DNA from: Chelatococcus sambhunathii
GTDB taxonomy: Bacteria > Pseudomonadota > Alphaproteobacteria > Rhizobiales > Methylopilaceae
Assembly: GCA_031316315.1 (NCBI GenBank)
Contig: JADBEO010000006.1
Span: 62,001 to 126,000, forward strand
DNA: 64,000 nucleotides
Direction: 5' to 3'
Both the position numbers and the translations under genes were made by a program. Positions within the stretch are counted from its first letter, which is position 1. Each line of letters opens with the position of its first letter. Below, in pieces: positions 1 to 64,000 of this stretch. The notes below the pieces were generated by a model. That model ran no database searches, was not told where the DNA came from, and worked only from the letters and a program-made list of their open reading frames with translations.

Positions 1-1
1 T

Positions 2-616
2 ACGACGGAGCTTGGCGAAGAAGGCATCGACCTCGGCAAGCTCTACGACTACGACATCATCATGCTGGATCTGAACCTCCCCGACATGTCGGGTTACGAG
101 GTTCTCCGCACCCTCCGCGTCGCGAAAATCAAGACGCCGATCATGATCCTGTCCGGCCTCGCCGGCATCGAGGACAAGGTCCGCGGCCTCGGCGTCGGCG
201 CCGACGACTACATGACCAAGCCGTTCCACAAGGACGAGCTGGTCGCGCGCATCCACGCCATCGTCCGCCGCTCGAAGGGCCACGCCCAGTCGGTGATCTC
301 GACCGGCGACCTGATCGTGAACCTCGACACCAAGACGGTCGAGGTCGGCGGCGCCCGCGTGCACCTCACCGGCAAGGAATATCAGATGCTCGAGCTTCTG
401 AGCCTGCGGAAGGGCTCGACGCTCACCAAGGAGATGTTCCTCAACCATCTCTACGGCGGCATGGACGAGCCGGAGCTCAAGATCATCGACGTCTTCATCT
501 GCAAGCTGCGCAAGAAGCTCGCCAACGCCACCAACGGCAAGAACTACATCGAGACCGTCTGGGGCCGCGGCTACGTGCTGCGCGAGCCGAGCGAGGACAT
601 GCGCGCCGCCGGCTGA
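2..616 (+). CDS. ctrA: Cell-cycle response regulator CtrA (5' truncated by window)
   Basis: OmpR-family response regulator, the master transcription factor of the alphaproteobacterial cell cycle, which binds TTAA-N7-TTAA boxes. The reading frame is open from the first bases of the window, so about 29 N-terminal residues are missing (family length about 233). The phosphoacceptor aspartate lies in the [10 protein letters not shown] motif, the conserved lysine in [12 protein letters not shown], and the C-terminal winged helix runs from about [16 protein letters not shown] to GRGYVLREP, almost identical to known CtrA proteins. A strong terminator follows directly. Its phosphorelay partners ChpT and CckA are encoded further along the window. 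Identification is very secure; only the start is unseen. Confidence 0.97.
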
Positions 617-641
617 TCCTGCGCGAAACCCGGATCGAGAA

Positions 642-668
642 AGCCCCGCTCAGGCGGGGCTTTTTTGT
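642..668. terminator. Rho-independent terminator of ctrA (probably bidirectional)
   Basis: AGCCCCGC-ctca-GCGGGGCT stem followed by TTTTTT on the plus strand. The minus strand also ends in a short T run, so it can serve the convergent gene at 707 as well. Confidence 0.85.
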
Positions 669-706
669 CGCCGGCGAACCGGTCCACCGCCTTGCGGCGG
701 CGATCT

Positions 707-2199
707 TCAGGGCGCGATCCGGAAGATCGTATCGGCCGTCGTCCCGTAAACCGCGCCTGCCGCGTCCACCGTCAGGCCGCCGGTGGGCTGTGAGCCGTCC
801 TCGGCCGCCTGAAAGCGGTGTAGGATCGTCCGCTTCCAGCGTTTTCCGGGCGCCTTCGGCGGAACCAGCTTGAAGATCGCGCCGCATCCGTCGGCGCGGG
901 CGGCGCAGCCGCCGCCGTAGAGGGTCGCGCCGTAGAGCGCGCCCTTTCCGTCGATCACGAGACGGCCGACCGGGACCGCCCCGTCGTCGCCGCCCCGGAA
1001 ATGCGTGAGCACCGAATAGCTCCACTTGTCCTCGCGGGTCCGCGGCGGCCGCAGCTGGAAGACCACGCCGCAGCCGTGGAACCGGGCGAGCGCGCAAGCG
1101 CCGCCGCCTTCGCGCGTCACGCCATAGATGGAGTCGTCCGGGCCGAGGATCACGCCGGCCGCAGGAAACGCGCCGTCCTCCCCGCCGAGGAAGCTATGGA
1201 GATTCCAGATATCCTCGGGCGGAACGGCCCCGGGCGGCGCCAGAACGAACACCGTCCCGCAGCCGCCGCTGGTGATCACGCAGTCGTCATCGCCGCCGAG
1301 CTGCGCGGTTCCGATATCGCGGAGCCGGAGCGCGGCTTTGGCCTCCGTCTGACGCTCTCCGGCCTCAGGGGTGGAGCCGGGCTTCATGAAGTAGAACGAG
1401 CGGGTCATGATCTCCCAGAAGTTCAGGGGCCATCCGCCGTTCAAGCTGTTGATGAACGCCTTGTACCGGTCCACGCCGGTGAATCTCATCCAGGGCTTGT
1501 CGTCATCGCCTTTGGCCGAGGTGACGGCGGCGTCAGCGTCGGCGCGCTCGAACTTGACCTCGAAAGCCATGCCGGCGTCGCCGCCCCGAGCTTGGTGGTT
1601 CCGTGCACGCGCGTCTCGTTGGCCATGCTCAGCAGATTGTCCGGAAAGCGGCCGTCCTGATCGCCGGAAAAGGCATGCAGCATGAAGAGCTTGCCCTTCG
1701 GGAAGCCGCGCCGCGGAAGACCGAAGGCGAAGATCGTCCCGCAGCCCCAACCGCGCGTCTCGAACCTGCAGTCGGCGTCGCCGCCGTAGTACGTCGTTCC
1801 GAGCAGCATGCCGGTCGAATTCAGAAGCAGTCCCGCCCGAGGCGTCGCGCCTTTCTCGCCTCCGGTGAAGCTGTGGAGCGTGTTCAGCTTCCACGACTTG
1901 CCCTTCGGGCTAAGCCGGAAGATCGTCCCGCCGCAAGAGTACTGCCCGCCTGGACAGGCCTCCCCGCCTTCCTGGGTCGTGCCGTAGATCGACCCGTCCG
2001 CGTCGATGACGAGGTCGCCGTTCGGATAGCGGCCGTCCGGATAACCGCCATTCGCAAAGGCGAAGCGGTGGATCGTGACGAGCTTGTCGGCCGCGCTCGC
2101 GCTTTCGGATGACGAGAGCCATCCAAGAAGAACGAGGCTCGCCAACAGCGCGGCCGGGAGCCTTCGGCGGGTGCGACTTCGATCGACGCGCGAAACCAT
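707..2199 (-). pseudogene. Frameshifted exported GloVer-type tandem-repeat protein
   Basis: Two overlapping minus-strand frames encode one repeat protein. The 5' part (from 2199) starts with a signal peptide (MVSRVDRSRTRRRLPAALLA, ending near ASA) and carries repeats of the form DGRYPNGDLVIDADGSIYGTT-xx-GG. The 3' part (to 707) continues the same repeats: LGPDDSIYGVTREGGG, IDGKGALYGATLYGGG, VDAAGAVYGTT. The frame switches at a G-run, at plus positions about 1584-1587, where the first frame reads GTTKLGAATP and the second GGDAGMAF. Repeats of this kind belong to the 'choice-of-anchor tandem repeat GloVer-containing' family, which is exported and of unknown function, possibly beta-propeller-like. 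The intact protein would be about 495 residues. Either the gene is broken or there is a homopolymer sequencing error. The more upstream ATG at 2271 is less likely because it would precede the signal peptide. Confidence 0.7.
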
Positions 2200-2377
2200 C
2201 GGAAGTCCTGCGGATCTTCGGCGGCTCGTCGCGGACGGCGCCGCCAGTGGCAGCGCGAAGGTAGCGGCCACGGCCGCCCGCCGCCAATCGTAGTTCTACT
2301 TAGAGGCTCAGCGGCGCTCGTCCTTCGCCGCCTGCGGAGCGAATGATGAGCTCCCGAAACGCCGGCAAGGCGCGCGG

Positions 2378-3232
2378 TCAGGCGACCGCTGCGCCGAACC
2401 GCGACGGGGCGTTCGCGGCGCTCGGAACGCGCGCGAACAGTCCCGGACGCGCCGGGACCGGCAGGTAGGGCACGCCGAGGCTCGCGAGGCTCTCGGCGGC
2501 GCCGAGCACGAGATAGCCGTCCTCGGCGGTCTGCCGCGCCGTGCGCGCCAGGACGTCCCGCTTGGTGGCGACGTCGAAATAGATCAGCACGTTGCGGCAG
2601 AACACGACGTCGAAGCGGCCGAGCGCGGAGAAATCGCGCAGCAGGTTGAGGGTGCGGAAATGCACGCGCCGGCGCAGCGCCTCGGAGATGCGCCACTTGT
2701 CGCCGTCCTGCGTGAAGTTGGCGAGCATGACGCGGATCGGCAGCCCGCGCTGCACCTCGAACTGGGTGAACAGGCCCGCCTTCGCCTTGGCGATGACCTC
2801 GGCCGACAGGTCGGTCGCGACGATCTCGATGGTCCAGCCGGCGAGCGCGGCCGCGTGCTGGTCGAGCGTCATCGCGATGGAATAGGGCTCCTGGCCCGTC
2901 GAGCAGGCGGCGGACCAGATCCTCAGACGCCTTTCCGCCGATCGCGCGGCGATCAGCTTGGGCAGCATGACCTCCGACAGCGCCTGGAATGGCGAACCGT
3001 CGCGGAAGAAGAACGTCTCGTTGGTGGTCATCGCCTCGATCACGGCGTCGCCGAGATCGACATCGAGCCCCTTGCGCACGCCCTCGATCAGATCGCCGAG
3101 CGAGGCCAGCCCACGCATGCGGGCCAGCGGCGCAAGCCGCGCCTCGACAAGGTAACGCTTGTCCTCGCCGATAGCTATGCCGGAGCGCTGCTTCAGGAAT
3201 TCGGTCAGGAACGCGAACTGCGCTGGCGTCAC
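2378..3232 (-). CDS. cheR: Chemotaxis protein methyltransferase CheR
   Basis: Transfers methyl groups from S-adenosylmethionine to glutamates of chemoreceptors, opposing CheB. The 284-residue product has the N-terminal CheR helical domain (TPAQFAFLTEFLKQRSGIAI...), the NETFFFRD motif, the SAM-binding loop WSAACSTGQEPYS and the DVVFCRNVLIYFD motif. The start is a GTG whose last bases overlap the TGA stop of cheB (GTGA), so translation is probably coupled to cheB. It is the last gene of the cheA-cheW-cheY-cheB-cheR operon. No chemoreceptor gene is present in the window, so its substrates must be encoded elsewhere. Confidence 0.95.
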   Translation of the reverse strand: MTPAQFAFLTEFLKQRSGIAIGEDKRYLVEARLAPLARMRGLASLGDLIEGVRKGLDVDLGDAVIEAMTTNETFFFRDGSPFQALSEVMLPKLIAARSAERRLRIWSAACSTGQEPYSIAMTLDQHAAALAGWTIEIVATDLSAEVIAKAKAGLFTQFEVQRGLPIRVMLANFTQDGDKWRISEALRRRVHFRTLNLLRDFSALGRFDVVFCRNVLIYFDVATKRDVLARTARQTAEDGYLVLGAAESLASLGVPYLPVPARPGLFARVPSAANAPSRFGAAVA

Positions 3233-4311
3233 ATTCGTTCTCCACGCGCGGCACGCGCGATGCAGTGTCCGATCTGCTGCAGAGGCAGGACCGCCGAGCA
3301 GGCGCCGGTGGCGACCGCCGCGCCCGGCATGCCCCAGACGACGCTGGTCGCCTCGTCCTGGGCGACGACGCGGCCGCCGGCCGCGGCGACGACGGGAACG
3401 GCCGACGCGCCGTCCGAGCCCATGCCGGTCAGCATGACGGCGAACAGGCCGGCACCATAGACCGCCGAGGCGGTGCGGAACATCGGATCGACGGACGGCT
3501 TGCAGAAGTTCACGCGCGGCCCGTCGTCGAGCTTGGCGACGACCCGTCCGCCGGCGCGGGCGATCGAGAAATGGCGTCCTCCGGGCGCGACATAGGCGCG
3601 GCCGGGCAGGATGTCCTCGCCGTCCTGCGCCTCGCGGGCGCGGATGCCGCAGCCTGTGGACAGATGCTCGGCGAGCGCCGCGGTGAAGCCGGCCGGCATG
3701 TGCTGGACGATGAGGATCGGCACGGAGCCCAGCGACGGGCCCGCCGCCTTCAGCACCTCGTGGAGCGCCTGCGGACCGCCGGTAGAGGAGCCGATGGCGA
3801 GGGCGGACATCCGGGCGGGCGCGGCCGAGGCCGCCGGTGCGAGCCGGATCGGGGACCTCGCGACAGGCGCCGCCGCCGCGGGCCTGACGGCGGCGACAGC
3901 GGGCGCTGGCGCAAGCTGCGCGCGCCGCTGCGCGACCTGACCCAGCGCCCTGACCCGGGCGACGAGATCGCGACGGTACTCGACGGAATTCGCCTGGCGG
4001 GACGGCTTCGGCAGGAAGTCGGTCGCCCCGAGCTGCAGGCACTTCAGCGTCAGTCCCGCGCCTTCGGTCGTGTGGCTCGACGCCATCAGGATGGCGGCGT
4101 GCGGGCGCGCGCTCAGCAGCAGCGGCAGCGCCTCCACGCCGTCCATGTCGGGCATCTCGACGTCGAGGATGATGACGTCGGGCCGCGAGTCGACGACCTT
4201 GGCCACAGCCTCGCGGCCGGAGCGGCAGGACGCCACGACCTCGAAGTCGCGCTCCTCCTCCAGCCAGCGGGTCGTGAGGCCCCGCGCGACGACGGAATCG
4301 TCGACCACCAT
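3229..4311 (-). CDS. cheB: Protein-glutamate methylesterase/deamidase CheB
   Basis: Two-domain chemotaxis adaptation enzyme: a receiver (phosphoacceptor about D50 in LDVEMPDMDG, lysine in PKPSR), a Pro/Ala-rich linker (about 130-168) and the methylesterase domain with the catalytic triad S175/S176 (IGSSTGG), H204 (VQHMPAGF) and D300 (LTGMGSDG). It demethylates or deamidates chemoreceptors when phosphorylated by CheA. The only ATG (4311) begins inside the first receiver strand (MVVDDS). The frame stays open upstream through ...HNPRVAR to the end of cheY with no ATG, GTG or TTG, so the true start is uncertain and may be an unusual codon. Its stop overlaps the cheR start. Confidence 0.93.
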   Translation of the reverse strand: MVVDDSVVARGLTTRWLEEERDFEVVASCRSGREAVAKVVDSRPDVIILDVEMPDMDGVEALPLLLSARPHAAILMASSHTTEGAGLTLKCLQLGATDFLPKPSRQANSVEYRRDLVARVRALGQVAQRRAQLAPAPAVAAVRPAAAAPVARSPIRLAPAASAAPARMSALAIGSSTGGPQALHEVLKAAGPSLGSVPILIVQHMPAGFTAALAEHLSTGCGIRAREAQDGEDILPGRAYVAPGGRHFSIARAGGRVVAKLDDGPRVNFCKPSVDPMFRTASAVYGAGLFAVMLTGMGSDGASAVPVVAAAGGRVVAQDEATSVVWGMPGAAVATGACSAVLPLQQIGHCIARAARGERM

Positions 4312-4385
4312 GACGCGCGCGACGCGCGGATTGTGGGCGGCTCCCCGCAGCCCGGCCGGGCTCGCGCCCGATGTGGCGGGAATGC

Positions 4386-4751
4386 TCAGAGCAGCCCCAC
4401 TTCGGCGAATTTGGAGGTGATGATGTCGCTGTCGAACGGCTTCATGACGTATTCGTCGGCCCCGGCGCGCATGGCGCGGGTGATCATCGAGACGTCGTTC
4501 TCCGTCGTGCAGAACACGACCTTCGGCGCATCGCCCCCCGGCATCGAGCGCAGCGCGGTGAGGAAGTCGAAGCCGTCCATGACCGGCATGTTCCAGTCGA
4601 GCAGGATGCCATCGGGCATGGCCTGCTTGCAGAGCGCGAGCGCGCTTTCGCCGTTCTCGGCCTCGGAGATCTTGAAATCCTGACCTTCGAGGATGCGACG
4701 AGCGACCTTGCGGATGACGCTCGAGTCATCGACTACGAGACAATGTTTCAT
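4386..4751 (-). CDS. cheY: Single-domain response regulator CheY
   Basis: A 121-residue stand-alone receiver that carries the phosphoryl signal from CheA to the flagellar switch (FliM is encoded at 49397-50563). Visible active-site residues are the acidic pair in VVDDSS, the phosphoacceptor D52 (LLDWNMPVMDG), T82/T83 (FCTTEN) and K104 (YVMKPF). It lies between cheW and cheB in the same operon. It could equally be a phosphate-sink CheY, since alphaproteobacteria often have several; position in a complete che operon favours the motor-binding type. Confidence 0.92.
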   Translation of the reverse strand: MKHCLVVDDSSVIRKVARRILEGQDFKISEAENGESALALCKQAMPDGILLDWNMPVMDGFDFLTALRSMPGGDAPKVVFCTTENDVSMITRAMRAGADEYVMKPFDSDIITSKFAEVGLL

Positions 4752-4797
4752 CGGTATTCTGCTCCGATCGGCCGCCGGGGGGCGGAGAAGTTATGGA

Positions 4798-5256
4798 TCA
4801 TGCGGCGTCCGCCAGCTCGTCCCCGCCGATCGCGCGATCGACGTCGAGGATGAGCATCAGGCGATCCTCCAGCCGGTAGACGCCTTCGACGAAGACATGC
4901 CAGGACTTGTCGAGCGTCGCGGGGGTCGGCTCGATCGCCGAGACGTCCATTTCGATCACGTCGCCCGGCCGGTCCACCAGCAGCGCGAAATCCTCGTGGG
5001 ATTTTTCGACGCCGATCGCCATGCGCGTGGCGGACGGATCCGAACGGGGGCGTCCGAGCCGGACCCGCATGTCGATCGCGGTCACGATGCGGCCGCGCAG
5101 GTTGAGCACGCCGGCGATCTCCTCGCCGGACAGCGGCACGCGGGTGATGCGCTCCGGCGCGAACACCTCGCGGACCCGCTCGATGGCGATTCCGAACAGT
5201 TGTCCGGCGATCTCGACGGTCACGAAGCCCCGGCGTTGGTCGGCGGCGTGGGTCAT
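4798..5256 (-). CDS. cheW: Chemotaxis coupling protein CheW
   Basis: A 152-residue CheW-domain adaptor that links the kinase CheA to chemoreceptors. Typical features are the opening strand FVTVEIAGQLFGIAIERVREVF, the loop AGVLNLRGRIVTAIDMRVRLG and the closing VDRPGDVIEM / MLILDVDR strands. Its start codon overlaps the cheA stop (ATGA at 5253-5256), indicating translational coupling. Second gene of the che operon. Confidence 0.94.
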   Translation of the reverse strand: MTHAADQRRGFVTVEIAGQLFGIAIERVREVFAPERITRVPLSGEEIAGVLNLRGRIVTAIDMRVRLGRPRSDPSATRMAIGVEKSHEDFALLVDRPGDVIEMDVSAIEPTPATLDKSWHVFVEGVYRLEDRLMLILDVDRAIGGDELADAA

Positions 5257-7910
5257 GCGGCCCTCCTCTGGTCGGAGCTCAGCGCGTTCAGGGTAGCGAC
5301 CAGGCCGGGTCTGTCGAACTTGGCGACATAGTCGCTGAAGCCGCTCTGGTAGGCGCGCTGGATCACCTCCGGCGCGGTGAGCGACGAAAGCGCGACGATC
5401 GGGATCTGCGCCGTCGCGGGTTCGCCCCTGAGCGCCGCGGCGAGGCCGAAGCCATCCATCTCCGGCATCTCGATGTCGGAGACGACGATGTCGAACGTCT
5501 TGCCTTCCTGCACCAAGGCGATCGCGGCCGCGGCGCCGTCGACGGGCGTCACTCGGAAGCCCGATGCGGTGAGCGCCGGAGCGAGCATGTTGCGGAAGAA
5601 CGAGCTGTCGTCGACCAGCAGGATGCGCGTCTGCGGGGTCGTCTCCTGCATGCGGTCCTTGCGCGACAGCCAGTCGTCGAAGGCCAGGGTGAGGTAATAG
5701 CCGACGTCGAGGATCTCGGTCGCCTTGCCGGCGATCACCGCGGTGCCCTGGGTGCCGATGGACGACGAGCCGAGGCCGATCTCAATGCGCTCTTCGACGA
5801 TGTCGAGAATCTCGTCGACGATCAGGCCGACCCAGCGGCCGTCATCGCTGAACACCAGCAGCGGCTGCTCGCCGGTCTGGTTCAGCATGAGATCGTCGCT
5901 GGCCCGGATGAGCGGCATCAGCGAGCCGCGATACTGGACCACGTGACGGCCGTCGGCGATCTCGATCTTTGAGCTCTCGATCATCTCGAGGCGCGTGAGC
6001 AGGGCGAGAGGCGCCGCCTTCGGCGCGCCAGCGCCCGCACGGAAGACGAGCATCGGCACGACCGAGCTTTCGCCGACCTTGCCCGACTGCTCTTCCGACG
6101 TCGCGACGCGCGCGTCGCGCGCAGTCTCGCTCACCGACTGCGCCAAGCCGTTCGGGTCGAGGATCAGCACGACCGAGCCGTCGCCGAGGATCGTCGTGCC
6201 GGCGAACAGCGGAATGTGCTTCAGCCGCGACGCCATCGGCTTGACGACGATCTCCTCCGTGTGGAGCACCTCGTCGACGACGATCCCGAAAGCCTCGTCA
6301 GACGACTGGGCGACGACGACAAGCGCGTTGTCGTCGAAATCGGCTTCGACCGAATCGCCGCCGAGCAGGCTCTTGAGCCCGACGAGCGGCAGCAGCTGGT
6401 CGCGCAACCGCAGCAGGCGAGCGTCGCCGACCTTCTCGATGCGATGCTCGCCGCGCGCGCCGGCGTGGACGAGTTCGAGCACCGCGAGCTGCGGGATGGC
6501 GTAGGCGTCCGCGCCCGCCACCACTGTGAGCGCGGAGATGATGGCGAGGGTGAGCGGGATGCGGATGATGAAGGTCGTGCCGGCGCCCGGCGCGGACTTC
6601 AGATCGATCGAACCGCCGATCAGCTCGACATTGGCGCGCACCACGTCGAGTCCGACGCCGCGGCCGGAGACGTTGGTGACCTTGTCGGCGGTGGAGAAGC
6701 CCGGCGCAAAGATGAAGCGATAGACCTGCTGATCGCTCATCCGCTCCGCTTCGGCCTGGGTGGTCAGGCCGTTGGCGACCGCCTTCTTGCGGATCTTGTC
6801 GGGGTTGAGGCCGCGTCCGTCGTCGCAGATTTCGACGATGACGTAGCCGCCCTGGTGGAAAGCGCTGAGGCGGATCGTGCCGGTTTCGGACTTGCGGGCC
6901 GCGACCCGCTCGGCGGGGCCTTCGAGGCCATGGTCCGCGCAGTTGCGAACCATATGCGTGAGCGGATCCTTGATAAGGTCGAGCACCTGGCGATCGAGCT
7001 CGGCGTCGCCGCCCTCCATCACCAGCTCGATCTTCTTGCCGAGGTCGGCCGACAGATCGCGTACGAGGCGCGGGAACGCGCGCCACGCCGCGCCGATCGG
7101 CTGCATGCGCGCCTTCATGACGCCTTCCTGCAGCTCGGCGGTGACGTGCGTCAGGCGCTGCAGCGGCAGCTGGAAGGTCTCGTCGCCGGTCTTGCGGACG
7201 GTGTCGGTGAGCTGGTTGCGGGTCAGCACCAGCTCCGAGACCATGGTCATCAGCCGGTCGAGCGTGTCGACGCCGACGCGGATGGACTGGTTGGCGACGG
7301 ACGGCTGGTCCTTGCCGCCTTCCTCGCCGGCGGCCTTGGCGGGCTCGGGCGCCCCGCCGTTCTGGTTCGCGGCAGGGGCCGGCGGCGCGCTAGGCGCGAC
7401 CGATTCCGGACCCGCCGCCTCCTGGAACAGGCGCTCGAGCTCGTCGAGCGAGACCTCGCCCGGCTTGAGCGGACGGCCGAGCGCGGCTTCGGTCTTCTGT
7501 TCGGGGGTGAGCTCCGCGGGAGGCGGAGGCGGGACCGCGGCGGCGGCCTGACGATCGAGCTCGGCGATCAGCGCCTCGTCGTCGCCGTTCGGCTCGACGC
7601 CGTTGCGCTCGATGTCCGCCATGATCTCCTTGATCCGGTCGATCGCCGAGAGAATCAGCGTGACGGCCTCGGGGGTCGCGACGGCGCCGGACCGGAAGCG
7701 CCCCATCAGCGTCTCGGCGGCGTGCGCGACGGCTTCGAGCCGCGCGAGCCCGAGGAAGCCGCAGGCGCCCTTCACCGTGTGGACGAGCCGGAAGATGTTG
7801 CCGAGGATCTTGTCGTTCCCCGGCTCGGTCTCGAAGCGGACGAAATCCGACTCGACGAGATCGAGGTTCTCGGCCGTCTCGGTCAGAAAATCTTTAAGCA
7901 GGTCGTCCAA
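5253..7910 (-). CDS. cheA: Hybrid chemotaxis histidine kinase CheA with two CheW domains and a C-terminal receiver
   Basis: 885 residues. Domains in order: Hpt with phosphorylatable H44 (LVHTVKGACGFLG); an acidic/proline linker without a clear P2 domain; the P3 dimerisation helices from about 210 (VDTLDRLMTMVSELVLTRNQL); the HATPase (N-box MVRNCADHGLE, G-boxes ICDDGRGLN and GRGVGLDVV); a first CheW-like domain (about 455-590); a second CheW-like domain (about 610-745); and a receiver (about 755-880) with phosphoacceptor in VSDIEMPEMDG and lysine in DYVAKFDR. It phosphorylates CheY and CheB. The receiver and duplicated CheW domain are additions to the E. coli plan, seen in several alphaproteobacterial CheA proteins; the receiver may act as an internal phosphate sink. 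First gene of the che operon, with chpT just upstream. Confidence 0.95.
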   Translation of the reverse strand: MDDLLKDFLTETAENLDLVESDFVRFETEPGNDKILGNIFRLVHTVKGACGFLGLARLEAVAHAAETLMGRFRSGAVATPEAVTLILSAIDRIKEIMADIERNGVEPNGDDEALIAELDRQAAAAVPPPPPAELTPEQKTEAALGRPLKPGEVSLDELERLFQEAAGPESVAPSAPPAPAANQNGGAPEPAKAAGEEGGKDQPSVANQSIRVGVDTLDRLMTMVSELVLTRNQLTDTVRKTGDETFQLPLQRLTHVTAELQEGVMKARMQPIGAAWRAFPRLVRDLSADLGKKIELVMEGGDAELDRQVLDLIKDPLTHMVRNCADHGLEGPAERVAARKSETGTIRLSAFHQGGYVIVEICDDGRGLNPDKIRKKAVANGLTTQAEAERMSDQQVYRFIFAPGFSTADKVTNVSGRGVGLDVVRANVELIGGSIDLKSAPGAGTTFIIRIPLTLAIISALTVVAGADAYAIPQLAVLELVHAGARGEHRIEKVGDARLLRLRDQLLPLVGLKSLLGGDSVEADFDDNALVVVAQSSDEAFGIVVDEVLHTEEIVVKPMASRLKHIPLFAGTTILGDGSVVLILDPNGLAQSVSETARDARVATSEEQSGKVGESSVVPMLVFRAGAGAPKAAPLALLTRLEMIESSKIEIADGRHVVQYRGSLMPLIRASDDLMLNQTGEQPLLVFSDDGRWVGLIVDEILDIVEERIEIGLGSSSIGTQGTAVIAGKATEILDVGYYLTLAFDDWLSRKDRMQETTPQTRILLVDDSSFFRNMLAPALTASGFRVTPVDGAAAAIALVQEGKTFDIVVSDIEMPEMDGFGLAAALRGEPATAQIPIVALSSLTAPEVIQRAYQSGFSDYVAKFDRPGLVATLNALSSDQRRAA

Positions 7911-8053
7911 CGCACGCTCCCCTCGGCGCGGCGGCCCAGCGGCCGGCCGAGGAAGACTGGAGCAAAATGCATAACGGTTGGTTGAGCCGCGCGTCGTGCG
8001 AGCGAACTACGCGAGCAATTCTTCAATCGACAAGTCCAGCCGCAGATGCGGCC

Positions 8054-8731
8054 TCAGACGGAGGGCTTCGCCCGCGTCACGATGCGCTCGCCCTCGATCT
8101 CGGGCTCGATCGTCACCGTCATTCCGGCGGCGCGCGCGACGAGGCCGGCGTAGAAGGGCTGGATAACGTGAGCGTCGACCCGGTCCTCCGGGGCGCGGCC
8201 CGACAGCAATTCGAGCACGTTCGCCGGAACGCGCGCGTTCGGGCCGGCCGCCACGATCGCGAACTCGGTCGCCTCGGCCTGGCCCGACGAGGTCACCTTG
8301 ATCTCGCCGCCGCGCGGAACCGTCGTCGTCGCGACGAGGACCAGGTTCAGCAGCAGCTTGACGGCGTTCTTGGGCAGCAGCTGACGCTCCGCCTCCCAGA
8401 CGAGCTTGGTCTTGTCGTCCTCGACGAAGCCGCGGGCGACCTGCTCGGCGTCGCCGAGGTCCAGCATGGCGGCGGCCGATCCCGCCGCGCCGAAGGCGAT
8501 CCGGCAGAACTGCAGGCGCGCGGAGGCCTGGGCGGCGCTCTTCTTGATGAGCTCGAAGGCGAAGCCGCGCATGCCCTCGTCCTTCTCGTCCTCGAGTATC
8601 TCGAGGCCGTTGACGATCGCGCCGACCGGGCTGATCACGTCGTGGCAGACGCGGCTCGCGACCAGCGCCGCGAGATCGAGCCCGTCGAGCGTGATCACGC
8701 CGCCGGGGGCGGATTCCTCGGAGGTTGACAT
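8054..8731 (-). CDS. chpT: Histidine phosphotransferase ChpT
   Basis: Shuttles phosphate from the hybrid kinase CckA to CtrA (and to CpdR in species that have it). The 225-residue protein shows the ChpT fold: phosphorylatable H30 within LVASRVCHDVISPVGAIVNG, followed by a degenerate HATPase-like C-terminal domain with no ATP-binding boxes. It sits on the same strand as the che operon, 143 nt upstream of cheA, so they may be cotranscribed. CtrA is encoded at the window start and CckA at 36000-38555, placing the whole relay in one region. Confidence 0.93.
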   Translation of the reverse strand: MSTSEESAPGGVITLDGLDLAALVASRVCHDVISPVGAIVNGLEILEDEKDEGMRGFAFELIKKSAAQASARLQFCRIAFGAAGSAAAMLDLGDAEQVARGFVEDDKTKLVWEAERQLLPKNAVKLLLNLVLVATTTVPRGGEIKVTSSGQAEATEFAIVAAGPNARVPANVLELLSGRAPEDRVDAHVIQPFYAGLVARAAGMTVTIEPEIEGERIVTRAKPSV

Positions 8732-8867
8732 CTCGGCTCCCGGTAAGGCTTGAAGGCGCGCTCTTACAGACTCGCTGCAAGGCGAGCGGGCGTCGCCTGA
8801 TACACGAGAATCGTGGGCTTTCTCAAGGCGGCCCGCGACCCCAAGCCCATCCGCCGGAGACCGCCCG

Positions 8868-9677
8868 ATGTCCGACTTCGCCCGCGACCGCCGCCTTCTC
8901 GACGCGCTCGCCGAGCTGTCCGTGGAAGCCGGTCGCGCTATTCTCGACGTCTATGAAGGCGGCTCGATCGAAGCGCGGGCCAAGGACGACCGCAGCCCCG
9001 TCACCGACGCCGACGAAAGGGCCGAGGCGATCCTGATCGCAGGGCTCGACAAGCTGATGCCGGGCGTGCCGGTGATCGCCGAGGAAGCCTCTTCGCGCGA
9101 CGGCGTGCGGTCCGACGCGCCGCCCGCCTTCCTGCTGGTCGACCCGCTCGACGGCACCCGCGAGTTCCTCGCCAAGAACGGCGAGTTCACCGTCAATATC
9201 GGCTATGTGGAGAACGGCGAGCCGGTGCTCGGCTGCGTCTTCGCGCCCGCGCTGGGCGCTCTGTGGATCGGCTCGATCGCGCTCGGCGCCAAGGCCGCGC
9301 GGGCCGGACTTCGCGAGATTCCGAGCTCCGACGCGTACCAGCCGATCGCCGCGCGCCATGCGGCGGACGCGGCCCTTTGCGCGGTGGCGAGCCGCAGCCA
9401 TTCGGATCCGACCACGGAAGAGTTCCTGTCGACGCTCAACGTCGCGAGCCGACGCTCGGCGGGCTCGTCGCTCAAGTTCTGCCTGGTCGCGGAGGGCGAG
9501 GCCGACGTCTATCCGCGCTTCGGCCCCACCATGGAGTGGGACACGGCGGCGGGCCACGCCGTGCTCGCGGCCGCCGGCGGCGCGGTTCTGAAGCCGGACG
9601 GTTCGCCCTTCGGCTACGGCAAGGCGGAGGATGGCTTCCGGAACGGCCCCTTCGTCGCGTGGGGCGCACGGGGCTGA
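8868..9677 (+). CDS. cysQ: 3'(2'),5'-bisphosphate nucleotidase CysQ (inositol monophosphatase superfamily)
   Basis: Mg-dependent phosphatase that removes the 3'-phosphate of PAP/PAPS, relieving toxicity from sulfate assimilation. The 269-residue length is normal. Metal-binding motifs are present: E72 in IAEEAS, D92/D95 in VDPLDGTREF and the distal EWDTAAGHA motif; the segment KNGEFTVNIG and SSLKFCLVAEGEADVYPR are typical of CysQ rather than of general inositol monophosphatases. It is divergently transcribed from chpT and convergent with the YHS-domain gene. Substrate specificity within the superfamily is inferred from motif resemblance. Confidence 0.85.
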   Translation: MSDFARDRRLLDALAELSVEAGRAILDVYEGGSIEARAKDDRSPVTDADERAEAILIAGLDKLMPGVPVIAEEASSRDGVRSDAPPAFLLVDPLDGTREFLAKNGEFTVNIGYVENGEPVLGCVFAPALGALWIGSIALGAKAARAGLREIPSSDAYQPIAARHAADAALCAVASRSHSDPTTEEFLSTLNVASRRSAGSSLKFCLVAEGEADVYPRFGPTMEWDTAAGHAVLAAAGGAVLKPDGSPFGYGKAEDGFRNGPFVAWGARG

Positions 9678-9686
9678 GCCGCCGGA

Positions 9687-10145
9687 TCAGTCGGTCAGCG
9701 TCGCCTCGACCTTCGGCCAGACCGCCGCGGCGGCGCGCGCGTCCCTGAAGGCGTCGCGGTCCGCCCCGGTGCGGAACAGGTAGAGCCGGTCCTCGCGGAT
9801 CGCGAACAGAAGCGGATGGCCCGCGACCGCGACCCCGGCCGAGACGCCCGCCGGATCGTAGCCGCCGAAGCGCGGCGCATAGGCCTCCGGCGCCGACAGG
9901 AAGGCCGCGCGGTTCGCCTCGCTCGCGAATCGCCAGGCCGCGCCGTTCCACTCCGCCTCGATGTCGCGGCGGCCCGGAACCGGACGTCCTTCCGTGAAAT
10001 AGGCGACGGGATCGAAGCCATAGAGCGCGATGCCGGACGACGGATCGGAGACGACGCGCTCCGTCAGCCCCGGCGTCGCCGAGACCGGCGCGGCGGAGAG
10101 GCCGAGCGCGAGCGCCGACGCTCCAAAGATCTGTCTGAGGGCCAT
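9687..10145 (-). CDS. Exported YHS-domain protein
   Basis: 152 residues when started at ATG 10145, which places a signal peptide (MALRQIFGASALALGLSAAP, cleavage near VSA) at the N-terminus; a longer frame upstream would bury it. The body matches the YHS domain: IALYGFDPVAYFTEGRPVPG, EAEWNGAAWRFASEANRAAF, YAPRFGGYDPAGV. Such small periplasmic proteins are common in Hyphomicrobiales; YHS domains are thought to bind metal, although here the canonical cysteines are absent, so a metal role is not supported. Function unknown. It is convergent with cysQ and divergent from eipA. Confidence 0.75.
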   Translation of the reverse strand: MALRQIFGASALALGLSAAPVSATPGLTERVVSDPSSGIALYGFDPVAYFTEGRPVPGRRDIEAEWNGAAWRFASEANRAAFLSAPEAYAPRFGGYDPAGVSAGVAVAGHPLLFAIREDRLYLFRTGADRDAFRDARAAAAVWPKVEATLTD

Positions 10146-10302
10146 GTCCCGCCGTTTTCCGACCGCGATTGTGACTCGCGGCTTCTGGTCGAGCATCCAT
10201 AACCCGCCGGCGTTCACCTTTGAGTAAAGCGGATCGCTCAAATTGTCCCGAATGGCTGACTCCCGCGCGCAACATCGCGCTTCGCCAAAAAGGACGGACG
10301 AG

Positions 10303-10920
10303 ATGATCCGCACGTCGCTCGTCGCCGGCCTCGCGCTCGGCGCCGCACTCCTCTCCCCGAACGTCGCATCCGCGCAGTACGCGGGGCGCGCGACGCAGGC
10401 GAACTATTCGCAGGACGACGTCGGCTCGCCGCGCCGGACCTATTCCTCGAACGAGATCCTCGACAAGGGCCATCACTTCTTCGGATCCGCGACGCGCGGT
10501 CTCGCCGGCGTCGTGGAGAAGGCCGTCTCCACATGGGGCGAGCCGGACGGCTACATCCTCGGCGAGGAAGGCTCCGGCGCTTTCGTCGGCGGCCTGCGCT
10601 ACGGAGAGGGCCGGCTGTTCACCCGCGCCGGCGACGGCGAGCGCCGCGTCTACTGGCAGGGCCCGTCGCTCGGCTTCGACTGGGGCGGCGACGGCGACCG
10701 GACCATGATCCTGGTCTACAATCTCCGCTCGACCGAGGACCTCTACAACCGCTTCGCCGGCGTCAACGGTTCGGCCTATCTGATCGGCGGGTTCTCGATG
10801 ACCGCCCTCAAGGGCTACGACACGGTGCTGGTGCCGATCCGCACCGGCCTCGGCGCCCGGCTCGGGCTGAACGTCGGCTACCTGAAGTTCACCGAGCGCT
10901 CGACCTGGAACCCGTTCTGA
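10303..10920 (+). CDS. eipA: Envelope integrity protein EipA (DUF1134)
   Basis: 205-residue exported protein with a signal peptide (MIRTSLVAGLALGAALLSP, cleavage after ASA). The start at 10303 is preceded by an AGGA ribosome binding site; a longer frame from 10243 lacks one. The mature part has the DUF1134 pattern: YSSNEILDKGHHFFGSATRGLA, EKAVSTWGEPDGYILGEEGSGAF, GLRYGEGRLFTR and a closing VGYLKFTERSTWNPF. The Brucella homologue EipA is a periplasmic beta-barrel-like protein required for cell-envelope integrity. Monocistronic, with a hairpin after the stop. Confidence 0.85.
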   Translation: MIRTSLVAGLALGAALLSPNVASAQYAGRATQANYSQDDVGSPRRTYSSNEILDKGHHFFGSATRGLAGVVEKAVSTWGEPDGYILGEEGSGAFVGGLRYGEGRLFTRAGDGERRVYWQGPSLGFDWGGDGDRTMILVYNLRSTEDLYNRFAGVNGSAYLIGGFSMTALKGYDTVLVPIRTGLGARLGLNVGYLKFTERSTWNPF

Positions 10921-10945
10921 ACGGAACTGCGACCGTCGAAGACGA

Positions 10946-10970
10946 CCCGCGCCGTCCTTGGCGGCGCGGG
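10946..10970 (+). terminator. Possible terminator hairpin after eipA
   Basis: CCCGCGCCG / CGGCGCGGG, a perfect 9-bp stem with a 7-nt loop shortly after the eipA stop. There is no T run, so it may be a Rho-independent terminator of low efficiency or only an mRNA-stabilising hairpin. Confidence 0.4.
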
Positions 10971-11061
10971 TGCGGTATGGCATCCTGAGGCCTCGAGTCC
11001 GAGAGCCTGCGCGCGACGCAGGCTCAACCCGCCGCGCGTCAGCCGCGCCGAACGAGGCTGA

Positions 11062-11934
11062 ATGGTCGAGCCGATCCTCTATGCGTCTCTCGGCGCGCTG
11101 CTCGCGACGCTGATCGGCCTTCTGTTCCTGCCGATCTTCTGGCGGCGAGCCGTGCGGCTGACCACCAGCCGGCTGATCGACCGCCTCCCCGTCTCGGCTT
11201 CCGAGATCATCGCGTCCCAGGACAGGCTTCGCGCCGAGCAGGCGATGGCGATGCGCACAGTGGAGCGCAAGGCGGAGGCCGCGATCGGCGAGGCGACGCG
11301 CGACCGCATCGAGTCCGCGCGCGCCCGTGCGACGGAGCTCGGCCATCTCGCCGACATATCGGACCTGAAGGCGAAGATCGCCGCCCTCGAGTCCGAGGGG
11401 GCGCGCGTGCGCGGAGAGCTCGACAAGACCGGCAAGGAGGCCGCCGCCGCTTATGAGGCGCTGCAGGAGGCCCGCGCCGCCGCCGACAGCGCGCAGCGTG
11501 AACTCCAAACGGTGCGGCAGGAAGCCTCCGCCGCGCGGGCGAGCGCGGAACAGGCGCGGAACGAGGCCTCCGCGCGCCAGGCCGAGATCGCCTCGCTCCG
11601 GGCCCGCCTCGAGGCCCCCGCCGTCGCGCCGTCGATCGAAGGGCCGGTCGAGACCGTTTCCGAGATCGCGAAACCCGCGGCCGCGGTCGCCGCGACCTCG
11701 CGCCTGCCCAAGGCCGACTTCGCGCTCGCCTTTCCTCCGGCCGAGGCGGCGAAACAGCAACCCGAGGCGTCGCTCACCCAGGCGGCCGAACTCGCCGATC
11801 TGCGGCGCCGGCTCGACGAGGTGGCCGACGCGATCGTGGAGGCCGCGGATCGCCCAGCGCCGGCCGAGCGCCCCAAGGCCGAGCCGGGCGCCGAGCGTCC
11901 GCGCATGCCCCAGGTGGAGAGCGCCGGGGCGTGA
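11062..11934 (+). CDS. Membrane-anchored coiled-coil protein of unknown function
   Basis: 290 residues. An N-terminal transmembrane segment (about 4-28, ILYASLGALLATLIGLLFLP) is followed by a basic, Arg-rich juxtamembrane stretch and a long Ala/Glu/Arg coiled coil (about 50-195) with regular heptads, then a Pro/Ala-rich tail with a short second helix (about 240-262). No enzymatic motif is visible. The layout suggests a structural or scaffolding protein held at the inner membrane with the coiled coil probably cytoplasmic. It lies alone between eipA and a convergent histidine-phosphatase gene. GAGG upstream of the ATG supports the start. I do not recognise a named family. Confidence 0.7.
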   Translation: MVEPILYASLGALLATLIGLLFLPIFWRRAVRLTTSRLIDRLPVSASEIIASQDRLRAEQAMAMRTVERKAEAAIGEATRDRIESARARATELGHLADISDLKAKIAALESEGARVRGELDKTGKEAAAAYEALQEARAAADSAQRELQTVRQEASAARASAEQARNEASARQAEIASLRARLEAPAVAPSIEGPVETVSEIAKPAAAVAATSRLPKADFALAFPPAEAAKQQPEASLTQAAELADLRRRLDEVADAIVEAADRPAPAERPKAEPGAERPRMPQVESAGA

Positions 11935-11946
11935 GCGCTCCGTCCG

Positions 11947-12504
11947 TCAGGGCTTGAGGGTTCCGACGACCTCGGCGGCGCCGCTCTCGTTGAGCCGGAC
12001 CACCACGATCTCGCCCGACGCTGGATAGACGCCGGTCGTCGCCGTAACGTTGACCTGATGGGTCACGAGAACCGCGATCGGCCCGGCGCGCGGGGTCTCG
12101 GCCAACGCGGCCTTGACGCCGTCGACCGCCTTGCGCGTCGCCTCGCGATCGCTGCCGAAAAACGAGTTCAGGCGCGGGTCCTCCACGACCTCCCCGAGCG
12201 CCATCTCGACGGCCGTGTCGCGGCAGCGGCACCACTGGCTCGTCGCGACCCGCCCCACGGCGACGCCCTCCTTGCGGAACCTGTCGCCGAGAGCGCGCGC
12301 CTCCGCCCTGCCCTCCTCGCTCAGATTGCGCTGCGTCGCGCAGTCGCCGAGCTTGAACCCTGCGGGATCGCCTACGCCGGGAGCCGTCGCATGCCGCATG
12401 ATCGCGGCGTGGCCGCCGGCGGCGAGCGCCCGCCAAAGCGCCGCGTCGTCGGCGAAGGCCGGCGCAGAGAACAGGCAGAGCAGCGCAGCGGCGAGACGGA
12501 TCAT
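11947..12504 (-). CDS. Secreted histidine phosphatase superfamily protein
   Basis: 185 residues with a signal peptide (MIRLAAALLCLFSAPAFA). The catalytic RHG-type motif is present as IMRHATAPG, followed by RNLSEEGRAEARALG, the TSQWCRCRDTA segment and the second catalytic histidine in VLVTHQVNVTATTG. This is the pattern of small periplasmic phosphoglycerate-mutase-like phosphatases; the physiological substrate cannot be read from the sequence. It lies 50 nt downstream of serA on the same strand and could be the last gene of the serine operon, although a serine-related role is only a guess from position. Confidence 0.8.
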   Translation of the reverse strand: MIRLAAALLCLFSAPAFADDAALWRALAAGGHAAIMRHATAPGVGDPAGFKLGDCATQRNLSEEGRAEARALGDRFRKEGVAVGRVATSQWCRCRDTAVEMALGEVVEDPRLNSFFGSDREATRKAVDGVKAALAETPRAGPIAVLVTHQVNVTATTGVYPASGEIVVVRLNESGAAEVVGTLKP

Positions 12505-12554
12505 CGTCGTCCAGTCTGCCGGCTCGTGCGCCGCCCCTGCAAATCACGCCACGT

Positions 12555-14141
12555 TCAGAACCGAAGCGCCCTCGCCTGCTTGACGTGCTCCAGCGCGGCG
12601 ACCTGGGCGACCACTTCGTCGGACACCTCGCCGTCGACCTGCACCAGCGCGATCGCCTCGCCGCCTTCGGTCGAGCGCCCGAGGTTGAAGGTCGCGATGT
12701 TGACTCCAGCCTGGCCGAGGGTCGCGCCGAGCGCGCCGATGTAGCCGGGCTTGTCGAGATTGGTGACGTAGAGCATCGAGGGCGCGAAGGCGGCCTCGAT
12801 CTCGATTCCCTTGATATCGGTGATGCGCGGCTTGCCGTCGGCGAAGACCGTGCCCGCGACGTGCCGCGTCCAGTCGTCGGCCATAACCGTCAGTCGGATC
12901 ACGCTCTCGAAGGTCGCGGCGTCCTCGCGCCGCACCTCCTCGATCGCGATGCCGCGCTCGCGGGCGATCACGGGCGCCGAGACCATGTTGACGTCGGCGA
13001 GCAGCGGCCGGAGCAGCCCCGTGACAGCCGCCGAAGTCAGCGCGCGGACGTTCATGTCGGCCACGGCGCCCTCATATTCGATGCGGATGGTCTTCATCGG
13101 CGCGTCGGTAAGCTGGCCTGCGAATGAGCCGAGGCGCTCGGCGAGCGCGACGAAGGGCTTTAGCCGGGGCGCCTCCTCGGCGGTGATCGAGGGCGCGTTG
13201 ACCGCGTTCGAGATCGCGCCGCGGATCAGATAGTCCGACATCTGCTCGGCGACCTGCAGCGCGACGTTCTCCTGCGCCTCCGTCGTCGCCGCGCCGAGAT
13301 GCGGCGTGCAGACGACGGCCGGATGCCCGAACAGCGGGTTGGCCTCCGCCGGCTCCTCCACGAAGACGTCGACGCCGGCGCCTGCGACATGGCCGGCGTC
13401 GAGCGCCGCGCGGAGCGCCTGCTCGTCGACAAGGCCGCCGCGGGCGCAATTGATGATGCGCACGCCCTTCTTCATCTTCGCGAGCGCGGCCGCGTCGACG
13501 ATGTTGCGCGTCTTCTCGGTCAGCGGCACGTGCAGCGAGATGAAGTCGGCCCTCGCGAACAGATCGTCGAGTTCGACCTTCTCGACGCCGAGCTCCTGCG
13601 CCCGCTCGGCCGACAGGAATGGATCGTAGGCGATCACTCGCATCTTGAGGCCGATGGCGCGGTCGGCGACCACCGAGCCGATGTTGCCGCAGCCGATCAG
13701 GCCGAGCGTCTTGGCGGTGATCTCGACGCCCATGAAACGGTTCTTCTCCCACTTGCCCGCCTGGGTCGAGGCGTCGGCGGCGGGAATTTCTCGCGCGACC
13801 GCGAACATCATCGCGATGGCGTGCTCGGCGGTGGTGATGGAGTTGCCGAAGGGCGTGTTCATCACGATCACGCCCTTCGCGGTCGCGGCCGGCAGGTCGA
13901 CATTGTCGACGCCGATGCCGGCGCGGCCGACGACCTTCAGCCTCGTCGCGCGCTCCAGGATCTTCGGCGTCACCTTGGTCGCCGAGCGGATCGCGAGGCC
14001 GTCATAGTCGCCGATGACGGCGGCCAGCGCCTCCTTGTCCTTGCCGAGATCGGGCCTGAAATCGACCTCCACGCCGCGGCTCTTGAAGATGTCGATCGCT
14101 GCGGTGGAGAGCTTGTCGGATACGAGGACGCGGGGGGCCAT
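12555..14141 (-). CDS. serA: D-3-phosphoglycerate dehydrogenase SerA
   Basis: First committed step of serine biosynthesis: oxidises 3-phosphoglycerate to 3-phosphohydroxypyruvate with NAD. 528 residues from ATG 14141, which has an AGGAG site (a longer frame adds an implausible 29 residues). Visible: substrate-domain start MAPRVLVSDKLSTAAIDI, NAD-binding GLIGCGNIGSVVADRA, catalytic Arg in NCARGGLVDEQA, catalytic His in CTPHLGAATTEAQ, an intervening substrate-binding domain, and a C-terminal ACT domain (LDKPGYIGALGATLGQAGVN) that in this class mediates feedback control by serine. Downstream of serC and an SseB-family gene. Confidence 0.96.
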   Translation of the reverse strand: MAPRVLVSDKLSTAAIDIFKSRGVEVDFRPDLGKDKEALAAVIGDYDGLAIRSATKVTPKILERATRLKVVGRAGIGVDNVDLPAATAKGVIVMNTPFGNSITTAEHAIAMMFAVAREIPAADASTQAGKWEKNRFMGVEITAKTLGLIGCGNIGSVVADRAIGLKMRVIAYDPFLSAERAQELGVEKVELDDLFARADFISLHVPLTEKTRNIVDAAALAKMKKGVRIINCARGGLVDEQALRAALDAGHVAGAGVDVFVEEPAEANPLFGHPAVVCTPHLGAATTEAQENVALQVAEQMSDYLIRGAISNAVNAPSITAEEAPRLKPFVALAERLGSFAGQLTDAPMKTIRIEYEGAVADMNVRALTSAAVTGLLRPLLADVNMVSAPVIARERGIAIEEVRREDAATFESVIRLTVMADDWTRHVAGTVFADGKPRITDIKGIEIEAAFAPSMLYVTNLDKPGYIGALGATLGQAGVNIATFNLGRSTEGGEAIALVQVDGEVSDEVVAQVAALEHVKQARALRF

Positions 14142-14250
14142 GAAGGGCTCCTTTTCGATGCGCGCCCCTGAGGACCGGACGCAGGTCTCCTGCGGCCGCC
14201 GAGGCTCCTGGCGGCCCTGTTCAGTCACGCATGCGCAGTCGTTACGTCGG

Positions 14251-14982
14251 CTAAGCTTCCGCCTTCTTGTAGAAGGGGTTCACATCGCGCTGGAAATAAC
14301 CATCCAGCGGCGAGCCTGGGATCGGGACGAAATCAATGACGTCGGACGCTTTCGCGACCCGGTCGAGCAGCTGGGTCACGCGATCGAGCACGAAGTCGAG
14401 GTCGCCGTCGGTCTCAATGCCGATAACAAGCCGCTTTGTGCCGTCCGGATCGGGAAACAGCGCCTGCGCGATATGCGCGGACTTCACCTCCCGGATCGCG
14501 GCGAGCATCCGGGCGAGCGGCGTTGTGATGTGGGTCGGCATCGGCGTCGGCTTGCCGACAGCCGCCGGCAGGCCGAACTCGTTGTCGTCCGGACCGTCGT
14601 CGCTCTCCGCCGCCGCCTCGAAGTCGCCGGCGAGCATCGCCTTGACGTCGGCGGCGCTCAGCTCGCGGCCGTAGTCGGAGCCGGGGTTGAGCACGAAGTT
14701 CGCGCCCTCCACCTGCTCCAGGATCTGCCGCAGCGTCTGCCTGACGACGAACATCGTCTCGCCGCCGAAGGCGGGCTCGACCCGCTTCTCGGAGGTGAAG
14801 ATCGGCACGAACACCTCGCCGCCCTCCTCGAGCTCCGGCACGTGGTAGCCGTCCTTGCCGGCGTCGACGAGCGCGAAGGCGAGTTCCGCGTCGAGGAGCG
14901 TCTTCAGGAACGGAGCCCGCGCCGCCGGATCGTCGGCCGCGCGCACCAGGGCGCGTTCGAGGTCGTTCTCGGGAAGGAACAT
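14251..14982 (-). CDS. SseB-family protein in the serine operon
   Basis: 243 residues showing the SseB N-terminal domain (ENDLERALVRAADDPAARAPF, LDAELAFALVDAG, VFVPIFTSEKRVEPAF, GANFVLNPGSDYGRELSAADV) and a C-terminal domain (IREVKSAHIAQALFPDPDG, LVIGIETDGDLD, IDFVPIPGSPLDGYF). E. coli SseB was named for enhanced serine sensitivity on overexpression; its mechanism is unknown. Here the gene lies between serC and serA on the same strand with short gaps (61 nt and 109 nt), which independently ties the family to serine metabolism. Family assignment is from motif resemblance. Confidence 0.75.
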   Translation of the reverse strand: MFLPENDLERALVRAADDPAARAPFLKTLLDAELAFALVDAGKDGYHVPELEEGGEVFVPIFTSEKRVEPAFGGETMFVVRQTLRQILEQVEGANFVLNPGSDYGRELSAADVKAMLAGDFEAAAESDDGPDDNEFGLPAAVGKPTPMPTHITTPLARMLAAIREVKSAHIAQALFPDPDGTKRLVIGIETDGDLDFVLDRVTQLLDRVAKASDVIDFVPIPGSPLDGYFQRDVNPFYKKAEA

Positions 14983-15043
14983 CGGCTAAGCCTCCGGACG
15001 ATCAGGTCTGCGGCGGCCGTCGATCCGCCCGCCGCCGACAAGG

Positions 15044-16216
15044 TCAGGCCGCGCGGGCGAACCCGGCGCGCGCTTCGGCGTAGGCCCAGTCGAGCCACTC
15101 GGTGAGCGCGAGGACGTCGGAGGTCTCCACGGTCGCTCCGCACCAGATCCGGAAACCCGCCGGCGCGTCGCGATAGGAGCCGAAGTCATAGGCGACGCCG
15201 AGGCCTTCGAGCCGATCGACGATCGACTTGGCGAGCGCGGCCTGCGCCTCGGGCGCCATCGCGAGAACCTCCGGATCGACGATCCTGAGGCAGACGCCCG
15301 TATTGGTGCGCGTCGCCGGATCCTCGGCGAGAAAGTCGATCCAGGGCGTACGCTCGACGAAGTCCGCCACGGCCTTGGCGTTGGCGTCGGCGCGCGCGAT
15401 CAGCGCCTTGAGGCCGCCGATCGACTTCCCCCAGTTCAGCGCGTCGAGATAGTCCTCGACCGCAAGCATGGACGGCGTGTTGATCGTCTCGCCCTGGAAC
15501 AGGGCCTCGTCGATCTTGCCGTTCTTGGTCATGCGGAACAGCTTCGGCAGCGGCCAGGACGGCGTGAAGCTCTCCAGGCGCTCGACGGCGCGCGGGCCCA
15601 TGATCAGCACGCCATGCGCGGCCTCCCCGCCCATGATCTTCTGCCAGGAGAAGGTCACGACATCGAGCTTGTCGTAGTCGAGCGGCATGGCGAAGGCCGC
15701 CGACGTCGCGTCGCAGATCGTCAGGCCGCCGCGGTCCGAGGGGATCCAGTCGGCGTTTGGCACGCGCACGCCAGCGGTGGTGCCGTTCCAGGTGAAGACG
15801 ACGTCGTTCTCGAAGTCGACCGCCGCGAGATCCGGCAGCTTGCCGAAGTCGGCGACCTTCGCGTGGGTGTTCGGAAGCCGGAGCTGCTTGACGGCGTCGG
15901 TCACCCAGACCGAGCCGAAGCTCTCCCAGGCGAGCACCTCGACGCCGCGCGGCCCGAGCAGCGACCACATCGCCATCTCGACGGCGCCGGTGTCCGAGCC
16001 GGGCACGATCGCGATGCGATGCGTCGCCGGAACCTCGAGAACCTCGCGGGTGAGGTCGATCGCTTGCCTGAGCTTGGTCTTGCCGAGCTTGGAGCGATGC
16101 GATCGGCCGAGCGCGGCGCCGGACAGCGACTGGAGCGACCAGCCGGGGCGCTTGGAGCAGGGACCGGAAGAGAAATTGGGATTGTTCGGCCGAACGGCCG
16201 GCGCAGTCGTCGTCAT
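15044..16216 (-). CDS. serC: Phosphoserine aminotransferase SerC
   Basis: PLP enzyme converting 3-phosphohydroxypyruvate and glutamate to phosphoserine. 390 residues from ATG 16216, which has AAAGGG about 8 nt upstream; a GTG three codons earlier is less well placed. It belongs to the long alphaproteobacterial type: [44 protein letters not shown], the PLP-lysine in [18 protein letters not shown], and [19 protein letters not shown]. First gene of the serC-sseB-serA operon, with a structured leader in front. Confidence 0.95.
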
Positions 16217-16300
16217 GATAGCCACCCTTTCAGATGGTCGCCTCTCGGTGGGGAGAGGTGGCCCGCCGCGAGCGCTACTCCCGCTCGACCACGCTCGTCA
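16217..16300 (-). ncRNA. Structured leader of serC (candidate serC RNA motif)
   Basis: The transcript upstream of serC can form a GAGCG/CGCTC hairpin (about 16265-16285) and a CCTCTC/GAGAGG hairpin (about 16239-16258). In addition GCCACC just before the second hairpin can pair with GGGTGGC that overlaps the serC ribosome binding site, enclosing that hairpin. A conserved 'serC' RNA motif is known upstream of alphaproteobacterial serC genes; I place this leader there by position and foldability, not by covariance. Confidence 0.5.
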
Positions 16301-16341
16301 AGCGGAATTTTTTATCAGCCGATAGGATATAACGAATGAAA

Positions 16342-16367
16342 GCGGCGGGCCCTTTCGGACCCGCCGC
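16342..16367 (-). terminator. Terminator of the outer-membrane protein gene
   Basis: Perfect GCGGCGGG/CCCGCCGC stem located just after the stop of the omp gene; on the minus strand it is followed by TTTCATTCGTT. It separates omp from the serC leader. Confidence 0.6.
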
Positions 16368-16393
16368 CAGCGGTCGCGCAAGTCTTCGGAAGA

Positions 16394-17176
16394 TCAGTCG
16401 AGCAGGTAGCGGAAGCCGACGCGGAACTCGTGCGCCTGGATGTCTTCGACCTTGACCTTGCCGGCGGCGCCGGCGGCCTTGATCGACTTGGTCCGGGCCT
16501 CGCCGAGGTCGAGGAAGCGGTAGTTCGCGTCGATGACCAGGTTGTCCGTCACGTTGTAGCCGACGCCCGCCATGAGGGCGTAGGCGAAGTTCCACTTGTC
16601 GTCGCCCTTGTAGGAGCCGGAGACCGAGCAGCCGCACTTGGTCGGGTAGTCGGTGTACTTCAGCTTGTCCATGTCGACGTAGGAGAAGCCGACGCCGCCG
16701 CCGACGTAGGGCGTGATGCCGCCGAAGGTCGCGATGTCGAAGTAACCGTTGAGCAGAACCGTGGTCGCGGAGATCTTGGTCTTGTTGTCGCTCGCCTTGA
16801 GGCAGCCCGGGCCGGCGATGCAGGGCAGCTTGCCCTTGAATTCGGACGGGGTCTCGTAGTCGACCGTCAGGTCGGAGCGGAAGTGGTTGTTGAACTTGTA
16901 GCCGACGCCGCCGCCGATGACGGCCGCGTGGTCCATGTCCTCGCCGCCGAAGTTCGAGATGCCGGCGGCGCGATAGGCCGGGTTGTCGTACTTGGCCTTG
17001 GGATCGCGATAGACCTTGTATCCGACGTCGCCGCGCAGATACCAGGCGGAGCCGAACTCCACCGGGGCGACGGGCTCAAGCGCCGGAGGCTCCGGCAGAT
17101 CGGCGGCGTAGCCCGCGACCGGCGCGAGCGCGAAAGCGAGCGCGCCCGCGAGCGCGTAGGTCGTAAGCTTGGCCAT
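16394..17176 (-). CDS. Omp25/Omp31-type outer-membrane beta-barrel protein
   Basis: 260 residues from ATG 17176 (AAGGA 8 nt upstream), with signal peptide MAKLTTYALAGALAFALAPV ending at GYAA. Alternating hydrophobic strands typical of an eight-stranded barrel follow: WYLRGDVGYKVYRD, VIGGGVGYKFNNHFRSDLTVDYE, VLLNGYFDIATFGGITPYVGGGVGFSYVD, FAYALMAGVGYNVTDNLVIDANYRFLDLG, ending in EFRVGFRYLLD with an aromatic-rich C-terminal strand. Four cysteines in loops (PCIAGPGC and KCGC) could form disulfides. Such proteins are major surface components in Hyphomicrobiales. A perfect CtrA box lies upstream. Confidence 0.85.
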   Translation of the reverse strand: MAKLTTYALAGALAFALAPVAGYAADLPEPPALEPVAPVEFGSAWYLRGDVGYKVYRDPKAKYDNPAYRAAGISNFGGEDMDHAAVIGGGVGYKFNNHFRSDLTVDYETPSEFKGKLPCIAGPGCLKASDNKTKISATTVLLNGYFDIATFGGITPYVGGGVGFSYVDMDKLKYTDYPTKCGCSVSGSYKGDDKWNFAYALMAGVGYNVTDNLVIDANYRFLDLGEARTKSIKAAGAAGKVKVEDIQAHEFRVGFRYLLD

Positions 17177-17256
17177 ATGGCGCGTCCTTGCATGGAAGAG
17201 CGCGCCCGCGACGGCGCCCTCTATGTCGTCACGCCGCTGAATCTGCCAGTCATTCC

Positions 17257-17272
17257 TTAATGGGTGTTTAAC
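17257..17272. promoter_or_regulatory. CtrA box upstream of the porin gene
   Basis: TTAA-tgggtgt-TTAACC matches the CtrA consensus TTAA-N7-TTAA(C) exactly, 81 bp upstream of the omp start codon (17176). Further TTAAC and TTTTAACC half-sites follow within 20 bp on the upstream side. Inference: cell-cycle control of this surface protein. Confidence 0.65.
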
Positions 17273-17419
17273 CTTAACTTTTAACCACGGCGTCTTTACT
17301 ACACAGTCTCTGCTGATGCAGCGAAGCCACAACCGGCACGGGTCCGACTGCGCGCTCGCTCGCGCCCTCGCGCGCGGCGCACGCGGGGAACCGGCGTTCG
17401 AAGAATGCGGAAGATCTGC

Positions 17420-18766
17420 TTAGGCGGCCACGCGGCGGATCACGTCGGCGACGTCGTCGACGACGTTCGCGACGAGGTCCCGGTCATCGCCTTCCGCCAT
17501 GACGCGGATGACGGGTTCGGTGCCGGACGGGCGGATGACAAGGCGCCCCTCGGCTCCGAGCCGCACGGTCGCGGCGGCGATGGCGGATTTCACCTGATCG
17601 TCTTCGAGCGGCTGTCCCGCCTTGTAGCGGACGTTCTTGAGGATCTGCGGCAGCGGCTCGAAACGGTGGCAGACCTCCGAGACCGGCCGGCCGGCCTTCT
17701 GCACGACGCCGAGCAGCTGGAGCGCGGCGACCAGTCCGTCGCCCGTGGTGGCGTAGTCGGACATGACGATGTGGCCGGAAGGCTCGCCGCCGAGATTGTA
17801 GCCCTGCGCGCGCATCCGCTCGACGACGTAGCGGTCGCCCACCGGCGTGCGCTCGAGCGTCAGACCGATCGTCGACAGATACCTCTCGAAGCCGAGGTTC
17901 GACATCACCGTCGAGACGAGGCCGGGGGCGGACAGGCGGCCGTCCTCCGCCCAGGTCGCGGCCACCACCGCCATCAGCTGGTCGCCGTCGACGACCTGTC
18001 CCTTCTCGTCGACGATGATGACCCGGTCGGCGTCCCCATCAAGCGCGACGCCGATGTCGGCGCGGGTCTCGCGGACCTTCGCGATCAGGGCCGACGGAGC
18101 GGTCGATCCGACGTCCTTGTTGATGTTGAAGCCGTTCGGCTCGACGCCGATGGCGACGACCTCGGCGCCGAGCTCCCAAAGCGCTTCCGGGGCGACGCGG
18201 TAGGCGGCCCCATTGGCGCAGTCGATCACGACGCGCAGGCCCTCGAGCGACAGGTTGCGGTCGACCGTGCGCTTGGCGAACTCGATGTAGCGCGCCTGGG
18301 CGTCGTCGATCCGCTTGGCGCGGCCGATCGCGGCAGACGGCGCGTAGCTGCGCGTCAGGTCGGAGTCGATCAGGCGCTCGATCTCAAGCTCAACCTGGTC
18401 GGACAGCTTGTATCCGTCCGGCGCGAACAGCTTGATGCCGTTGTCGTCATAGGGGTTGTGCGAGGCGGAGATCATCACGCCGAGATCGGCGCGCATCGAA
18501 CGCGTGATGTGCGCGACCGCCGGGGTCGGCATCGGGCCGACCAGCAGCACGTCGACGCCAACAGAGGTGAAGCCCGCCTGCAGCGCGCTCTCCAGCATGT
18601 AGCCGGACAAGCGCGTATCCTTGCCGATGACGACGCGATGCCGGTAGTCGCCGCGGCGGAAGGCGAGGCCCGCCGCCATGCCGACCTTGAGCGCAAGGTC
18701 CGGCGTTATCGGAAAGGTGTTGGAACGCCCCCGGATGCCGTCCGTGCCGAAATATCTGCGCGTCAT
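17420..18766 (-). CDS. glmM: Phosphoglucosamine mutase GlmM
   Basis: Interconverts glucosamine-6-phosphate and glucosamine-1-phosphate for peptidoglycan and LPS precursors. 448 residues from ATG 18766 ([13 protein letters not shown]), the family norm. The active-site serine lies in [15 protein letters not shown], the Mg-binding loop is [15 protein letters not shown], the sugar-binding loop GGEPSGHIV, and the phosphate-binding loop [15 protein letters not shown]. The 18 residues upstream in the same frame are not family-like and are excluded. Minus strand; 243 nt upstream of the porin gene and downstream of the ars operon, apparently independent of both. Confidence 0.96.
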
Positions 18767-18903
18767 GCGCGAACGCCCCCAAGAACTGGTCCACGGCGAT
18801 GGCCGCCGGTTGGGTCTCAAGACCCCCCGTTTGTGGCGAGTATACGCCGCCCGCGTTCAAAAAGCGTGTGCGTCGCCGGGCGGCTATCGGTGGCGTCGCG
18901 ATC

Positions 18904-19614
18904 TCAGATGGCGTCGAGACGCATGCGCACGTCAAGCGCCGCCTGCGCTTCTTTCCTCTCGCTGTAGCGGTCCGTCAAACGATCCGAGACGCCGCGCGTC
19001 AGCAGAGTGAAGCGCACGAGTTCCTCCATCACGTCCACCACCCGGTCGTAGTAGGAGGACGACCGCATCCGGCCGTCGTCGTCGAACTCCTGATAGGCCT
19101 TGGCGACGGACGACTGGTTCGGGATCGTGATCATCCGCATCCAGCGTCCCAGCACGCGCATCTGATTTACGGCGTTGAAGGACTGCGACCCGCCGGAGAC
19201 CTGCATCAGCGCCAGGGTACGCCCCTGCGTCGGCCGGATCGCGCCGCCTGGAAGCGGGATCCAGTCGATCTGCGCCTTCAACGTCGCGCTCATCGCCCCG
19301 TGGCGCTCGGGGCTGGTCCAGACCTGCCCCTCGGACCAAAGCATCGCCTCCCGCAGTTCCTGGACCTTGGGGTGCGTGTCGGGAGCGTCGTCGGGCAGCG
19401 GCAGGCCGTCGGCATGATAGATCCGCGTCTCCGCTCCCATGGCGCGAAGCAGCCGCTCCGCCTCGAGCGTGAGGAAGCGGCTGTAGGAGCGCTCCCTGAT
19501 CGATCCGTAGAGCAGGAGGATACGCGGCGGGTGCGACGCGACCGCTTCCTCGAGCGCTCCGAGGTCGGGCCGCCGGAATGAGCGGACGTCGAGATTGGGG
19601 AGACCGTCGCTCAC
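18904..19614 (-). CDS. arsH: Arsenic resistance NADPH-dependent FMN reductase ArsH
   Basis: 236 residues of the ArsH flavoprotein family: FMN-binding loop [95 protein letters not shown]. ArsH reduces flavin and in some bacteria oxidises trivalent organoarsenicals, conferring resistance. The GTG start overlaps the arsC stop (GTGA at 19611-19614), so it is translationally coupled as the last gene of arsR-aqpS-arsC-arsH. Confidence 0.93.
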
Positions 19615-20024
19615 CGGCGGCCCTGCGGCGCGGAGACCGGCGTCCCGTCTTCCTTGGTGAAGGCTTCGGGAGCGTTTTCGACCAGCTCCAGCACGACCTC
19701 GGACGGCCGGCAGAGCCGCGTTCCGCGCGGAGCCTCCACGATCGGCCTGTTGATGAGGAGCGGATGCGCGATCATCGCGTCGATCAGGGCGTCGTCCGAC
19801 AGGCCCGGATCGTCGAGCCCGAGCTCGTCATAGGGCGTCCCCTTTCGGCGCAGCAGATCGCGCGGCGAGATCGCCATCGCGGCGATGAGGCCCACGAGCC
19901 GCTCGCGCGTTGGAGGCGTTTCCAGATACTCGATCACCACCGGCTCTTCGCCGCTCGCGCGGATCATGGCCAGCGTGTTGCGCGACGTCCCGCATGCGGG
20001 GTTGTGGAAAATGGTGATCGTCAT
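19611..20024 (-). CDS. arsC: Glutaredoxin-dependent arsenate reductase ArsC
   Basis: 137 residues; reduces arsenate to arsenite. The catalytic cysteine sits in the [12 protein letters not shown] motif of the E. coli plasmid R773-type family, with the arginine cluster lining the active site ([31 protein letters not shown]). The start overlaps the stop of the aquaglyceroporin gene (ATGA at 20021-20024) and its stop overlaps arsH. In this operon the arsenite formed would leave through the AqpS-type channel rather than an ArsB pump. Confidence 0.95.
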
Positions 20025-20689
20025 GCTTCGGCCCTCCGCGGACCCAGGATGAATGAGGACGCGGCGAGCGCCAGGAGCGTCCCGACCAGTTCTGCGAGCA
20101 GGAAGCCGGGCAAATCGATCGGGCGCACTCCGGCGAAGCTGTCGGTCAACGATCGAGCGAGCGCGACGGCCGGGTTGGCGAAGCATGTCGAGGCGGTGAA
20201 CCAGTAGCCGGCCGAGACGTAGAGGCCGACGAGCCAGGCGACGGATCCGCGCTCGCCGCGAAGGCCGAGCAGGATGACGAGAGCGAGCCCGAAGGCGGCG
20301 ACGCCCTCGGAAAACCACTGCGCCGGGCCCGTGCGCGCCGTCTGCGAGACTTGGAAGACGGCGCGGCCGAACATCAGATGCGCCGCGGCGACGCCGGTGA
20401 TGGCGCCGGCGACCTGCGCGGCGACGTATCGCCGGAAATCGCGCCATGAAAGCTCGCCGCGCAACGCGAAGGCGAGCGAGATCGCCGGATTGAAATGCGC
20501 GCCGGAAACGGGACCGAAAATCGTGATCAGGACGACGAGGATCGCGCCGGTCGCGACGGTGTTGGCGAGCAGCGCGACGGCGACGTCGCGCGTAAGCGAG
20601 GACGCCATGATGCCGGACCCCACGACGGCTGCGACCAGAAACGCGCTGCCCAGGAACTCGCCGGCGAGCCGCCGCCTGAGCTCAACCAT
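20021..20689 (-). CDS. aqpS: Aquaglyceroporin of the arsenic operon (AqpS type)
   Basis: 222-residue MIP-family channel with about six transmembrane helices. The two pore motifs are NPA in AHFNPAISLAF and NPA in CFANPAVALARSLTDSF. The start at 20689 (MVELRRRLAGEFLGSAFLV) lies within the last codons of arsR, so translation is probably coupled. In Sinorhizobium meliloti the same gene order arsR-aqpS-arsC-arsH lets arsenite formed by ArsC leave the cell down its gradient. The symbol is given on that operon match. Confidence 0.88.
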   Translation of the reverse strand: MVELRRRLAGEFLGSAFLVAAVVGSGIMASSLTRDVAVALLANTVATGAILVVLITIFGPVSGAHFNPAISLAFALRGELSWRDFRRYVAAQVAGAITGVAAAHLMFGRAVFQVSQTARTGPAQWFSEGVAAFGLALVILLGLRGERGSVAWLVGLYVSAGYWFTASTCFANPAVALARSLTDSFAGVRPIDLPGFLLAELVGTLLALAASSFILGPRRAEA

Positions 20690-21026
20690 CGGCCGTCTCG
20701 GCGCATGCGCGCGGCGAAAGGCCCGGCGCGCAGATTTCTGGACGGCCCGAGCAGCAGTCCTCCATGAGGAAGCGCACAAGCTCGCCGATGGCGTCGTAGT
20801 CGGCAGCGTAGATGATCGAGCGGCCGTCCCGACGGGAGCGGACGAGCCCGGCGCGCTCCAGTTCTTTCAGGTGGAAGCTGACGTTCGACGGCGAAACGTC
20901 GACGGCCTCCGCGGCCGCGCCGGCCGAGACGCCCTCCGGCCCCGCCCGCACGAAACGCCGCAGAAGGCGCAGGCGCGTCTCCTGCGCCAACGCGGCGAAA
21001 GCAGCAAGGGCTTCGGGCTCGTCCAT
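20682..21026 (-). CDS. arsR: ArsR-family arsenic-responsive repressor
   Basis: 114-residue winged-helix protein: ALAQETRLRLLRRFVRAGPEG, recognition helix VSPSNVSFHLKELERAGLV, beta-wing RRDGRSIIYAAD. A cysteine pair near the C-terminus (MEDCCSG), with additional cysteines (EICAPG, RACAE), is a plausible arsenite-binding site, as in other ArsR proteins whose sensor cysteines are C-terminal. First gene of the ars operon. A perfect palindrome directly upstream overlaps the ribosome binding site, consistent with autorepression. Confidence 0.93.
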   Translation of the reverse strand: MDEPEALAAFAALAQETRLRLLRRFVRAGPEGVSAGAAAEAVDVSPSNVSFHLKELERAGLVRSRRDGRSIIYAADYDAIGELVRFLMEDCCSGRPEICAPGLSPRACAETADG

Positions 21027-21054
21027 ATTTCAATATTCCTATGAATATTGAAAT
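21027..21054. promoter_or_regulatory. ArsR operator palindrome
   Basis: Perfect inverted repeat ATTTCAATATTC-ctat-GAATATTGAAAT immediately before the arsR start codon. On the coding strand the spacer and right arm contain AGGA, placed correctly to be the ribosome binding site, so repressor binding would cover the translation start region. The AT-rich sequence stands out from its surroundings. Confidence 0.85.
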
Positions 21055-21100
21055 GATGTCAATCCTGTTCTCCTGGCTGCGCGCCATTTGAGCTGAAACG

Positions 21101-21128
21101 AAAAAGGCCGGGCGCATGGCCCGGCCTT
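21101..21128 (-). terminator. Rho-independent terminator of ftsH
   Basis: Read on the minus strand: AAGGCCGGGC-catgc-GCCCGGCCTT followed by TTT, about 20 nt after the ftsH stop. Confidence 0.85.
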
Positions 21129-21148
21129 CTCGCAAGCATTGGAGGCGC

Positions 21149-23062
<1,914 letters not shown>

Positions 23063-23312
23063 CAAGAGGCCTTTCGCGGCGGCTGCAGCCTGACGACGAC
23101 GCAGCCCACGGCACCGAGGAATGTAAGCGCGCGCCCGGCCGATGCCAAGACGATCGGCCGTCGAACCGCCGCGGCCAGCCTTCCCGGAGAAAAAGCGGGC
23201 GAAAACGCTTGTCGAAATTGGCGTCTCCCGCCTTCCTTTGCCACAATTGCCGCGTTTCATTCTGCGGGGCAGCCGCGAACGACGCGGCGGACGAGCGGCA
23301 CAGGCAGATCCG

Positions 23313-23636
23313 ATGACCACCTTCGACAGCCGCGAACAGGCCATGGAGGCCATGTTCGTCCACGACGAGGAACTGAGGTTCCGCGCTCTGGCGCGGCGCA
23401 ATCGCCTGCTCGGCCTCTGGGCGGCGGAGAAGCTCGGCAAGTCCGACGATGACGCGCAGCGCTACGCCAAAGCGGTCGTGATGTCCGACTTCGAGGAGGA
23501 GGGCGACCACGACGTCTTCCGCAAGGTGCGTCGTGATTTCGACGCGGCCGGCGTGGATCAGTCCGACCATCAGATCCGGCGCACGATGGACGAGTTGCTC
23601 GCGGTCGCGCAGCAGCAGATCGCTTCGGAGAGCTGA
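23313..23636 (+). CDS. F1-ATPase inhibitor zeta subunit (DUF1476)
   Basis: 107 residues matching the alphaproteobacterial DUF1476 family, whose Paracoccus member is the zeta subunit that binds F1-ATPase and blocks ATP hydrolysis with its N-terminal helix. Recognisable segments: [74 protein letters not shown]. The protein is almost all helical and lacks cysteine. ATG 23313 is chosen because it begins the family domain; the frame extends 57 residues upstream without resemblance. Confidence 0.88.
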
Positions 23637-23686
23637 TCCTGGCCACGGATCGCGAAGCGCCGCCGGACGCCGCGCGGCCGCGGACG

Positions 23687-24469
23687 ATGCGCGGCGCGCT
23701 CGAGACCGGGCGGCCGCACTTCATGGCTTGGCTCGCCTTGCCCTACCCGCCTGCCGTCGAGGCGGTCGCGCGCGCCGGCTTCTCCTCCGTCACGCTCGAC
23801 GCCCAGCACGGCTACGCCGATTTCGACGCGATCGTCGCCGGGATCGCCGCCGCCGCGCTGGCGGGAACGCCCGCGCTGGTCCGGCTCCCGCTGAACGGCT
23901 ACGGGCTCGGCGCGCGGGCGCTCGACGTCGGCGCGGCCGGGGTGATCGCGCCGATGATCGATTCGGCCGCGGACGCTCGCGCCCTGGTGGACGCGCTGAA
24001 GTTTCCGCCCGTCGGCCGCCGCAGCTGGGGGCCGATCCGGGCCGCCGGTCTGCTCGGGCTCGATCGCGAGAGCTATCTGGCCCAGGCCAACGACCTGACG
24101 CTCGCCATCGCCATGATCGAAACCGAGCGCGGCCTGGCCAACGTCGACGAGATCGTGGCGGTCGAGGGCGTCGACGCCCTGCTGATCGGCCCGAACGATC
24201 TATCGGTGTCGCTGAGCGGCGGGACTGCGGTCGATCCAGCCCATCCCAAAGTGGTCGGCGCGCTCGACAGGGTGCTCGCCGCCGCCCGCCGCTCCGGCAA
24301 GCCGGTCGCAATCTACGCCAACACGCCGGCTTTCGCCTCCGACTATCTGCGGCGCGGCTTCTCGATGATCGCGCTCGGGACGGACCTCGACTTTCTGGCG
24401 AAGGGAGCGGAACGCGCTTTGGCCGACGTGTTCGACGCTCCGGCGACGGGCGCCGGCCCCGGCGGGTGA
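23687..24469 (+). CDS. HpcH/HpaI-family aldolase
   Basis: Class II pyruvate-type aldolase of the HpaI family: RPHFMAWLALPYPPAVEAVARAGF, TLDAQHGYADFD, PALVRLPLNG, GAAGVIAPMIDSAADARALV, GRRSWGPIRA, MIETERGLANVDEIVAVEGVDALLIGPNDLSVSLS and VAIYANTPAFASDYLRRGF. Metal ligands correspond to E of IETE and D of GPNDLS. Likely cleaves a 4-hydroxy-2-oxo acid to pyruvate and an aldehyde; the substrate cannot be told. It follows the DUF1476 gene by 50 nt; the frame is open to within that gap, so an upstream non-ATG start is possible. Confidence 0.85.
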   Translation: MRGALETGRPHFMAWLALPYPPAVEAVARAGFSSVTLDAQHGYADFDAIVAGIAAAALAGTPALVRLPLNGYGLGARALDVGAAGVIAPMIDSAADARALVDALKFPPVGRRSWGPIRAAGLLGLDRESYLAQANDLTLAIAMIETERGLANVDEIVAVEGVDALLIGPNDLSVSLSGGTAVDPAHPKVVGALDRVLAAARRSGKPVAIYANTPAFASDYLRRGFSMIALGTDLDFLAKGAERALADVFDAPATGAGPGG

Positions 24470-24673
24470 CCCGGGGACCGACGACGCACGCGGTCTCCCT
24501 GCCATTCCAGCGCCTTTCTCGGCGCTTATGCCTGTCACGACGATCGATCGAACGGCGGCCTACGGCGCGGGGCGGCGCGCAGGCGCGCGTAGAACGGTCG
24601 ACGCCCTATCTCACAGCCTCGCGGCGCGCTGCGCTGCGGCTGGCCGCACTAGATCGGAGAGGAGTTCCTCAGC

Positions 24674-25624
24674 ATGGCCGCCCGATTGATCCCGTTGATC
24701 GCCTCCGCCGCATGGCTGCTCGGGGGCTCGGCGGCCCTCGCCCAGACCGCCACCGCCACAACCGACGTGAACGTCCGCTCCGGCCCCGGCACGAACTACG
24801 AGGTCATCGACCAGTTGCCCGCCGGCGAGGTCGTCCGGATCCTCGATTGCCGGGGCGAGTGGTGCGAGATCAGCATGGGCGGCGACAGCGGCTACGTCGC
24901 GCGGAGCTATCTCGACGACGGCGGGCGCCGCACGCGCGTTCGCGTCTATCAGGAAGAGGATGACGGCGGACCGTTCGTCATCGAGCGCGATGATCCCGAA
25001 GAGATCTACGGCCTGTCGATCGGCGGCTATTACGAGAGCCGGCCCTACTACATCCGCGGCGGCTATTATTACTGGGGCGGACGCTGGTACGCGCGCCGTC
25101 CGGGCGTGACGGGCTGGCGGGAGACCTGGCGGCGGGGCGGCGGTCGCGACAGGCCGGGCGACGTCCGCGACGGCCGCACCAACCGTCCGCCCCGCGCGGA
25201 GGAGCGCTTCAAGCCGATGGAGCGCGCGCGCGTCGACCGCGACGGCCCCGGCGACACCCGCGACGGGCGCACCAACCGTCCTCCGAGGGTCGACCAGCGC
25301 CTCGTCCCGCACGACCGAGACCGCGCAGGCCGCAACGACGGCGGCGAGCGGCGCGAGCGCGAGGGCGGCAGCACGGTGTCCGTCGATCCGCGCGGGCCTT
25401 CCGGTCGGGAGGGCGGCGGCCGGAGCGAACCTCGGCGCGAGCCCGTCGAGCCGCGCGCCGGACGCGACGAGGGGCGGACGGTCGCGAGCCCGGTCGAGCG
25501 GCGCGGTCCGAGCGACGGCGGCGGACGCACGCCGGGCGGCGGGTCCTCCGATCGCGGGGACCGGGTCGGCCTCGACCGGGCCGGCGGCGGTGGAGGCGGC
25601 GGAACCGGTCGCGGGGACCGCTGA
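24674..25624 (+). CDS. Exported SH3b-domain protein with Arg/Gly-rich disordered tail
   Basis: 316 residues. Signal peptide 1-23 (ending ALAQ), a bacterial SH3 domain (about 27-82: TTDVNVRSGPGTNYEVIDQLPAGE, CRGEWCEISMGGDSGYVARSYL) with a Cys pair (DCRGEWC), a Tyr/Gly-rich segment (GGYYESRPYYIRGGYYYWGG), and about 170 residues of low-complexity Arg/Gly/Asp/Pro. The tail holds an internal duplication GD(V/T)RDGRTNRPPR spaced about 33 residues apart. SH3b domains often bind peptidoglycan; the basic tail could bind polyanions such as LPS or nucleic acid. A GGAGAGGAG ribosome binding site supports the start. Function unknown. Confidence 0.75.
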   Translation: MAARLIPLIASAAWLLGGSAALAQTATATTDVNVRSGPGTNYEVIDQLPAGEVVRILDCRGEWCEISMGGDSGYVARSYLDDGGRRTRVRVYQEEDDGGPFVIERDDPEEIYGLSIGGYYESRPYYIRGGYYYWGGRWYARRPGVTGWRETWRRGGGRDRPGDVRDGRTNRPPRAEERFKPMERARVDRDGPGDTRDGRTNRPPRVDQRLVPHDRDRAGRNDGGERREREGGSTVSVDPRGPSGREGGGRSEPRREPVEPRAGRDEGRTVASPVERRGPSDGGGRTPGGGSSDRGDRVGLDRAGGGGGGGTGRGDR

Positions 25625-25630
25625 GGCGCG

Positions 25631-26938
25631 TCAGCCCGCGCCGAACACCCGGGCGAAGGTCGTTTCGACGGCCTTGAAGTGATAGCCGAGGTCGAAGGCC
25701 TCTTCGATCTCGGCCTCGCTCAGAAAGCCGCGGACCTCCTGATCGGCCTTGAGCAGAGTGAGGAAATCGCCCTCCCCGCGCCAGACCGGCATGGCGTTCC
25801 GCTGGACCAGACGATAGGCGTCCTCGCGGCTCGCGCCCTTCTGGGTCAACGCGAGAAGCACGCGCTGCGAATGGACGAGACCGCCGAGCCGGTCCAAATT
25901 CGCCTGCATGCGCTCCGGGTAGACCAGCAGCTTCTCGACCACGCCCGCGAGCCGGTTCAGCGCGAAGTCGAGCGTCACCGTCGCGTCCGGCCCGATCATG
26001 CGTTCGACGGAAGAGTGGGAGATGTCGCGCTCGTGCCAGAGCGCGACATTCTCCATCGCCGGCAGCGCATAGGCGCGCACCATGCGGGCGAGGCCGGTGA
26101 CGTTCTCGGTCAGCACCGGATTGCGCTTGTGCGGCATGGCGGAAGAGCCCTTCTGGCCTTCCGAGAAGAACTCCTCCGCTTCCAGCACCTCGGTGCGCTG
26201 CAGGTGGCGGATCTCGATCGCGAGCCGCTCGGCTGAAGAGGCGACCACGCCGAGAACGGCGAAGAACATGGCGTGACGGTCGCGCGGGATGACCTGCGTC
26301 GAGACGGGCTCCACCGTCAGGCCGAGCTTTTCGGCGACGTGCTCTTCGACGCGCGGATCGATGTTGGCGAAGGTGCCGACGGCGCCCGAAATCGCGCAGG
26401 TGGCGATCTCCTTCTTCGCGGCTTCGAGGCGTTCGCGGGCGCGCTGGAACTCGACATAGTAGCCGGCGAGCTTCAGGCCGAAGGTGGTCGGCTCGGCGTG
26501 GATGCCGTGGCTGCGCCCGATCGTCGGCGTGAACTTGTGCTCCATCGCGCGCGTTTTCAGCGCCTCGAGCAGCCGGTCGACGTCCGCGATCAGGATGTCG
26601 GCCGCTCGGCTGAGCTGCACCGCAAGGCACGTGTCGAGCACGTCGGACGACGTCATGCCCTGATGCACGAAGCGCGAGTCCGGCCCGACGAACTCCGCGA
26701 GATGGGTGAGGAAGGCGATGACGTCGTGCTTCGTCACCCGCTCGATCTCGTCGATCCGTTCGACGTCGAAGGTCGCCGCCCCGCCCTTCTCCCAGATGGT
26801 CTTCGCCGCTTCCTTCGGGATTACGCCGAGCTCGGCGAGCGCGTCGCAGGCGTGCGCCTCGATCTCGAACCAGATGCGGAACCGCGTCTCGGGCGACCAG
26901 ATGTCGGCCATTTCGGGACGGGAGTAGCGGGGGATCAT
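25631..26938 (-). CDS. purB: Adenylosuccinate lyase PurB
   Basis: Cleaves SAICAR and adenylosuccinate in purine synthesis. 435 residues from ATG 26938 (MIPRYSRPEMADIWS), the typical short form. Conserved signatures: FVHQGMTSSDVLDTC, GRSHGIHAEPTTFGLK with the catalytic histidine, and the superfamily signature SSAMPHKRNPVLTENV carrying the catalytic serine. The 40 residues readable upstream are not family-like. Minus strand and convergent with the SH3b gene (6 nt between stop codons). Confidence 0.97.
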   Translation of the reverse strand: MIPRYSRPEMADIWSPETRFRIWFEIEAHACDALAELGVIPKEAAKTIWEKGGAATFDVERIDEIERVTKHDVIAFLTHLAEFVGPDSRFVHQGMTSSDVLDTCLAVQLSRAADILIADVDRLLEALKTRAMEHKFTPTIGRSHGIHAEPTTFGLKLAGYYVEFQRARERLEAAKKEIATCAISGAVGTFANIDPRVEEHVAEKLGLTVEPVSTQVIPRDRHAMFFAVLGVVASSAERLAIEIRHLQRTEVLEAEEFFSEGQKGSSAMPHKRNPVLTENVTGLARMVRAYALPAMENVALWHERDISHSSVERMIGPDATVTLDFALNRLAGVVEKLLVYPERMQANLDRLGGLVHSQRVLLALTQKGASREDAYRLVQRNAMPVWRGEGDFLTLLKADQEVRGFLSEAEIEEAFDLGYHFKAVETTFARVFGAG

Positions 26939-27012
26939 GGGAACGCGCTCGCGGAGTTGGGTGGGCGCGGGCGTCCTAGCACGTGAGCGGCGCGGCGCAA
27001 GGCGCGGCTCAG

Positions 27013-27312
27013 TCAGCCCGCGGCCTTCTTCAGCGCCTCGTTCATGCGCGACTGCCATCCCTTGCCGCCGGCCTTGAAGCGCTCGACCACGTCCGCATCG
27101 ATGCGAAGCGTCACCGGCACCTTCGGCCGCTCCAGCCGCGGCCGGCCGCGTGACGGGACCATGCGCGCGAAATCCTCGTCGGTGAGGGGCGGATTATCCG
27201 GATCGGCCTCGGCCGCCGCGGTGATCGCGGCGTCTTCTTCGGGCGTGAGAGACTCGCGATACGCGCGGATCCGTCGCCGGAGTTCGGCCCGGTCATCGGT
27301 AAAATCGCTCAA
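27013..27312 (-). CDS. brnA: BrnA-type antitoxin
   Basis: 99-residue partner of BrnT. The N-terminal half is acidic and helical; the C-terminal half is the ribbon-helix-helix-like DNA-binding part typical of BrnA: KVPVTLRIDADVVERFKAGGKGWQSRMNEALKKAAG. It neutralises the toxin and represses the operon. The gene overlaps the 3' end of brnT by 20 bp, giving the order toxin-antitoxin characteristic of this system. Confidence 0.88.
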   Translation of the reverse strand: MSDFTDDRAELRRRIRAYRESLTPEEDAAITAAAEADPDNPPLTDEDFARMVPSRGRPRLERPKVPVTLRIDADVVERFKAGGKGWQSRMNEALKKAAG

Positions 27313-27562
27313 ACCTATCCGCCTCCCTGTCGTTGGCTTTTCGGAAGCTGATGATCCTGATGCGCTGGCCTCTGCGGGTGAACGTCAGGACGCACAGCCT
27401 CGAACCAACAAACCCGACCGCGACCGTCCTCACCTCCAGATAAGGCTTCCGCTCATCCCGTGATTCAAGCGCGCTGCTCCAGTCGAACCCTTCGGCCTGT
27501 TCGAAAGTAAGACCATGCTTTCGCATGTTCGCGTCAGACTTGACCGGATTTGGATCGAACAT
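27293..27562 (-). CDS. brnT: BrnT-type ribonuclease toxin
   Basis: 89 residues with the BrnT pattern: FDPNPVKSDANMRKHGLTFEQAEGFDW, the basic LEVRTVAVGFVGSRLCVLTFTRRGQ strand and RIISFRKANDREADRFER. BrnT folds like RelE and cleaves RNA under stress. The ATG at 27562 is chosen; an in-frame GTG five codons upstream (27577) is also possible. A near-perfect palindrome lies just upstream. Confidence 0.88.
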   Translation of the reverse strand: MFDPNPVKSDANMRKHGLTFEQAEGFDWSSALESRDERKPYLEVRTVAVGFVGSRLCVLTFTRRGQRIRIISFRKANDREADRFERFYR

Positions 27563-27582
27563 TCCGGGAAGCCTCACCGCAC

Positions 27583-27602
27583 ATTAATGTACGTACAATA
27601 AT
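27583..27602. promoter_or_regulatory. Likely BrnA operator
   Basis: ATTAATGTAC-GTACAATAAT, a 20-bp palindrome with one mismatched pair and the perfect core TGTACGTACA, immediately upstream of brnT. Antitoxin autorepression at such sites is known for brnTA; binding here is inferred. Confidence 0.6.
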
Positions 27603-27624
27603 CAATCGCCGCAAGCGCCGTCGT

Positions 27625-28449
27625 TCACTCCTCCACGTCCTTCAGCGGCTTCAGATAGGTCCGCCCCCGGCCTTCCGGCCCGGGCCGGCCGTCGGACAGC
27701 GCCGCGACCATGCCGTGGAGGGTGCGCACGTCCTGAAGGCTCGGCTCCATGCGGTGGATCATGTTGCGGATGTTGCGCACCATCGAGGCGCGCTTGTCGG
27801 GCGCGCGGAAGAAGCCGCCGTCGTCGAGCTCGCCCTCGATATGGGCGAACAGCGCCGAGATCTGCTCGTGCGTGGCGGCCGGCGACTTCGTCGGCATCTC
27901 GAAGGCCGGCGCGCCGCCGGTCGCGGCCTTGAACCACTCGTAGCCGACGAGCAGCACCGCCTGGGCGAGATTCAGGCTCGCGTAGGCCGGGTTGACCGGA
28001 AAGGTCACGACGCGGGCGGCGAGCGAGATCTCGTCGTTCTCGAGCCCGGTGCGCTCGCGGCCGAACATCACGCCGGCGCGCCCGCCCGCAGTCGCTTCCG
28101 CGACCACGCGCTCCGCCGCCGCCTGCGGCGCGTCGACGGGCTTGGCCTGTCCGCGCTCACGCGCCGTCGTGGCGAGCACCAGGGTAAGGTCGGCGAGCGC
28201 GTCCTCCACCCGGTCGAAATGCCTCGCCGCATCGATGACGTGATGCGCGCCGGCCGCGAAGACGCGGGCCTTCTCGCCGTCCGCCTGCGCCCGCCCCCGT
28301 ACGACGCGCAGCTCCGACAGCGCGAAATTCGCCATCGCCCGCGCGACGGAGCCGACATTCTCGGCGAGCTGCGGCTCGACGAGGATGATGACAGGCCCCT
28401 TCGGCAGGGAGGCGGCGAGATCGGTCTTGCTGTGGTCGGTTCCGGCCAT
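27625..28449 (-). CDS. trmJ: tRNA (cytidine/uridine-2'-O-)-methyltransferase TrmJ (SpoU family)
   Basis: SPOUT-class methyltransferase modifying tRNA position 32. 274 residues from ATG 28449. Family motifs: motif 1 IILVEPQLAENVGSVARAMANFAL, motif 2 GVMFGRERTGLENDEI, motif 3 FPVNPAYASLNLAQAVLLVGYEW forming the knot that binds S-adenosylmethionine. A C-terminal helical extension (THEQISALFAHIEGELDDGGFF, VRNIRNMIHRMEPS) matches TrmJ rather than TrmL or TrmH. Minus strand, followed by the brnTA promoter region and preceded by the MFS gene. Confidence 0.9.
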   Translation of the reverse strand: MAGTDHSKTDLAASLPKGPVIILVEPQLAENVGSVARAMANFALSELRVVRGRAQADGEKARVFAAGAHHVIDAARHFDRVEDALADLTLVLATTARERGQAKPVDAPQAAAERVVAEATAGGRAGVMFGRERTGLENDEISLAARVVTFPVNPAYASLNLAQAVLLVGYEWFKAATGGAPAFEMPTKSPAATHEQISALFAHIEGELDDGGFFRAPDKRASMVRNIRNMIHRMEPSLQDVRTLHGMVAALSDGRPGPEGRGRTYLKPLKDVEE

Positions 28450-28507
28450 CTGGCCCTCGGCTTGGCGAGCGGGGCCGATAGCACGGCTTCGTCCGCGGGC
28501 GAACCCT

Positions 28508-29725
28508 TCAGCCGTCTCCGCGATCGAGCGCCGCAAAGGCCAGCGCGACGAGAGGCAGCACGGCACCGACGGCGGCGGTCGCGGCCCAGCCGAGATGCGT
28601 CATCAGCGGGCTCGTAATCGCGGAGCCGAAGGCGCCGCCGAGGAACAGGATCGCGACATAGAGCCCGTTGATGCGCCCGCGGGCGGCAGGGTTCAGCGCG
28701 TAGATCGTCCGCTGACCGAAGATCATGTTGGCCTGCACCCCCATGTCCAGCACGATGGCGCCGAACAGCAGCGCGCCGACGCCGACCCAGGCGACCTCGG
28801 CCAGCCCGTCGGCGCCGGCGACAGCGAAGCCGAGCGCGACGCTCGCGATGGCGGCGACCGTGCCCGGCCGCGTCAGACCGCTATCGGCCCAGCGACCCGC
28901 GACCGGGGCGATCAGCGCCCCGCCGGCGCCGGCCAGCGCGAACAGACCGATCCAGCTGTGCGACAGGCCGTAGGCCTCGGACAGCCGCATCGGCGAGGCC
29001 GTCCAGAACATGGAAAAGGCCGCGAACAGGCTCGCCTGGTAGAGCGCCCGGCGGCGCAGCGTCGGATGCTCGCGCAGCAGGTCCAGCATGGAGGCGAGAA
29101 AGGCGCCGTAGGCCATGCCGCCCTTTGGCCGGCGGGAGGGAATGAGCGAGCGCAGCGCGAGCCCCGTGGCGATTGTGAGCGCGGCCGACAGGCCGAACAC
29201 CGCTCGCCAGCCGAACCAGTCCGCGACGACGCCCGCGACCGGCCGCGCGAGCAGGATGCCGAACAGCAGGCCGCTCATGATGGTTCCGACCACGCGCCCG
29301 CGCGTCGCCTCCGGCTCCATTCCGGCGACCAGCGGCAGCAGCATCTGCGCCGCGACGGAGGCGACGCCGATCAGCAGCGCGGCGGCGAGGAACACCGCCC
29401 CGCTCGGCGCGGTCGCGGCGAGCACGAGCGCCGCGACCGCCGCGCCGAGCGTCAGCGTGAGCAGGCGCCGGCTCTCGAACAGGTCGACCAGCGGCGCGAC
29501 GAGAATCAGGCCGACGGCGTAGCCGATCTGGGTCAGCGCCACGACGGCGCTCGCGGCCGACGGCGAGATCGAGAGGTCGCGCGCGATCAGGTCGACCAGC
29601 GGCTGGGCGTAATAGAGGTTGGCGACGATGATCCCGCAGGCGACCGCCGCGACGAACACGACCAGCGGGCCGGCGCCCTGCTCGTCCGCAACCGATGATG
29701 CGCGCAGCGCGGCTGCGTCTGACAT
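28508..29725 (-). CDS. MFS transporter
   Basis: 405 residues with about twelve transmembrane helices; start chosen at ATG 29725 (MSDAAALRASS). The N-terminal half begins VVFVAAVACGIIVANLYYAQPLVDLIARDL and carries the motif-A region APLVDLFESRRLLT; the pattern ANLYYAQP...DL resembles the YnfM/arabinose-efflux-like drug:H+ antiporter group. Substrate unknown. It is divergently arranged from the small membrane protein gene at 29880 and lies 58 nt upstream of trmJ on the same strand. Confidence 0.85.
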   Translation of the reverse strand: MSDAAALRASSVADEQGAGPLVVFVAAVACGIIVANLYYAQPLVDLIARDLSISPSAASAVVALTQIGYAVGLILVAPLVDLFESRRLLTLTLGAAVAALVLAATAPSGAVFLAAALLIGVASVAAQMLLPLVAGMEPEATRGRVVGTIMSGLLFGILLARPVAGVVADWFGWRAVFGLSAALTIATGLALRSLIPSRRPKGGMAYGAFLASMLDLLREHPTLRRRALYQASLFAAFSMFWTASPMRLSEAYGLSHSWIGLFALAGAGGALIAPVAGRWADSGLTRPGTVAAIASVALGFAVAGADGLAEVAWVGVGALLFGAIVLDMGVQANMIFGQRTIYALNPAARGRINGLYVAILFLGGAFGSAITSPLMTHLGWAATAAVGAVLPLVALAFAALDRGDG

Positions 29726-29879
29726 GGTCGACCTCGTTGCTGACCGCGCGGGGATGCGCGCCTGCAAGATAGGTCTCACGCAGCCGGCCTCCTAGGTGCT
29801 GCATTGCAATAGGCGGCATGCGCTGCGTAACGCCGCCTCGACCGCCGCCGTAGCCCGGAGGCGTGGAGAGGACGAGGCG

Positions 29880-30164
29880 ATGACGGCGCGCAAAGCCCTT
29901 GATCTCATCTTCAACGGCCCTTGGCCGCTAACCTTCGCGATGATGGGCCTGTTCGGAGCGCTGTTCGGCCTGACCACCGCCAACCTTCTCGTGACGGCTC
30001 ACGCCAATATCGAGTTCGTGCTGGAGAACGGCGCCTGGGGGCTGATGGAGGGCGGCGCGCTCCAGATGCTGCAGCTCGTCGCGCTCGGCTATGTCAGCCT
30101 TGCGGTCTACGTCGCGTTCAAAGGCTGTCTTTACGGCCTTCTCGGGCGCTTTCAGAAGCACTGA
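29880..30164 (+). CDS. Small two-helix membrane protein, hypothetical
   Basis: 94 residues. Two hydrophobic segments (about 15-40, [22 protein letters not shown], and 60-84, [22 protein letters not shown]) are joined by a short loop, with a basic C-terminus. GAGG before the ATG and codon use like its neighbours support a real gene. No named family is recognised. It precedes icd by about 120 nt on the same strand. Confidence 0.55.
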
Positions 30165-30282
30165 ACGGCGGCCCTGCAGACGGCGCGAAAGCAGCGCCAA
30201 CCTTGGCGCTGTTCGCGGCTGCGTGCTAGACGAACGCGCTGCACAAACCCGTCACACGCCTGACCGCGAGGACCAGTTCCCG

Positions 30283-31494
30283 ATGTCGAAGATCAAGGTC
30301 GCCAACCCCGTCGTCGAGCTCGACGGAGACGAGATGACGCGCATCATCTGGAAGGCGATCAAGGACAAGCTGATCCACCCCTATCTCGACCTCGACCTCG
30401 AATATTACGACCTCGGCGTCGAGCATCGCGACGCGACCGACGACAAGGTGACGGTGGACGCGGCGGAAGCCATCAAGAAGCACGGCGTCGGCGTGAAGTG
30501 CGCCACCATCACGCCCGACGAGGCCCGCGTCGAGGAGTTCAAGCTCAAGAAGATGTGGCGCTCGCCGAACGGCACCATCCGCAACATCCTCGGCGGCGTG
30601 ATCTTTCGCGAGCCGATCATCTGCAAGAACGTGCCGCGCCTCGTGCCGGGCTGGACGCAGCCGATCGTCGTCGGCCGCCACGCCTTCGGCGACCAGTACC
30701 GCGCGACCGACTTCAAGTTCCCGGGCAAGGGCAAGCTGACCATCAAGTTCGTCGGCGAGGACGGCCAGACCATCGAGCACGAGGTGTTCGACGCGCCGAG
30801 CTCGGGCGTCGCCATGGCGATGTACAACCTCGACGACTCGATCCGCGACTTCGCGCGCGCCTCGTTGAACTACGGCCTCAACCGCGGCTACCCGGTCTAT
30901 CTCTCGACCAAGAACACGATCCTGAAGGCCTATGACGGCCGCTTCAAGGACATCTTCCAGGAGGTCTACGAGGCCGAGTTCAAGGACAAGTTCACGGAAA
31001 AGAAGATCTGGTACGAACACCGCCTGATCGACGACATGGTGGCCTCGGCGCTGAAATGGTCGGGCGGCTATGTCTGGGCCTGCAAGAACTACGACGGCGA
31101 CGTGCAGTCCGACACGGTCGCGCAGGGGTTCGGGTCGCTCGGCCTGATGACCTCGGTGCTGACCACGCCCGACGGCAAGATCATGGAGGCGGAGGCCGCG
31201 CACGGCACCGTCACTCGGCACTACCGCGAGCACCAGAAGGGCAAGGCGACCTCGACCAACTCGATCGCCTCGATCTTCGCCTGGACGCGCGGCCTCGGCC
31301 ATCGCGCCAAGCTGGACGACAACGCGCAGCTCAAGACCTTCGCCGAGACGCTGGAGAAGGTCTGCGTCGACACCGTCGAGAGCGGCTTCATGACCAAGGA
31401 TCTCGCGCTGCTGGTCGGCGACACCCAGAAGTGGCTGACCACCGAAGGCTTCCTCGACAAGGTCGACGAGAACCTGCAGAAGGCGATGGCCTGA
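30283..31494 (+). CDS. icd: NADP-dependent isocitrate dehydrogenase
   Basis: TCA-cycle enzyme forming 2-oxoglutarate, CO2 and NADPH. 403 residues of the dimeric, eukaryote-like type common in alphaproteobacteria: [46 protein letters not shown], substrate residues around TIRN, metal-binding [28 protein letters not shown], and coenzyme loop [20 protein letters not shown] 30283 begins the family; upstream frame is unrelated. A perfect terminator follows. Confidence 0.97.
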
Positions 31495-31514
31495 ACCGAG
31501 CGCCTAGACGATCT

Positions 31515-31543
31515 GGCCTGCGGCGCATGCGCCGCAGGCCTTT
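31515..31543 (+). terminator. Terminator of icd
   Basis: GGCCTGCGGC-gcatgc-GCCGCAGGCC followed by TTT, 20 nt after the icd stop codon. Confidence 0.8.
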
Positions 31544-31722
31544 GCTATGCAACACAGCTCGCTGAACATCTGTTTATCTGAATGTCTATTAATCATCGTG
31601 GCGAGCAACGCCACGAAACGACCCAGAATTATTCAGGAACTCTATCCGGCCCTTTCGGGTTGGACTGTCGATCGCTCGCAGCGAGCCGATCGCATTCGAG
31701 CCATCCGATAAGGGGGTCGACT

Positions 31723-31944
31723 ATGGACAAGACGACCAAGCAGACCGCGCTGTTCTTCGGCTTTCTCGCCTCGGCCATGACCTGCGCGTCGACGCAGCCC
31801 GTGCAGGCCGCGAGCCCGGCGCAGGGCCGGACGGCCGTCGAGCGCCAGGCGCCGGACCTCACGAAGACTGCGGCGCGCGCCCAGCCGGGCGTCGTCCGCG
31901 ATGCGCCGCGGACGACGGCGTCGGAGCGGCGCGACCGTTCCTGA
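31723..31944 (+). CDS. Small exported protein, hypothetical
   Basis: 73 residues. An N-terminal basic stretch and hydrophobic core (MDKTTKQTALFFGFLASAMT) resemble a signal peptide with cleavage near VQAA; the mature 45 residues are polar and Arg/Ala-rich without known motifs. A strong AGGGGG precedes the ATG by about 6 nt. The unusually AT-richer upstream region (31545-31700) may hold its promoter. No family is recognised. Confidence 0.5.
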   Translation: MDKTTKQTALFFGFLASAMTCASTQPVQAASPAQGRTAVERQAPDLTKTAARAQPGVVRDAPRTTASERRDRS

Positions 31945-31969
31945 TTGAAGTCGTCGGGTCTGCGGCGGT

Positions 31970-34630
31970 TCAGGCCGCCGCAAGCCGCGCCGCGACGGCG
32001 TCGAGCGCCTCCGAGGCCTTGGCCCCGTCCGGCCCGCCGGCCTGAGCCATGTCCGGCCGGCCGCCGCCGCCCGAGCCGCCGAGCGCGGCCGAGGCGGCCC
32101 GAACCAGCTCCACCGCATTGAAGCGCTGCGTCAGGTCGGGGGTCACGCCGACCACGACGCCCGCCTTGCCTTCGGACGTCACGCCCACGATCGCCGCGAC
32201 GCCCGAACCGATCGCCTTCTTGGCCTCGTCGACGAGGCCCTTGAGGTCCTTCATCTCGATGCCCTCGACCGTGCGGGCGAACAGCTTGACCCCCGCGACC
32301 TCGCGGGTGGCGTCGTCCGAGCCGCCGGCCGCGCCGCCGCCCATGGCGAGCTTCTTCCGCGCGTCGACCAGTTCGCGCTCCAGGCGCTTGCGGTCCTCGA
32401 TCAGCGCCTCGACGCGGGCGACGATGTCGCTTTCGGGAGCCTTGAGCAGGGCCGCGAGATCTGCGACGCGCGCGTTCTGCCCTTCAAGATGAAGACGCGC
32501 CGCCTCGCCGGTCAGCGCCTCGATTCGGCGCACGCCGGAGGCGACGCCGCTTTCCGCGACGATGGTGATCGGCCCGATCTCACCGGTCGAGCGCACATGG
32601 GTGCCGCCGCAGAGCTCGACGGAGAAGGCCTTGTTGACGCCCGGCTCCGCGCGGCCCATCGAGACCACGCGCACCTCGTCGCCATACTTCTCGCCGAACA
32701 GCGCGCGCGCGCCGGACTCCATCGCGTCCGCGATCGGCAGCACGCGCGTGGTCACCGGATCGTTCTGCCAGACGACGGCGTTGGCGCGGCGCTCGACCTC
32801 CGCGAGCTCGGCGTCGGAGATCGGCTTCGGATGGCTGAAGTCGAAACGGAGCCGATCGGGCGCGACCAGCGATCCCTTCTGGGCGATGTGATCGCCCAGC
32901 GTTAGGCGGAGCGCCTCGTGCAACAGGTGCGTCGCGGAGTGGTTGCCGCGCACGGACGAGCGCCGGACATGGTCGACCGCAAGTTGAAGCTCGTCGCCGA
33001 CCGCGACGGCGCCCTCGCGCACCGTGACTGAGTGGACGAAGAGGTCGCCGAGCTTCTTCTGCGTGTCCGAAACATCGACCGCGACGCCGTCGCCCGACAT
33101 CGCGCCACGGTCGCCGACCTGTCCGCCGGACTCTCCATAGAACGGCGTCTGGTTGAGCACGATCAGCCCGCTTTCGCCCGAGGCCAGCCGATCGACCTCG
33201 GCGCCGTCCTTCACGATCGCGACGACCTGGCCCGAGGCCTCCTCCTCGGCATAGCCGAGGAACTCGGTCGCGCCCGCGCGGTCGCGGATCGGGAACCAGA
33301 TCGTCTCGGTCGCGGCCTCGCCGGAACCCGACCACGCGGCGCGCGCTTCGGCCTTCTGACGCTCCATAGCCGAATTAAAGCCGTCCACGTCGACCGAGAC
33401 GCCGCGCGGGCGCAGCGCGTCCTGCGTCAGGTCAAGCGGGAAGCCATAGGTGTCGTAGAGTTTGAAAGCCGTCTCGCCGGGCAGGCTGTCGCCGGACTTC
33501 AGGTCGACCGTCGCCTCATCGAGCAGCCCGAGGCCACGGGCGAGCGTCGTGCGGAAGCGCGTCTCCTCCAGCTCCAGCGTCTCCCCGATCAGCTTTTCCG
33601 CGCGCATGAGCTCCGGATAGGCGCCGCCCATCTCGCGCACCAGCGCGGGGACGAGGCGATGCATCAGGGGATCCTTCGCGCCGAGCAGCTGCGCGTGCCG
33701 CATCGCGCGGCGCATGATCCGCCGGAGCACGTAGCCGCGCCCCTCGTTGCCGGGCAGGACGCCCTCGGCGACGAGGAAGCTCGACGAGCGCAGATGGTCT
33801 GCGATGACGCGGTGGCTCGCGGCGGCCTCGCCCTCCGCGCGAACGCCCGTCGCGTCGACCGAGGCCTCGATCAGATTGCGGAACAGATCGGTGTCGTAGA
33901 CCGACTGGACGCCCTGAAGGATCGAGGACACGCGCTCCAGGCCCATGCCGGTGTCGATCGAGGGCCGCGGCAGGTTCCGCCGATCGTCGGGCGCGATCTG
34001 GTCGTATTGCATGAAGACGAGGTTCCAGAATTCGAGGAACCGGTCCCCGTCCTCGTCGGCGCTGCCGGGAGGCCCGCCGGCGACGCCTTCGCCCTGGTCG
34101 AAGAAGATCTCGGAGCACGGACCGCACGGGCCGGTCTCGCCCGCCGCCCAGAAATTGTCCGAGGACGCGATGCGGATGATCCGGCGGTCCGAAAGGCCCG
34201 CGATCTTCTTCCAGAGATCGGCGGCCTCGTCGTCGTCGATATAGACCGTGACGAGAAGGCGCTGCTTCGGCAGGTCGAAATGCTTGGTGACGAGCGTCCA
34301 GGCGAGCTCGATCGCCCGCTCCTTAAAATAGTCGCCGAACGAGAAGTTGCCGAGCATCTCGAAGAAGGTCAGATGCCGGGCGGTGTAGCCGACATTGTCG
34401 AGATCGTTGTGCTTGCCGCCGGCGCGCAGGCATTTCTGCGCCGTCGTCGCTCGCGAGTAAGCGCGCTTCTCGACGCCGGTGAACAGGGTCTTGAACTGGA
34501 CCATGCCGGCGCTGGTGAACATCAGCGTCGGATCGTTGCGGGGCACCAGCGGTCCCGAGGCCACCTGTTCGTGGCCCTCGCTTTTGAAGTAGTCGAGGAA
34601 GGTCGACCGGATCTCGTTGACGCCGCTCAT
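31970..34630 (-). CDS. alaS: Alanyl-tRNA synthetase
   Basis: Charges tRNA-Ala and clears mischarged serine and glycine. 886 residues from ATG 34630; a TTG three codons upstream is an alternative. Class II catalytic core from [18 protein letters not shown] with motif 2 in [20 protein letters not shown] and motif 3 DTGMGLERV; the editing domain has [12 protein letters not shown] and the zinc-binding CGGTHV; the C-terminal DHHA1 part includes VGGVTSEG-like strand [18 protein letters not shown]. The gene lies downstream of recA on the same strand, a common order in bacteria. Confidence 0.97.
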
Positions 34631-34814
34631 ATCGTCCAAAGCTGCCTGATGCCCAATGTCGCCGTCCGGACGCCCGGAAGGCCGGCCGAGAAACGGCCGG
34701 CGCCTCGCGACGCAGCTGTCGTGAGCTGCGCCACGAGGCGCGAGGGCACATTAAGCAGCGGCTTCGCCGGCTGTCCAGAAACGCCGCCCGCGACGGGCGC
34801 GGCCTTTCGAACCG

Positions 34815-35894
<1,080 letters not shown>

Positions 35895-35961
35895 CTGCGC
35901 GCTCCTTATGGCATCGCCGCGGCGGGCCTTCAATGCGCGAGATGTACCTTGTTTGTTCTAA

Positions 35962-35976
35962 GAACGCAAGGGGAAC
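35962..35976 (-). promoter_or_regulatory. LexA (SOS) box of recA
   Basis: On the coding strand GTTC-cccttgc-GTTC, a perfect match to the alphaproteobacterial direct-repeat LexA site GTTC-N7-GTTC, upstream of recA. The adjacent GTTCTAAGAAC forms an extra palindrome overlapping one half-site. Confidence 0.85.
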
Positions 35977-35999
35977 ATTACGAGGCGGAAACGCCTGGT

Positions 36000-38555
36000 T
36001 CAGGCTCCGTCCGAGCCGCCCGGGCCCATCGTCTCCTTCACCGCCTGCACCAGCTGCTTGAGGCTGAACGGCTTCGGCAGGAATGAGAATTTCTCGCCCT
36101 CGGGAAGATTCTTCTTGAAGGCGTCCTCGGCGTAGCCGGAGACGAAGATGATCTTGAGCTCCGGCTGCGCCTTGCGCAGCTCGCGCAGCAGGCTCGGCCC
36201 GTCCATCTCGGGCATCACGACGTCGGAGACGACGAGCTGCACCTCGCCGGCGTGCTCCTTCATCAGCTCCAGCGCCTCGACGCCGGAACGCGCCTCCAGC
36301 ACGGTGTAGCCGCGCGAGGCGAGCGCGCGGGCGCCGAAGGCGCGCACAGCGTCCTCGTCCTCGACCAGCAGCACCACGCCCGAACCGGTCATGTCCTGCG
36401 CCGCCTGCGCGGCCGCGGCCTGGGGCTTCGCCTCCTCGCCTTCCGCCGCGACATGGCGCGGGATCAGGATGCGGAAGGTCGCGCCTTTGCCGGGTTCCGA
36501 CAGCGCATAGACGTAGCCGTCGGTCTGCTTGACGATGCCATAGACGGTCGAGAGCCCGAGGCCCGTGCCCTTGCCGACCTCCTTGGTCGAGAAGAACGGC
36601 TCGAAGATCTGGTCGATGATCTTGTCTGGAATGCCCGGCCCGGTGTCCTCGACGTCGATCAGCACGAAGTCGGCCTGCGGCACCTCCGGGTGGCCCAGCG
36701 CGGCGATCTCGGCGGCGGGCACGTTGCGGGTGCGGATCGTCACCGCGCCGCCGTCCGGGTCGTGCTCGATGATGGCGTCGCGGGCGTTGACCGCGAGGTT
36801 GATGACGACCTGCTCGAACTGGTTGAGGTCGGCCTTCACCAGCCAGAGGTCGCGCCCCTGCACGACCTCGAGCTTGATCTTCTCGCCGAGCAGGCGGGAC
36901 AGCAGCATCCTGAGGTCCGCCAGCGTGTCGCCGAGCGCGATGACCTGCGGGCGCAGCGTCTGACGGCGCGAGAAGGCCAGCAGCTGCCGCACCAGGCTCG
37001 CGGCCCGGTTGGCGTTCTGCTTGATCTGCATGATGTCCTGGAAGGACGGGTCGGTCGGCCGGTGGTTGGCCAGCAGCAGGTCCGAATAGCCGATGATGGC
37101 GGTCAGCACGTTGTTGAAATCGTGCGCGACGCCGCCGGCGAGCTGGCCGACCGCGTTCATCTTCTGGCTCTGGGCGAACTTCGCCTCCAGCGCGCGCTGG
37201 TCGGTGGTGTCGAGCGCGTAGACCACAGCGGCCTCGTCGTCGCCGTCGCGGTCGTCGACGCGCGTGACGAACAGCGTCGCCGAGCGCCCGCCCTCGCCCG
37301 GCAGCGTCGCCTCGACGGGCGCGATCTCGCCCTCGCCGCGCGCAGCGGCCTTCACCGCCGCCTCCAGCGCCGCGCGGTCGCGCTCCTGCGCGAGGCAGGC
37401 GTAGACCGAGCGCGACTCGCCCTCCGCCTTCAGCCGGTCGCCGAACAGTCTTGCGAAGGGCGCGTTGGCGCGCGCGATCCGGCCTTTGGAGTCGACCGTC
37501 GCGATGGCGAGCGGCGTGTTGTTGAAGAAGCGCGCGAAGCGCACCTCGGCCGCGCGCAGCGGCTCGGAGACGTCGGCGCCGGGGCCGCGGTCGAGCACCA
37601 GCGTGCGGGAAGCGCCCGGCGTCCCGTCCGCGCCCCAGGAGACGGCGTGGAGCAGCCGCGCCGGCGCTGCGCGGCCGCCGCGCGCCTTCAGGTCGACGTC
37701 GATGATTTCGGTGGAGGTGGCGCCGGGCTTCGGCGCGACGGCTTCGACCAGCGCCGCGCCCTCGCCGGCCAAGATGTCGCCGAGCCTCAGCGCGCCGGGC
37801 CCGACCCGGGTGAGGTCCTGGCCGAGCCAGTCCGCGAGGGTCGCGTTCATATAGACGATCGAGCCGTCGCCGCCCGCGGCGAAGAAGCCCGCCGGCGCGT
37901 GGTCGAGGAAGTCGACCGCGTGCTGCAGCTCCTGGAAGACGCCCTCGTGCCGTTCGCGCTCGCCGGTGACGTCGGAGAGCGTCCAGACGATCTCCGTCTG
38001 GCCGGCGCGGGAGATCGGCCGGACGCCGATTCGGAACCATGCGCCGCGCCCGTCCGGCAGCGTCGCGCGCGCCTCCTCGAAGGCGCGCTTGCCGGAGCGC
38101 GCCGCCTGGGCGAGCCGGTAGATCGCCTCGGCGACGTCGGGATTGCCGGCGAAGACGCGCTCGACCGTGCGCGCGGAGGCGGCGTTCTCGGCGCGGGTCA
38201 GGTCGAGATAGGCCTCGTTCGCGAAGACGATGCGTCCCGCGTGATCCGTCACCAGCACGCCGTCCTCGTCGCCCGCGACGATGCCGCGGGCGAGGTCGTC
38301 GCGGGCGCCGCGGGTCGAGAGCTGGATCACGCCCACGGCGCCCGCGAACAGCGCGAAGACGCCGATCACGGACAGCACGGCGAGCAGGCCGAGGATCCAG
38401 GGCTGCGCCGCTTCGCCCTTCAGGAAGGAGATGGCGAGACCCGCGCCGACCAGCGCCGCGGCGAGCAGGACGACGAGGCCGATGGAGCCGGTGCGCCCCG
38501 ACCTGTCGATCGCGGGTTCGGCGGGCGGCGTGGATCGGTCGGCGACGCTGCTCAT
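36000..38555 (-). CDS. cckA: Hybrid histidine kinase CckA
   Basis: Source of phosphate for the ChpT-CtrA relay. 851 residues: two transmembrane helices (about 25-43 and 53-79), PAS modules at roughly 95-200, 210-330 and 335-455, the dimerisation/phosphoacceptor helix with H478 ([21 protein letters not shown]), HATPase (N-box [11 protein letters not shown]1 [10 protein letters not shown]2 [15 protein letters not shown]) and a C-terminal receiver with D778 ([12 protein letters not shown]) and lysine in LPKPFS. The [12 protein letters not shown] box and the [16 protein letters not shown] segment are typical of CckA. It lies downstream of flhB on the same strand and upstream of recA. Confidence 0.95.
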
Positions 38556-38700
38556 CTCAACTCGCGCGGGCGCTCAGCCGGCGATTCGAGCGCGCCGGGG
38601 GTCTCTTGGACCATGCGGCCAAGAGCAGGCGGTTTCAAGGATCACCGGACGGCTTATCCCGGCCGAACGTAGCCGTCCCGGCGGGAGCGCCCTCCGCTGA

Positions 38701-38857
38701 TCCCTGCCCCGCGGCGGCGGGGAGGGCGGCCCTCGCGACAGCGAGGGGTCTGGTGGGGACGTGAGGCGCAACGGCGCCGTCCCGCTCATCCTGAACCGAC
38801 CCCACCCGACCTCGGCTTCGCCTCGGCCACCCTCCCCTCTTCGAGGGAGGGATAAGA
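38701..38857. repeat. Intergenic palindromic repeat, copy 1
   Basis: Starts TCCCTGCCCCGCGGCGGCGG and ends CTCTTCGAGGGAGGGATAAGA. Both ends and several inner blocks (GACCCCACCC, GGCTTCGCC) recur in the same order at 41098-41238. It ends exactly at the flhB stop codon. GC-rich inverted arms can fold into strong hairpins, which may terminate or stabilise the flagellar transcript. The remainder of the gap (38556-38700) shows no gene. Confidence 0.75.
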
Positions 38858-39919
38858 TTACCGCCGGCCCTTCCTGCGCATGACGAAGCCGATGACCTCG
38901 GCCACCGCCTTGTAGTGCTCGGCCGGGATCTCCCTGTCGACCTCGACGACGGCGTGCAGGGAGCGGGCGAGCGGCGGATTCTCCACCACTGTGACGCCCG
39001 AGTCCTCCGCGAGCTTCCTGATGCGGAGCGCCAGCGCGTCGACGCCCTTGGCGACGCACATCGGGGCGTTCATGCCGCTCTCGTATTTCAGCGCGACGGC
39101 GTAATGAGTCGGGTTGGCGACCACCACGGTCGCGGTCGGGACCGCGGCCATCATGCGCTTCTTGGAGCGCTCGCGGCGGATCTGGCGGATGCGGCCCTTG
39201 ATATGCGGGTCGCCTTCCTGCTGCTTGTGCTCCTCGCGGACCTCCTGGACGGTCATCTTGAGACGCTCGCGCCAGCGATGACGCTGCCAGAGATAGTCGG
39301 CGAGCGCGATCAGCGCGAAGACGCAGACCGACGCCACGAGGACGTGGAGCGTCAGCGACCTCAGCACCGGCAGCAGCCCGGCGACGTCGCCCTGGGTCAG
39401 GGAGGCGACCTTGGCCCGCTCGGGCCAGACCACCATCCAGATCACCGTGCCGACGATGCCGAGCTTGATCAGTCCCTTGACGAAATTGACCAGGCTTTCC
39501 GGCGAGAACAGCCGCTTGAAGCCGGACGCCGGGGAGATCTTGGAGAACTTCGGCGTCAGCGGATCGGTCGTGTATAGCGGCGGGTGCTGCGCCAGGTTCC
39601 CGGCGATCGCGGCGATCATCAGCACCAGCATCGGCAGCGCGAGCGCGGCGCCGATGGCGACGCCGAGGCCGCCGGCCATCGTCCGAAGCGACGTCCCGTC
39701 GATCGCGATCGTCTCCGGATGCTCGAGGAACCGCGTCAGCGTCTTGCCGAGGCTGGAAACCGCGCCGTCGCCGAAGATCGAGATCGCGAGCGTCGCCGCC
39801 GCCAGGCCGAACCAGACGTTCAGCTCCTGGCTCTTGGCGACGTCGCCGCGCTTCAGCGCGTCATCGAGCTTCTTTCGGGTCGGTTCTTCGGTCTTTTCAC
39901 CGCCTTCGGACTCAGCCAT
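38858..39919 (-). CDS. flhB: Flagellar type III export protein FlhB
   Basis: Export-gate component that switches substrate specificity from hook to filament proteins. 353 residues: cytoplasmic N-terminus rich in charged residues (EKTEEPTRKKLDDALKRGDVAKSQEL), four transmembrane helices within about 30-210, and the cytoplasmic C-terminal domain with the autocleavage motif NPTH (VVVANPTHYAVALKY). Last flagellar gene of the minus-strand unit flgB-flgC-fliE-fliQ-fliR-flhB; cckA follows. Confidence 0.96.
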   Translation of the reverse strand: MAESEGGEKTEEPTRKKLDDALKRGDVAKSQELNVWFGLAAATLAISIFGDGAVSSLGKTLTRFLEHPETIAIDGTSLRTMAGGLGVAIGAALALPMLVLMIAAIAGNLAQHPPLYTTDPLTPKFSKISPASGFKRLFSPESLVNFVKGLIKLGIVGTVIWMVVWPERAKVASLTQGDVAGLLPVLRSLTLHVLVASVCVFALIALADYLWQRHRWRERLKMTVQEVREEHKQQEGDPHIKGRIRQIRRERSKKRMMAAVPTATVVVANPTHYAVALKYESGMNAPMCVAKGVDALALRIRKLAEDSGVTVVENPPLARSLHAVVEVDREIPAEHYKAVAEVIGFVMRRKGRR

Positions 39920-39963
39920 CGCTCAGACGGCCCCCGACAAGCGCGCGACGTCGCCGTCTCTTC

Positions 39964-39998
39964 CCCCCTCCCCCTTGCGGGGAGGGGAACAGCCGCGC
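39964..39998. repeat. Short GC-rich palindrome between fliR and flhB
   Basis: TTCCCCCCTCCCCC-ttgc-GGGGAGGGGAA, a hairpin sharing the CCCTCCCC/GGGGAGGG theme of the longer repeats at 38701 and 41098; possibly a minimal relative of them. Confidence 0.5.
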
Positions 39999-40026
39999 CT
40001 TCTCATGCGCCAACCCGGCCATCGCG

Positions 40027-40788
40027 TCAGCCTCCCGTCAGCATGCGGAAGGTGTCGCCGACGCCCGCGAGGAAGACGTTCATCAGCACGCCGACCACCA
40101 GCGCGAGCAACGCGAAGCCGGCCATCAACGACAGCGGCGCCGCGATGAAGAACACCTGCAGCTGCGGCATCAGCCGCGACAGCACGCCGAGGCCGACGTT
40201 GAAGATCATGCCGAAGACGAGAAACGGCGCCGAAAGCTGGATGCCGATCTTGAAGGCGTTGCCCATGGCGGTGGTCGCGAGCCGGGCCGCGTCGCCTGTG
40301 CCGGGGAAGTCGCCGGGGCGGAACGCGTCGTAGCTCGCCGCCACCGCGCCGATCGCAAGGTGATGGAGGTCGGTCGCGAAGATCATCGCGAGGCCGACGA
40401 GGGTCAGGAAGGTGCCGACGATCGCGCCCTGCTGGCCTTGCGTCGGATCGACGGTCATGACGAAGCCGAGGCCGAGCTGGTTGGCGATGACGTTGCCCGC
40501 GACCGACAGCGCCGACATCACGAACCGCCCGACCAGACCGAGCGCGAGGCCGACGGCGACCTCGGAGAGCAGCAGCAGGACGAGGCCCGCCGGGTCGGCG
40601 GCGTTCACCTGGTAGAGCGGGCGCGCGAACGGCCAGAACACGAAGGACAGCATGACCGCGACGGTCAGCCGGAAGCGCGGCGAGATGTTCTCCTCGCCGA
40701 GCGAGGGCAGCAGCATCACCAGCGCCCCGACCCTCGCCAGGATCAGCACGAAGGCGGCGACCTCATTGGGGAGGATCTGGAACGTCAT
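40027..40788 (-). CDS. fliR: Flagellar export-gate protein FliR
   Basis: 253-residue inner-membrane protein of the FliPQR export pore. Begins MTFQILPNEVAAFVLILARVGALVMLLPSLGE and has about six hydrophobic helices; VGLALGLVGRFVMSALSVAGNVIANQLGLGFVMTVDP and PFLVFGMIFNVGLGVLSRLMPQLQVFFIAAPLSL are typical of FliR. Between fliQ and flhB on the minus strand. Confidence 0.96.
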   Translation of the reverse strand: MTFQILPNEVAAFVLILARVGALVMLLPSLGEENISPRFRLTVAVMLSFVFWPFARPLYQVNAADPAGLVLLLLSEVAVGLALGLVGRFVMSALSVAGNVIANQLGLGFVMTVDPTQGQQGAIVGTFLTLVGLAMIFATDLHHLAIGAVAASYDAFRPGDFPGTGDAARLATTAMGNAFKIGIQLSAPFLVFGMIFNVGLGVLSRLMPQLQVFFIAAPLSLMAGFALLALVVGVLMNVFLAGVGDTFRMLTGG

Positions 40789-40813
40789 CCGGGGCGGCTT
40801 CCCGTCGGGCGAC

Positions 40814-41080
40814 TCACCCGCCCGAGGCGATCCTCGCAGCGATGCGGCCCATATGGCCAGCGAGCGCGTCTCCCATGAACGGCAGCGCCAGCAGCATCGC
40901 CGCGAACAGGGCGATGATCTTCGGCACGAAGACCAGCGTCATTTCCTGGATCTGAGTCAGCGCCTGGACCAGCGAAACCGCGACGCCGACGACCAGCGTC
41001 ACCATCATCAGCGGTCCGCCGACCTTGAGGATCGTCCACAGCCCGTCGCGGGCGACGTCGAGCACTTCGGCGCCTGTCAT
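40814..41080 (-). CDS. fliQ: Flagellar export-gate protein FliQ
   Basis: 88 residues, the family length, when started at ATG 41080 (MTGAEVLDVARDGLWTILKV); an ATG six codons upstream is also in frame. Two transmembrane helices with the conserved SLVQALTQIQEMTLVFVPKI segment between them. Forms the export pore with FliP (43760) and FliR (40027). Confidence 0.94.
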   Translation of the reverse strand: MTGAEVLDVARDGLWTILKVGGPLMMVTLVVGVAVSLVQALTQIQEMTLVFVPKIIALFAAMLLALPFMGDALAGHMGRIAARIASGG

Positions 41081-41097
41081 TGGTTCCGCTTTCTTCA

Positions 41098-41238
41098 TCC
41101 CTGCCCCGCGGCAGCGGGGAGGGCGGCCGAGCCGAAGGCGAGGTCGGGAGGGGAGTTGGATCGTAGCGCTTGACGTCGGATCGACCCCACCCGGCCGGCT
41201 TCGCCGTCCACCCTCCCCTCTTCGAGGGAGGGATAAGA
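41098..41238. repeat. Intergenic palindromic repeat, copy 2
   Basis: Shares with copy 1 (38701-38857) the start TCCCTGCCCCGCGGC-GCGGGGAGGGCGG, the block GACCCCACCCG, GGCTTCGCC and the end CACCCTCCCCTCTTCGAGGG. It fills the gap between fliQ and fliE. Same orientation as copy 1. Confidence 0.75.
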
Positions 41239-41242
41239 AAGA

Positions 41243-41557
41243 TCAGATCGGCATCCGCATGATCTCTTCATAGGCCGCGATCACCTTGTCGCGGACGCTG
41301 ACGAGCGTGTCGAGCGCGAGCTCGCTCTCGGCGACAGCGGTGACGACGTCGACGACGTCGCCCTTGCCGGAGATCGCCGCCATGGCCTTCGCGTCCGTCT
41401 GGCGGCCCTGTTCGGCGAAACCGGAGATCGCCTGTTCGAGCATGTCGCCGAAGGCGCCGGACTTCGGCGGGCCGCCGGCGGCGCCGATCCCGGAGGCCTG
41501 CCCCATCAGGTTCGAGACCGAGGCGTAGGCGTTGGCGGCGGCGGTCGGGCTGGTCAT
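41243..41557 (-). CDS. fliE: Flagellar hook-basal body protein FliE
   Basis: 104 residues joining the MS ring to the rod. The N-terminus is Ala/Gly-rich; the conserved C-terminal helices are FGDMLEQAISGFAEQGRQTDAKAMAAISG and VVDVVTAVAESELALDTLVSVRDKVIAAYEEIMRMPI. Third gene of the flgB operon, 11 nt after flgC. Confidence 0.93.
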   Translation of the reverse strand: MTSPTAAANAYASVSNLMGQASGIGAAGGPPKSGAFGDMLEQAISGFAEQGRQTDAKAMAAISGKGDVVDVVTAVAESELALDTLVSVRDKVIAAYEEIMRMPI

Positions 41558-41568
41558 GGCTTAAGGCC

Positions 41569-41979
41569 TCAGGCGCGCAGGATGTCGAGCGTGCGGGCGA
41601 TCATGCGGCGCGCCGCGCCCACCATGTTGAGATTCGCTTCGTAGGACCGCTGCGCCTCGCGCAGGTCCATCTGCTCGACGAGCGGATCGACGTTCGGCAG
41701 CAGCACGTTGCCCTTGGCGTCGGCGAGCGGATTGCCCGGATCGTAGCGGACCTTGAAGTCGGACGCGTCGCGCGCGACCCGGCCGAGGGTCACGACGTCG
41801 CTCGCGAGCTCGTCGTTGAACGAGGCCTTCATGGTCGGGACCTTGCGGCGGTAAGGCTCGCCGCCGGGCGTGCGCGCCGTGGAGTCCGCGTTGGCGATGT
41901 TCTCCGAGATGACCCGCATGCGGCCGGCCTGGGCCTTGAGGCCCGCGGCGGCGACGCCGATCGCGCGATTGAGGTCCAT
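41569..41979 (-). CDS. flgC: Flagellar basal-body rod protein FlgC
   Basis: 136-residue proximal rod subunit. Begins MDLNRAIGVAAAGLKAQAGRMRVISENIANADSTART (rod signature), contains VDPLVEQMDLREAQRSYEANLNMVGAARRMIARTLDIL at the C-terminus. 13 nt downstream of flgB. Confidence 0.95.
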   Translation of the reverse strand: MDLNRAIGVAAAGLKAQAGRMRVISENIANADSTARTPGGEPYRRKVPTMKASFNDELASDVVTLGRVARDASDFKVRYDPGNPLADAKGNVLLPNVDPLVEQMDLREAQRSYEANLNMVGAARRMIARTLDILRA

Positions 41980-41992
41980 CCGTCAGCCTCCC

Positions 41993-42379
41993 TCAGCCGC
42001 GGCGCCCGAGCGCGGTTCGGATCAGGCCGAGGCTCTTCTGGTAGAGCATCGCGGCCATCTGGTGGTCCATCTGGTTCTGGGCCGCCTTGGTCATCTGCTC
42101 TTCGAGCACGACAGTGTTGCCGTCCGGAGTGCGCTCGAAGTCGTCCTCCTTGCCCGGTCGGCCGGTCGGATCGACGGTCGCGAGCGACATGTGGCGCGCG
42201 TCGGTGCGCGCGGGGCCGATCGAAGGATTGTCGAAGTCTACGGCGGCCAGTTCATGCGCGCGGAAGTTCGGCGTCTGGGCGTTGGCGACGTTCTCCGCCA
42301 GGACCCCCTGGCGCGCCTCGTGCCAGCGCATCTTGGTCTTGAGCGCCGAAATCAGGGTCGGTTCGCCGATGCCGGTCAC
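41993..42379 (-). CDS. flgB: Flagellar basal-body rod protein FlgB
   Basis: 128-residue proximal rod subunit: LISALKTKMRWHEARQGVLAENVANAQTPNFRAHEL, a disordered middle, and EEQMTKAAQNQMDHQMAAMLYQKSLGLIRTALG. First gene of the minus-strand rod/export operon; the divergent control region with a CtrA box and a palindrome lies upstream. Confidence 0.95.
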   Translation of the reverse strand: MTGIGEPTLISALKTKMRWHEARQGVLAENVANAQTPNFRAHELAAVDFDNPSIGPARTDARHMSLATVDPTGRPGKEDDFERTPDGNTVVLEEQMTKAAQNQMDHQMAAMLYQKSLGLIRTALGRRG

Positions 42380-42434
42380 GAGCGGTTTCTCCTGCCGGGC
42401 GCGCGGTTCGATTTTCGCGATTTGCGGCGCCGGT

Positions 42435-42449
42435 CGGCAAAATCTGCCG
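42435..42449. promoter_or_regulatory. FlbD/ftr-like palindrome A (flgB-fliO)
   Basis: CGGCA-aaatc-TGCCG, a perfect 5-bp inverted repeat with 5-nt AT-rich spacer. The same GGCA-N5-TGCC core recurs at 51231 and 56447, always upstream of flagellar genes. Ten bases separate it from the CtrA box at 42459. Confidence 0.55.
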
Positions 42450-42458
42450 CCTGCATGG

Positions 42459-42473
42459 TTAACGCGCCGTTAA
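42459..42473. promoter_or_regulatory. CtrA box between flgB and fliO
   Basis: TTAA-cgcgccg-TTAA, an exact match to the CtrA consensus, 80 bp upstream of flgB and 152 bp upstream of fliO. A further TTAAG half-site follows at 42479. Expected to control early (class II) flagellar genes. Confidence 0.7.
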
Positions 42474-42624
42474 GAACGTTAAGTTTCCATTCACCTTCCG
42501 CGAGACTCTGTCTATGACGAACGGGCCGCTCGGGAGACGTAGAGCGCTGCTTCTAACGACCGAGCCGCTCGCCGGCGGCTGTCCGGGGCCCGCCGCCGCG
42601 CTCCGAAGAATGAGGTGACGCTTC

Positions 42625-43734
42625 GTGTTCGACTCGATCCTCGGCGGAATTCCGACGCCGCTCAAATTCATCCTGGCGTTCGCGATCGTCATTCTGCTCA
42701 TCGTGATCGCCGCGTGGCTGATCCGGCGCTTCGGCGCGCAAAGCATCGGAGGGTCCACGGTCTCCGGGCGTTCGAGACAGCCCCGCCTCGGCGTGCTCGA
42801 CGTTCTGAACATCGACGGCCGGCGCCGCTTGGTGATCGTGCGCCGGGACAATGTCGAGCATCTGGTCATGATCGGCGGGCCGAACGACGTCGTGGTCGAA
42901 AGCGGCATCCTGCGCGTCCCGGCCGGCATGGCGCCGCAGCGGGAGGCGCCGGTGATCGAGCCTCCGGCGGCCCGGACGACGCCGCCGCAGCCGGTGCCGG
43001 CTCCCGCCGCGCCGCGCGTCGGCCAGCCTCGCGCGGCCGAGATCGTTTCCGTCGACCAGCCCTCGCGCGCGCCGGCGCCTCAGGTCCAGTCGGCTCCGCC
43101 GCTCGTCCCGGCCCAGCCGTCCGCGCCGGCGGCCCCCGCCCCGGCGCCGAGGCCCGCGCCTCCCGCGCAGCTTCGCCCGTCCCAGGCGCCGGCCGCCGCC
43201 CGGCCGGAGCCGGCGCCGCGCGCGCCCGCCGCCGAGCCGCGCGCTCCGGCGCCTGAGGTTCGCGTCGCCGCGCCCGAGCCGCGCGCGGCGACGGCCGCAG
43301 CCGCTGGTCCGATCATCGCCGGCCCGGCGTCGAGGTCGCCTCATCCCGCCGCCGCTGCCCGGCCGAACGAGCTCGCGGAACGGCTCGCCGCAGCTTTGAA
43401 GCGTCCTGTCGTCGCCGTGCCTCGGGCGCCGGCGCCCGTCCCGGCGAAACCCGAAGCGGAGAGCGGCGACCCTCTGCCGCGCGCGATGCCGCCGATGACG
43501 TCGGCCCCAACGACCAAGCCTGAGGCGCCGGAGGCGGACGCCTCCAAGACCGAAGCCGCGACGCAGGAGCCTAAGCTCGACGCCGCCCCTTCGGCCGGTC
43601 CGAAGCAGGACAAGTCGGCCGCGCCCGAAGTGCGCGCCGAGCGCCGCGACGAGTCGGAAGAGGACGACGACTTCTCGCTCGAGGCCGAGATGGCCAGCCT
43701 GCTCGGCCGGGACATCGGCAAGCCGAAATCCTGA
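42625..43734 (+). CDS. fliO: FliO-like flagellar biosynthesis protein with long Pro/Ala-rich tail
   Basis: 369 residues. One transmembrane helix (about 13-34, LKFILAFAIVILLIVIAAWLI) is followed by a short FliO-type domain (RLGVLDVLNIDGRRRLVIVRRDNVEHLVMIGGPNDVVVE, about 55-95), then about 270 residues of Pro/Ala/Glu-rich, probably disordered sequence, ending in an acidic helix (ESEEDDDFSLEAEMASLLGRDIG). FliO assists assembly of the FliP pore. The fliP gene follows 25 nt later. FliO is poorly conserved, so the call rests on topology, the (R)LVIVRRDNVEHLVMIGGP block and position. Confidence 0.78.
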   Translation: MFDSILGGIPTPLKFILAFAIVILLIVIAAWLIRRFGAQSIGGSTVSGRSRQPRLGVLDVLNIDGRRRLVIVRRDNVEHLVMIGGPNDVVVESGILRVPAGMAPQREAPVIEPPAARTTPPQPVPAPAAPRVGQPRAAEIVSVDQPSRAPAPQVQSAPPLVPAQPSAPAAPAPAPRPAPPAQLRPSQAPAAARPEPAPRAPAAEPRAPAPEVRVAAPEPRAATAAAAGPIIAGPASRSPHPAAAARPNELAERLAAALKRPVVAVPRAPAPVPAKPEAESGDPLPRAMPPMTSAPTTKPEAPEADASKTEAATQEPKLDAAPSAGPKQDKSAAPEVRAERRDESEEDDDFSLEAEMASLLGRDIGKPKS

Positions 43735-43759
43735 CGGCCCGTCCGGAAGGAGGCGGGCG

Positions 43760-44515
43760 TTGGATCAGGGCCGCTCCCGACCGATGATCCGGCGCGGGGG
43801 ACGATGGGCGCTGGTCGCGCTCTCGAGCCTGGCCGCCGCGCCGGCCATCGCCCAGACGGTGACCCTCGACCTCGGCCAGGGCGGCGTCAGCGAGCGCGCC
43901 CTGCAGATCGTCGCGCTCATCACCGTCCTCAGCCTCGCGCCGTCCATCCTCGTGATGGTCACGAGCTTCACGCGCATCGTCGTGGTGCTGTCGCTGCTCA
44001 GAACCGCGATCGGAACCCAGACCGCGCCGCCGAACGCCGTCGTCACCGCGCTCGCTCTGTTCCTGACGGCCTTCGTGATGGGGCCGACCTTCCAGACCGC
44101 CTACAATGACGGGATCGCGCCGCGCATCGCCGGCCAGATCGACGACGCGACCGCCTTCCAGCGCACGGCGGCGCCGTTTCGCACCTTCATGCTCGCCCAT
44201 GTGCGCGAGAAGGACCTCGCGCTGTTCCAGGATCTTTCGCGGGAACCGCGGCCCGAGACGCCCGATCAGATCTCGCTTAGGGTGCTGGTCCCGGCCTTCA
44301 TGATCTCGGAGCTGCGGCGCGCCTTCGAGATCGGCTTCCTGCTGTTCGTGCCGTTCCTCGTGATCGACCTGGTCGTCGCCTCGGTGCTGATGTCGATGGG
44401 CATGATGATGCTGCCGCCGGCCATCGTCTCGCTGCCGTTCAAGCTGATCTTCTTCGTGCTGGTCGACGGCTGGAGCCTGGTGGCGGGAAGCCTCGTCCAG
44501 AGTTATGGGACGTAG
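43760..44515 (+). CDS. fliP: Flagellar export-pore protein FliP
   Basis: 251 residues of the FliPQR core. A TTG start is chosen because AAGGAGG lies 7 nt upstream; an ATG eight codons later has no such site. A signal sequence (WALVALSSLAAAPAIA) is followed by the FliP signature: LAPSILVMVTSFTRIVVVLSLLRTAIGTQTAPPNAV, LALFLTAFVMGPTF, LVPAFMISELRRAFEIGFLLFVPFLVIDLVVASVLMSMGMMMLPP. Cotranscribed with fliO; convergent with the AMIN/TPR gene. Confidence 0.95.
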   Translation: MDQGRSRPMIRRGGRWALVALSSLAAAPAIAQTVTLDLGQGGVSERALQIVALITVLSLAPSILVMVTSFTRIVVVLSLLRTAIGTQTAPPNAVVTALALFLTAFVMGPTFQTAYNDGIAPRIAGQIDDATAFQRTAAPFRTFMLAHVREKDLALFQDLSREPRPETPDQISLRVLVPAFMISELRRAFEIGFLLFVPFLVIDLVVASVLMSMGMMMLPPAIVSLPFKLIFFVLVDGWSLVAGSLVQSYGT

Positions 44516-44547
44516 GAAGCTCGGGGTTCGCCGAAACGGGTGTCCCG

Positions 44548-47500
44548 TCAGGCCTTCGACGGCGACTTGTCGGCGGAAGGCTTCTCCGGGTTCGACGCCT
44601 GCCCCGGAACGGGATCGGAGGCGCCGCGCCGGTACTCGTCGAGGAAGGCCTGGAAGCTCGACGTCGCGGCGACCGATCGAGCGACCTCTCGGAAGGCGTC
44701 GCCGCGCGCCTCGACCGGCGCGGTGACGATCTCGAAAGACTTGGCCTCGGGGCTGTCGGCCATCTTCGCCGCGTATTTCTGGCGGATGCGGTCGACCGCG
44801 AGCCCGTCGCCGGCGAGCGCCGCGGCGATGGCGGCGCGCATGACGTTCGCGCGCTGCAAGGGGTCGAGCGGCTCGGGCCGCCGCCAGACGGAGCCGAGCG
44901 CCGCCTCCAGCGCCTCGCCGGCCTCCGGCCAGCGCCTCGCCGACCACAGGATGTCGGCCCGCAGCGCGCGTCCTTCGGCGCCCTCGAGTCCGTCCGCCAT
45001 TTCGAGAGCGAGATCGACGCGGCCAGTCTCCGCCAGGGCGCGCGCCTCGAGCCGGGTCCGGGTCTTGAGCAGGCCCGCGGGAAGGTCGGCCTGCCGCGTC
45101 CTGCGGAGCATCTCGACCGCCTTGGCGGGCTTGCCGTTCATGAGATCGATGAGAGCGGCCCGCGAGGCGACCTGCGCGCGCGCGGCGCCCGTCAGTCGGT
45201 TCTCGATCTGGTAGCCGAGCAGCTCCGCGGCCTGGTCCAGCAGATCGACCTCGACCAGCTTGTCGGCCAGGCGCCGCACCAGTTCGTCGCCGCGCTTGCC
45301 GCCCGGCAGCAGCTCCTTGAAGTCGTAGAACAGCGCGAGCGCGTCGAGCCTCGGCATCTTGTCGACGCCGCCCCCGAGGAACAGGTCGGTGAAGCGCTCC
45401 TGCATCCGGTCCTGCACGGCGCGGGTGTCGTCCGCGTCGGGGAAGGCTTCGACCGCGGTTCGCAGCGTCGAGAACGCATCGCGCCAGCGCCCGGCCGCGC
45501 CGTAGAGGTCGGTAAGGCGCGCGAGCGCCTCGGCCTCGATCCGGTCTCCGCGCCAGCCGGTCGTGAGGCGCTCCAGACGCGTGATGGCGTCGTTCGCCGA
45601 CACGGACTTCATCTTCCGTCCAAGCAAGATGGAGCGGAGCTCAGCCTCCGCCGCAGCCGCCGGCTCGCCCCGCCGCGCGACGGCCGCGAGGGCGCGATCC
45701 GCCTTGTCGAGATGCCCCATCCCTTCCTCGATCCGGGCGCGCAGGATCTCGCGCGCGCCCAGACCCTCGGTCGTCGGCAGGATCTCGAGGTCGCGATAGA
45801 GCGCTTCGGCCCTGGCGACGTCGCCGGCCTCCAACGCAAGGCGGACGCCGAGCGCCGTGAAGCGCGCCTTCAGCTCGGCCGGGAGCTGTCCGATGACGAC
45901 GCCGCCTTCCTTGAGCGCGTCGCGCGCCTGGTCGAGCCGGCCCGACAGCTCCTCCGCGGCGGCGCGCCAGAGGGCGGCCTCGGGCCGCATGCGCAGGCTC
46001 GGAAGCGACAGGATCGCAAGGGCGGCGTTGGGGCGGCCGAGCTCCACGGCGGCCGCGGCCCGGAGCAGGCCGATGCGCGGATCGCGTTCGGACAGCCCGG
46101 CGTCCTCGACGAGAGCGCCGAGAACCGCGGCCGAATCGGCGGCCCGGCCGCGAGCCTGGTAGAACTCGGCGAGCGCCAGGCGCGCCGCCGGCCGGTCCTG
46201 CGGCGTCGAGAGCGCCGCCGCGCGCATGAGCTCGTTCTCGCGTTCCGCGAACGGGACGGCGTTGGCCGCCGCCCAGCTCGCCGCGTCCATCACGAGATCG
46301 CCAACCTCTTCGGCCGGCCTTCCGGACTGGACCGCAAGCGAAGGCGACAGCGTCAGCCCGCCGGGGCGCTCGATGGAGATACGCTCGATCGAGGCGACCA
46401 CCGCGACGTCGTCGGAGTTGAGATTGAGCGCCAGCCCCTGCGCCGACGGCAGCGCCGTGAACTCGACGAACTGCCGCAGGGCCGGCAGGTGGCGCGCCGG
46501 CGCGCCGACGGTGACGACAGCGAGCCTGTCGCCGATTTCGGGGTCGGCGATCGATCGCACCGTCCCGAGGGCCGGAAGCTCGGCCTGGAGGGCGGGCTGG
46601 CCGCCGCGGTCCGCGGCGGGCGCGAACTCGATCGGTCCGCTGCGGGTCGTCACGTCGTCGCCGAGCGCGACGACCCAGGCGTCGCCCTCGGCGGATACCG
46701 AGACGAGCCGCGGCTCCGCCAGCCTTATCCGCGCCGCCCGGCCGCGCTCGATCTCGACCGGCTCGACGCCGAGGATCGCGCCGCCGGAGCTGGCCGCGAA
46801 GCCGTCGAGCTTCAGCGGCGCGGGATCGTCGAACACCACCCACAGCGTCTTCCCGCGTTCGAACACGGCCGCGGCCGTCGGCCGTGCGAAGGGGAACGTC
46901 AGTCGAAGCGACTGCCCGACGCGGCGGATCGACGGGGCGTCGGGACGGGCGGCGGCGAGCGGCGGGCGGTCCGGCGCGACAGCCGCCGGCTTTGCTGCGG
47001 GATCGGCGGTCGGCGTCGACGCCTTCGCCGCGACCGGCTCGGCCGGCGCGGGCGCCTTCGGCGCGGGATCGGGCGCCGAGACCTTCGCGCCATGCGCCCC
47101 CGCCGCCGCGGAAGCTGCGGGTGCCGGCTCGCCGTGCGCGGGGGCCGTCGCGCCGCGCTCCGGCTCGTGGCGGTCCGGGGCGGCCGCCGGCGCGGCGCCG
47201 TCCTCAGCGGCGGCCTGCTTCGGAGCGTCGTCGCGGTCGATGTCGAGGATGAAATCGCCGTCCTCGCGGAAGCCCCGCACGGCGCCCGTCCCGGGCGCTG
47301 GCACGGTGATCGACAGGCCCCTGTCGGTGCGCCGCGCCTCGATGCCGGCGAATTCCAGCGGCAGGCGAAGCTTGGCGGCGGCGAGATCGAACAGGTAGGG
47401 CGCGTCGATCTTCACCGCGACGGTCGGCCCCGAGCGCCGATAGTCGATGGGCGAGTCGGCGCCGAGACGGAAGATCAGGCGGCGGAACGTCGGGTGGGTC

Positions 47501-48009
47501 GCGCCCTCGATCGTGAGGACCCGCTGCGGGTCGGCCCTGAGGCGCGCCTCCTCGGCCTTGAGCGATCGCGCCTCGCGCGCCTCGCGGCTCAGCTGCTCGA
47601 TGACGTCCTTCGGGATCGGCGGCGGCAGGCCTTTCCAGTCGTTCGGCAGCAGATCGATGAAATAGCGGTCGCCGGCGGAGGTCGAGACGAGCCGAACGGC
47701 CCCGTTGAGCGCCAGGCGGATCGCGGAGCCGTCCGGGTCGCGACGGACCGCGCCGATCAGTCCGCCGAGGCCGCGTCCGAGCTCCTGGCTCTTGATCTCG
47801 ACGGGCTCGGAGAAGCTGATGACGAGAACGTTGTTGGCGAGCCGCGCCTGCGTCTCCGGCGGCTGGTCGAAGACGAGCTGGATGCGGGTGTAGCCCTCCG
47901 GCGCCGTCGCCGCCGTCACCGTCGCGGTCGCGGCGCGTGCGCCTGCGGCCGCGCCGAAGCTCAGCGCGCAGGCCAAGGCCGCAATGACCGTCCGCAATCG
48001 AAGGGCCAA
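44548..48009 (-). CDS. Large periplasmic protein with AMIN-like modules and TPR-like helical repeats in the motor operon
   Basis: 1153 residues. Signal peptide 1-26 (ending ARA). At least three AMIN-like beta modules are visible: about 30-125 (YTRIQLVFDQPPETQARLANNVLVISF ... DRYFIDLLP), 165-258 (PTFRRLIFRLGADSPIDYRRSG ... GDFILDID) and 368-470 (QSLRLTFPFARPTAAAVFERGKTLWVVFDDPAPL ... GDAWVVALG), the last two separated by a Pro/Ala linker. From about 600 to 1120 the protein is a helical repeat solenoid (RLALAEFYQARGRAADSAAVLGALVE, RWRDAFSTLRTAVEAFPD). AMIN domains target envelope proteins to peptidoglycan. The gene ends the fliL-fliM-DUF6468-motE unit, suggesting a role around the stator or motor. 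No named family is recognised; domain calls are by eye. Confidence 0.7.
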   Translation of the reverse strand: MALRLRTVIAALACALSFGAAAGARAATATVTAATAPEGYTRIQLVFDQPPETQARLANNVLVISFSEPVEIKSQELGRGLGGLIGAVRRDPDGSAIRLALNGAVRLVSTSAGDRYFIDLLPNDWKGLPPPIPKDVIEQLSREAREARSLKAEEARLRADPQRVLTIEGATHPTFRRLIFRLGADSPIDYRRSGPTVAVKIDAPYLFDLAAAKLRLPLEFAGIEARRTDRGLSITVPAPGTGAVRGFREDGDFILDIDRDDAPKQAAAEDGAAPAAAPDRHEPERGATAPAHGEPAPAASAAAGAHGAKVSAPDPAPKAPAPAEPVAAKASTPTADPAAKPAAVAPDRPPLAAARPDAPSIRRVGQSLRLTFPFARPTAAAVFERGKTLWVVFDDPAPLKLDGFAASSGGAILGVEPVEIERGRAARIRLAEPRLVSVSAEGDAWVVALGDDVTTRSGPIEFAPAADRGGQPALQAELPALGTVRSIADPEIGDRLAVVTVGAPARHLPALRQFVEFTALPSAQGLALNLNSDDVAVVASIERISIERPGGLTLSPSLAVQSGRPAEEVGDLVMDAASWAAANAVPFAERENELMRAAALSTPQDRPAARLALAEFYQARGRAADSAAVLGALVEDAGLSERDPRIGLLRAAAAVELGRPNAALAILSLPSLRMRPEAALWRAAAEELSGRLDQARDALKEGGVVIGQLPAELKARFTALGVRLALEAGDVARAEALYRDLEILPTTEGLGAREILRARIEEGMGHLDKADRALAAVARRGEPAAAAEAELRSILLGRKMKSVSANDAITRLERLTTGWRGDRIEAEALARLTDLYGAAGRWRDAFSTLRTAVEAFPDADDTRAVQDRMQERFTDLFLGGGVDKMPRLDALALFYDFKELLPGGKRGDELVRRLADKLVEVDLLDQAAELLGYQIENRLTGAARAQVASRAALIDLMNGKPAKAVEMLRRTRQADLPAGLLKTRTRLEARALAETGRVDLALEMADGLEGAEGRALRADILWSARRWPEAGEALEAALGSVWRRPEPLDPLQRANVMRAAIAAALAGDGLAVDRIRQKYAAKMADSPEAKSFEIVTAPVEARGDAFREVARSVAATSSFQAFLDEYRRGASDPVPGQASNPEKPSADKSPSKA

Positions 48010-48093
48010 CGCCGGCTCCCGTCGCAGCGCGGCGACGAAGCCGCGCGCCCCGAGTCTTACCCGGTCAGGGTTGGCAAGGCGTTACCGCGCCCC

Positions 48094-48861
48094 TCATCTC
48101 GGCGTCGGCTTGCCCTGGATCTTGGGCAGGTCGGCGGCGTCCAGGGCGTCGGCGACCTGGGGGGCGACCTCGCGCCGGGCGAGCGAAACGGTGAGCTTCT
48201 GCGCGGCGTCCGGCGGCATCAGTCCGAGGATGACTGAAAGCTGCCGCGGCTTCATGCGCGAGGCGACGTCGAGCAGGACTCCCGGATCGAGCTTCTCGAA
48301 GATCCGGGCCGCCTCCTTCGGCTTCATGTTCTCGTACATCGCGACCAGCTCCTTGAGCTTGCCGCTCTCCTCGTCGGCCCGCCGCTTGTCGGCCTCGGCG
48401 ATCGCCGATTCGAGCCGCTTCAGCTCGGCGATCCGCTCGTCCATCCGCTTTTCGGCCGCCTTGAGCAGTTGCTCGCGCTCGTTGAGCTCGGCGGCGCGGG
48501 CGTCGATCGCCTCCCGCCTCTTGGAGAGCGCCTCGATCAGCGCGCCCTGCGACGAGCTCTCGGACGCAAGCTGCCCGGACCTGTCGACCGGCGGATTTTC
48601 CTTGGGGCGCGAGGTCGGCGGCTGGCTCGACTCCGCCTTGCCGTGATCGTCGGGAACGGCGGGCGCCTCGTCCTTCGGCGGCGCGGGCTTGCCTTCCGGC
48701 TTTTCCGATGCGGGCTTCTCGGAAGCCGCGGCCGCGGCCGGCGTCGCGAACAGGTAGCTGGAATGCGTCGCAAACTCGATCGTCTTCAGCGCAAGCAGGG
48801 CGCTCGCGGCCAGGATGACGGTCGGCATGAGCCTCAGACGCGCCGGGGCCCTCGTGGTCAT
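48094..48861 (-). CDS. motE: MotE family protein (MotC chaperone-like)
   Basis: 255 residues: N-terminal transmembrane anchor (about 13-30, PTVILAASALLALKTIEFAT), a Pro/Lys-rich linker, a coiled coil (about 108-172, EALSKRREAIDARAAELNEREQLLKAAEKR), and a MgtE-N/FliG-like helical domain (YENMKPKEAARIFEKLDPGVLLDVASRMKPRQLSVILGLM). In Sinorhizobium MotE is a periplasmic chaperone for MotC. The start overlaps the stop of the DUF6468 gene (ATGA). Confidence 0.85.
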   Translation of the reverse strand: MTTRAPARLRLMPTVILAASALLALKTIEFATHSSYLFATPAAAAASEKPASEKPEGKPAPPKDEAPAVPDDHGKAESSQPPTSRPKENPPVDRSGQLASESSSQGALIEALSKRREAIDARAAELNEREQLLKAAEKRMDERIAELKRLESAIAEADKRRADEESGKLKELVAMYENMKPKEAARIFEKLDPGVLLDVASRMKPRQLSVILGLMPPDAAQKLTVSLARREVAPQVADALDAADLPKIQGKPTPR

Positions 48862-49397
48862 GCGGCGGAGCCCGCGCTTAGGGCGCGCATGCGGTTCGCG
48901 AAGGCCTCGGCCGCCGCGGCGGTCGCGGCCGACCGGCTGAGCGGCTCCGGCTCGACCGCGGCGAGCGCGGCCTTGCGTTCCGCTTCGCGGCGCGCCTCGA
49001 GACGGAGCTGTTCGCGTTCGGCCTCTATCCGCTCGATTTCCTCGCGGGAATCGAGCCGCTGGGCGTGGTCGCGCGCGGCCTTGGCGATCCGGGTGATGCG
49101 GTTGATGACCTCCTCGCCTTCGCCGAGCTGCCCCTTCATCTGCATGGTCAGCGCCTCGGCGCGGCCGAGCCGCTCCGCCAGCGTCTCCTCGCTCTGGGAC
49201 ACTGTCGCCCGCAGCGCGGCGATGGCGCGCTCGGCCGCGTGGGTCGCCGAGACGAGTTCGGTGATGGTGCCGCGCATCGAGGTCTCGTCGTTGCGCAGGC
49301 GCTTCAGCCGCCGATCGAGGATCGAGCAGTAGATGATGGTGGCCGCGAGCAGAACGGCGACGAGCGCCTCGATGGCGAAGCCGATGACGTTCTCCAT
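48858..49397 (-). CDS. DUF6468-type membrane coiled-coil protein of the fliM operon
   Basis: 179 residues: N-terminal transmembrane helix (about 6-26, GFAIEALVAVLLAATIIYCSILDRRLKRLR), then a long charged coiled coil (about 38-145: MRGTITELVSATHAAERAIAALRATV, EEVINRITRIAKAARDHAQ) and an Ala-rich end. This is the alphaproteobacterial family found between fliM and motE; function is unknown, though genomic position implies a motor or stator role. The start touches the fliM stop and its own stop overlaps motE, so the three are translationally coupled. Confidence 0.8.
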   Translation of the reverse strand: MENVIGFAIEALVAVLLAATIIYCSILDRRLKRLRNDETSMRGTITELVSATHAAERAIAALRATVSQSEETLAERLGRAEALTMQMKGQLGEGEEVINRITRIAKAARDHAQRLDSREEIERIEAEREQLRLEARREAERKAALAAVEPEPLSRSAATAAAAEAFANRMRALSAGSAA

Positions 49398-50563
49398 CAC
49401 GCCGTCTCCTTGCGGACCTGTCCCGCCGCCTCGAACGCGGCCAGCGTCGTGCGCGAGCGGCGCAGCGGCTTGGCCACCTGGATCGCGACATGCTCGCCCG
49501 AGCGGCCGATGCGGCCCTGCGTCAGGGGTTCGTCCCCGCACCGGATCTCCACCAGGGCGTCGGGCTTGAGGTCGAGCATCAGCGTGTCGCCGACGTCGAG
49601 GTCGAGGATGCGCCGGAGCGGCAGCTTCTTGTCGTAGAGCACCGCCTTGACCTCGGTCTTCGCGGACCAGATCTCGGTGGCGAGATGGCCTTCCCAGGTC
49701 GCGTCGCGACCGAACTTCTCGCCCATGAAGCCCTGCAGCAGGACGTCGCGGATCGGCTCGATGGTCGCATAGGGCAGCAGGATCTCGATCGAGCCGCCGC
49801 GCTCCTCCATGTCGACCCGCAGCCGCACCAGGATGGCGGCGTTGGCGGGCCGGGTGATGGCTGCGAACTTCGGGTTGGTCTCCAGCCGGTCGAACGAGAA
49901 GGAGACTGGGCTCACCGGGCGGAACGCGAGTTCGGCGTCCTCCAGCACGACCTCGATCATGCGCTGGACCAGGCTGGTCTCGATCGAGGTGTAGGGCCGG
50001 CCCTCGACCTTGAGCTTCGCCGTGGAGCGGCGCCCGCCGAGCAGCACGTCCACGATCGAATAGGCGAGCGGGCTGTCGACGGCGATCATGCCGAAGCCGT
50101 CCCACTGCTTGGCCTTGAAGACGGACAGGATCGCCGGCAGCGGGATCGAGTTCAGATAGTCGCCGAAGCGCACCGACTTGATGATGTCGAGCGAGACCTC
50201 GACGTTGTCGGAGGTGAAGTTGCGGAGCGAGGCCGTGAGCAGCCGGACCAGCCGGTCGAACACGATCTCGAGCATCGGCAGTCGCTCGTAGGAGACGAGC
50301 GCCGAATTGATGATCGCGCGGATACCGGACTGGTCGGAGAGGCCGAGCTCAGCCGGGTTGAAGCCGAGGAAGCTGTCGACCTCGTCCTGGTTCAGGACGC
50401 GGTCGGCGTTCTTGCGCTTCTCCTCGGTCTTGGCGATCTGCGTCTCGAGCTTCGACGCCCAGCTCCCGCCGTCCTCCGCGGCGGAGCCGACCTGCTCGGT
50501 CATCGCGGCTTCCCATTCGGCCGCGAGATCGTCGTCCATGTTTTCGTTGTCGCCGCCCGCCAC
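49397..50563 (-). CDS. fliM: Flagellar motor switch protein FliM
   Basis: C-ring protein that binds CheY-P and reverses or slows rotation. 388 residues from GTG 50563; an ATG nine codons later (50539) is an alternative. N-terminal region with VLNQDEVDSFLGF, the middle domain (ALVSYERLPMLEIVFDRLVRLLTASLRNFTS, GDYLNSIPLPAILSVFKAKQWDGFGMIAVDSPLAYSIVDVLLGG) and a C-terminal SpoA domain (LRRILDLDVGDTLMLDLKPDALVEIRCGDEPLTQGRIG). Between fliL and the DUF6468 gene. Confidence 0.95.
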   Translation of the reverse strand: MAGGDNENMDDDLAAEWEAAMTEQVGSAAEDGGSWASKLETQIAKTEEKRKNADRVLNQDEVDSFLGFNPAELGLSDQSGIRAIINSALVSYERLPMLEIVFDRLVRLLTASLRNFTSDNVEVSLDIIKSVRFGDYLNSIPLPAILSVFKAKQWDGFGMIAVDSPLAYSIVDVLLGGRRSTAKLKVEGRPYTSIETSLVQRMIEVVLEDAELAFRPVSPVSFSFDRLETNPKFAAITRPANAAILVRLRVDMEERGGSIEILLPYATIEPIRDVLLQGFMGEKFGRDATWEGHLATEIWSAKTEVKAVLYDKKLPLRRILDLDVGDTLMLDLKPDALVEIRCGDEPLTQGRIGRSGEHVAIQVAKPLRRSRTTLAAFEAAGQVRKETA

Positions 50564-50583
50564 CGAAGCGTCTCCCGACCGCG

Positions 50584-51126
50584 CTACTGGACCACCATGT
50601 CCTTGAAGAGCACCGCGTCGACCTTGGCCGGCGCAACGGCGACGTTCACCCGGCGCAGAAGCTCCTCCTTGAGCCGGTAGGCGCCCGAGGAGCCGCGGAT
50701 GTCGTCCGGCCGAAGCTCGCGCAGGTGGGTCTGGAAGCTGTCGAGCACGCGCGGCATCATCGGCTTGATGGCGTCGGCCATTTCGGCCTTATCGACCTCG
50801 AGCGCCACATTGAGTCGGACGTAGCGCTGCTTCTCCCGATCGACGGTCGCGAGATTGACGGTCATTTCCGGCAGATCGACATAGGCCTTGGCGCCCTTGC
50901 CGGCCGCGTCCTTGCCGTGGCCGTCCTTGCCGCTTTCGCCGTGGCCGCCCTTTTCCTCGCCGTGTTCGGCCGCGGCCTCGGCATGCTCGCCGCCCGACAG
51001 CGCGAAATAGCCGCCCGCGCCCCCAAGGATCGCGAGCGCCGCGGCGGCGCCGATGATGAGCAGCTTCTTCTTGGATTTCGGGGCCGCCTTCTTGGCAGCG
51101 CCCTCTTCCGTGTCCTGATCCGCCAT
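50584..51126 (-). CDS. fliL: Flagellar basal body-associated protein FliL
   Basis: 180 residues around the stator units. Single transmembrane helix (about 21-43, KLLIIGAAAALAILGGAGGYFAL) after a Lys-rich cytoplasmic tail; a His/Gly/Glu-rich linker (about 47-78, EHAEAAAEHGEEKGGHGESG) which could bind metal; and the periplasmic FliL domain (YVDLPEMTVNLATVDREKQRYVRLNVALEVD, LREELLRRVNVAV-like end). First gene of the minus-strand motor operon. Confidence 0.92.
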   Translation of the reverse strand: MADQDTEEGAAKKAAPKSKKKLLIIGAAAALAILGGAGGYFALSGGEHAEAAAEHGEEKGGHGESGKDGHGKDAAGKGAKAYVDLPEMTVNLATVDREKQRYVRLNVALEVDKAEMADAIKPMMPRVLDSFQTHLRELRPDDIRGSSGAYRLKEELLRRVNVAVAPAKVDAVLFKDMVVQ

Positions 51127-51230
51127 CTGGCTCGCCCCACGGCCGCTCGGCCGCGCTGTCCGTCACGCGCCGAACCCGTCGCCGGCGATGGTTAACGGAT
51201 AGGTCGGGAAGGTTAACGAACCCTTTCGCT

Positions 51231-51265
51231 GGGCAAATTCTGCCGGGCAAATTGCGCCTGCCCGG
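51231..51265. promoter_or_regulatory. FlbD/ftr-like palindromes B1 and B2 (flgF)
   Basis: B1 is GGGCA-aattc-TGCCG (51231-51245), B2 is CCGGGCA-N9-TGCCCGG (51243-51265); they overlap by three bases. The centre of B2 is 82 bp upstream of the -24 GG of the sigma-54 element, the same distance as palindrome C to the flgE element. This is the geometry expected of an enhancer for a sigma-54 activator such as FlbD. Confidence 0.55.
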
Positions 51266-51333
51266 CTGAAGCGCGGCGCCTCTTTCCTGCCGGGAGACGA
51301 CGGAAATCGCTCAAATCCGAGCGATTTCCCGAC

Positions 51334-51350
51334 TTGGCACGCCGCCTGCA
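51334..51350 (+). promoter_or_regulatory. Sigma-54 promoter of flgF
   Basis: TTGGCACGCCGCCTGCA matches the RpoN consensus YTGGCACG-N4-TTGCW at all but one position, with the required GG-N10-GC spacing (51336-51349). It lies 81 bp before the flgF GTG start. Confidence 0.75.
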
Positions 51351-51430
51351 ATTCGATCGCCGGATGCGGCCCGCCGTCGGGGAGGATGGCGGGGCGAGAT
51401 CCGGAAAAGATTTCAGGCCGGGAGCGTGTG

Positions 51431-52177
51431 GTGGAAAACGCCTCTCTGGTCGGGTTGTCGCGGCAGGTCGCCCTGCGGCGCGAACTCGACGTCATTGCGA
51501 ACAACGTCGCGAACATGAACACGTCCGGCTTCAAGGCGGAGCAGCTCGCCTTGGCCGAGCGTGTGATGCCGAAGGCGCGCGACGACCAGTTTCAGCGCCC
51601 GGACCGGACCTTGTCCTTCGTCGAGGACCTTTCGACCTGGCACGACCAGTCGCCAGGCGTCGTCCAGACGACCGGCGGCGCGAACGACTTCGCGATCGAC
51701 GGCGACGGCTTCTTCGTGGTCGAGACCCCGGCCGGCCCGCGCTACACGCGCAACGGCGCGTTCCAGATCAACGCCAGCGGCGATCTCGTGACGTCGGAAG
51801 GCGCGCGGGTGCTCTCGACCGCCGGCCCCGTGCAGTTCGCCCCGACGGAGACCGGCTTCACCGTCGCGGGCGACGGCACGATCACCACCAGCGAAGGCAT
51901 CCGCGGCCGCCTCAGGGTCGCGCGCTTCTCCAACATGCAGGACCTGACGAAGGAGGGCGGCAGCCTGTTCAGCTCGACGGCTATTCCGAACGAAACGGCC
52001 AGCATCCGCTCCCGCGTCGTGCAGGGCGCGATCGAGAAGTCCAACGTCAAGCCGATCTCGGAGATGAGCCGCCTGATCGAGGTGACGCGCGCCTACGAGA
52101 ACGTCACCGGCATGCTCTCGCGCCAGGACGAGATGCGCCGTTCCGCCATCGAGCGCCTCGCGGACGTGCCGGCATGA
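51431..52177 (+). CDS. flgF: Flagellar basal-body rod protein FlgF
   Basis: 248-residue proximal rod subunit. The start is a GTG at 51431 (VENASLVGLSRQVALRRELDV, aligning with known FlgF) with GGGAG 6 nt upstream; an ATG at 51386 would add 15 residues and lies closer to the promoter. N-terminal rod motif VIANNVANMNTSGFKAEQ, central FAIDGDGFFVVETPAGPRYTRNGAF, C-terminal MSRLIEVTRAYENVTGMLSRQDEM. First gene of flgF-flgG-flgA-flgH, expressed from a sigma-54 type promoter. Confidence 0.93.
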   Translation: MENASLVGLSRQVALRRELDVIANNVANMNTSGFKAEQLALAERVMPKARDDQFQRPDRTLSFVEDLSTWHDQSPGVVQTTGGANDFAIDGDGFFVVETPAGPRYTRNGAFQINASGDLVTSEGARVLSTAGPVQFAPTETGFTVAGDGTITTSEGIRGRLRVARFSNMQDLTKEGGSLFSSTAIPNETASIRSRVVQGAIEKSNVKPISEMSRLIEVTRAYENVTGMLSRQDEMRRSAIERLADVPA

Positions 52178-52207
52178 GCAAGAACCAGCGCGCCCAACGG
52201 GCCGACT

Positions 52208-52323
52208 GCGTGCTTCGAGACGCCCGCCTTCGGCAGGCTCCTCAGCATGAGGGACGGTTCTGCTTTGGCCTCCTCAACATTCCTCATGCTGAGGAGGCCC
52301 GTCAGGGCCGTCTCGAAGCACGC
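52208..52323. repeat. Large palindromic intergenic repeat between flgF and flgG
   Basis: Outer arms GCGTGCTTCGAGACG (52208-52222) and CGTCTCGAAGCACGC (52309-52323) are perfect inverted repeats; inner arms GGCTCCTCAGCATGAGG and CCTCATGCTGAGGAGGCC pair almost perfectly. The whole element can form a cruciform or a long mRNA hairpin. Elements with CTTCGAGACG and CTCAGCATGAGG arms are dispersed in many Hyphomicrobiales genomes. It interrupts an otherwise compact operon (181 nt between flgF and flgG). Confidence 0.8.
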
Positions 52324-52358
52324 AGGTCCTCTCCCCAACTCGTCAAGGGAGCCGCCTG

Positions 52359-53147
52359 ATGCGCGCCCTCTACACCGCCTCGACCGGCATGGCCGCGCAG
52401 GAGATGAACGTCGAGGTCATCTCGAACAACATCGCGAACATGCGGACCACCGGCTTTAAGCGCCAGCGGGCCGAGTTCCAGGACCTGCTCTACCAGCAGC
52501 TGCGGCGCGTCGGCGCCTCGAGCTCGGACGCCGGCACGGTGCTGCCGACCGGCGTCGACATCGGCTCGGGCGTCAAGCTGGTCGCGACGCCCCGGGTCAT
52601 GAGCCAGGGCACGGTCTTTCCGACGGAAAAGACCTATGACGTCGCGATCCGCGGCGAGGGCTACTTCAAGATCGAACTGCCGGACGGGACCGACGCCTAC
52701 ACCCGTGACGGCTCCTTCGAGATCGACCCGAACGGCCAGCTTGTCACCGCCGACGGCTACACGATCTCGCCCGGAATCACGGTCCCGAACAACGCGCTGT
52801 CCGTCACGATCTCCCCGGTCGGCGAAGTGCAGGCGACCATCGCCGGCCAGACGGCGCCCCAGAACCTCGGCCAGCTGCAGCTTGCGCGCTTCGTCAACAA
52901 GTCGGGGCTCGAAGCCAAGGGCGACAACATGTTCCTCGAGACCGAGGCAAGCGGGGCGCCGCTGGAGGACGTCCCCGGCGCCGAGGGCTTCGGCACGCTG
53001 CTGCAGGGCTATCTCGAGCAGGCCAACGTCAATGCGGTCACAGAAATCTCGGACCTGATCGCGGCGCAGCGCGCCTACGAGATGAATTCGAAGGTCGTCT
53101 CCTCCGCCGACCAGATGCTTCAGAACACCAGCCAGATGCTGCGGTGA
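52359..53147 (+). CDS. flgG: Flagellar distal rod protein FlgG
   Basis: 262 residues, the family length: MRALYTASTGMAAQEMNVEVISNNIANMRTTGFKRQRAEFQDLLYQ, the FlgG-type VGASSSDAGTVLPTGVDIGSGV, YFKIELPDGTDAYTRDGSFEID, and C-terminal GFGTLLQGYLEQANVNAVTEISDLIAAQRAYEMNSKVVSSADQML. Downstream of the palindromic repeat and 5 nt before flgA. Confidence 0.97.
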   Translation: MRALYTASTGMAAQEMNVEVISNNIANMRTTGFKRQRAEFQDLLYQQLRRVGASSSDAGTVLPTGVDIGSGVKLVATPRVMSQGTVFPTEKTYDVAIRGEGYFKIELPDGTDAYTRDGSFEIDPNGQLVTADGYTISPGITVPNNALSVTISPVGEVQATIAGQTAPQNLGQLQLARFVNKSGLEAKGDNMFLETEASGAPLEDVPGAEGFGTLLQGYLEQANVNAVTEISDLIAAQRAYEMNSKVVSSADQMLQNTSQMLR

Positions 53148-53152
53148 GGGCA

Positions 53153-54094
53153 ATGACGCGTCTTCTTCTCGCTCTCGCCGCCTCGATCGCCGCCTTCCCG
53201 GCGCTTGCCGGCCCGACCCTCAAGGACGAAGTCGTGGTCTCGAACGACGTCGTCACGGTCGGCGACCTGTTCGACCACGCCGAGGGCCTCGAGGGCATCG
53301 CCCTCTTCCGCGCTCCCGATCCGGGCCAGAGCGGCCCCCTTCCCGCCGCCGCGGCGCTTGCGGCGGCCCGCCGGGCCGGCGTCGCCGGCGCCGAGGCGGG
53401 AGACGTCCGGCAGGTCTTCGTGACGCGGCTCAGCCGCGAGATCAGCGCGGCCGACATCACGGGCTCGATCGTCGCGCGCGCCGCGACCGACTACGGCGTC
53501 GACGTCGACGCCGTCGACGTCAAACTCGACGGCGAGGTCGGGCCGGTCCACGTGCCGACAAGCCATACCGGGCCGCTTCAGGTGACCCGCTTCGTCGCCG
53601 ACCGGCAGACCGGCCGCTTCGAGGCGTCGCTCGCCGTCGCCGGAACGCCGCGCCGCGAGGAGCCCATCCGCGTGAGCGGGACTGCGGTCGAGACCGTGGA
53701 GGTCGCGACGCTGTCGCGGCCGCTCGACCGCGGCGACCTCGTCGCCGCCTCGGACGTCCGCTACGACCGCCGTCCCAAGTCCCAGGTGGGCGACGCTATG
53801 GCGCCCTCCGACGTGACCGGCCTCGCCGCGAAGCGTCCCATCCGCGAAGGACAGCCGCTGCGCGCGGGCGACCTCGCGCGGCCGCAGCATGTCGAGCGCG
53901 GCGGTTTCGTCACGCTGGTCTACGCGACGTCCGGCGTGTCGCTGTCGCTCAAGGCCAAGGCCCTCGCGTCGGGCGCGCAGGGCGACGTCGTCTCCGTCCA
54001 GAACATCCAGTCCAAGCGCGTGGTGAGCGGAGTGGTCACCGGACCGTCGGAGGTCACCGTGACCTCCGCGGTGACCACTCTCGCCCGCCGTTGA
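53153..54094 (+). CDS. flgA: Flagellar P-ring assembly chaperone FlgA
   Basis: 313 residues with a signal peptide (MTRLLLALAASIAAFPALA). Alphaproteobacterial long form: TLKDEVVVSNDVVTVGDLFDHAEGL, then the conserved SAF-type C-terminal region LSRPLDRGDLVAASDVRYDRRP, AAKRPIREGQPLRAGDLARPQHVERGGFVTLVYATSGVSLSLKAKAL. It guides FlgI polymerisation into the P-ring; flgI itself is not in the window. ATG 53153 has GAGGG upstream; an overlapping GTG at 53144 is possible. Confidence 0.93.
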   Translation: MTRLLLALAASIAAFPALAGPTLKDEVVVSNDVVTVGDLFDHAEGLEGIALFRAPDPGQSGPLPAAAALAAARRAGVAGAEAGDVRQVFVTRLSREISAADITGSIVARAATDYGVDVDAVDVKLDGEVGPVHVPTSHTGPLQVTRFVADRQTGRFEASLAVAGTPRREEPIRVSGTAVETVEVATLSRPLDRGDLVAASDVRYDRRPKSQVGDAMAPSDVTGLAAKRPIREGQPLRAGDLARPQHVERGGFVTLVYATSGVSLSLKAKALASGAQGDVVSVQNIQSKRVVSGVVTGPSEVTVTSAVTTLARR

Positions 54095-54105
54095 GGAGCG
54101 TCCCG

Positions 54106-54858
54106 ATGGTCATGCGTCACTCCGTCCGCCTCGGCGCGGTCGCCCTCGCCGCCTCGCTCCTCGCCGGCTGCGGCGCCGCCGACAGGCTCGCCAATATCGG
54201 CGCGCAGCCGGCGCTCTCGCCGATCGAGAACCCGACGGCCCAGCCCGGATACAAGCGCGTCTCCATGCCGATGCCGGAGGTCGCGCCGGTCTCCTACGCG
54301 CCGAACTCGCTGTGGCGCGGCGGGGCCAAGGGCTTCTTCAAGGATCCGCGCGCCAAGCAGGTCGGCGACCTGCTGACGGTCAAGGTCGCGATCACCGACA
54401 AGGCCGAAATCGAGAACAGCTCCGCCCGCTCGCGCACCAGCTCCGACACCTCGGGCGTGAACAATCTTTTGGGCTTCGAGACCAAGCTCGGGAAGGTGTT
54501 TCCGAGCGGGTTCGACGCCTCGAAGTTGGCCGACACCTCCTCCACCTCGGCCTATGAGGGCAGTGGCACGGTGGACAGGAAGGAGACCCTGACCACCAAC
54601 GTGGCCGCCGTCGTCACCCAGGTCCTGCCGAACGGCTCCCTGGTGATTGAAGGCAAGCAGGAGATCCGGGTCAATTTCGAGATCCGCGAGCTGATCGTCG
54701 CCGGCGTCGTCCGGACCGAGGACATCGACAGCGACAACACCATTCCGAGCGAGAAGATCGCGCAGGCCCGCATCGCCTATGGCGGACGCGGCCAGATCAC
54801 CGACGTCCAGCAGCCGCGCTACGGCCAGCAGGTGATGGACGTGCTGCTTCCGTTCTGA
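54106..54858 (+). CDS. flgH: Flagellar L-ring protein FlgH (lipoprotein)
   Basis: 250 residues from ATG 54106 (GAGGAG 7 nt upstream). Lipobox LLAGC places a lipid on the cysteine, giving outer-membrane anchoring. FlgH signatures: NSLWRGGAKGFFKDPRAKQVGDLLTVKVAITDKAEIENSS, YEGSGTVDRKETLTTNVAAVVTQVLPNGSLVIEGKQEIRVNFEIRELIVAGVVRTEDI, ending IAYGGRGQITDVQQPRYGQQVMDVLLPF. Last gene of the flgF unit; a strong hairpin follows. Confidence 0.96.
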   Translation: MVMRHSVRLGAVALAASLLAGCGAADRLANIGAQPALSPIENPTAQPGYKRVSMPMPEVAPVSYAPNSLWRGGAKGFFKDPRAKQVGDLLTVKVAITDKAEIENSSARSRTSSDTSGVNNLLGFETKLGKVFPSGFDASKLADTSSTSAYEGSGTVDRKETLTTNVAAVVTQVLPNGSLVIEGKQEIRVNFEIRELIVAGVVRTEDIDSDNTIPSEKIAQARIAYGGRGQITDVQQPRYGQQVMDVLLPF

Positions 54859-54946
54859 GGCTTTTCAGAGCTTCGCGGACGGGTCGCTCCCGATCCGCGG
54901 ACCTGTCCGGCCGGCGGCGTCCACCCGCCCTCGCCCGGACGCTTGA

Positions 54947-54974
54947 GCGGCCGCCGGCTCCCCCCGGCGGCCGC
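54947..54974. terminator. Hairpin between flgH and the sugar dehydrogenase gene
   Basis: GCGGCCGCCGG-ctcccc-CCGGCGGCCGC, a perfect 11-bp stem between two convergent genes. There is no T run, but location suggests a bidirectional terminator. Confidence 0.5.
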
Positions 54975-54993
54975 TGCCGCTTAAGACGGCTCG

Positions 54994-56178
54994 TCAGCTC
55001 CGCGCCTTCTCCGGCTTCAGCCTGAGCACCCTGCCCTCCTCGCTGTCGGTCAGCAGGTAGATGAGCCCGTCCGGTCCCTGCCTGACGTCGCGGATGCGCT
55101 CGCCCATGTCGTCGAGCAGGCGCTCCTCGTGGACGACCTTGGTCCCGTCGAGTTCGAGCCGGGCGAGCGTCGGGATGGCGAGGCCGCCGACGAAGGCCGA
55201 GCCCTTCCAGCCGGGATAGGCGTCGCCGGTGTAGAAGGCGAGGCCCGACGTGCCGATCGACGGCACCCAGTAATGGACCGGCTGCTCCATGCCCTTCTTG
55301 CTGGAAGGGCCGATGTCCTCGCCGGAATATTCCTTACCGTAAGTGATGATCGGCCAGCCGTAGTTCTTGCCGGCCTCCGGACGGTTGAGCTCGTCGCCGC
55401 CGCGCGGGCCGTGCTCGACGGTCCACAGCTGACCGTCGGCCGGATTGATCGCGGCACCCTGGATGTTGCGATGGCCGTAGGACCAGATCTCCGGCTTCGC
55501 GCCGTCCTTGGCGTCGAACGGGTTGCCGGCGGCGGGCGATCCGTCTCGCGTCAGCCGCACCACCTTGCCGAGCGTCTCGTCGAGCGCCTGCGCTTTGCCG
55601 CGAAACTCCTTGTCGGAGCGCTCGCCCGTCGTCACGAACACCATGCCGTCCGGCGCGAACACGATGCGCGATCCGAAGTGCTTGGTGGACTGATACTTCG
55701 GCGCCTGCCGCCAGATCACCGAGACGTCGTCGAGGCGCGGCGCGTTCCCGGAGAGCTTGCCGCGCGCCAGCGCCGTGCCGTTGACCCCGCCCTCGCCCGC
55801 CTCGGCGAAAGTGAAATAGACGTACTTGGTCTGCGCGAAGTCCGGGGCGACCGCGACGTCGAGCAGGCCGCCCTGCCCGCGCGCGTCGACCTTCGGAAGA
55901 CCGGTCACCGGCGCCGAGAGCTTGCCGTCGGGCAGGACGATGCGCATGCGCCCCGCCTTCTCGGTCACCAGCATCCGCCCGTCCGGAAGGAAGGCGAGTC
56001 CCCAGGGGCGCTCGAGGCCTTCCGCGACGGTCTCGACGGAAAACGCCTGCTTCTCCGACGTCTCGACCGAAGAGGCCTTCTTGGCCTGCGCGAGAGCGAG
56101 GCCTCCGCCGGCCGCGGCGAGCGCGACGACCGCGGCGAGACGGCCAACGGACGCGCGGAAGCTCGGCGTAGTCATCAT
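54994..56178 (-). CDS. PQQ-dependent aldose sugar dehydrogenase-like protein (exported)
   Basis: 394 residues from ATG 56178 (GGAGA upstream), with a signal peptide (about 1-31, ending LALAQA). Six-bladed propeller of the soluble glucose/aldose dehydrogenase family: VAEGLERPWGLAFLPDGRMLVTEKAGR, GQGGLLDVAVAPDF, HFGSRIVFAPDGMVFVTTGERSD, catalytic-loop WSYGHRNIQGAAINPADGQLWTVEHGPRGGDELN, and YGWPIITYGKEYSG. Family members oxidise sugars in the periplasm with PQQ and calcium. It sits alone, minus strand, between two plus-strand flagellar units. Confidence 0.87.
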   Translation of the reverse strand: MMTTPSFRASVGRLAAVVALAAAGGGLALAQAKKASSVETSEKQAFSVETVAEGLERPWGLAFLPDGRMLVTEKAGRMRIVLPDGKLSAPVTGLPKVDARGQGGLLDVAVAPDFAQTKYVYFTFAEAGEGGVNGTALARGKLSGNAPRLDDVSVIWRQAPKYQSTKHFGSRIVFAPDGMVFVTTGERSDKEFRGKAQALDETLGKVVRLTRDGSPAAGNPFDAKDGAKPEIWSYGHRNIQGAAINPADGQLWTVEHGPRGGDELNRPEAGKNYGWPIITYGKEYSGEDIGPSSKKGMEQPVHYWVPSIGTSGLAFYTGDAYPGWKGSAFVGGLAIPTLARLELDGTKVVHEERLLDDMGERIRDVRQGPDGLIYLLTDSEEGRVLRLKPEKARS

Positions 56179-56446
56179 CTGCGGATCTCCGTGCGCTCGG
56201 GGGCGGACGGGAGATGGCGCGCCGTCCGTCCGATTCAAATCACGTGCGATCACGAGCCCTTCAAAAGGATCGGCGAAGTCCTTCGCTCGCGCGAGCGAGA
56301 CGATCAGCGAGCGGGTTGCGAGCAGCGTGACCGGCCTCTATCCGCAGATGAAACGCAGTCCAGCGGCGCGCCCTGCTCAGGCGGGGGAGCCGCGATGTCG
56401 CGACGTTGTGGCGTCCTCCAGATGACGCCGGATCGGCGCCCGCGCG

Positions 56447-56463
56447 CCGGCAAAAGCTGCCGG
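56447..56463. promoter_or_regulatory. FlbD/ftr-like palindrome C (flgE)
   Basis: CCGGCA-aaagc-TGCCGG, a perfect 6-bp inverted repeat with 5-nt spacer, centred 82 bp upstream of the -24 GG of the flgE sigma-54 element. Strongest copy of the recurring flagellar palindrome. Confidence 0.6.
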
Positions 56464-56534
56464 GCGGCAATCCCTTCAGTCTTTATCGAGTTCGGTAAGC
56501 AATCTTAAGTCGCTGATATTGCTTGGTTCCGGCA

Positions 56535-56551
56535 TTGGTCCAGGCTTTGCG
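56535..56551 (+). promoter_or_regulatory. Sigma-54 promoter of flgE
   Basis: TTGGTCCAGGCTTTGCG keeps the -24 TTGG and -12 TTTGC with GG-N10-GC spacing (56537-56550), 65 bp before the flgE start. Less perfect than the flgF element in the -24 flank. Confidence 0.6.
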
Positions 56552-56615
56552 ACGCGCAGGCCGAGAAACCGCGGGCGTCAGCGTCCCGCGCGGTCTTGCG
56601 TATCTGGAGACGGCA

Positions 56616-57977
56616 ATGGGTATTTTCGGCGCCCTGACGACCGCGGTGGCTGGCCTGCAGGCTCAGTCCTTCGCGCTCGAGAACATCTCGGGCAACATCG
56701 CGAACTCGCAGACCACGGGCTTCAAGCGCACCGACACGTCCTTTCAGGACCTGCTGATGGGCGGGAGCTTCAACCCCCAGCGCCAGACCTCCGGCTCGGT
56801 CGCCGCCTTCTCCCGCGCGACCAACGATCTTCAGGGCGCGCTGGTGAACACCTCCTCGGCGACGTCGATCGCGGTGAGCGGCTCTGGCTTCTTCGCGGTG
56901 TCCGCGCCGAAGGGCGTGTCCGATGGCCTCCCGGTGTTCGACGGCGTCGACGCCTACACCCGACGCGGCGACTTCCAATTCGACCGCAACGGTTATCTCG
57001 TCAACGGCGCCGGCTACTACCTGAAGGGCGTCGCGCTCGATCCGGACAGCGGCAACCCGGTCGGCTCCTCGCAGCCGATCCGCCTCGCCAAGGACTTCTT
57101 CCCCGCCGCAGCGACGACCAACATCAACTACAAGCTCAATCTGCCGAACAAGCCGCAGACCAACAACTTTGAAGCGGGCGACCCATCGTCCTGGCTGCTC
57201 GACCCGGGCGTCGGCGACACGGTCGCCGCCCAGGATTCGGAAGCGTTCCTCGATTCCTCGATCGAGGGCGAGTCCGTCACCGTCTACGACAAGAAGGGGC
57301 AGGCCTACGACCTCCAGATGCGCTGGGGCAAAGTCAGCAACGGCGACCCGGACGCGACCCCGCCGACCGAGGACACCTGGGCGCTGTTCTACAAGTCGGA
57401 CAACAAGGCGACCGGCACGGACACGGAGTGGACGCGCGTCGACCAGGACTACACCTTCGGCGAAGACGGCAAGCTGACGTCGCCGGCGAACGGAAAGGTC
57501 ACGATCGACAACCTGACCATCGACGGCGCCAATCTCGGCGACGTCCAGATGACCCATGGCGCGGGCCTTACCCAGTACGGCGACACCAGCGGCGTCGCCA
57601 GCACGACCGAGATCACCCAGGACGGCGCGGCCTCCGGCCAGATGGTGGCGGTGGAGATCAGCGACGGCGGCGTCGTCACCGCGAGCTACTCGAACGGCAA
57701 GACGCGCGCGCTGTTCCGCGTGCCGCTCGTGGACTTCAACGCCCCCAACCAGCTGTCGCGCCTCGACGGCGGCGCGTTCGCGGCGACCGCCGGCTCCGGC
57801 CTCGCTTTCTCCGCGGAGAACGGAGCCATCGTCGGCCAGACGTTGGAGCAGTCGAACGTCGACATCGCCGACGAGTTCACCAAGCTGATCGTCACCCAGC
57901 AGGCCTATTCCGCAAACACGCGCGTGGTCTCGACCTCGGACACCATGATGCAGGACACCCTGAACATGATCCGCTGA
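56616..57977 (+). CDS. flgE: Flagellar hook protein FlgE
   Basis: 453 residues from ATG 56616 (GGAG upstream). N-terminal MGIFGALTTAVAGLQAQSFALENISGNIANSQTTGFKRTDTSFQDLL; hook core with VTVYDKKGQAYDLQMRWGKV and WALFYKSDN; C-terminal LEQSNVDIADEFTKLIVTQQAYSANTRVVSTSDTMMQDTLNMIR. First gene of flgE-flgK-flgL, controlled by a sigma-54-like promoter. Typical hook length for alphaproteobacteria. Confidence 0.95.
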   Translation: MGIFGALTTAVAGLQAQSFALENISGNIANSQTTGFKRTDTSFQDLLMGGSFNPQRQTSGSVAAFSRATNDLQGALVNTSSATSIAVSGSGFFAVSAPKGVSDGLPVFDGVDAYTRRGDFQFDRNGYLVNGAGYYLKGVALDPDSGNPVGSSQPIRLAKDFFPAAATTNINYKLNLPNKPQTNNFEAGDPSSWLLDPGVGDTVAAQDSEAFLDSSIEGESVTVYDKKGQAYDLQMRWGKVSNGDPDATPPTEDTWALFYKSDNKATGTDTEWTRVDQDYTFGEDGKLTSPANGKVTIDNLTIDGANLGDVQMTHGAGLTQYGDTSGVASTTEITQDGAASGQMVAVEISDGGVVTASYSNGKTRALFRVPLVDFNAPNQLSRLDGGAFAATAGSGLAFSAENGAIVGQTLEQSNVDIADEFTKLIVTQQAYSANTRVVSTSDTMMQDTLNMIR

Positions 57978-58015
57978 GGCGGATCCCGGACGCCTGAGAG
58001 GAGAGGAGCGAGGCC

Positions 58016-59839
58016 GTGGGACTTTCGACCGCTTTGGGCGCCGCGCTGTCGGGCCTCAAGACGACGCAGCGCGGCCTCGACGTCGTCTCGGCGAACATCG
58101 CGAACTCGCAGACGATCGGCTACACGCGCAAATCGCTCACGGTCGAGCCCATCGTCTCGGGCAGCTACACGACCGGCGTCCAGGTCAGCGACGTCCGTCG
58201 CGAACTTGATCTCTACCTGCAAAAGCAGCTCCGGATCGAGACCGGCGGAGCGGCATACGCGTCGCAGCGCGCTTCCTCCCTGAACAGTCTGCAGCGGATC
58301 TTCGGAACGCCGGGCGGCGCGCTGTCACTCGACACTGCGGTCAACGACTTTTCCTCTGCGCTCGACGCCCTCGCGACCTCGCCGGAGGACCAGAGCGCCC
58401 AGGCCAAGGTGATCGCGCAGGCGCAGGCGCTCGCGCAGTCGCTCAACAGCGCCTCACGCGACGTCCAGAGCCTGCGCTCGGACGCCGACGGAAAGATCGG
58501 CGACGGCGTCGCGACCGCAAACGAGGCGCTCAAGCAGATCGAAACGCTCACGGACCAGATCCGCGCGGCGGACGCCCGCGGAGAGTCGACCAGCGACCTC
58601 GAGGATCTCAGAGACGCTCAAATCGACACTCTGTCGGCGCTCATGGACGTTCGGGTCGACGATGTCGGCAACGGGGGCGTTCGGATCAAGACGGGCGCGG
58701 GCCTCACACTGTTCGATGAATCCGGCCGCGCGACGCTGAGCTTCAATCGTGCGGGATCGATTTCGCCCGACATGACGCGCGAGGGCGGCGAGCTGAGCGG
58801 GATCACCATCACGCGCCCGTCCGGACAGAGCGTCGACCTGCTTGCCGCCGGCCAGCTTAGGTCCGGCTCGCTGAAGGCGCTGGCCGAGCTCCGGGACGAG
58901 ACCCTGCCGCAGGCGCAGGCTCAGCTCGACGAGATCGCGGCCAACCTCGCCCAGGCTCTCGGCACGAACGTCATCAAGGGCGACGCGATCACCGGCGGCG
59001 TCGACCTGACGACGGAGAACGCTTCGCCCGGCGACCGGCTCTCCGTCACCTATTCGTCGGGCGGCGTGACGCGCTCGGTGACCATCGTCAATGTCACGGA
59101 CTCCTCCCAGCTTCCGCTCGACGACGGACTGACCTCCGACCCGAACGACACGGTCATCGGGATCGACTTCAATTCGCCGACCGCGGCGGCGGACCTCGAC
59201 GCCGCGCTCCAGGCGAGGGGCGTGGCGATCGACGTCGCGGCCAGCTCGAAGGGATTTTCCTTCACATCGGGCGATCCCGCGTTGACGATCACCGACGGCG
59301 CGTCGCGGATCACCGCGACCGAGCTGACCGGCGACGGCCTCGCGCTTCCTGTCTTCACCGACGCCGGCGCGCCCTACTCCGGCAGCCTCGACGGCGGCTC
59401 GCAGCGGACCGGTTTCGCCGGCCGCATCACCGTCAATCCGGATCTCGTCGTCGATCCCGCCAAGCTGACGGCCTATGCCGCCGACACAGGCGCGAGCGAC
59501 GCCGCCCGGCCGGAATTTCTGCGCGACGCGCTGAAGGCCGATCGCAGCTTCGCGCTCGACAGCGGGCTCGGCGGCGCCTCGAGGCCGTTCACCGGCTCGA
59601 TCTCCGAGTTTACGCAAGGGATCATCTCCCAGCAGGCGAGCGCGAGCGCGAGCGCCTCGCGCATCTCGGAAGGCCAGTCGCTGGTCGTGTCGACCCTGAC
59701 CGACAAGTTCTCCGAGGCGTCCGGCGTCGATGTCGACCAGGAGATGGGCAACCTCATTCAGCTCCAGACCGCCTATGGCGCGAACGCGCGCGTAGTGACG
59801 GCCGTCAAGGAGATGATGGATCTGCTGCTGAGGATCTGA
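58016..59839 (+). CDS. flgK: Flagellar hook-associated protein FlgK (HAP1)
   Basis: 607 residues from GTG 58016 with GAGAGGAG upstream. N-terminal MGLSTALGAALSGLKTTQRGLDVVSANIANSQTIGYTRKS and the conserved junction IETGGAAYASQRASSLNSLQRIFGTPG; C-terminal VDVDQEMGNLIQLQTAYGANARVVTAVKEMMDLLLRI. Joins hook to filament. 38 nt after flgE and 8 nt before flgL. Confidence 0.93.
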   Translation: MGLSTALGAALSGLKTTQRGLDVVSANIANSQTIGYTRKSLTVEPIVSGSYTTGVQVSDVRRELDLYLQKQLRIETGGAAYASQRASSLNSLQRIFGTPGGALSLDTAVNDFSSALDALATSPEDQSAQAKVIAQAQALAQSLNSASRDVQSLRSDADGKIGDGVATANEALKQIETLTDQIRAADARGESTSDLEDLRDAQIDTLSALMDVRVDDVGNGGVRIKTGAGLTLFDESGRATLSFNRAGSISPDMTREGGELSGITITRPSGQSVDLLAAGQLRSGSLKALAELRDETLPQAQAQLDEIAANLAQALGTNVIKGDAITGGVDLTTENASPGDRLSVTYSSGGVTRSVTIVNVTDSSQLPLDDGLTSDPNDTVIGIDFNSPTAAADLDAALQARGVAIDVAASSKGFSFTSGDPALTITDGASRITATELTGDGLALPVFTDAGAPYSGSLDGGSQRTGFAGRITVNPDLVVDPAKLTAYAADTGASDAARPEFLRDALKADRSFALDSGLGGASRPFTGSISEFTQGIISQQASASASASRISEGQSLVVSTLTDKFSEASGVDVDQEMGNLIQLQTAYGANARVVTAVKEMMDLLLRI

Positions 59840-59847
59840 GGCCGATC

Positions 59848-61404
59848 ATGAGCTCCATTGGACCCTACGCCGCCGGTGGCTTCTACAGACCGAGTCTCGC
59901 CAACGCCCTTTCGTCCTCGCGCAGCCAGCTCGACGATCTGCTCGTGCAGCTGTCGACGGGGAAGAAGTCCCAGGACTACGCCGGCCTCGGCGACGGCGCG
60001 GCGACCTCGCTCGCGATGCGCGCGAAGATCGCGGCGCTTGACTCGTACACGGCGAACAACGCGACCGTGAAGACGCGCGTCAGCCTGATGTCGAAGTCGG
60101 TGGAGCGGCTCGACGACCTCGCCGCGGAGTACAGGACGCTCGATCCGAACGAGTACATGCTGACCTCGGGGTCGATGACCATCGCCCAGAATCAGGCCGC
60201 CACCGACCTCAAGGAAGTGATCGCCACGCTCAATGTCGACCTCAACGGCCGCTATCTGTTCTCGGGGCGCGCGACCGACACCCGCCCGGTGATCTCTTCC
60301 GAGGCCATGCTGTCCGACGACGGCGACAAGGACGGGCTGCGCACCGTCATCGCGGAACGCAAGCTCGCGGACCTCGGGGCGGACGGCAGGGGACGGATCG
60401 ACGTCTCCGACGTCTCCGGCTCGACCTTCACCGTGGGCCAGGAGGCCTCCGGCCCGTTCGGCTTCAAGATCTCCTCCGTGAGTTCGACGCTGAAGAACGG
60501 CGTCGCGAGCGGGCCGGCCGGCTCCTCCAACCAGATCACGCTGGGCGTGACCGGCGACACCGAAGCGGGCGGGCAGGTTCGGATCGGCCTGACGCTCCCA
60601 GACGGCACCACCAAGGAGATCACGCTCACCGCCAAGGCGGCAGACCACGAAGCCGGTCTGCAGGACGGCGAGTTCCGCATCGGCGCCACGCCCGAAGAGA
60701 CGGCGGCCAACATGCGGGCCGCCTTCGACGCCGAACTCAAGACGGCCGCGTCGACCGACCTCGTCGCGGCCTCCGCGATGCAAGCCGGCGAGGAGTTCTT
60801 CAACACGCCCGCGGGGAGCGAACCCGCCCGCGTGAGCGGGTTCGACGGAAGCTACGCCACCGACGCGGAGCGGATCGCCGCGCTTCAGTCGGCCTCGTCG
60901 CTCGACACGACGGACACCGCCGGCAAGACGGTCAGCTGGTACGTCGGCGAGAAGGCGGCCGACGATCCGCGCAAGACGGCGGCGGCGACGGTCGACCAGG
61001 GCGTGACGGTCGGCTACGGCGCGCGCGCGGACGAGACCGGCGCGCGACGCGTTGTCCAGACGCTCGCGGTCTTCACGGCGATGAGCTTCTCTGCGGACGA
61101 CGCGAACGGGCAGGCCCGCTACTCGGCCCTGGCGAGCCGCGTCAGCACGACGCTCGGCTCGACCGACACGACTCAGGACCTTCAATCCATTTCCGTCGAT
61201 CTCGCCTCGACGGCGACCGCCATCAAGGCGGCGGACAATCGGCATTCAGCGGCCCGGGCCATCGCCGAAACCGCCATCGGGTCGGTCGAGGACGCAAGCA
61301 AGGAGGAGGTCGCGGCGAAGATCCTCGCGCTCCAGACCCAGTTGCAGGCGAGCTATCAGGTGACGGCGAGCCTCAGCCAGCTCTCGCTGGTGAACTACAT
61401 CTGA
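59848..61404 (+). CDS. flgL: Flagellar hook-associated protein FlgL (HAP3, long form)
   Basis: 518 residues, longer than the E. coli protein of about 317. N-terminal flagellin-like LANALSSSRSQLDDLLVQLSTGKKSQDYAGLGDGAATSLAMRAKIAALD and C-terminal SIDLASTATAIKAADNRHSAARAIAETAIGSVEDASKEEVAAKILALQTQLQASYQVTASLSQLSLVNYI. The extra length is a central insert of about 200 residues (130-340) rich in Thr/Gly/Ala beta strands, probably surface exposed at the hook-filament junction. Confidence 0.88.
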   Translation: MSSIGPYAAGGFYRPSLANALSSSRSQLDDLLVQLSTGKKSQDYAGLGDGAATSLAMRAKIAALDSYTANNATVKTRVSLMSKSVERLDDLAAEYRTLDPNEYMLTSGSMTIAQNQAATDLKEVIATLNVDLNGRYLFSGRATDTRPVISSEAMLSDDGDKDGLRTVIAERKLADLGADGRGRIDVSDVSGSTFTVGQEASGPFGFKISSVSSTLKNGVASGPAGSSNQITLGVTGDTEAGGQVRIGLTLPDGTTKEITLTAKAADHEAGLQDGEFRIGATPEETAANMRAAFDAELKTAASTDLVAASAMQAGEEFFNTPAGSEPARVSGFDGSYATDAERIAALQSASSLDTTDTAGKTVSWYVGEKAADDPRKTAAATVDQGVTVGYGARADETGARRVVQTLAVFTAMSFSADDANGQARYSALASRVSTTLGSTDTTQDLQSISVDLASTATAIKAADNRHSAARAIAETAIGSVEDASKEEVAAKILALQTQLQASYQVTASLSQLSLVNYI

Positions 61405-61465
61405 CCCTCGCGCCCGGCGCCGCCCTCGTCTAAAATCCGCTCTCGGGTATCCGGGAGGTCGCGAC

Positions 61466-61939
61466 GTGGCGACCATCGTCTTCGTTCTGACATTCGCCGC
61501 AGCGCTCGGCGCCGCGCTGATGGGCGGCTTCTTCTACGCCTTTTCCGGACTGGTGATGCCGTCGCTGTCGAGGCGTCCGCCGCCGGAGGCCGTCGCGGCG
61601 ATGCAGACGATCAACGTCGTCGTGCTCAATCCGCTTTTCTTCGTCCTGTTCTTCGGACCGGCCGCTCTGGGCGTGGCGCTGTCCGCGCTGGCGCCCTTCG
61701 TCCTGCCGGCTGGCCAGGCGACCGCCGCGTTCGTGGCGTCGCTTCTATATGCCGTCGGCTCGATCGGCGTGACGATCGCGAAAAACATACCGCTCAACGA
61801 CGAACTCGCGGCGGCATCCGCGGAAAGCGGCGAAGGCGCGGCCGTATGGACCCGCTACCTGCGCGACTGGACGTGGTGGAACCACGCGCGCGCGACCGCC
61901 TGTGTTTTGTCGGCCGGATTCTTCGTGCTGGCGCTTTGA
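61466..61939 (+). CDS. DUF1772 membrane protein
   Basis: 157 residues, four hydrophobic segments. The DUF1772 (anthrone oxygenase-like) pattern is visible: MGGFFYAFSGLVMPSLSRRPPPEAVAAMQTINVVVLNPLFFVLFFG, NIPLNDELAA, WTRYLRDWTWWNHARATACVLSAGFF. Fungal relatives act in anthrone oxidation; bacterial function is unknown. It sits between flgL and the flagellin genes without an obvious motility role. Confidence 0.8.
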   Translation: MATIVFVLTFAAALGAALMGGFFYAFSGLVMPSLSRRPPPEAVAAMQTINVVVLNPLFFVLFFGPAALGVALSALAPFVLPAGQATAAFVASLLYAVGSIGVTIAKNIPLNDELAAASAESGEGAAVWTRYLRDWTWWNHARATACVLSAGFFVLAL

Positions 61940-61943
61940 GCCA

Positions 61944-61960
61944 TTAGCGCGCGGTTAACC
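61944..61960. promoter_or_regulatory. CtrA-like box upstream of flagellin 1
   Basis: TTAG-cgcgcgg-TTAACC, matching seven of eight consensus positions of TTAA-N7-TTAA, about 133 bp upstream of the flagellin start. Confidence 0.45.
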
Positions 61961-62043
61961 GTAGAAATCTCTAGGCCCGATACCGCAAAATCCGGAGGGT
62001 CGAATTAACTCCCGCATAAGGGCCCGGGGCCGATCGTCCGCGT

Positions 62044-62092
62044 GCGCTTCAGGAAGAGGCGTAACACCAACTCCTAGGACGGGAGACCTCAA
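62044..62092 (+). promoter_or_regulatory. Conserved flagellin mRNA leader (copy 1)
   Basis: GCGCTTCAGGA at the left and AACTCCTAGGACGGGAGACC followed by TCAA directly before the ATG are shared with the second flagellin leader. CTCC-N6-GGGAG can form a small hairpin with the ribosome binding site in its 3' arm. Candidate target of the flagellin mRNA regulator FlbT. Confidence 0.5.
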
Positions 62093-63232
62093 ATGGCCGA
62101 CATCACCCTCAACTCCGCCGTTCGCTCGAACCTGCGCACCATGCAGTCGACGACGGACCTCCTGAACCGCACCGAAGAGCGTCTCTCCACCGGCAAGAAG
62201 GTCAACTCGGCTTTCGACAACCCGGGTTCGTTCTTCACCGCCCAGGCCCTGGACCGTCGCTCCAGCGACCTCTCCAGCCTGCTCGACAACGTCTCGAACT
62301 CGGTTAAGACCCTCGAAGCCGCCGACAACGGCATCAAGGCGATCACCGACGTCGTCGAAGGCCTGAAGGCGACCGCCCGCTCCGCGGCGCAGTCCCCGAA
62401 GGGCACGGCCTACGTCGCCGCCGCGGCGACCTTTACCTCGCCGACCGCCGACGACAACATCGAATTCACGGTCGGCGCCGACGCCACCGCGAAGACGGTA
62501 GCCGTCAAGACCGGCGACACGGTCGCGGACGTCGCCAAGAAGATCAACGACGCCGGCATCGGCATCTCGGCCACGGTCGAGGACGGCAAGCTCAAGCTGC
62601 AGTCCGACGACGAGTTCGCCGTGACGGACGCTGGCGGCACCGGTCTCGCCGCCGCGGCCACCGACGATCTGACGATCATCGACCAGGACGCCTACGACAA
62701 GCGTCAGGGCTACCTCAAGGACTTCAACGACGCCCTCGCGCAGATCGACAGCCTTGCGAAGGACGCCAGCTTCAACGGCGTGAACCTGCTGCAGTCCGAC
62801 GACCTCGAGATCGTCTTCAATGAGGACGGCACCTCGAAGCTCGACGTCAAGGGCGTCAACGCCGACTCCGGCGGCATCGGCCTGTCGGCTCTGACCGAGT
62901 CCGCCGCCACCGGCACGGGCGTGACGACCGCCGGCGCCTTCGACACCAAGGCCGGCATTGACGACGTGCTCGACCAGATCGACTCGGCCTTCGCGAACCT
63001 CGAGGCCCAGTCCTCGAAGTTCGGCTCGCAGCTGCAGATCGTGCAGACCCGCGAGACCTTCACGAAGGACATGATCGGCACCCTCGATGACGGCGCTCTG
63101 TCGCTCGTCGGCGCCGACACCAACGAGGAAGCGGCGAACCTGGCGACCCTGCAGACCCGCCAGTCGCTCATCGTCTCCTCGCTGTCGATCTCGACCAGCC
63201 AGGAGCAGAACGTCCTTCAGCTCCTCCGCTGA
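62093..63232 (+). CDS. Flagellin (copy 1)
   Basis: 379-residue filament subunit. D0/D1 N-terminus ITLNSAVRSNLRTMQSTTDL with TEERLSTGKKVNSAFDNP, and C-terminus VGADTNEEAANLATLQTRQSLIVSSLSISTSQEQNVLQLLR. The central part contains a flagellin IN-type motif (EFTVGADATAKTVAVKTGD ... KINDAGIGISATVEDGKLKLQS). No cysteine. The first about 540 bp are almost identical to the second flagellin gene starting at 63468. A strong terminator follows. Confidence 0.97.
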   Translation: MADITLNSAVRSNLRTMQSTTDLLNRTEERLSTGKKVNSAFDNPGSFFTAQALDRRSSDLSSLLDNVSNSVKTLEAADNGIKAITDVVEGLKATARSAAQSPKGTAYVAAAATFTSPTADDNIEFTVGADATAKTVAVKTGDTVADVAKKINDAGIGISATVEDGKLKLQSDDEFAVTDAGGTGLAAAATDDLTIIDQDAYDKRQGYLKDFNDALAQIDSLAKDASFNGVNLLQSDDLEIVFNEDGTSKLDVKGVNADSGGIGLSALTESAATGTGVTTAGAFDTKAGIDDVLDQIDSAFANLEAQSSKFGSQLQIVQTRETFTKDMIGTLDDGALSLVGADTNEEAANLATLQTRQSLIVSSLSISTSQEQNVLQLLR

Positions 63233-63257
63233 TCGACGCTGAGCTCTGATCGAACGA

Positions 63258-63286
63258 GGGCGGGAGCGCGAGCTCCCGCCCTTTTT
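63258..63286 (+). terminator. Terminator of flagellin 1
   Basis: GGGCGGGAGC-gcga-GCTCCCGCCC followed by TTTTT, a textbook Rho-independent terminator. Confidence 0.95.
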
Positions 63287-63378
63287 CGTTGCGGGCGCGA
63301 GAAGAGAATTCCCGCGATCAAGGATCGGTTAACCATAACGCGGGCTGAAGACGCGGACGCGTTCAGCTTCGGGCGTGA

Positions 63379-63394
63379 TTAACCTTAACATAAC
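63379..63394. promoter_or_regulatory. CtrA-like box upstream of flagellin 2
   Basis: TTAA-ccttaac-ATAACC, seven of eight consensus positions, 74-89 bp upstream of the second flagellin start. An additional GGTTAACCATAAC lies 50 bp further upstream. Confidence 0.45.
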
Positions 63395-63419
63395 CGGAGC
63401 ACGGCAAGGTCTCTCCCAA

Positions 63420-63467
63420 GCGCTTCAGGACGGAGCGTCGTCAAACTCCTAGGATGGGAGACCTCAA
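63420..63467 (+). promoter_or_regulatory. Conserved flagellin mRNA leader (copy 2)
   Basis: Same blocks as at 62044-62092: GCGCTTCAGGA and AACTCCTAGGATGGGAGACC then TCAA before the ATG. The only change in the last 24 nt is C to T in the hairpin loop, while the segment between the blocks diverges. Confidence 0.5.
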
Positions 63468-64000
63468 ATGGCTGACATCACCCTCAACTCCGCCGTTCGC
63501 TCGAACCTGCGCACCATGCAGTCGACGACGGACCTCCTGAACCGCACCGAAGAGCGTCTCTCCACCGGCAAGAAGGTCAACTCGGCTTTCGACAACCCGG
63601 GTTCGTTCTTCACCGCCCAGGCCCTGGACCGTCGCTCCAGCGACCTCTCCAGCCTGCTCGACTCGGTCTCCAACTCGGTCAAGACGCTCGAAGCCGCCGA
63701 CAACGGCATCAAGGCGATCACCGACGTCGTCGAAGGCCTGAAGGCGACCGCCCGCTCCGCGGCGCAGTCCCCGAAGGGCACGGCCTACGTCGCCGCCGCG
63801 GCGACCTTCACCTCGCCGACCGCCGACGACAACATCGAGTTCACGGTCGGCCCGGACGCCACCGCGAAGACGGTCGCCGTCAAGACCGGCGACACGGTCG
63901 CCGAGGTCGCCAAGAAGATCAACGACGCCGCGATCGGCATCTCGGCCACTGTCGAGGAGGGCAAGCTCAAGCTGCAGTCCGACGACGAGTTCGCCGTGAC
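63468..64000 (+). CDS. Flagellin (copy 2, 3' truncated by window)
   Basis: 177 complete codons are visible. The N-terminal 60 residues are identical to copy 1 apart from a change after SSLLD (NVSNS to SVSNS); later differences are scattered (GPDAT for GADAT, AEVAKKINDAAIGIS for ADVAKKINDAGIGIS, EEGK for EDGK). The C-terminus lies beyond the window. Tandem flagellin array with copy 1, each with its own leader and promoter region. Confidence 0.96.
   Translation, partial: MADITLNSAVRSNLRTMQSTTDLLNRTEERLSTGKKVNSAFDNPGSFFTAQALDRRSSDLSSLLDSVSNSVKTLEAADNGIKAITDVVEGLKATARSAAQSPKGTAYVAAAATFTSPTADDNIEFTVGPDATAKTVAVKTGDTVAEVAKKINDAAIGISATVEEGKLKLQSDDEFAV

Follow-up and report, generated by a model that had tools for sequence, protein, structure and literature searches.

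VisNR-Rem and FtcR are the flagellar circuits of other rhizobia, which belong to the same order as the host studied here, Chelatococcus sambhunathii. An FlbD-FliX system of Bradyrhizobium diazoefficiens was reportedly described by Dardis et al. in 2021. In Caulobacter, according to the available excerpts of two papers, FlbD acts as a repressor of fliF and as an activator of sigma-54 genes (PMC3930126, PMC3096577); most rod genes are reported in such excerpts as RpoN/FlbD-dependent.

The original prediction for the window (the whole stretch of DNA that was analysed, 64,000 nt) was a Caulobacter-like FlbD circuit. The regulators, the concentration of sites at flagellar genes, their conservation and their geometry speak for this interpretation; its supposed novelty among rhizobia, an N9 palindrome taken as a unit and a fixed distance of 82 bp had to be given up. 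The circuit type is already known, and the sites, judged from the DNA, look real and common to relatives.

Regulators encoded in the genome

The expected FlbD homologue is present (NF050807, 807.1 bits, cut-off 750), which excludes refutation of the circuit by lack of this protein. flbD is located some 13.5 kb ahead of the window, behind fliF, fliG and a fliH-like gene, in that order on one strand (fliF and fliG identified by Pfam; the fliH-like gene scores 149 against a cut-off of 201). FliX is recognized by PF10768 (108.1, cut-off 25) and reaches none of the five NCBIfam FliX cut-offs (best score 96.2, cut-off 196). RpoN is represented by one PF04552 match in the genome (233.5, cut-off 22.8), and sigma-54 activators by nine PF00158 matches, of which seven are strong. 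CtrA is encoded at the edge of the window:

1..616, plus strand: ctrA (NF045991, 418, cut-off 350), start 82 bases before the window

Palindromes at flagellar promoters

All three palindromes claimed originally are present in the window, with cores at 42436-42448, 51232-51244 and 56449-56461, and they are its sole exact GGCA-N5-TGCC sequences. The flagellar genes around them and the sites themselves are as follows (flgC, fliE, fliQ and fliR are named by resemblance only).

41993..42379, minus strand: flgB (best NCBIfam match 117.6 bits, below the cut-off of 142; no Pfam match)
to 38858, minus strand: leftward run flgB-flgC-fliE-fliQ-fliR-flhB, flgB first (FlhB by TIGR00328, 385, cut-off 349)
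42625..43734, plus strand: fliO (PF04347, 25.9, cut-off 22)
43760-44515, plus strand: fliP, after fliO (PF00813, 270.6, cut-off 26.9)
50584..51126, minus strand: fliL, divergent from flgF (PF03748, 81.2, cut-off 24.6)
51386..52177, plus strand: flgF (TIGR02490, 193.2, cut-off 178.5; conserved part from about 51431)
56616..57977, plus strand: flgE (PF07559, 34.3, cut-off 22.7; NCBIfam FlgE equivalogs below cut-offs, best 312.6 against 365)
42436..42448, minus strand: site A, GGCAGATTTTGCC (read towards flgB), putative FlbD repressor operator
51232..51244, plus strand: site B, GGCAAATTCTGCC, putative FlbD enhancer site, 98 bp from the -24 GG of flgF
51246..51258, plus strand: degenerate FlbD-like site, GGCAAATTGCGCC, GGCA-N5-CGCC, centre 84 bp from the -24 GG of flgF
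56449..56461, plus strand: site C, GGCAAAAGCTGCC, putative FlbD enhancer site, centre 56455, 82 bp from the -24 GG of flgE

Shuffled versions of the window contain 1.07 palindromes on average, and at least three are reached in 11 of 100 shuffles; the count in the window alone is therefore not above chance. The significance of the palindromes comes from position and conservation, not from number. The whole genome contains 50 palindromes, 39 inside reading frames and 11 intergenic, and the predicted concentration at flagellar promoters holds for the intergenic ones, seven of which are found there (including, in this tally, the fliF palindrome, C67:43230, located in the longest reading frame before the conserved FliF start at about 43282). 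These seven stand at fliK, fliF, flhA, flgB/fliO, fliL/flgF, flgE and fliX/flgI.

Among relatives, 177 regions upstream of six flagellar genes contain 149 palindromes versus 2.6 in shuffles. Counted over all relatives, genus members included, which are not independent, the palindrome is found upstream of flgF in 24/30, flgE in 20/27, fliF in 22/30, flgB in 24/30, flhA in 25/30 and fliX in 25/30; a perfect copy is absent from 6 of the 30 flgF and 7 of the 27 flgE regions. The sample was 30 loci for each gene, out of a larger number of genomes with a match; for flgE 27 of the 30 were scanned, since in G003, G056 and G016 the match began beyond residue 1 and these loci were excluded. Six loci with a very low orientation score, most of them near a contig end, were kept as misses (fliF of G031 and G023; flgB of G010, G011 and G041; fliX of G043). 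Chance, terminators or other hairpins could account for three palindromes that are not significant by count, but this explanation is practically negligible in view of the excess over shuffles, a spacer that is almost always 5 in relatives, and the fixed registers to CtrA boxes described below.

The FlbD-less flagellar systems examined contain no palindrome in 34 upstream regions, including those of fliF and flhA. For the six flagellated relatives that lack FlbD, the regions in front of flgF, flgE, fliF and flhA, 24 in all, are free of it. As far as distribution and position indicate, FlbD most likely docks at the palindromes that precede flagellar genes.

Two promoter geometries

The promoter elements next to the palindromes were also predicted correctly: GG-N10-GC sigma-54 elements are present at flgF and flgE (1 and 3 mismatches), and a CtrA box lies beside site A.

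42459..42473, minus strand: predicted CtrA box TTAACGCGCCGTTAA, read towards flgB TTAACGGCGCGTTAA, common to the divergent fliO
51335..51350, plus strand: sigma-54 element of flgF, TGGCACGCCGCCTGCA, GG at 51336, 1 mismatch to TGGCAC-N5-TTGCW
56536..56551, plus strand: sigma-54 element of flgE, TGGTCCAGGCTTTGCG, GG at 56537, 3 mismatches, weak on its own

Two designs appear: a sigma-54 element with a palindrome at flgF and flgE, and a CtrA box with a palindrome at fliF, flgB and flhA. In relatives a sigma-54 element within 2 mismatches is found at flgF in 26/30 and at flgE in 25/27, mostly 81-105 bp beyond the palindrome. Such elements are almost never found at fliF, flgB, flhA or fliX (0/30 within 2 mismatches in the 300 bp upstream of flgB). 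A CtrA box is present at flgB in 27/30, and also at flgF in 13/30 and flgE in 6/27. The geometry of site A is repressor-like at flgB, while that of sites B and C is enhancer-like, as anticipated.

Both distances of 82 bp noted originally are correct by the definition used there (from the N9 centre at 51254 and from the site C centre at 56455). A universal 82-bp enhancer distance was nevertheless rejected, since distances vary among flgE, flgF, fliK and flgI, and a single fixed value fails across genes and relatives. Within the genus, the palindrome centre to -24 GG distance is 81-82 at flgE, 97-99 plus 83-85 at flgF, and 71-72 or 82-83 at fliK in 11 fliF loci; at flgI, whose sigma-54 element has 2 mismatches, it is 93-97 in 10 and 102 in 1 of 12 genomes, with none in G011. 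The N9 palindrome proposed as an element at flgF (51243-51265) is not conserved, spacer 9 occurring only twice in 30 flgF upstream regions, and was rejected as a unit. A degenerate GGCA-N5-CGCC site stands behind the perfect site B in 12/12 scanned genus genomes. Helical phasing is a hint only: across 17 lineages a period of 10.6 bp fits the distances at flgE (resultant 0.78, p 0.0008; hand-copied values, one site per lineage, the genus as one value), and this phase is not common to the 98 of flgF and the 96 of flgI.

At the CtrA-type promoters the usual distance from box start to palindrome start is exactly 25 bp, as for site A (17 pairs at fliF, 15 at flgB, 22 at flhA). Over 80 named loci this offset occurs in 72 pairs versus 3 for the next one; at flgB other common offsets are 45 (10 pairs), -23 (7) and 24 (3). 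Elsewhere in the class, 10 pairs at fliF have the palindrome 18-19 bp ahead of the box and 4 have it 25 bp after, in a set of 40 genomes chosen by hand from outside the order, most of them from the upper end of the FlbD list; stretches L423 and L448 are shorter than the scanned zone.

The 25-bp register would also be expected of a -10 core, and FlbD might bind early promoters without repressing them, being neutral or a helper of CtrA, or the palindrome might be kept mainly as the A/T-core part of a -10 element. This alternative is unlikely: a -10 element does not need the GGCA/TGCC palindrome, an identical palindrome is found at sigma-54 enhancers, it is missing from the 34 regions of FlbD-less systems, and fliF is repressed by FlbD in Caulobacter, according to the excerpts cited. 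The main binder of the palindrome could instead be a different regulator, such as a sigma-54 activator other than FlbD among the nine PF00158 matches. Such activators are present in FlbD-less relatives too, yet the palindrome is absent there, and the strict composite of box and palindrome, found in 10/385 class genomes, is confined to those with FlbD over the cut-off (10/10; FlbD occurs in 107/385), so that this possibility seems very remote.

Proposed FlbD relay

A Caulobacter-type relay, in which the palindromes act as FlbD operators turning early genes off and hook and rod genes on, is the preferred reading, with a probability of roughly 85% on sequence grounds. CtrA would drive the presumed early operons fliF...flbD, flgB...flhB and flhA. 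FlbD, a sigma-54 activator and product of the early operons, would then bind the palindromes. Where these begin 25 bp past the first base of the CtrA box and cover the inferred -10, FlbD could shut the early promoters, including that of its own operon; where they lie about 70-105 bp upstream of sigma-54 elements, it could activate flgF, flgE, fliK and flgI. FliX would tie FlbD activity to assembly, as in Caulobacter.

The flagellins seem to follow another rule:

62093..63232, plus strand: flagellin gene, CtrA-like box 88 bp upstream

The upstream sequence of this gene holds no palindrome and no sigma-54 element, which would place the gene outside the proposed FlbD circuit. Among 10 flagellin genes (own contig and 4 of 10 fetched genus stretches, flagellin genes being found in just 5 of 11 stretches searched) there is no sigma-54 element within 2 mismatches and no perfect palindrome, and one gene has a one-mismatch palindrome.

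A wider reading for this order, which we favour by a narrow lead over its negation, joins four elements. CtrA and FlbD sites would be fused in a 38-bp relay operator, TTAA-N7-TTWA-N10-GGCA-N5-TGCC, with the -10 contained in the FlbD half, by which a first-wave product switches the first wave off at fliF, flgB and flhA alike. Compared with Caulobacter, flgB would have switched sign (on by CtrA, off by FlbD), and in the genus the flagellins would have passed from FlbD/sigma-54 control to that of CtrA. Another geometry, with the palindrome 17-20 bp before the box, would set apart fliX here and, in other orders, fliF. Possibly new are the composite with its 25-bp offset, the occurrence of this composite at flgB and flhA, and the place of the flagellins outside the circuit.

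Comparison with known systems

From the three palindromes a wiring scheme open to testing can be drawn for a large order whose FlbD control has received little study in the literature searched, and the 38-bp composite could serve as a signature separating early CtrA-on/FlbD-off from late sigma-54/FlbD-on promoters. Originally, the known rhizobial circuits were said to lack such a design. FlbD is carried by 41/61 related genomes, and the claim of novelty is too strong because a Bradyrhizobium FlbD-FliX paper exists (2021); judged by its title alone, the B. diazoefficiens system is alike in order and in its two regulators.

Against the excerpts on the FlbD/ftr circuit of Caulobacter crescentus, the likeness extends to FlbD, FliX, CtrA and RpoN, all encoded here, to the location of flbD after fliF and fliG, and, by position, to sites at fliF and at sigma-54 rod and hook genes. 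One protein for both repression and activation is a further likeness, here as a proposal. Two differences emerge from the same excerpts. At flgB a CtrA box and a palindrome are present here and a sigma-54 element is missing, while for the Caulobacter promoter flgBp repression by CtrA is reported; flagellins lack a sigma-54 element and a perfect palindrome here, whereas those of Caulobacter are RpoN-dependent. flgB and the flagellins are thus the points at which rewiring relative to Caulobacter is predicted.

Palindromes in the Window and the Genome

The three palindromes proposed as FlbD operators in the original prediction (sites A, B and C) lie at the positions claimed and are the only exact GGCA-N5-TGCC sequences in the window (bases 62001–126000 of the 130,587-base contig C67). 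Their number is no evidence in itself, because shuffled windows contain 1.07 palindromes on average and three are reached in 11 of 100 shuffles. In the whole genome (4.10 Mb, 99% complete), the pattern occurs 50 times and its backwards-read control 139 times. All 50 palindromes were placed relative to reading frames predicted by our own script; 39 lie inside frames and 11 between them, and seven of the latter are located at flagellar genes (C62 is another contig):

C67:42670, fliK
C67:43230, fliF (inside the longest frame but ahead of the conserved start)
C67:53208, flhA
C67:104436, flgB/fliO (site A)
C67:113232, fliL/flgF (site B)
C67:118449, flgE (site C)
C62:5093, flgI/fliX

On the fliK side, the palindrome centre is 83 bp away from a perfect sigma-54 element (TGGCACGGCGGTTGCA). 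The neighbours of the four remaining intergenic palindromes (stretches L004, L006, L032 and L042) do not look flagellar by eye. The first of these (L004:1501-1513; G000:C3:80457) is GGCATATTTTGCC, whose long flanks are palindromic as well (CGCCCGGCATATTTTGCCGGGCG), and it lies apart from any recognised flagellar gene; it may be a terminator or another FlbD target.

Regulator Genes

FlbD, a sigma-54 activator of 452 residues, is encoded about 13.5 kb upstream of the window in the order fliF, fliG, a fliH-like gene and flbD. It scores 807 bits against NCBIfam equivalog NF050807 (cut-off 750). Its N-terminal 118 residues have at least 508 matches; within the best 80, the closest named ones come from Hansschlegelia quercus (92%) and, closer still, an uncultured Methylopila (98%), which makes the organism a relative of these Hyphomicrobiales. 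The gene of its partner FliX (Pfam match, below the NCBIfam FliX cut-offs) adjoins flgI on C62, with flbT and flaF nearby. One RpoN gene was found. The ctrA gene overlaps the window start (NF045991, 418 vs. 350), and chpT is located at window 8054-8731 (NF046018, 299.7 vs. 240).

Other genes of the cluster include one between fliP and fliM (window 44548-48009) whose 1153-residue product matches repeat-type families (TPR_19, YbgF), always below threshold. Two others do not look flagellar: an anthrone-oxygenase-domain protein gene (PF08592, window 61466-61939) and a gene on the opposite strand ahead of flgE (window 54994-56253), whose product resembles a sugar dehydrogenase by eye.

Conservation in Relatives

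The comparison set comprised 61 genomes (our own, a further 12 from its genus, 5 from the family and 43 from the order). FlbD is present in 41 of them (E < 1e-170; next-best activator matches are at about 1e-80) and FliX in 42. Both proteins occur together in 40 genomes, FlbD alone in G024, and FliX alone in G006 and in the 67%-complete G043. G006, of the same genus, gave no match for FlgF, FlgE, FliF, FlhA or FlbD, and retains a FliX-like frame (C4:232352-232717, E 4.6e-8).

The exact palindrome is found upstream of most fetched orthologues of flgF (24/30), flgE (20/27), fliF (22/30), flgB (24/30), flhA (25/30) and fliX (25/30). The total is 149 palindromes in 177 upstream regions (mononucleotide shuffles: mean 2.6, maximum 8), counts that include several genomes of one genus and are not independent. 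A spacer of 5 occurs 20–29 times per gene and each other spacer (0–15) at most four times. The fixed letters are preferentially preceded by C and followed by G, and the core is A/T-rich.

Flagellar systems without FlbD served as a control: six flagellated FlbD-less relatives (24 regions) and the second flagellar sets of FlbD-bearing G014, G017 and G051 (10 regions). The exact palindrome occurs in none of these 34 regions upstream of flgF, flgE, fliF and flhA, and a one-mismatch form in four.

Two Promoter Designs

Sigma-54 elements (≤2 mismatches, within 300 bp upstream) accompany flgF (26/30) and flgE (25/27) and are rare at fliF (1/30), flgB (0/30), flhA (0/30) and fliX (1/30). CtrA boxes (≤1 mismatch) are found at fliF (27/30), flgB (27/30), flhA (23/30) and fliX (28/30), and less frequently at flgF (13/30) and flgE (6/27).

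In the early group, the start of the CtrA box and that of the palindrome behind it are usually 25 bp apart, with 17 such pairs at fliF, 15 at flgB and 22 at flhA. Other offsets seen at flgB are 45 in 10 pairs, where a second box stands 20 bp upstream, −23 in 7 pairs, which mirror the arrangement toward the divergent gene, and 24 in 3 pairs. Around flbD, in 80 named loci, several of them too short for fliF, offset 25 was found 72 times and the next offset three times; it occurs in 55 loci, always on the flbD strand. At fliX, the palindrome lies 17–20 bp before the CtrA box (24 pairs), and 25 of 30 loci carry an opposite-strand sigma-54-like element (≤2 mismatches) 55–130 bp away, which faces flgI in our own genome.

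At fliF of Caulobacter, the centre of the site ftr4 falls near −8. In Caulobacter, according to passages of PMC3096577 and PMC3930126, CtrA switches on early genes, and FlbD, under FliX control, represses fliF and activates sigma-54 genes. Passages of PMC6180460 place the CtrA box of CtrA-activated promoters near −35. If transcription starts about 40 bp past the box start, as is inferred here, the palindrome covers about −15 to −3, and FlbD bound at the fliF palindrome should exclude RNA polymerase; the same probably applies to flgB and flhA. A palindrome that precedes a sigma-54 element should instead serve as an enhancer.

Distribution in the Class

The strict composite of CtrA box and palindrome (TTAA-N7-TTWA-N10-GGCA-N5-TGCC) occurs in 10 of 385 class genomes (11 matches; reversed control, one match). 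FlbD is above the cut-off in all 10, vs. 107 of the 385 overall. The composite lies 3.7–3.8 kb upstream of flbD, at the fliF start, in G064, G123, G199 and G337, and elsewhere in G069 and G202.

In a set of 40 FlbD genomes chosen by hand from outside the order, the fliF zone contains a perfect palindrome in 24. Spacer 5 leads with 25 sites, and the next spacers reach 15 and 11, so this zone, part of which is coding DNA, is noisier. Perfect palindromes show offsets of −18 or −19 in 10 pairs and of 25 in four; therefore, the 25-bp design is typical of this order, not of the class. Both placements can be seen in the fliF zones of class genomes, e.g., stretches L431, L435 and L443-L446, where the palindrome either follows the box start by 24–25 bp or precedes it by 18–19 bp.

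Comparison with Known Systems

The FlbD-type flagellar circuit is already known. FlbD-FliX of Bradyrhizobium diazoefficiens is the subject of a paper in the reference list of PMC12918737, and passages of PMC12421884 credit Fumeaux et al. with FlbD binding sites in Caulobacter promoters. Among the titles and abstract openings listed by searches of the open-licence literature, none concerned a fixed CtrA-FlbD spacing.

Three consecutive flagellin genes occupy window 62093-63232 and 63468 onward (to C67 127972); the second and third proteins are 91% and 53% identical to the first. Of ten flagellin genes found in the genus (own contig and four of ten fetched stretches), all carry a CtrA-like box between −76 and −89, one has a one-mismatch palindrome, and none has a perfect palindrome or a sigma-54 element, unlike the flagellins of Caulobacter, which the source passages describe as RpoN-dependent.

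The flgB gene differs as well. In the relevant passage of PMC6180460, CtrA is reported to repress Caulobacter flgBp, and most rod genes to depend on RpoN and FlbD. Here, flgB combines a CtrA box with a palindrome and lacks a sigma-54 element, which may reflect its place at the head of a run that includes export genes and extends to flhB.
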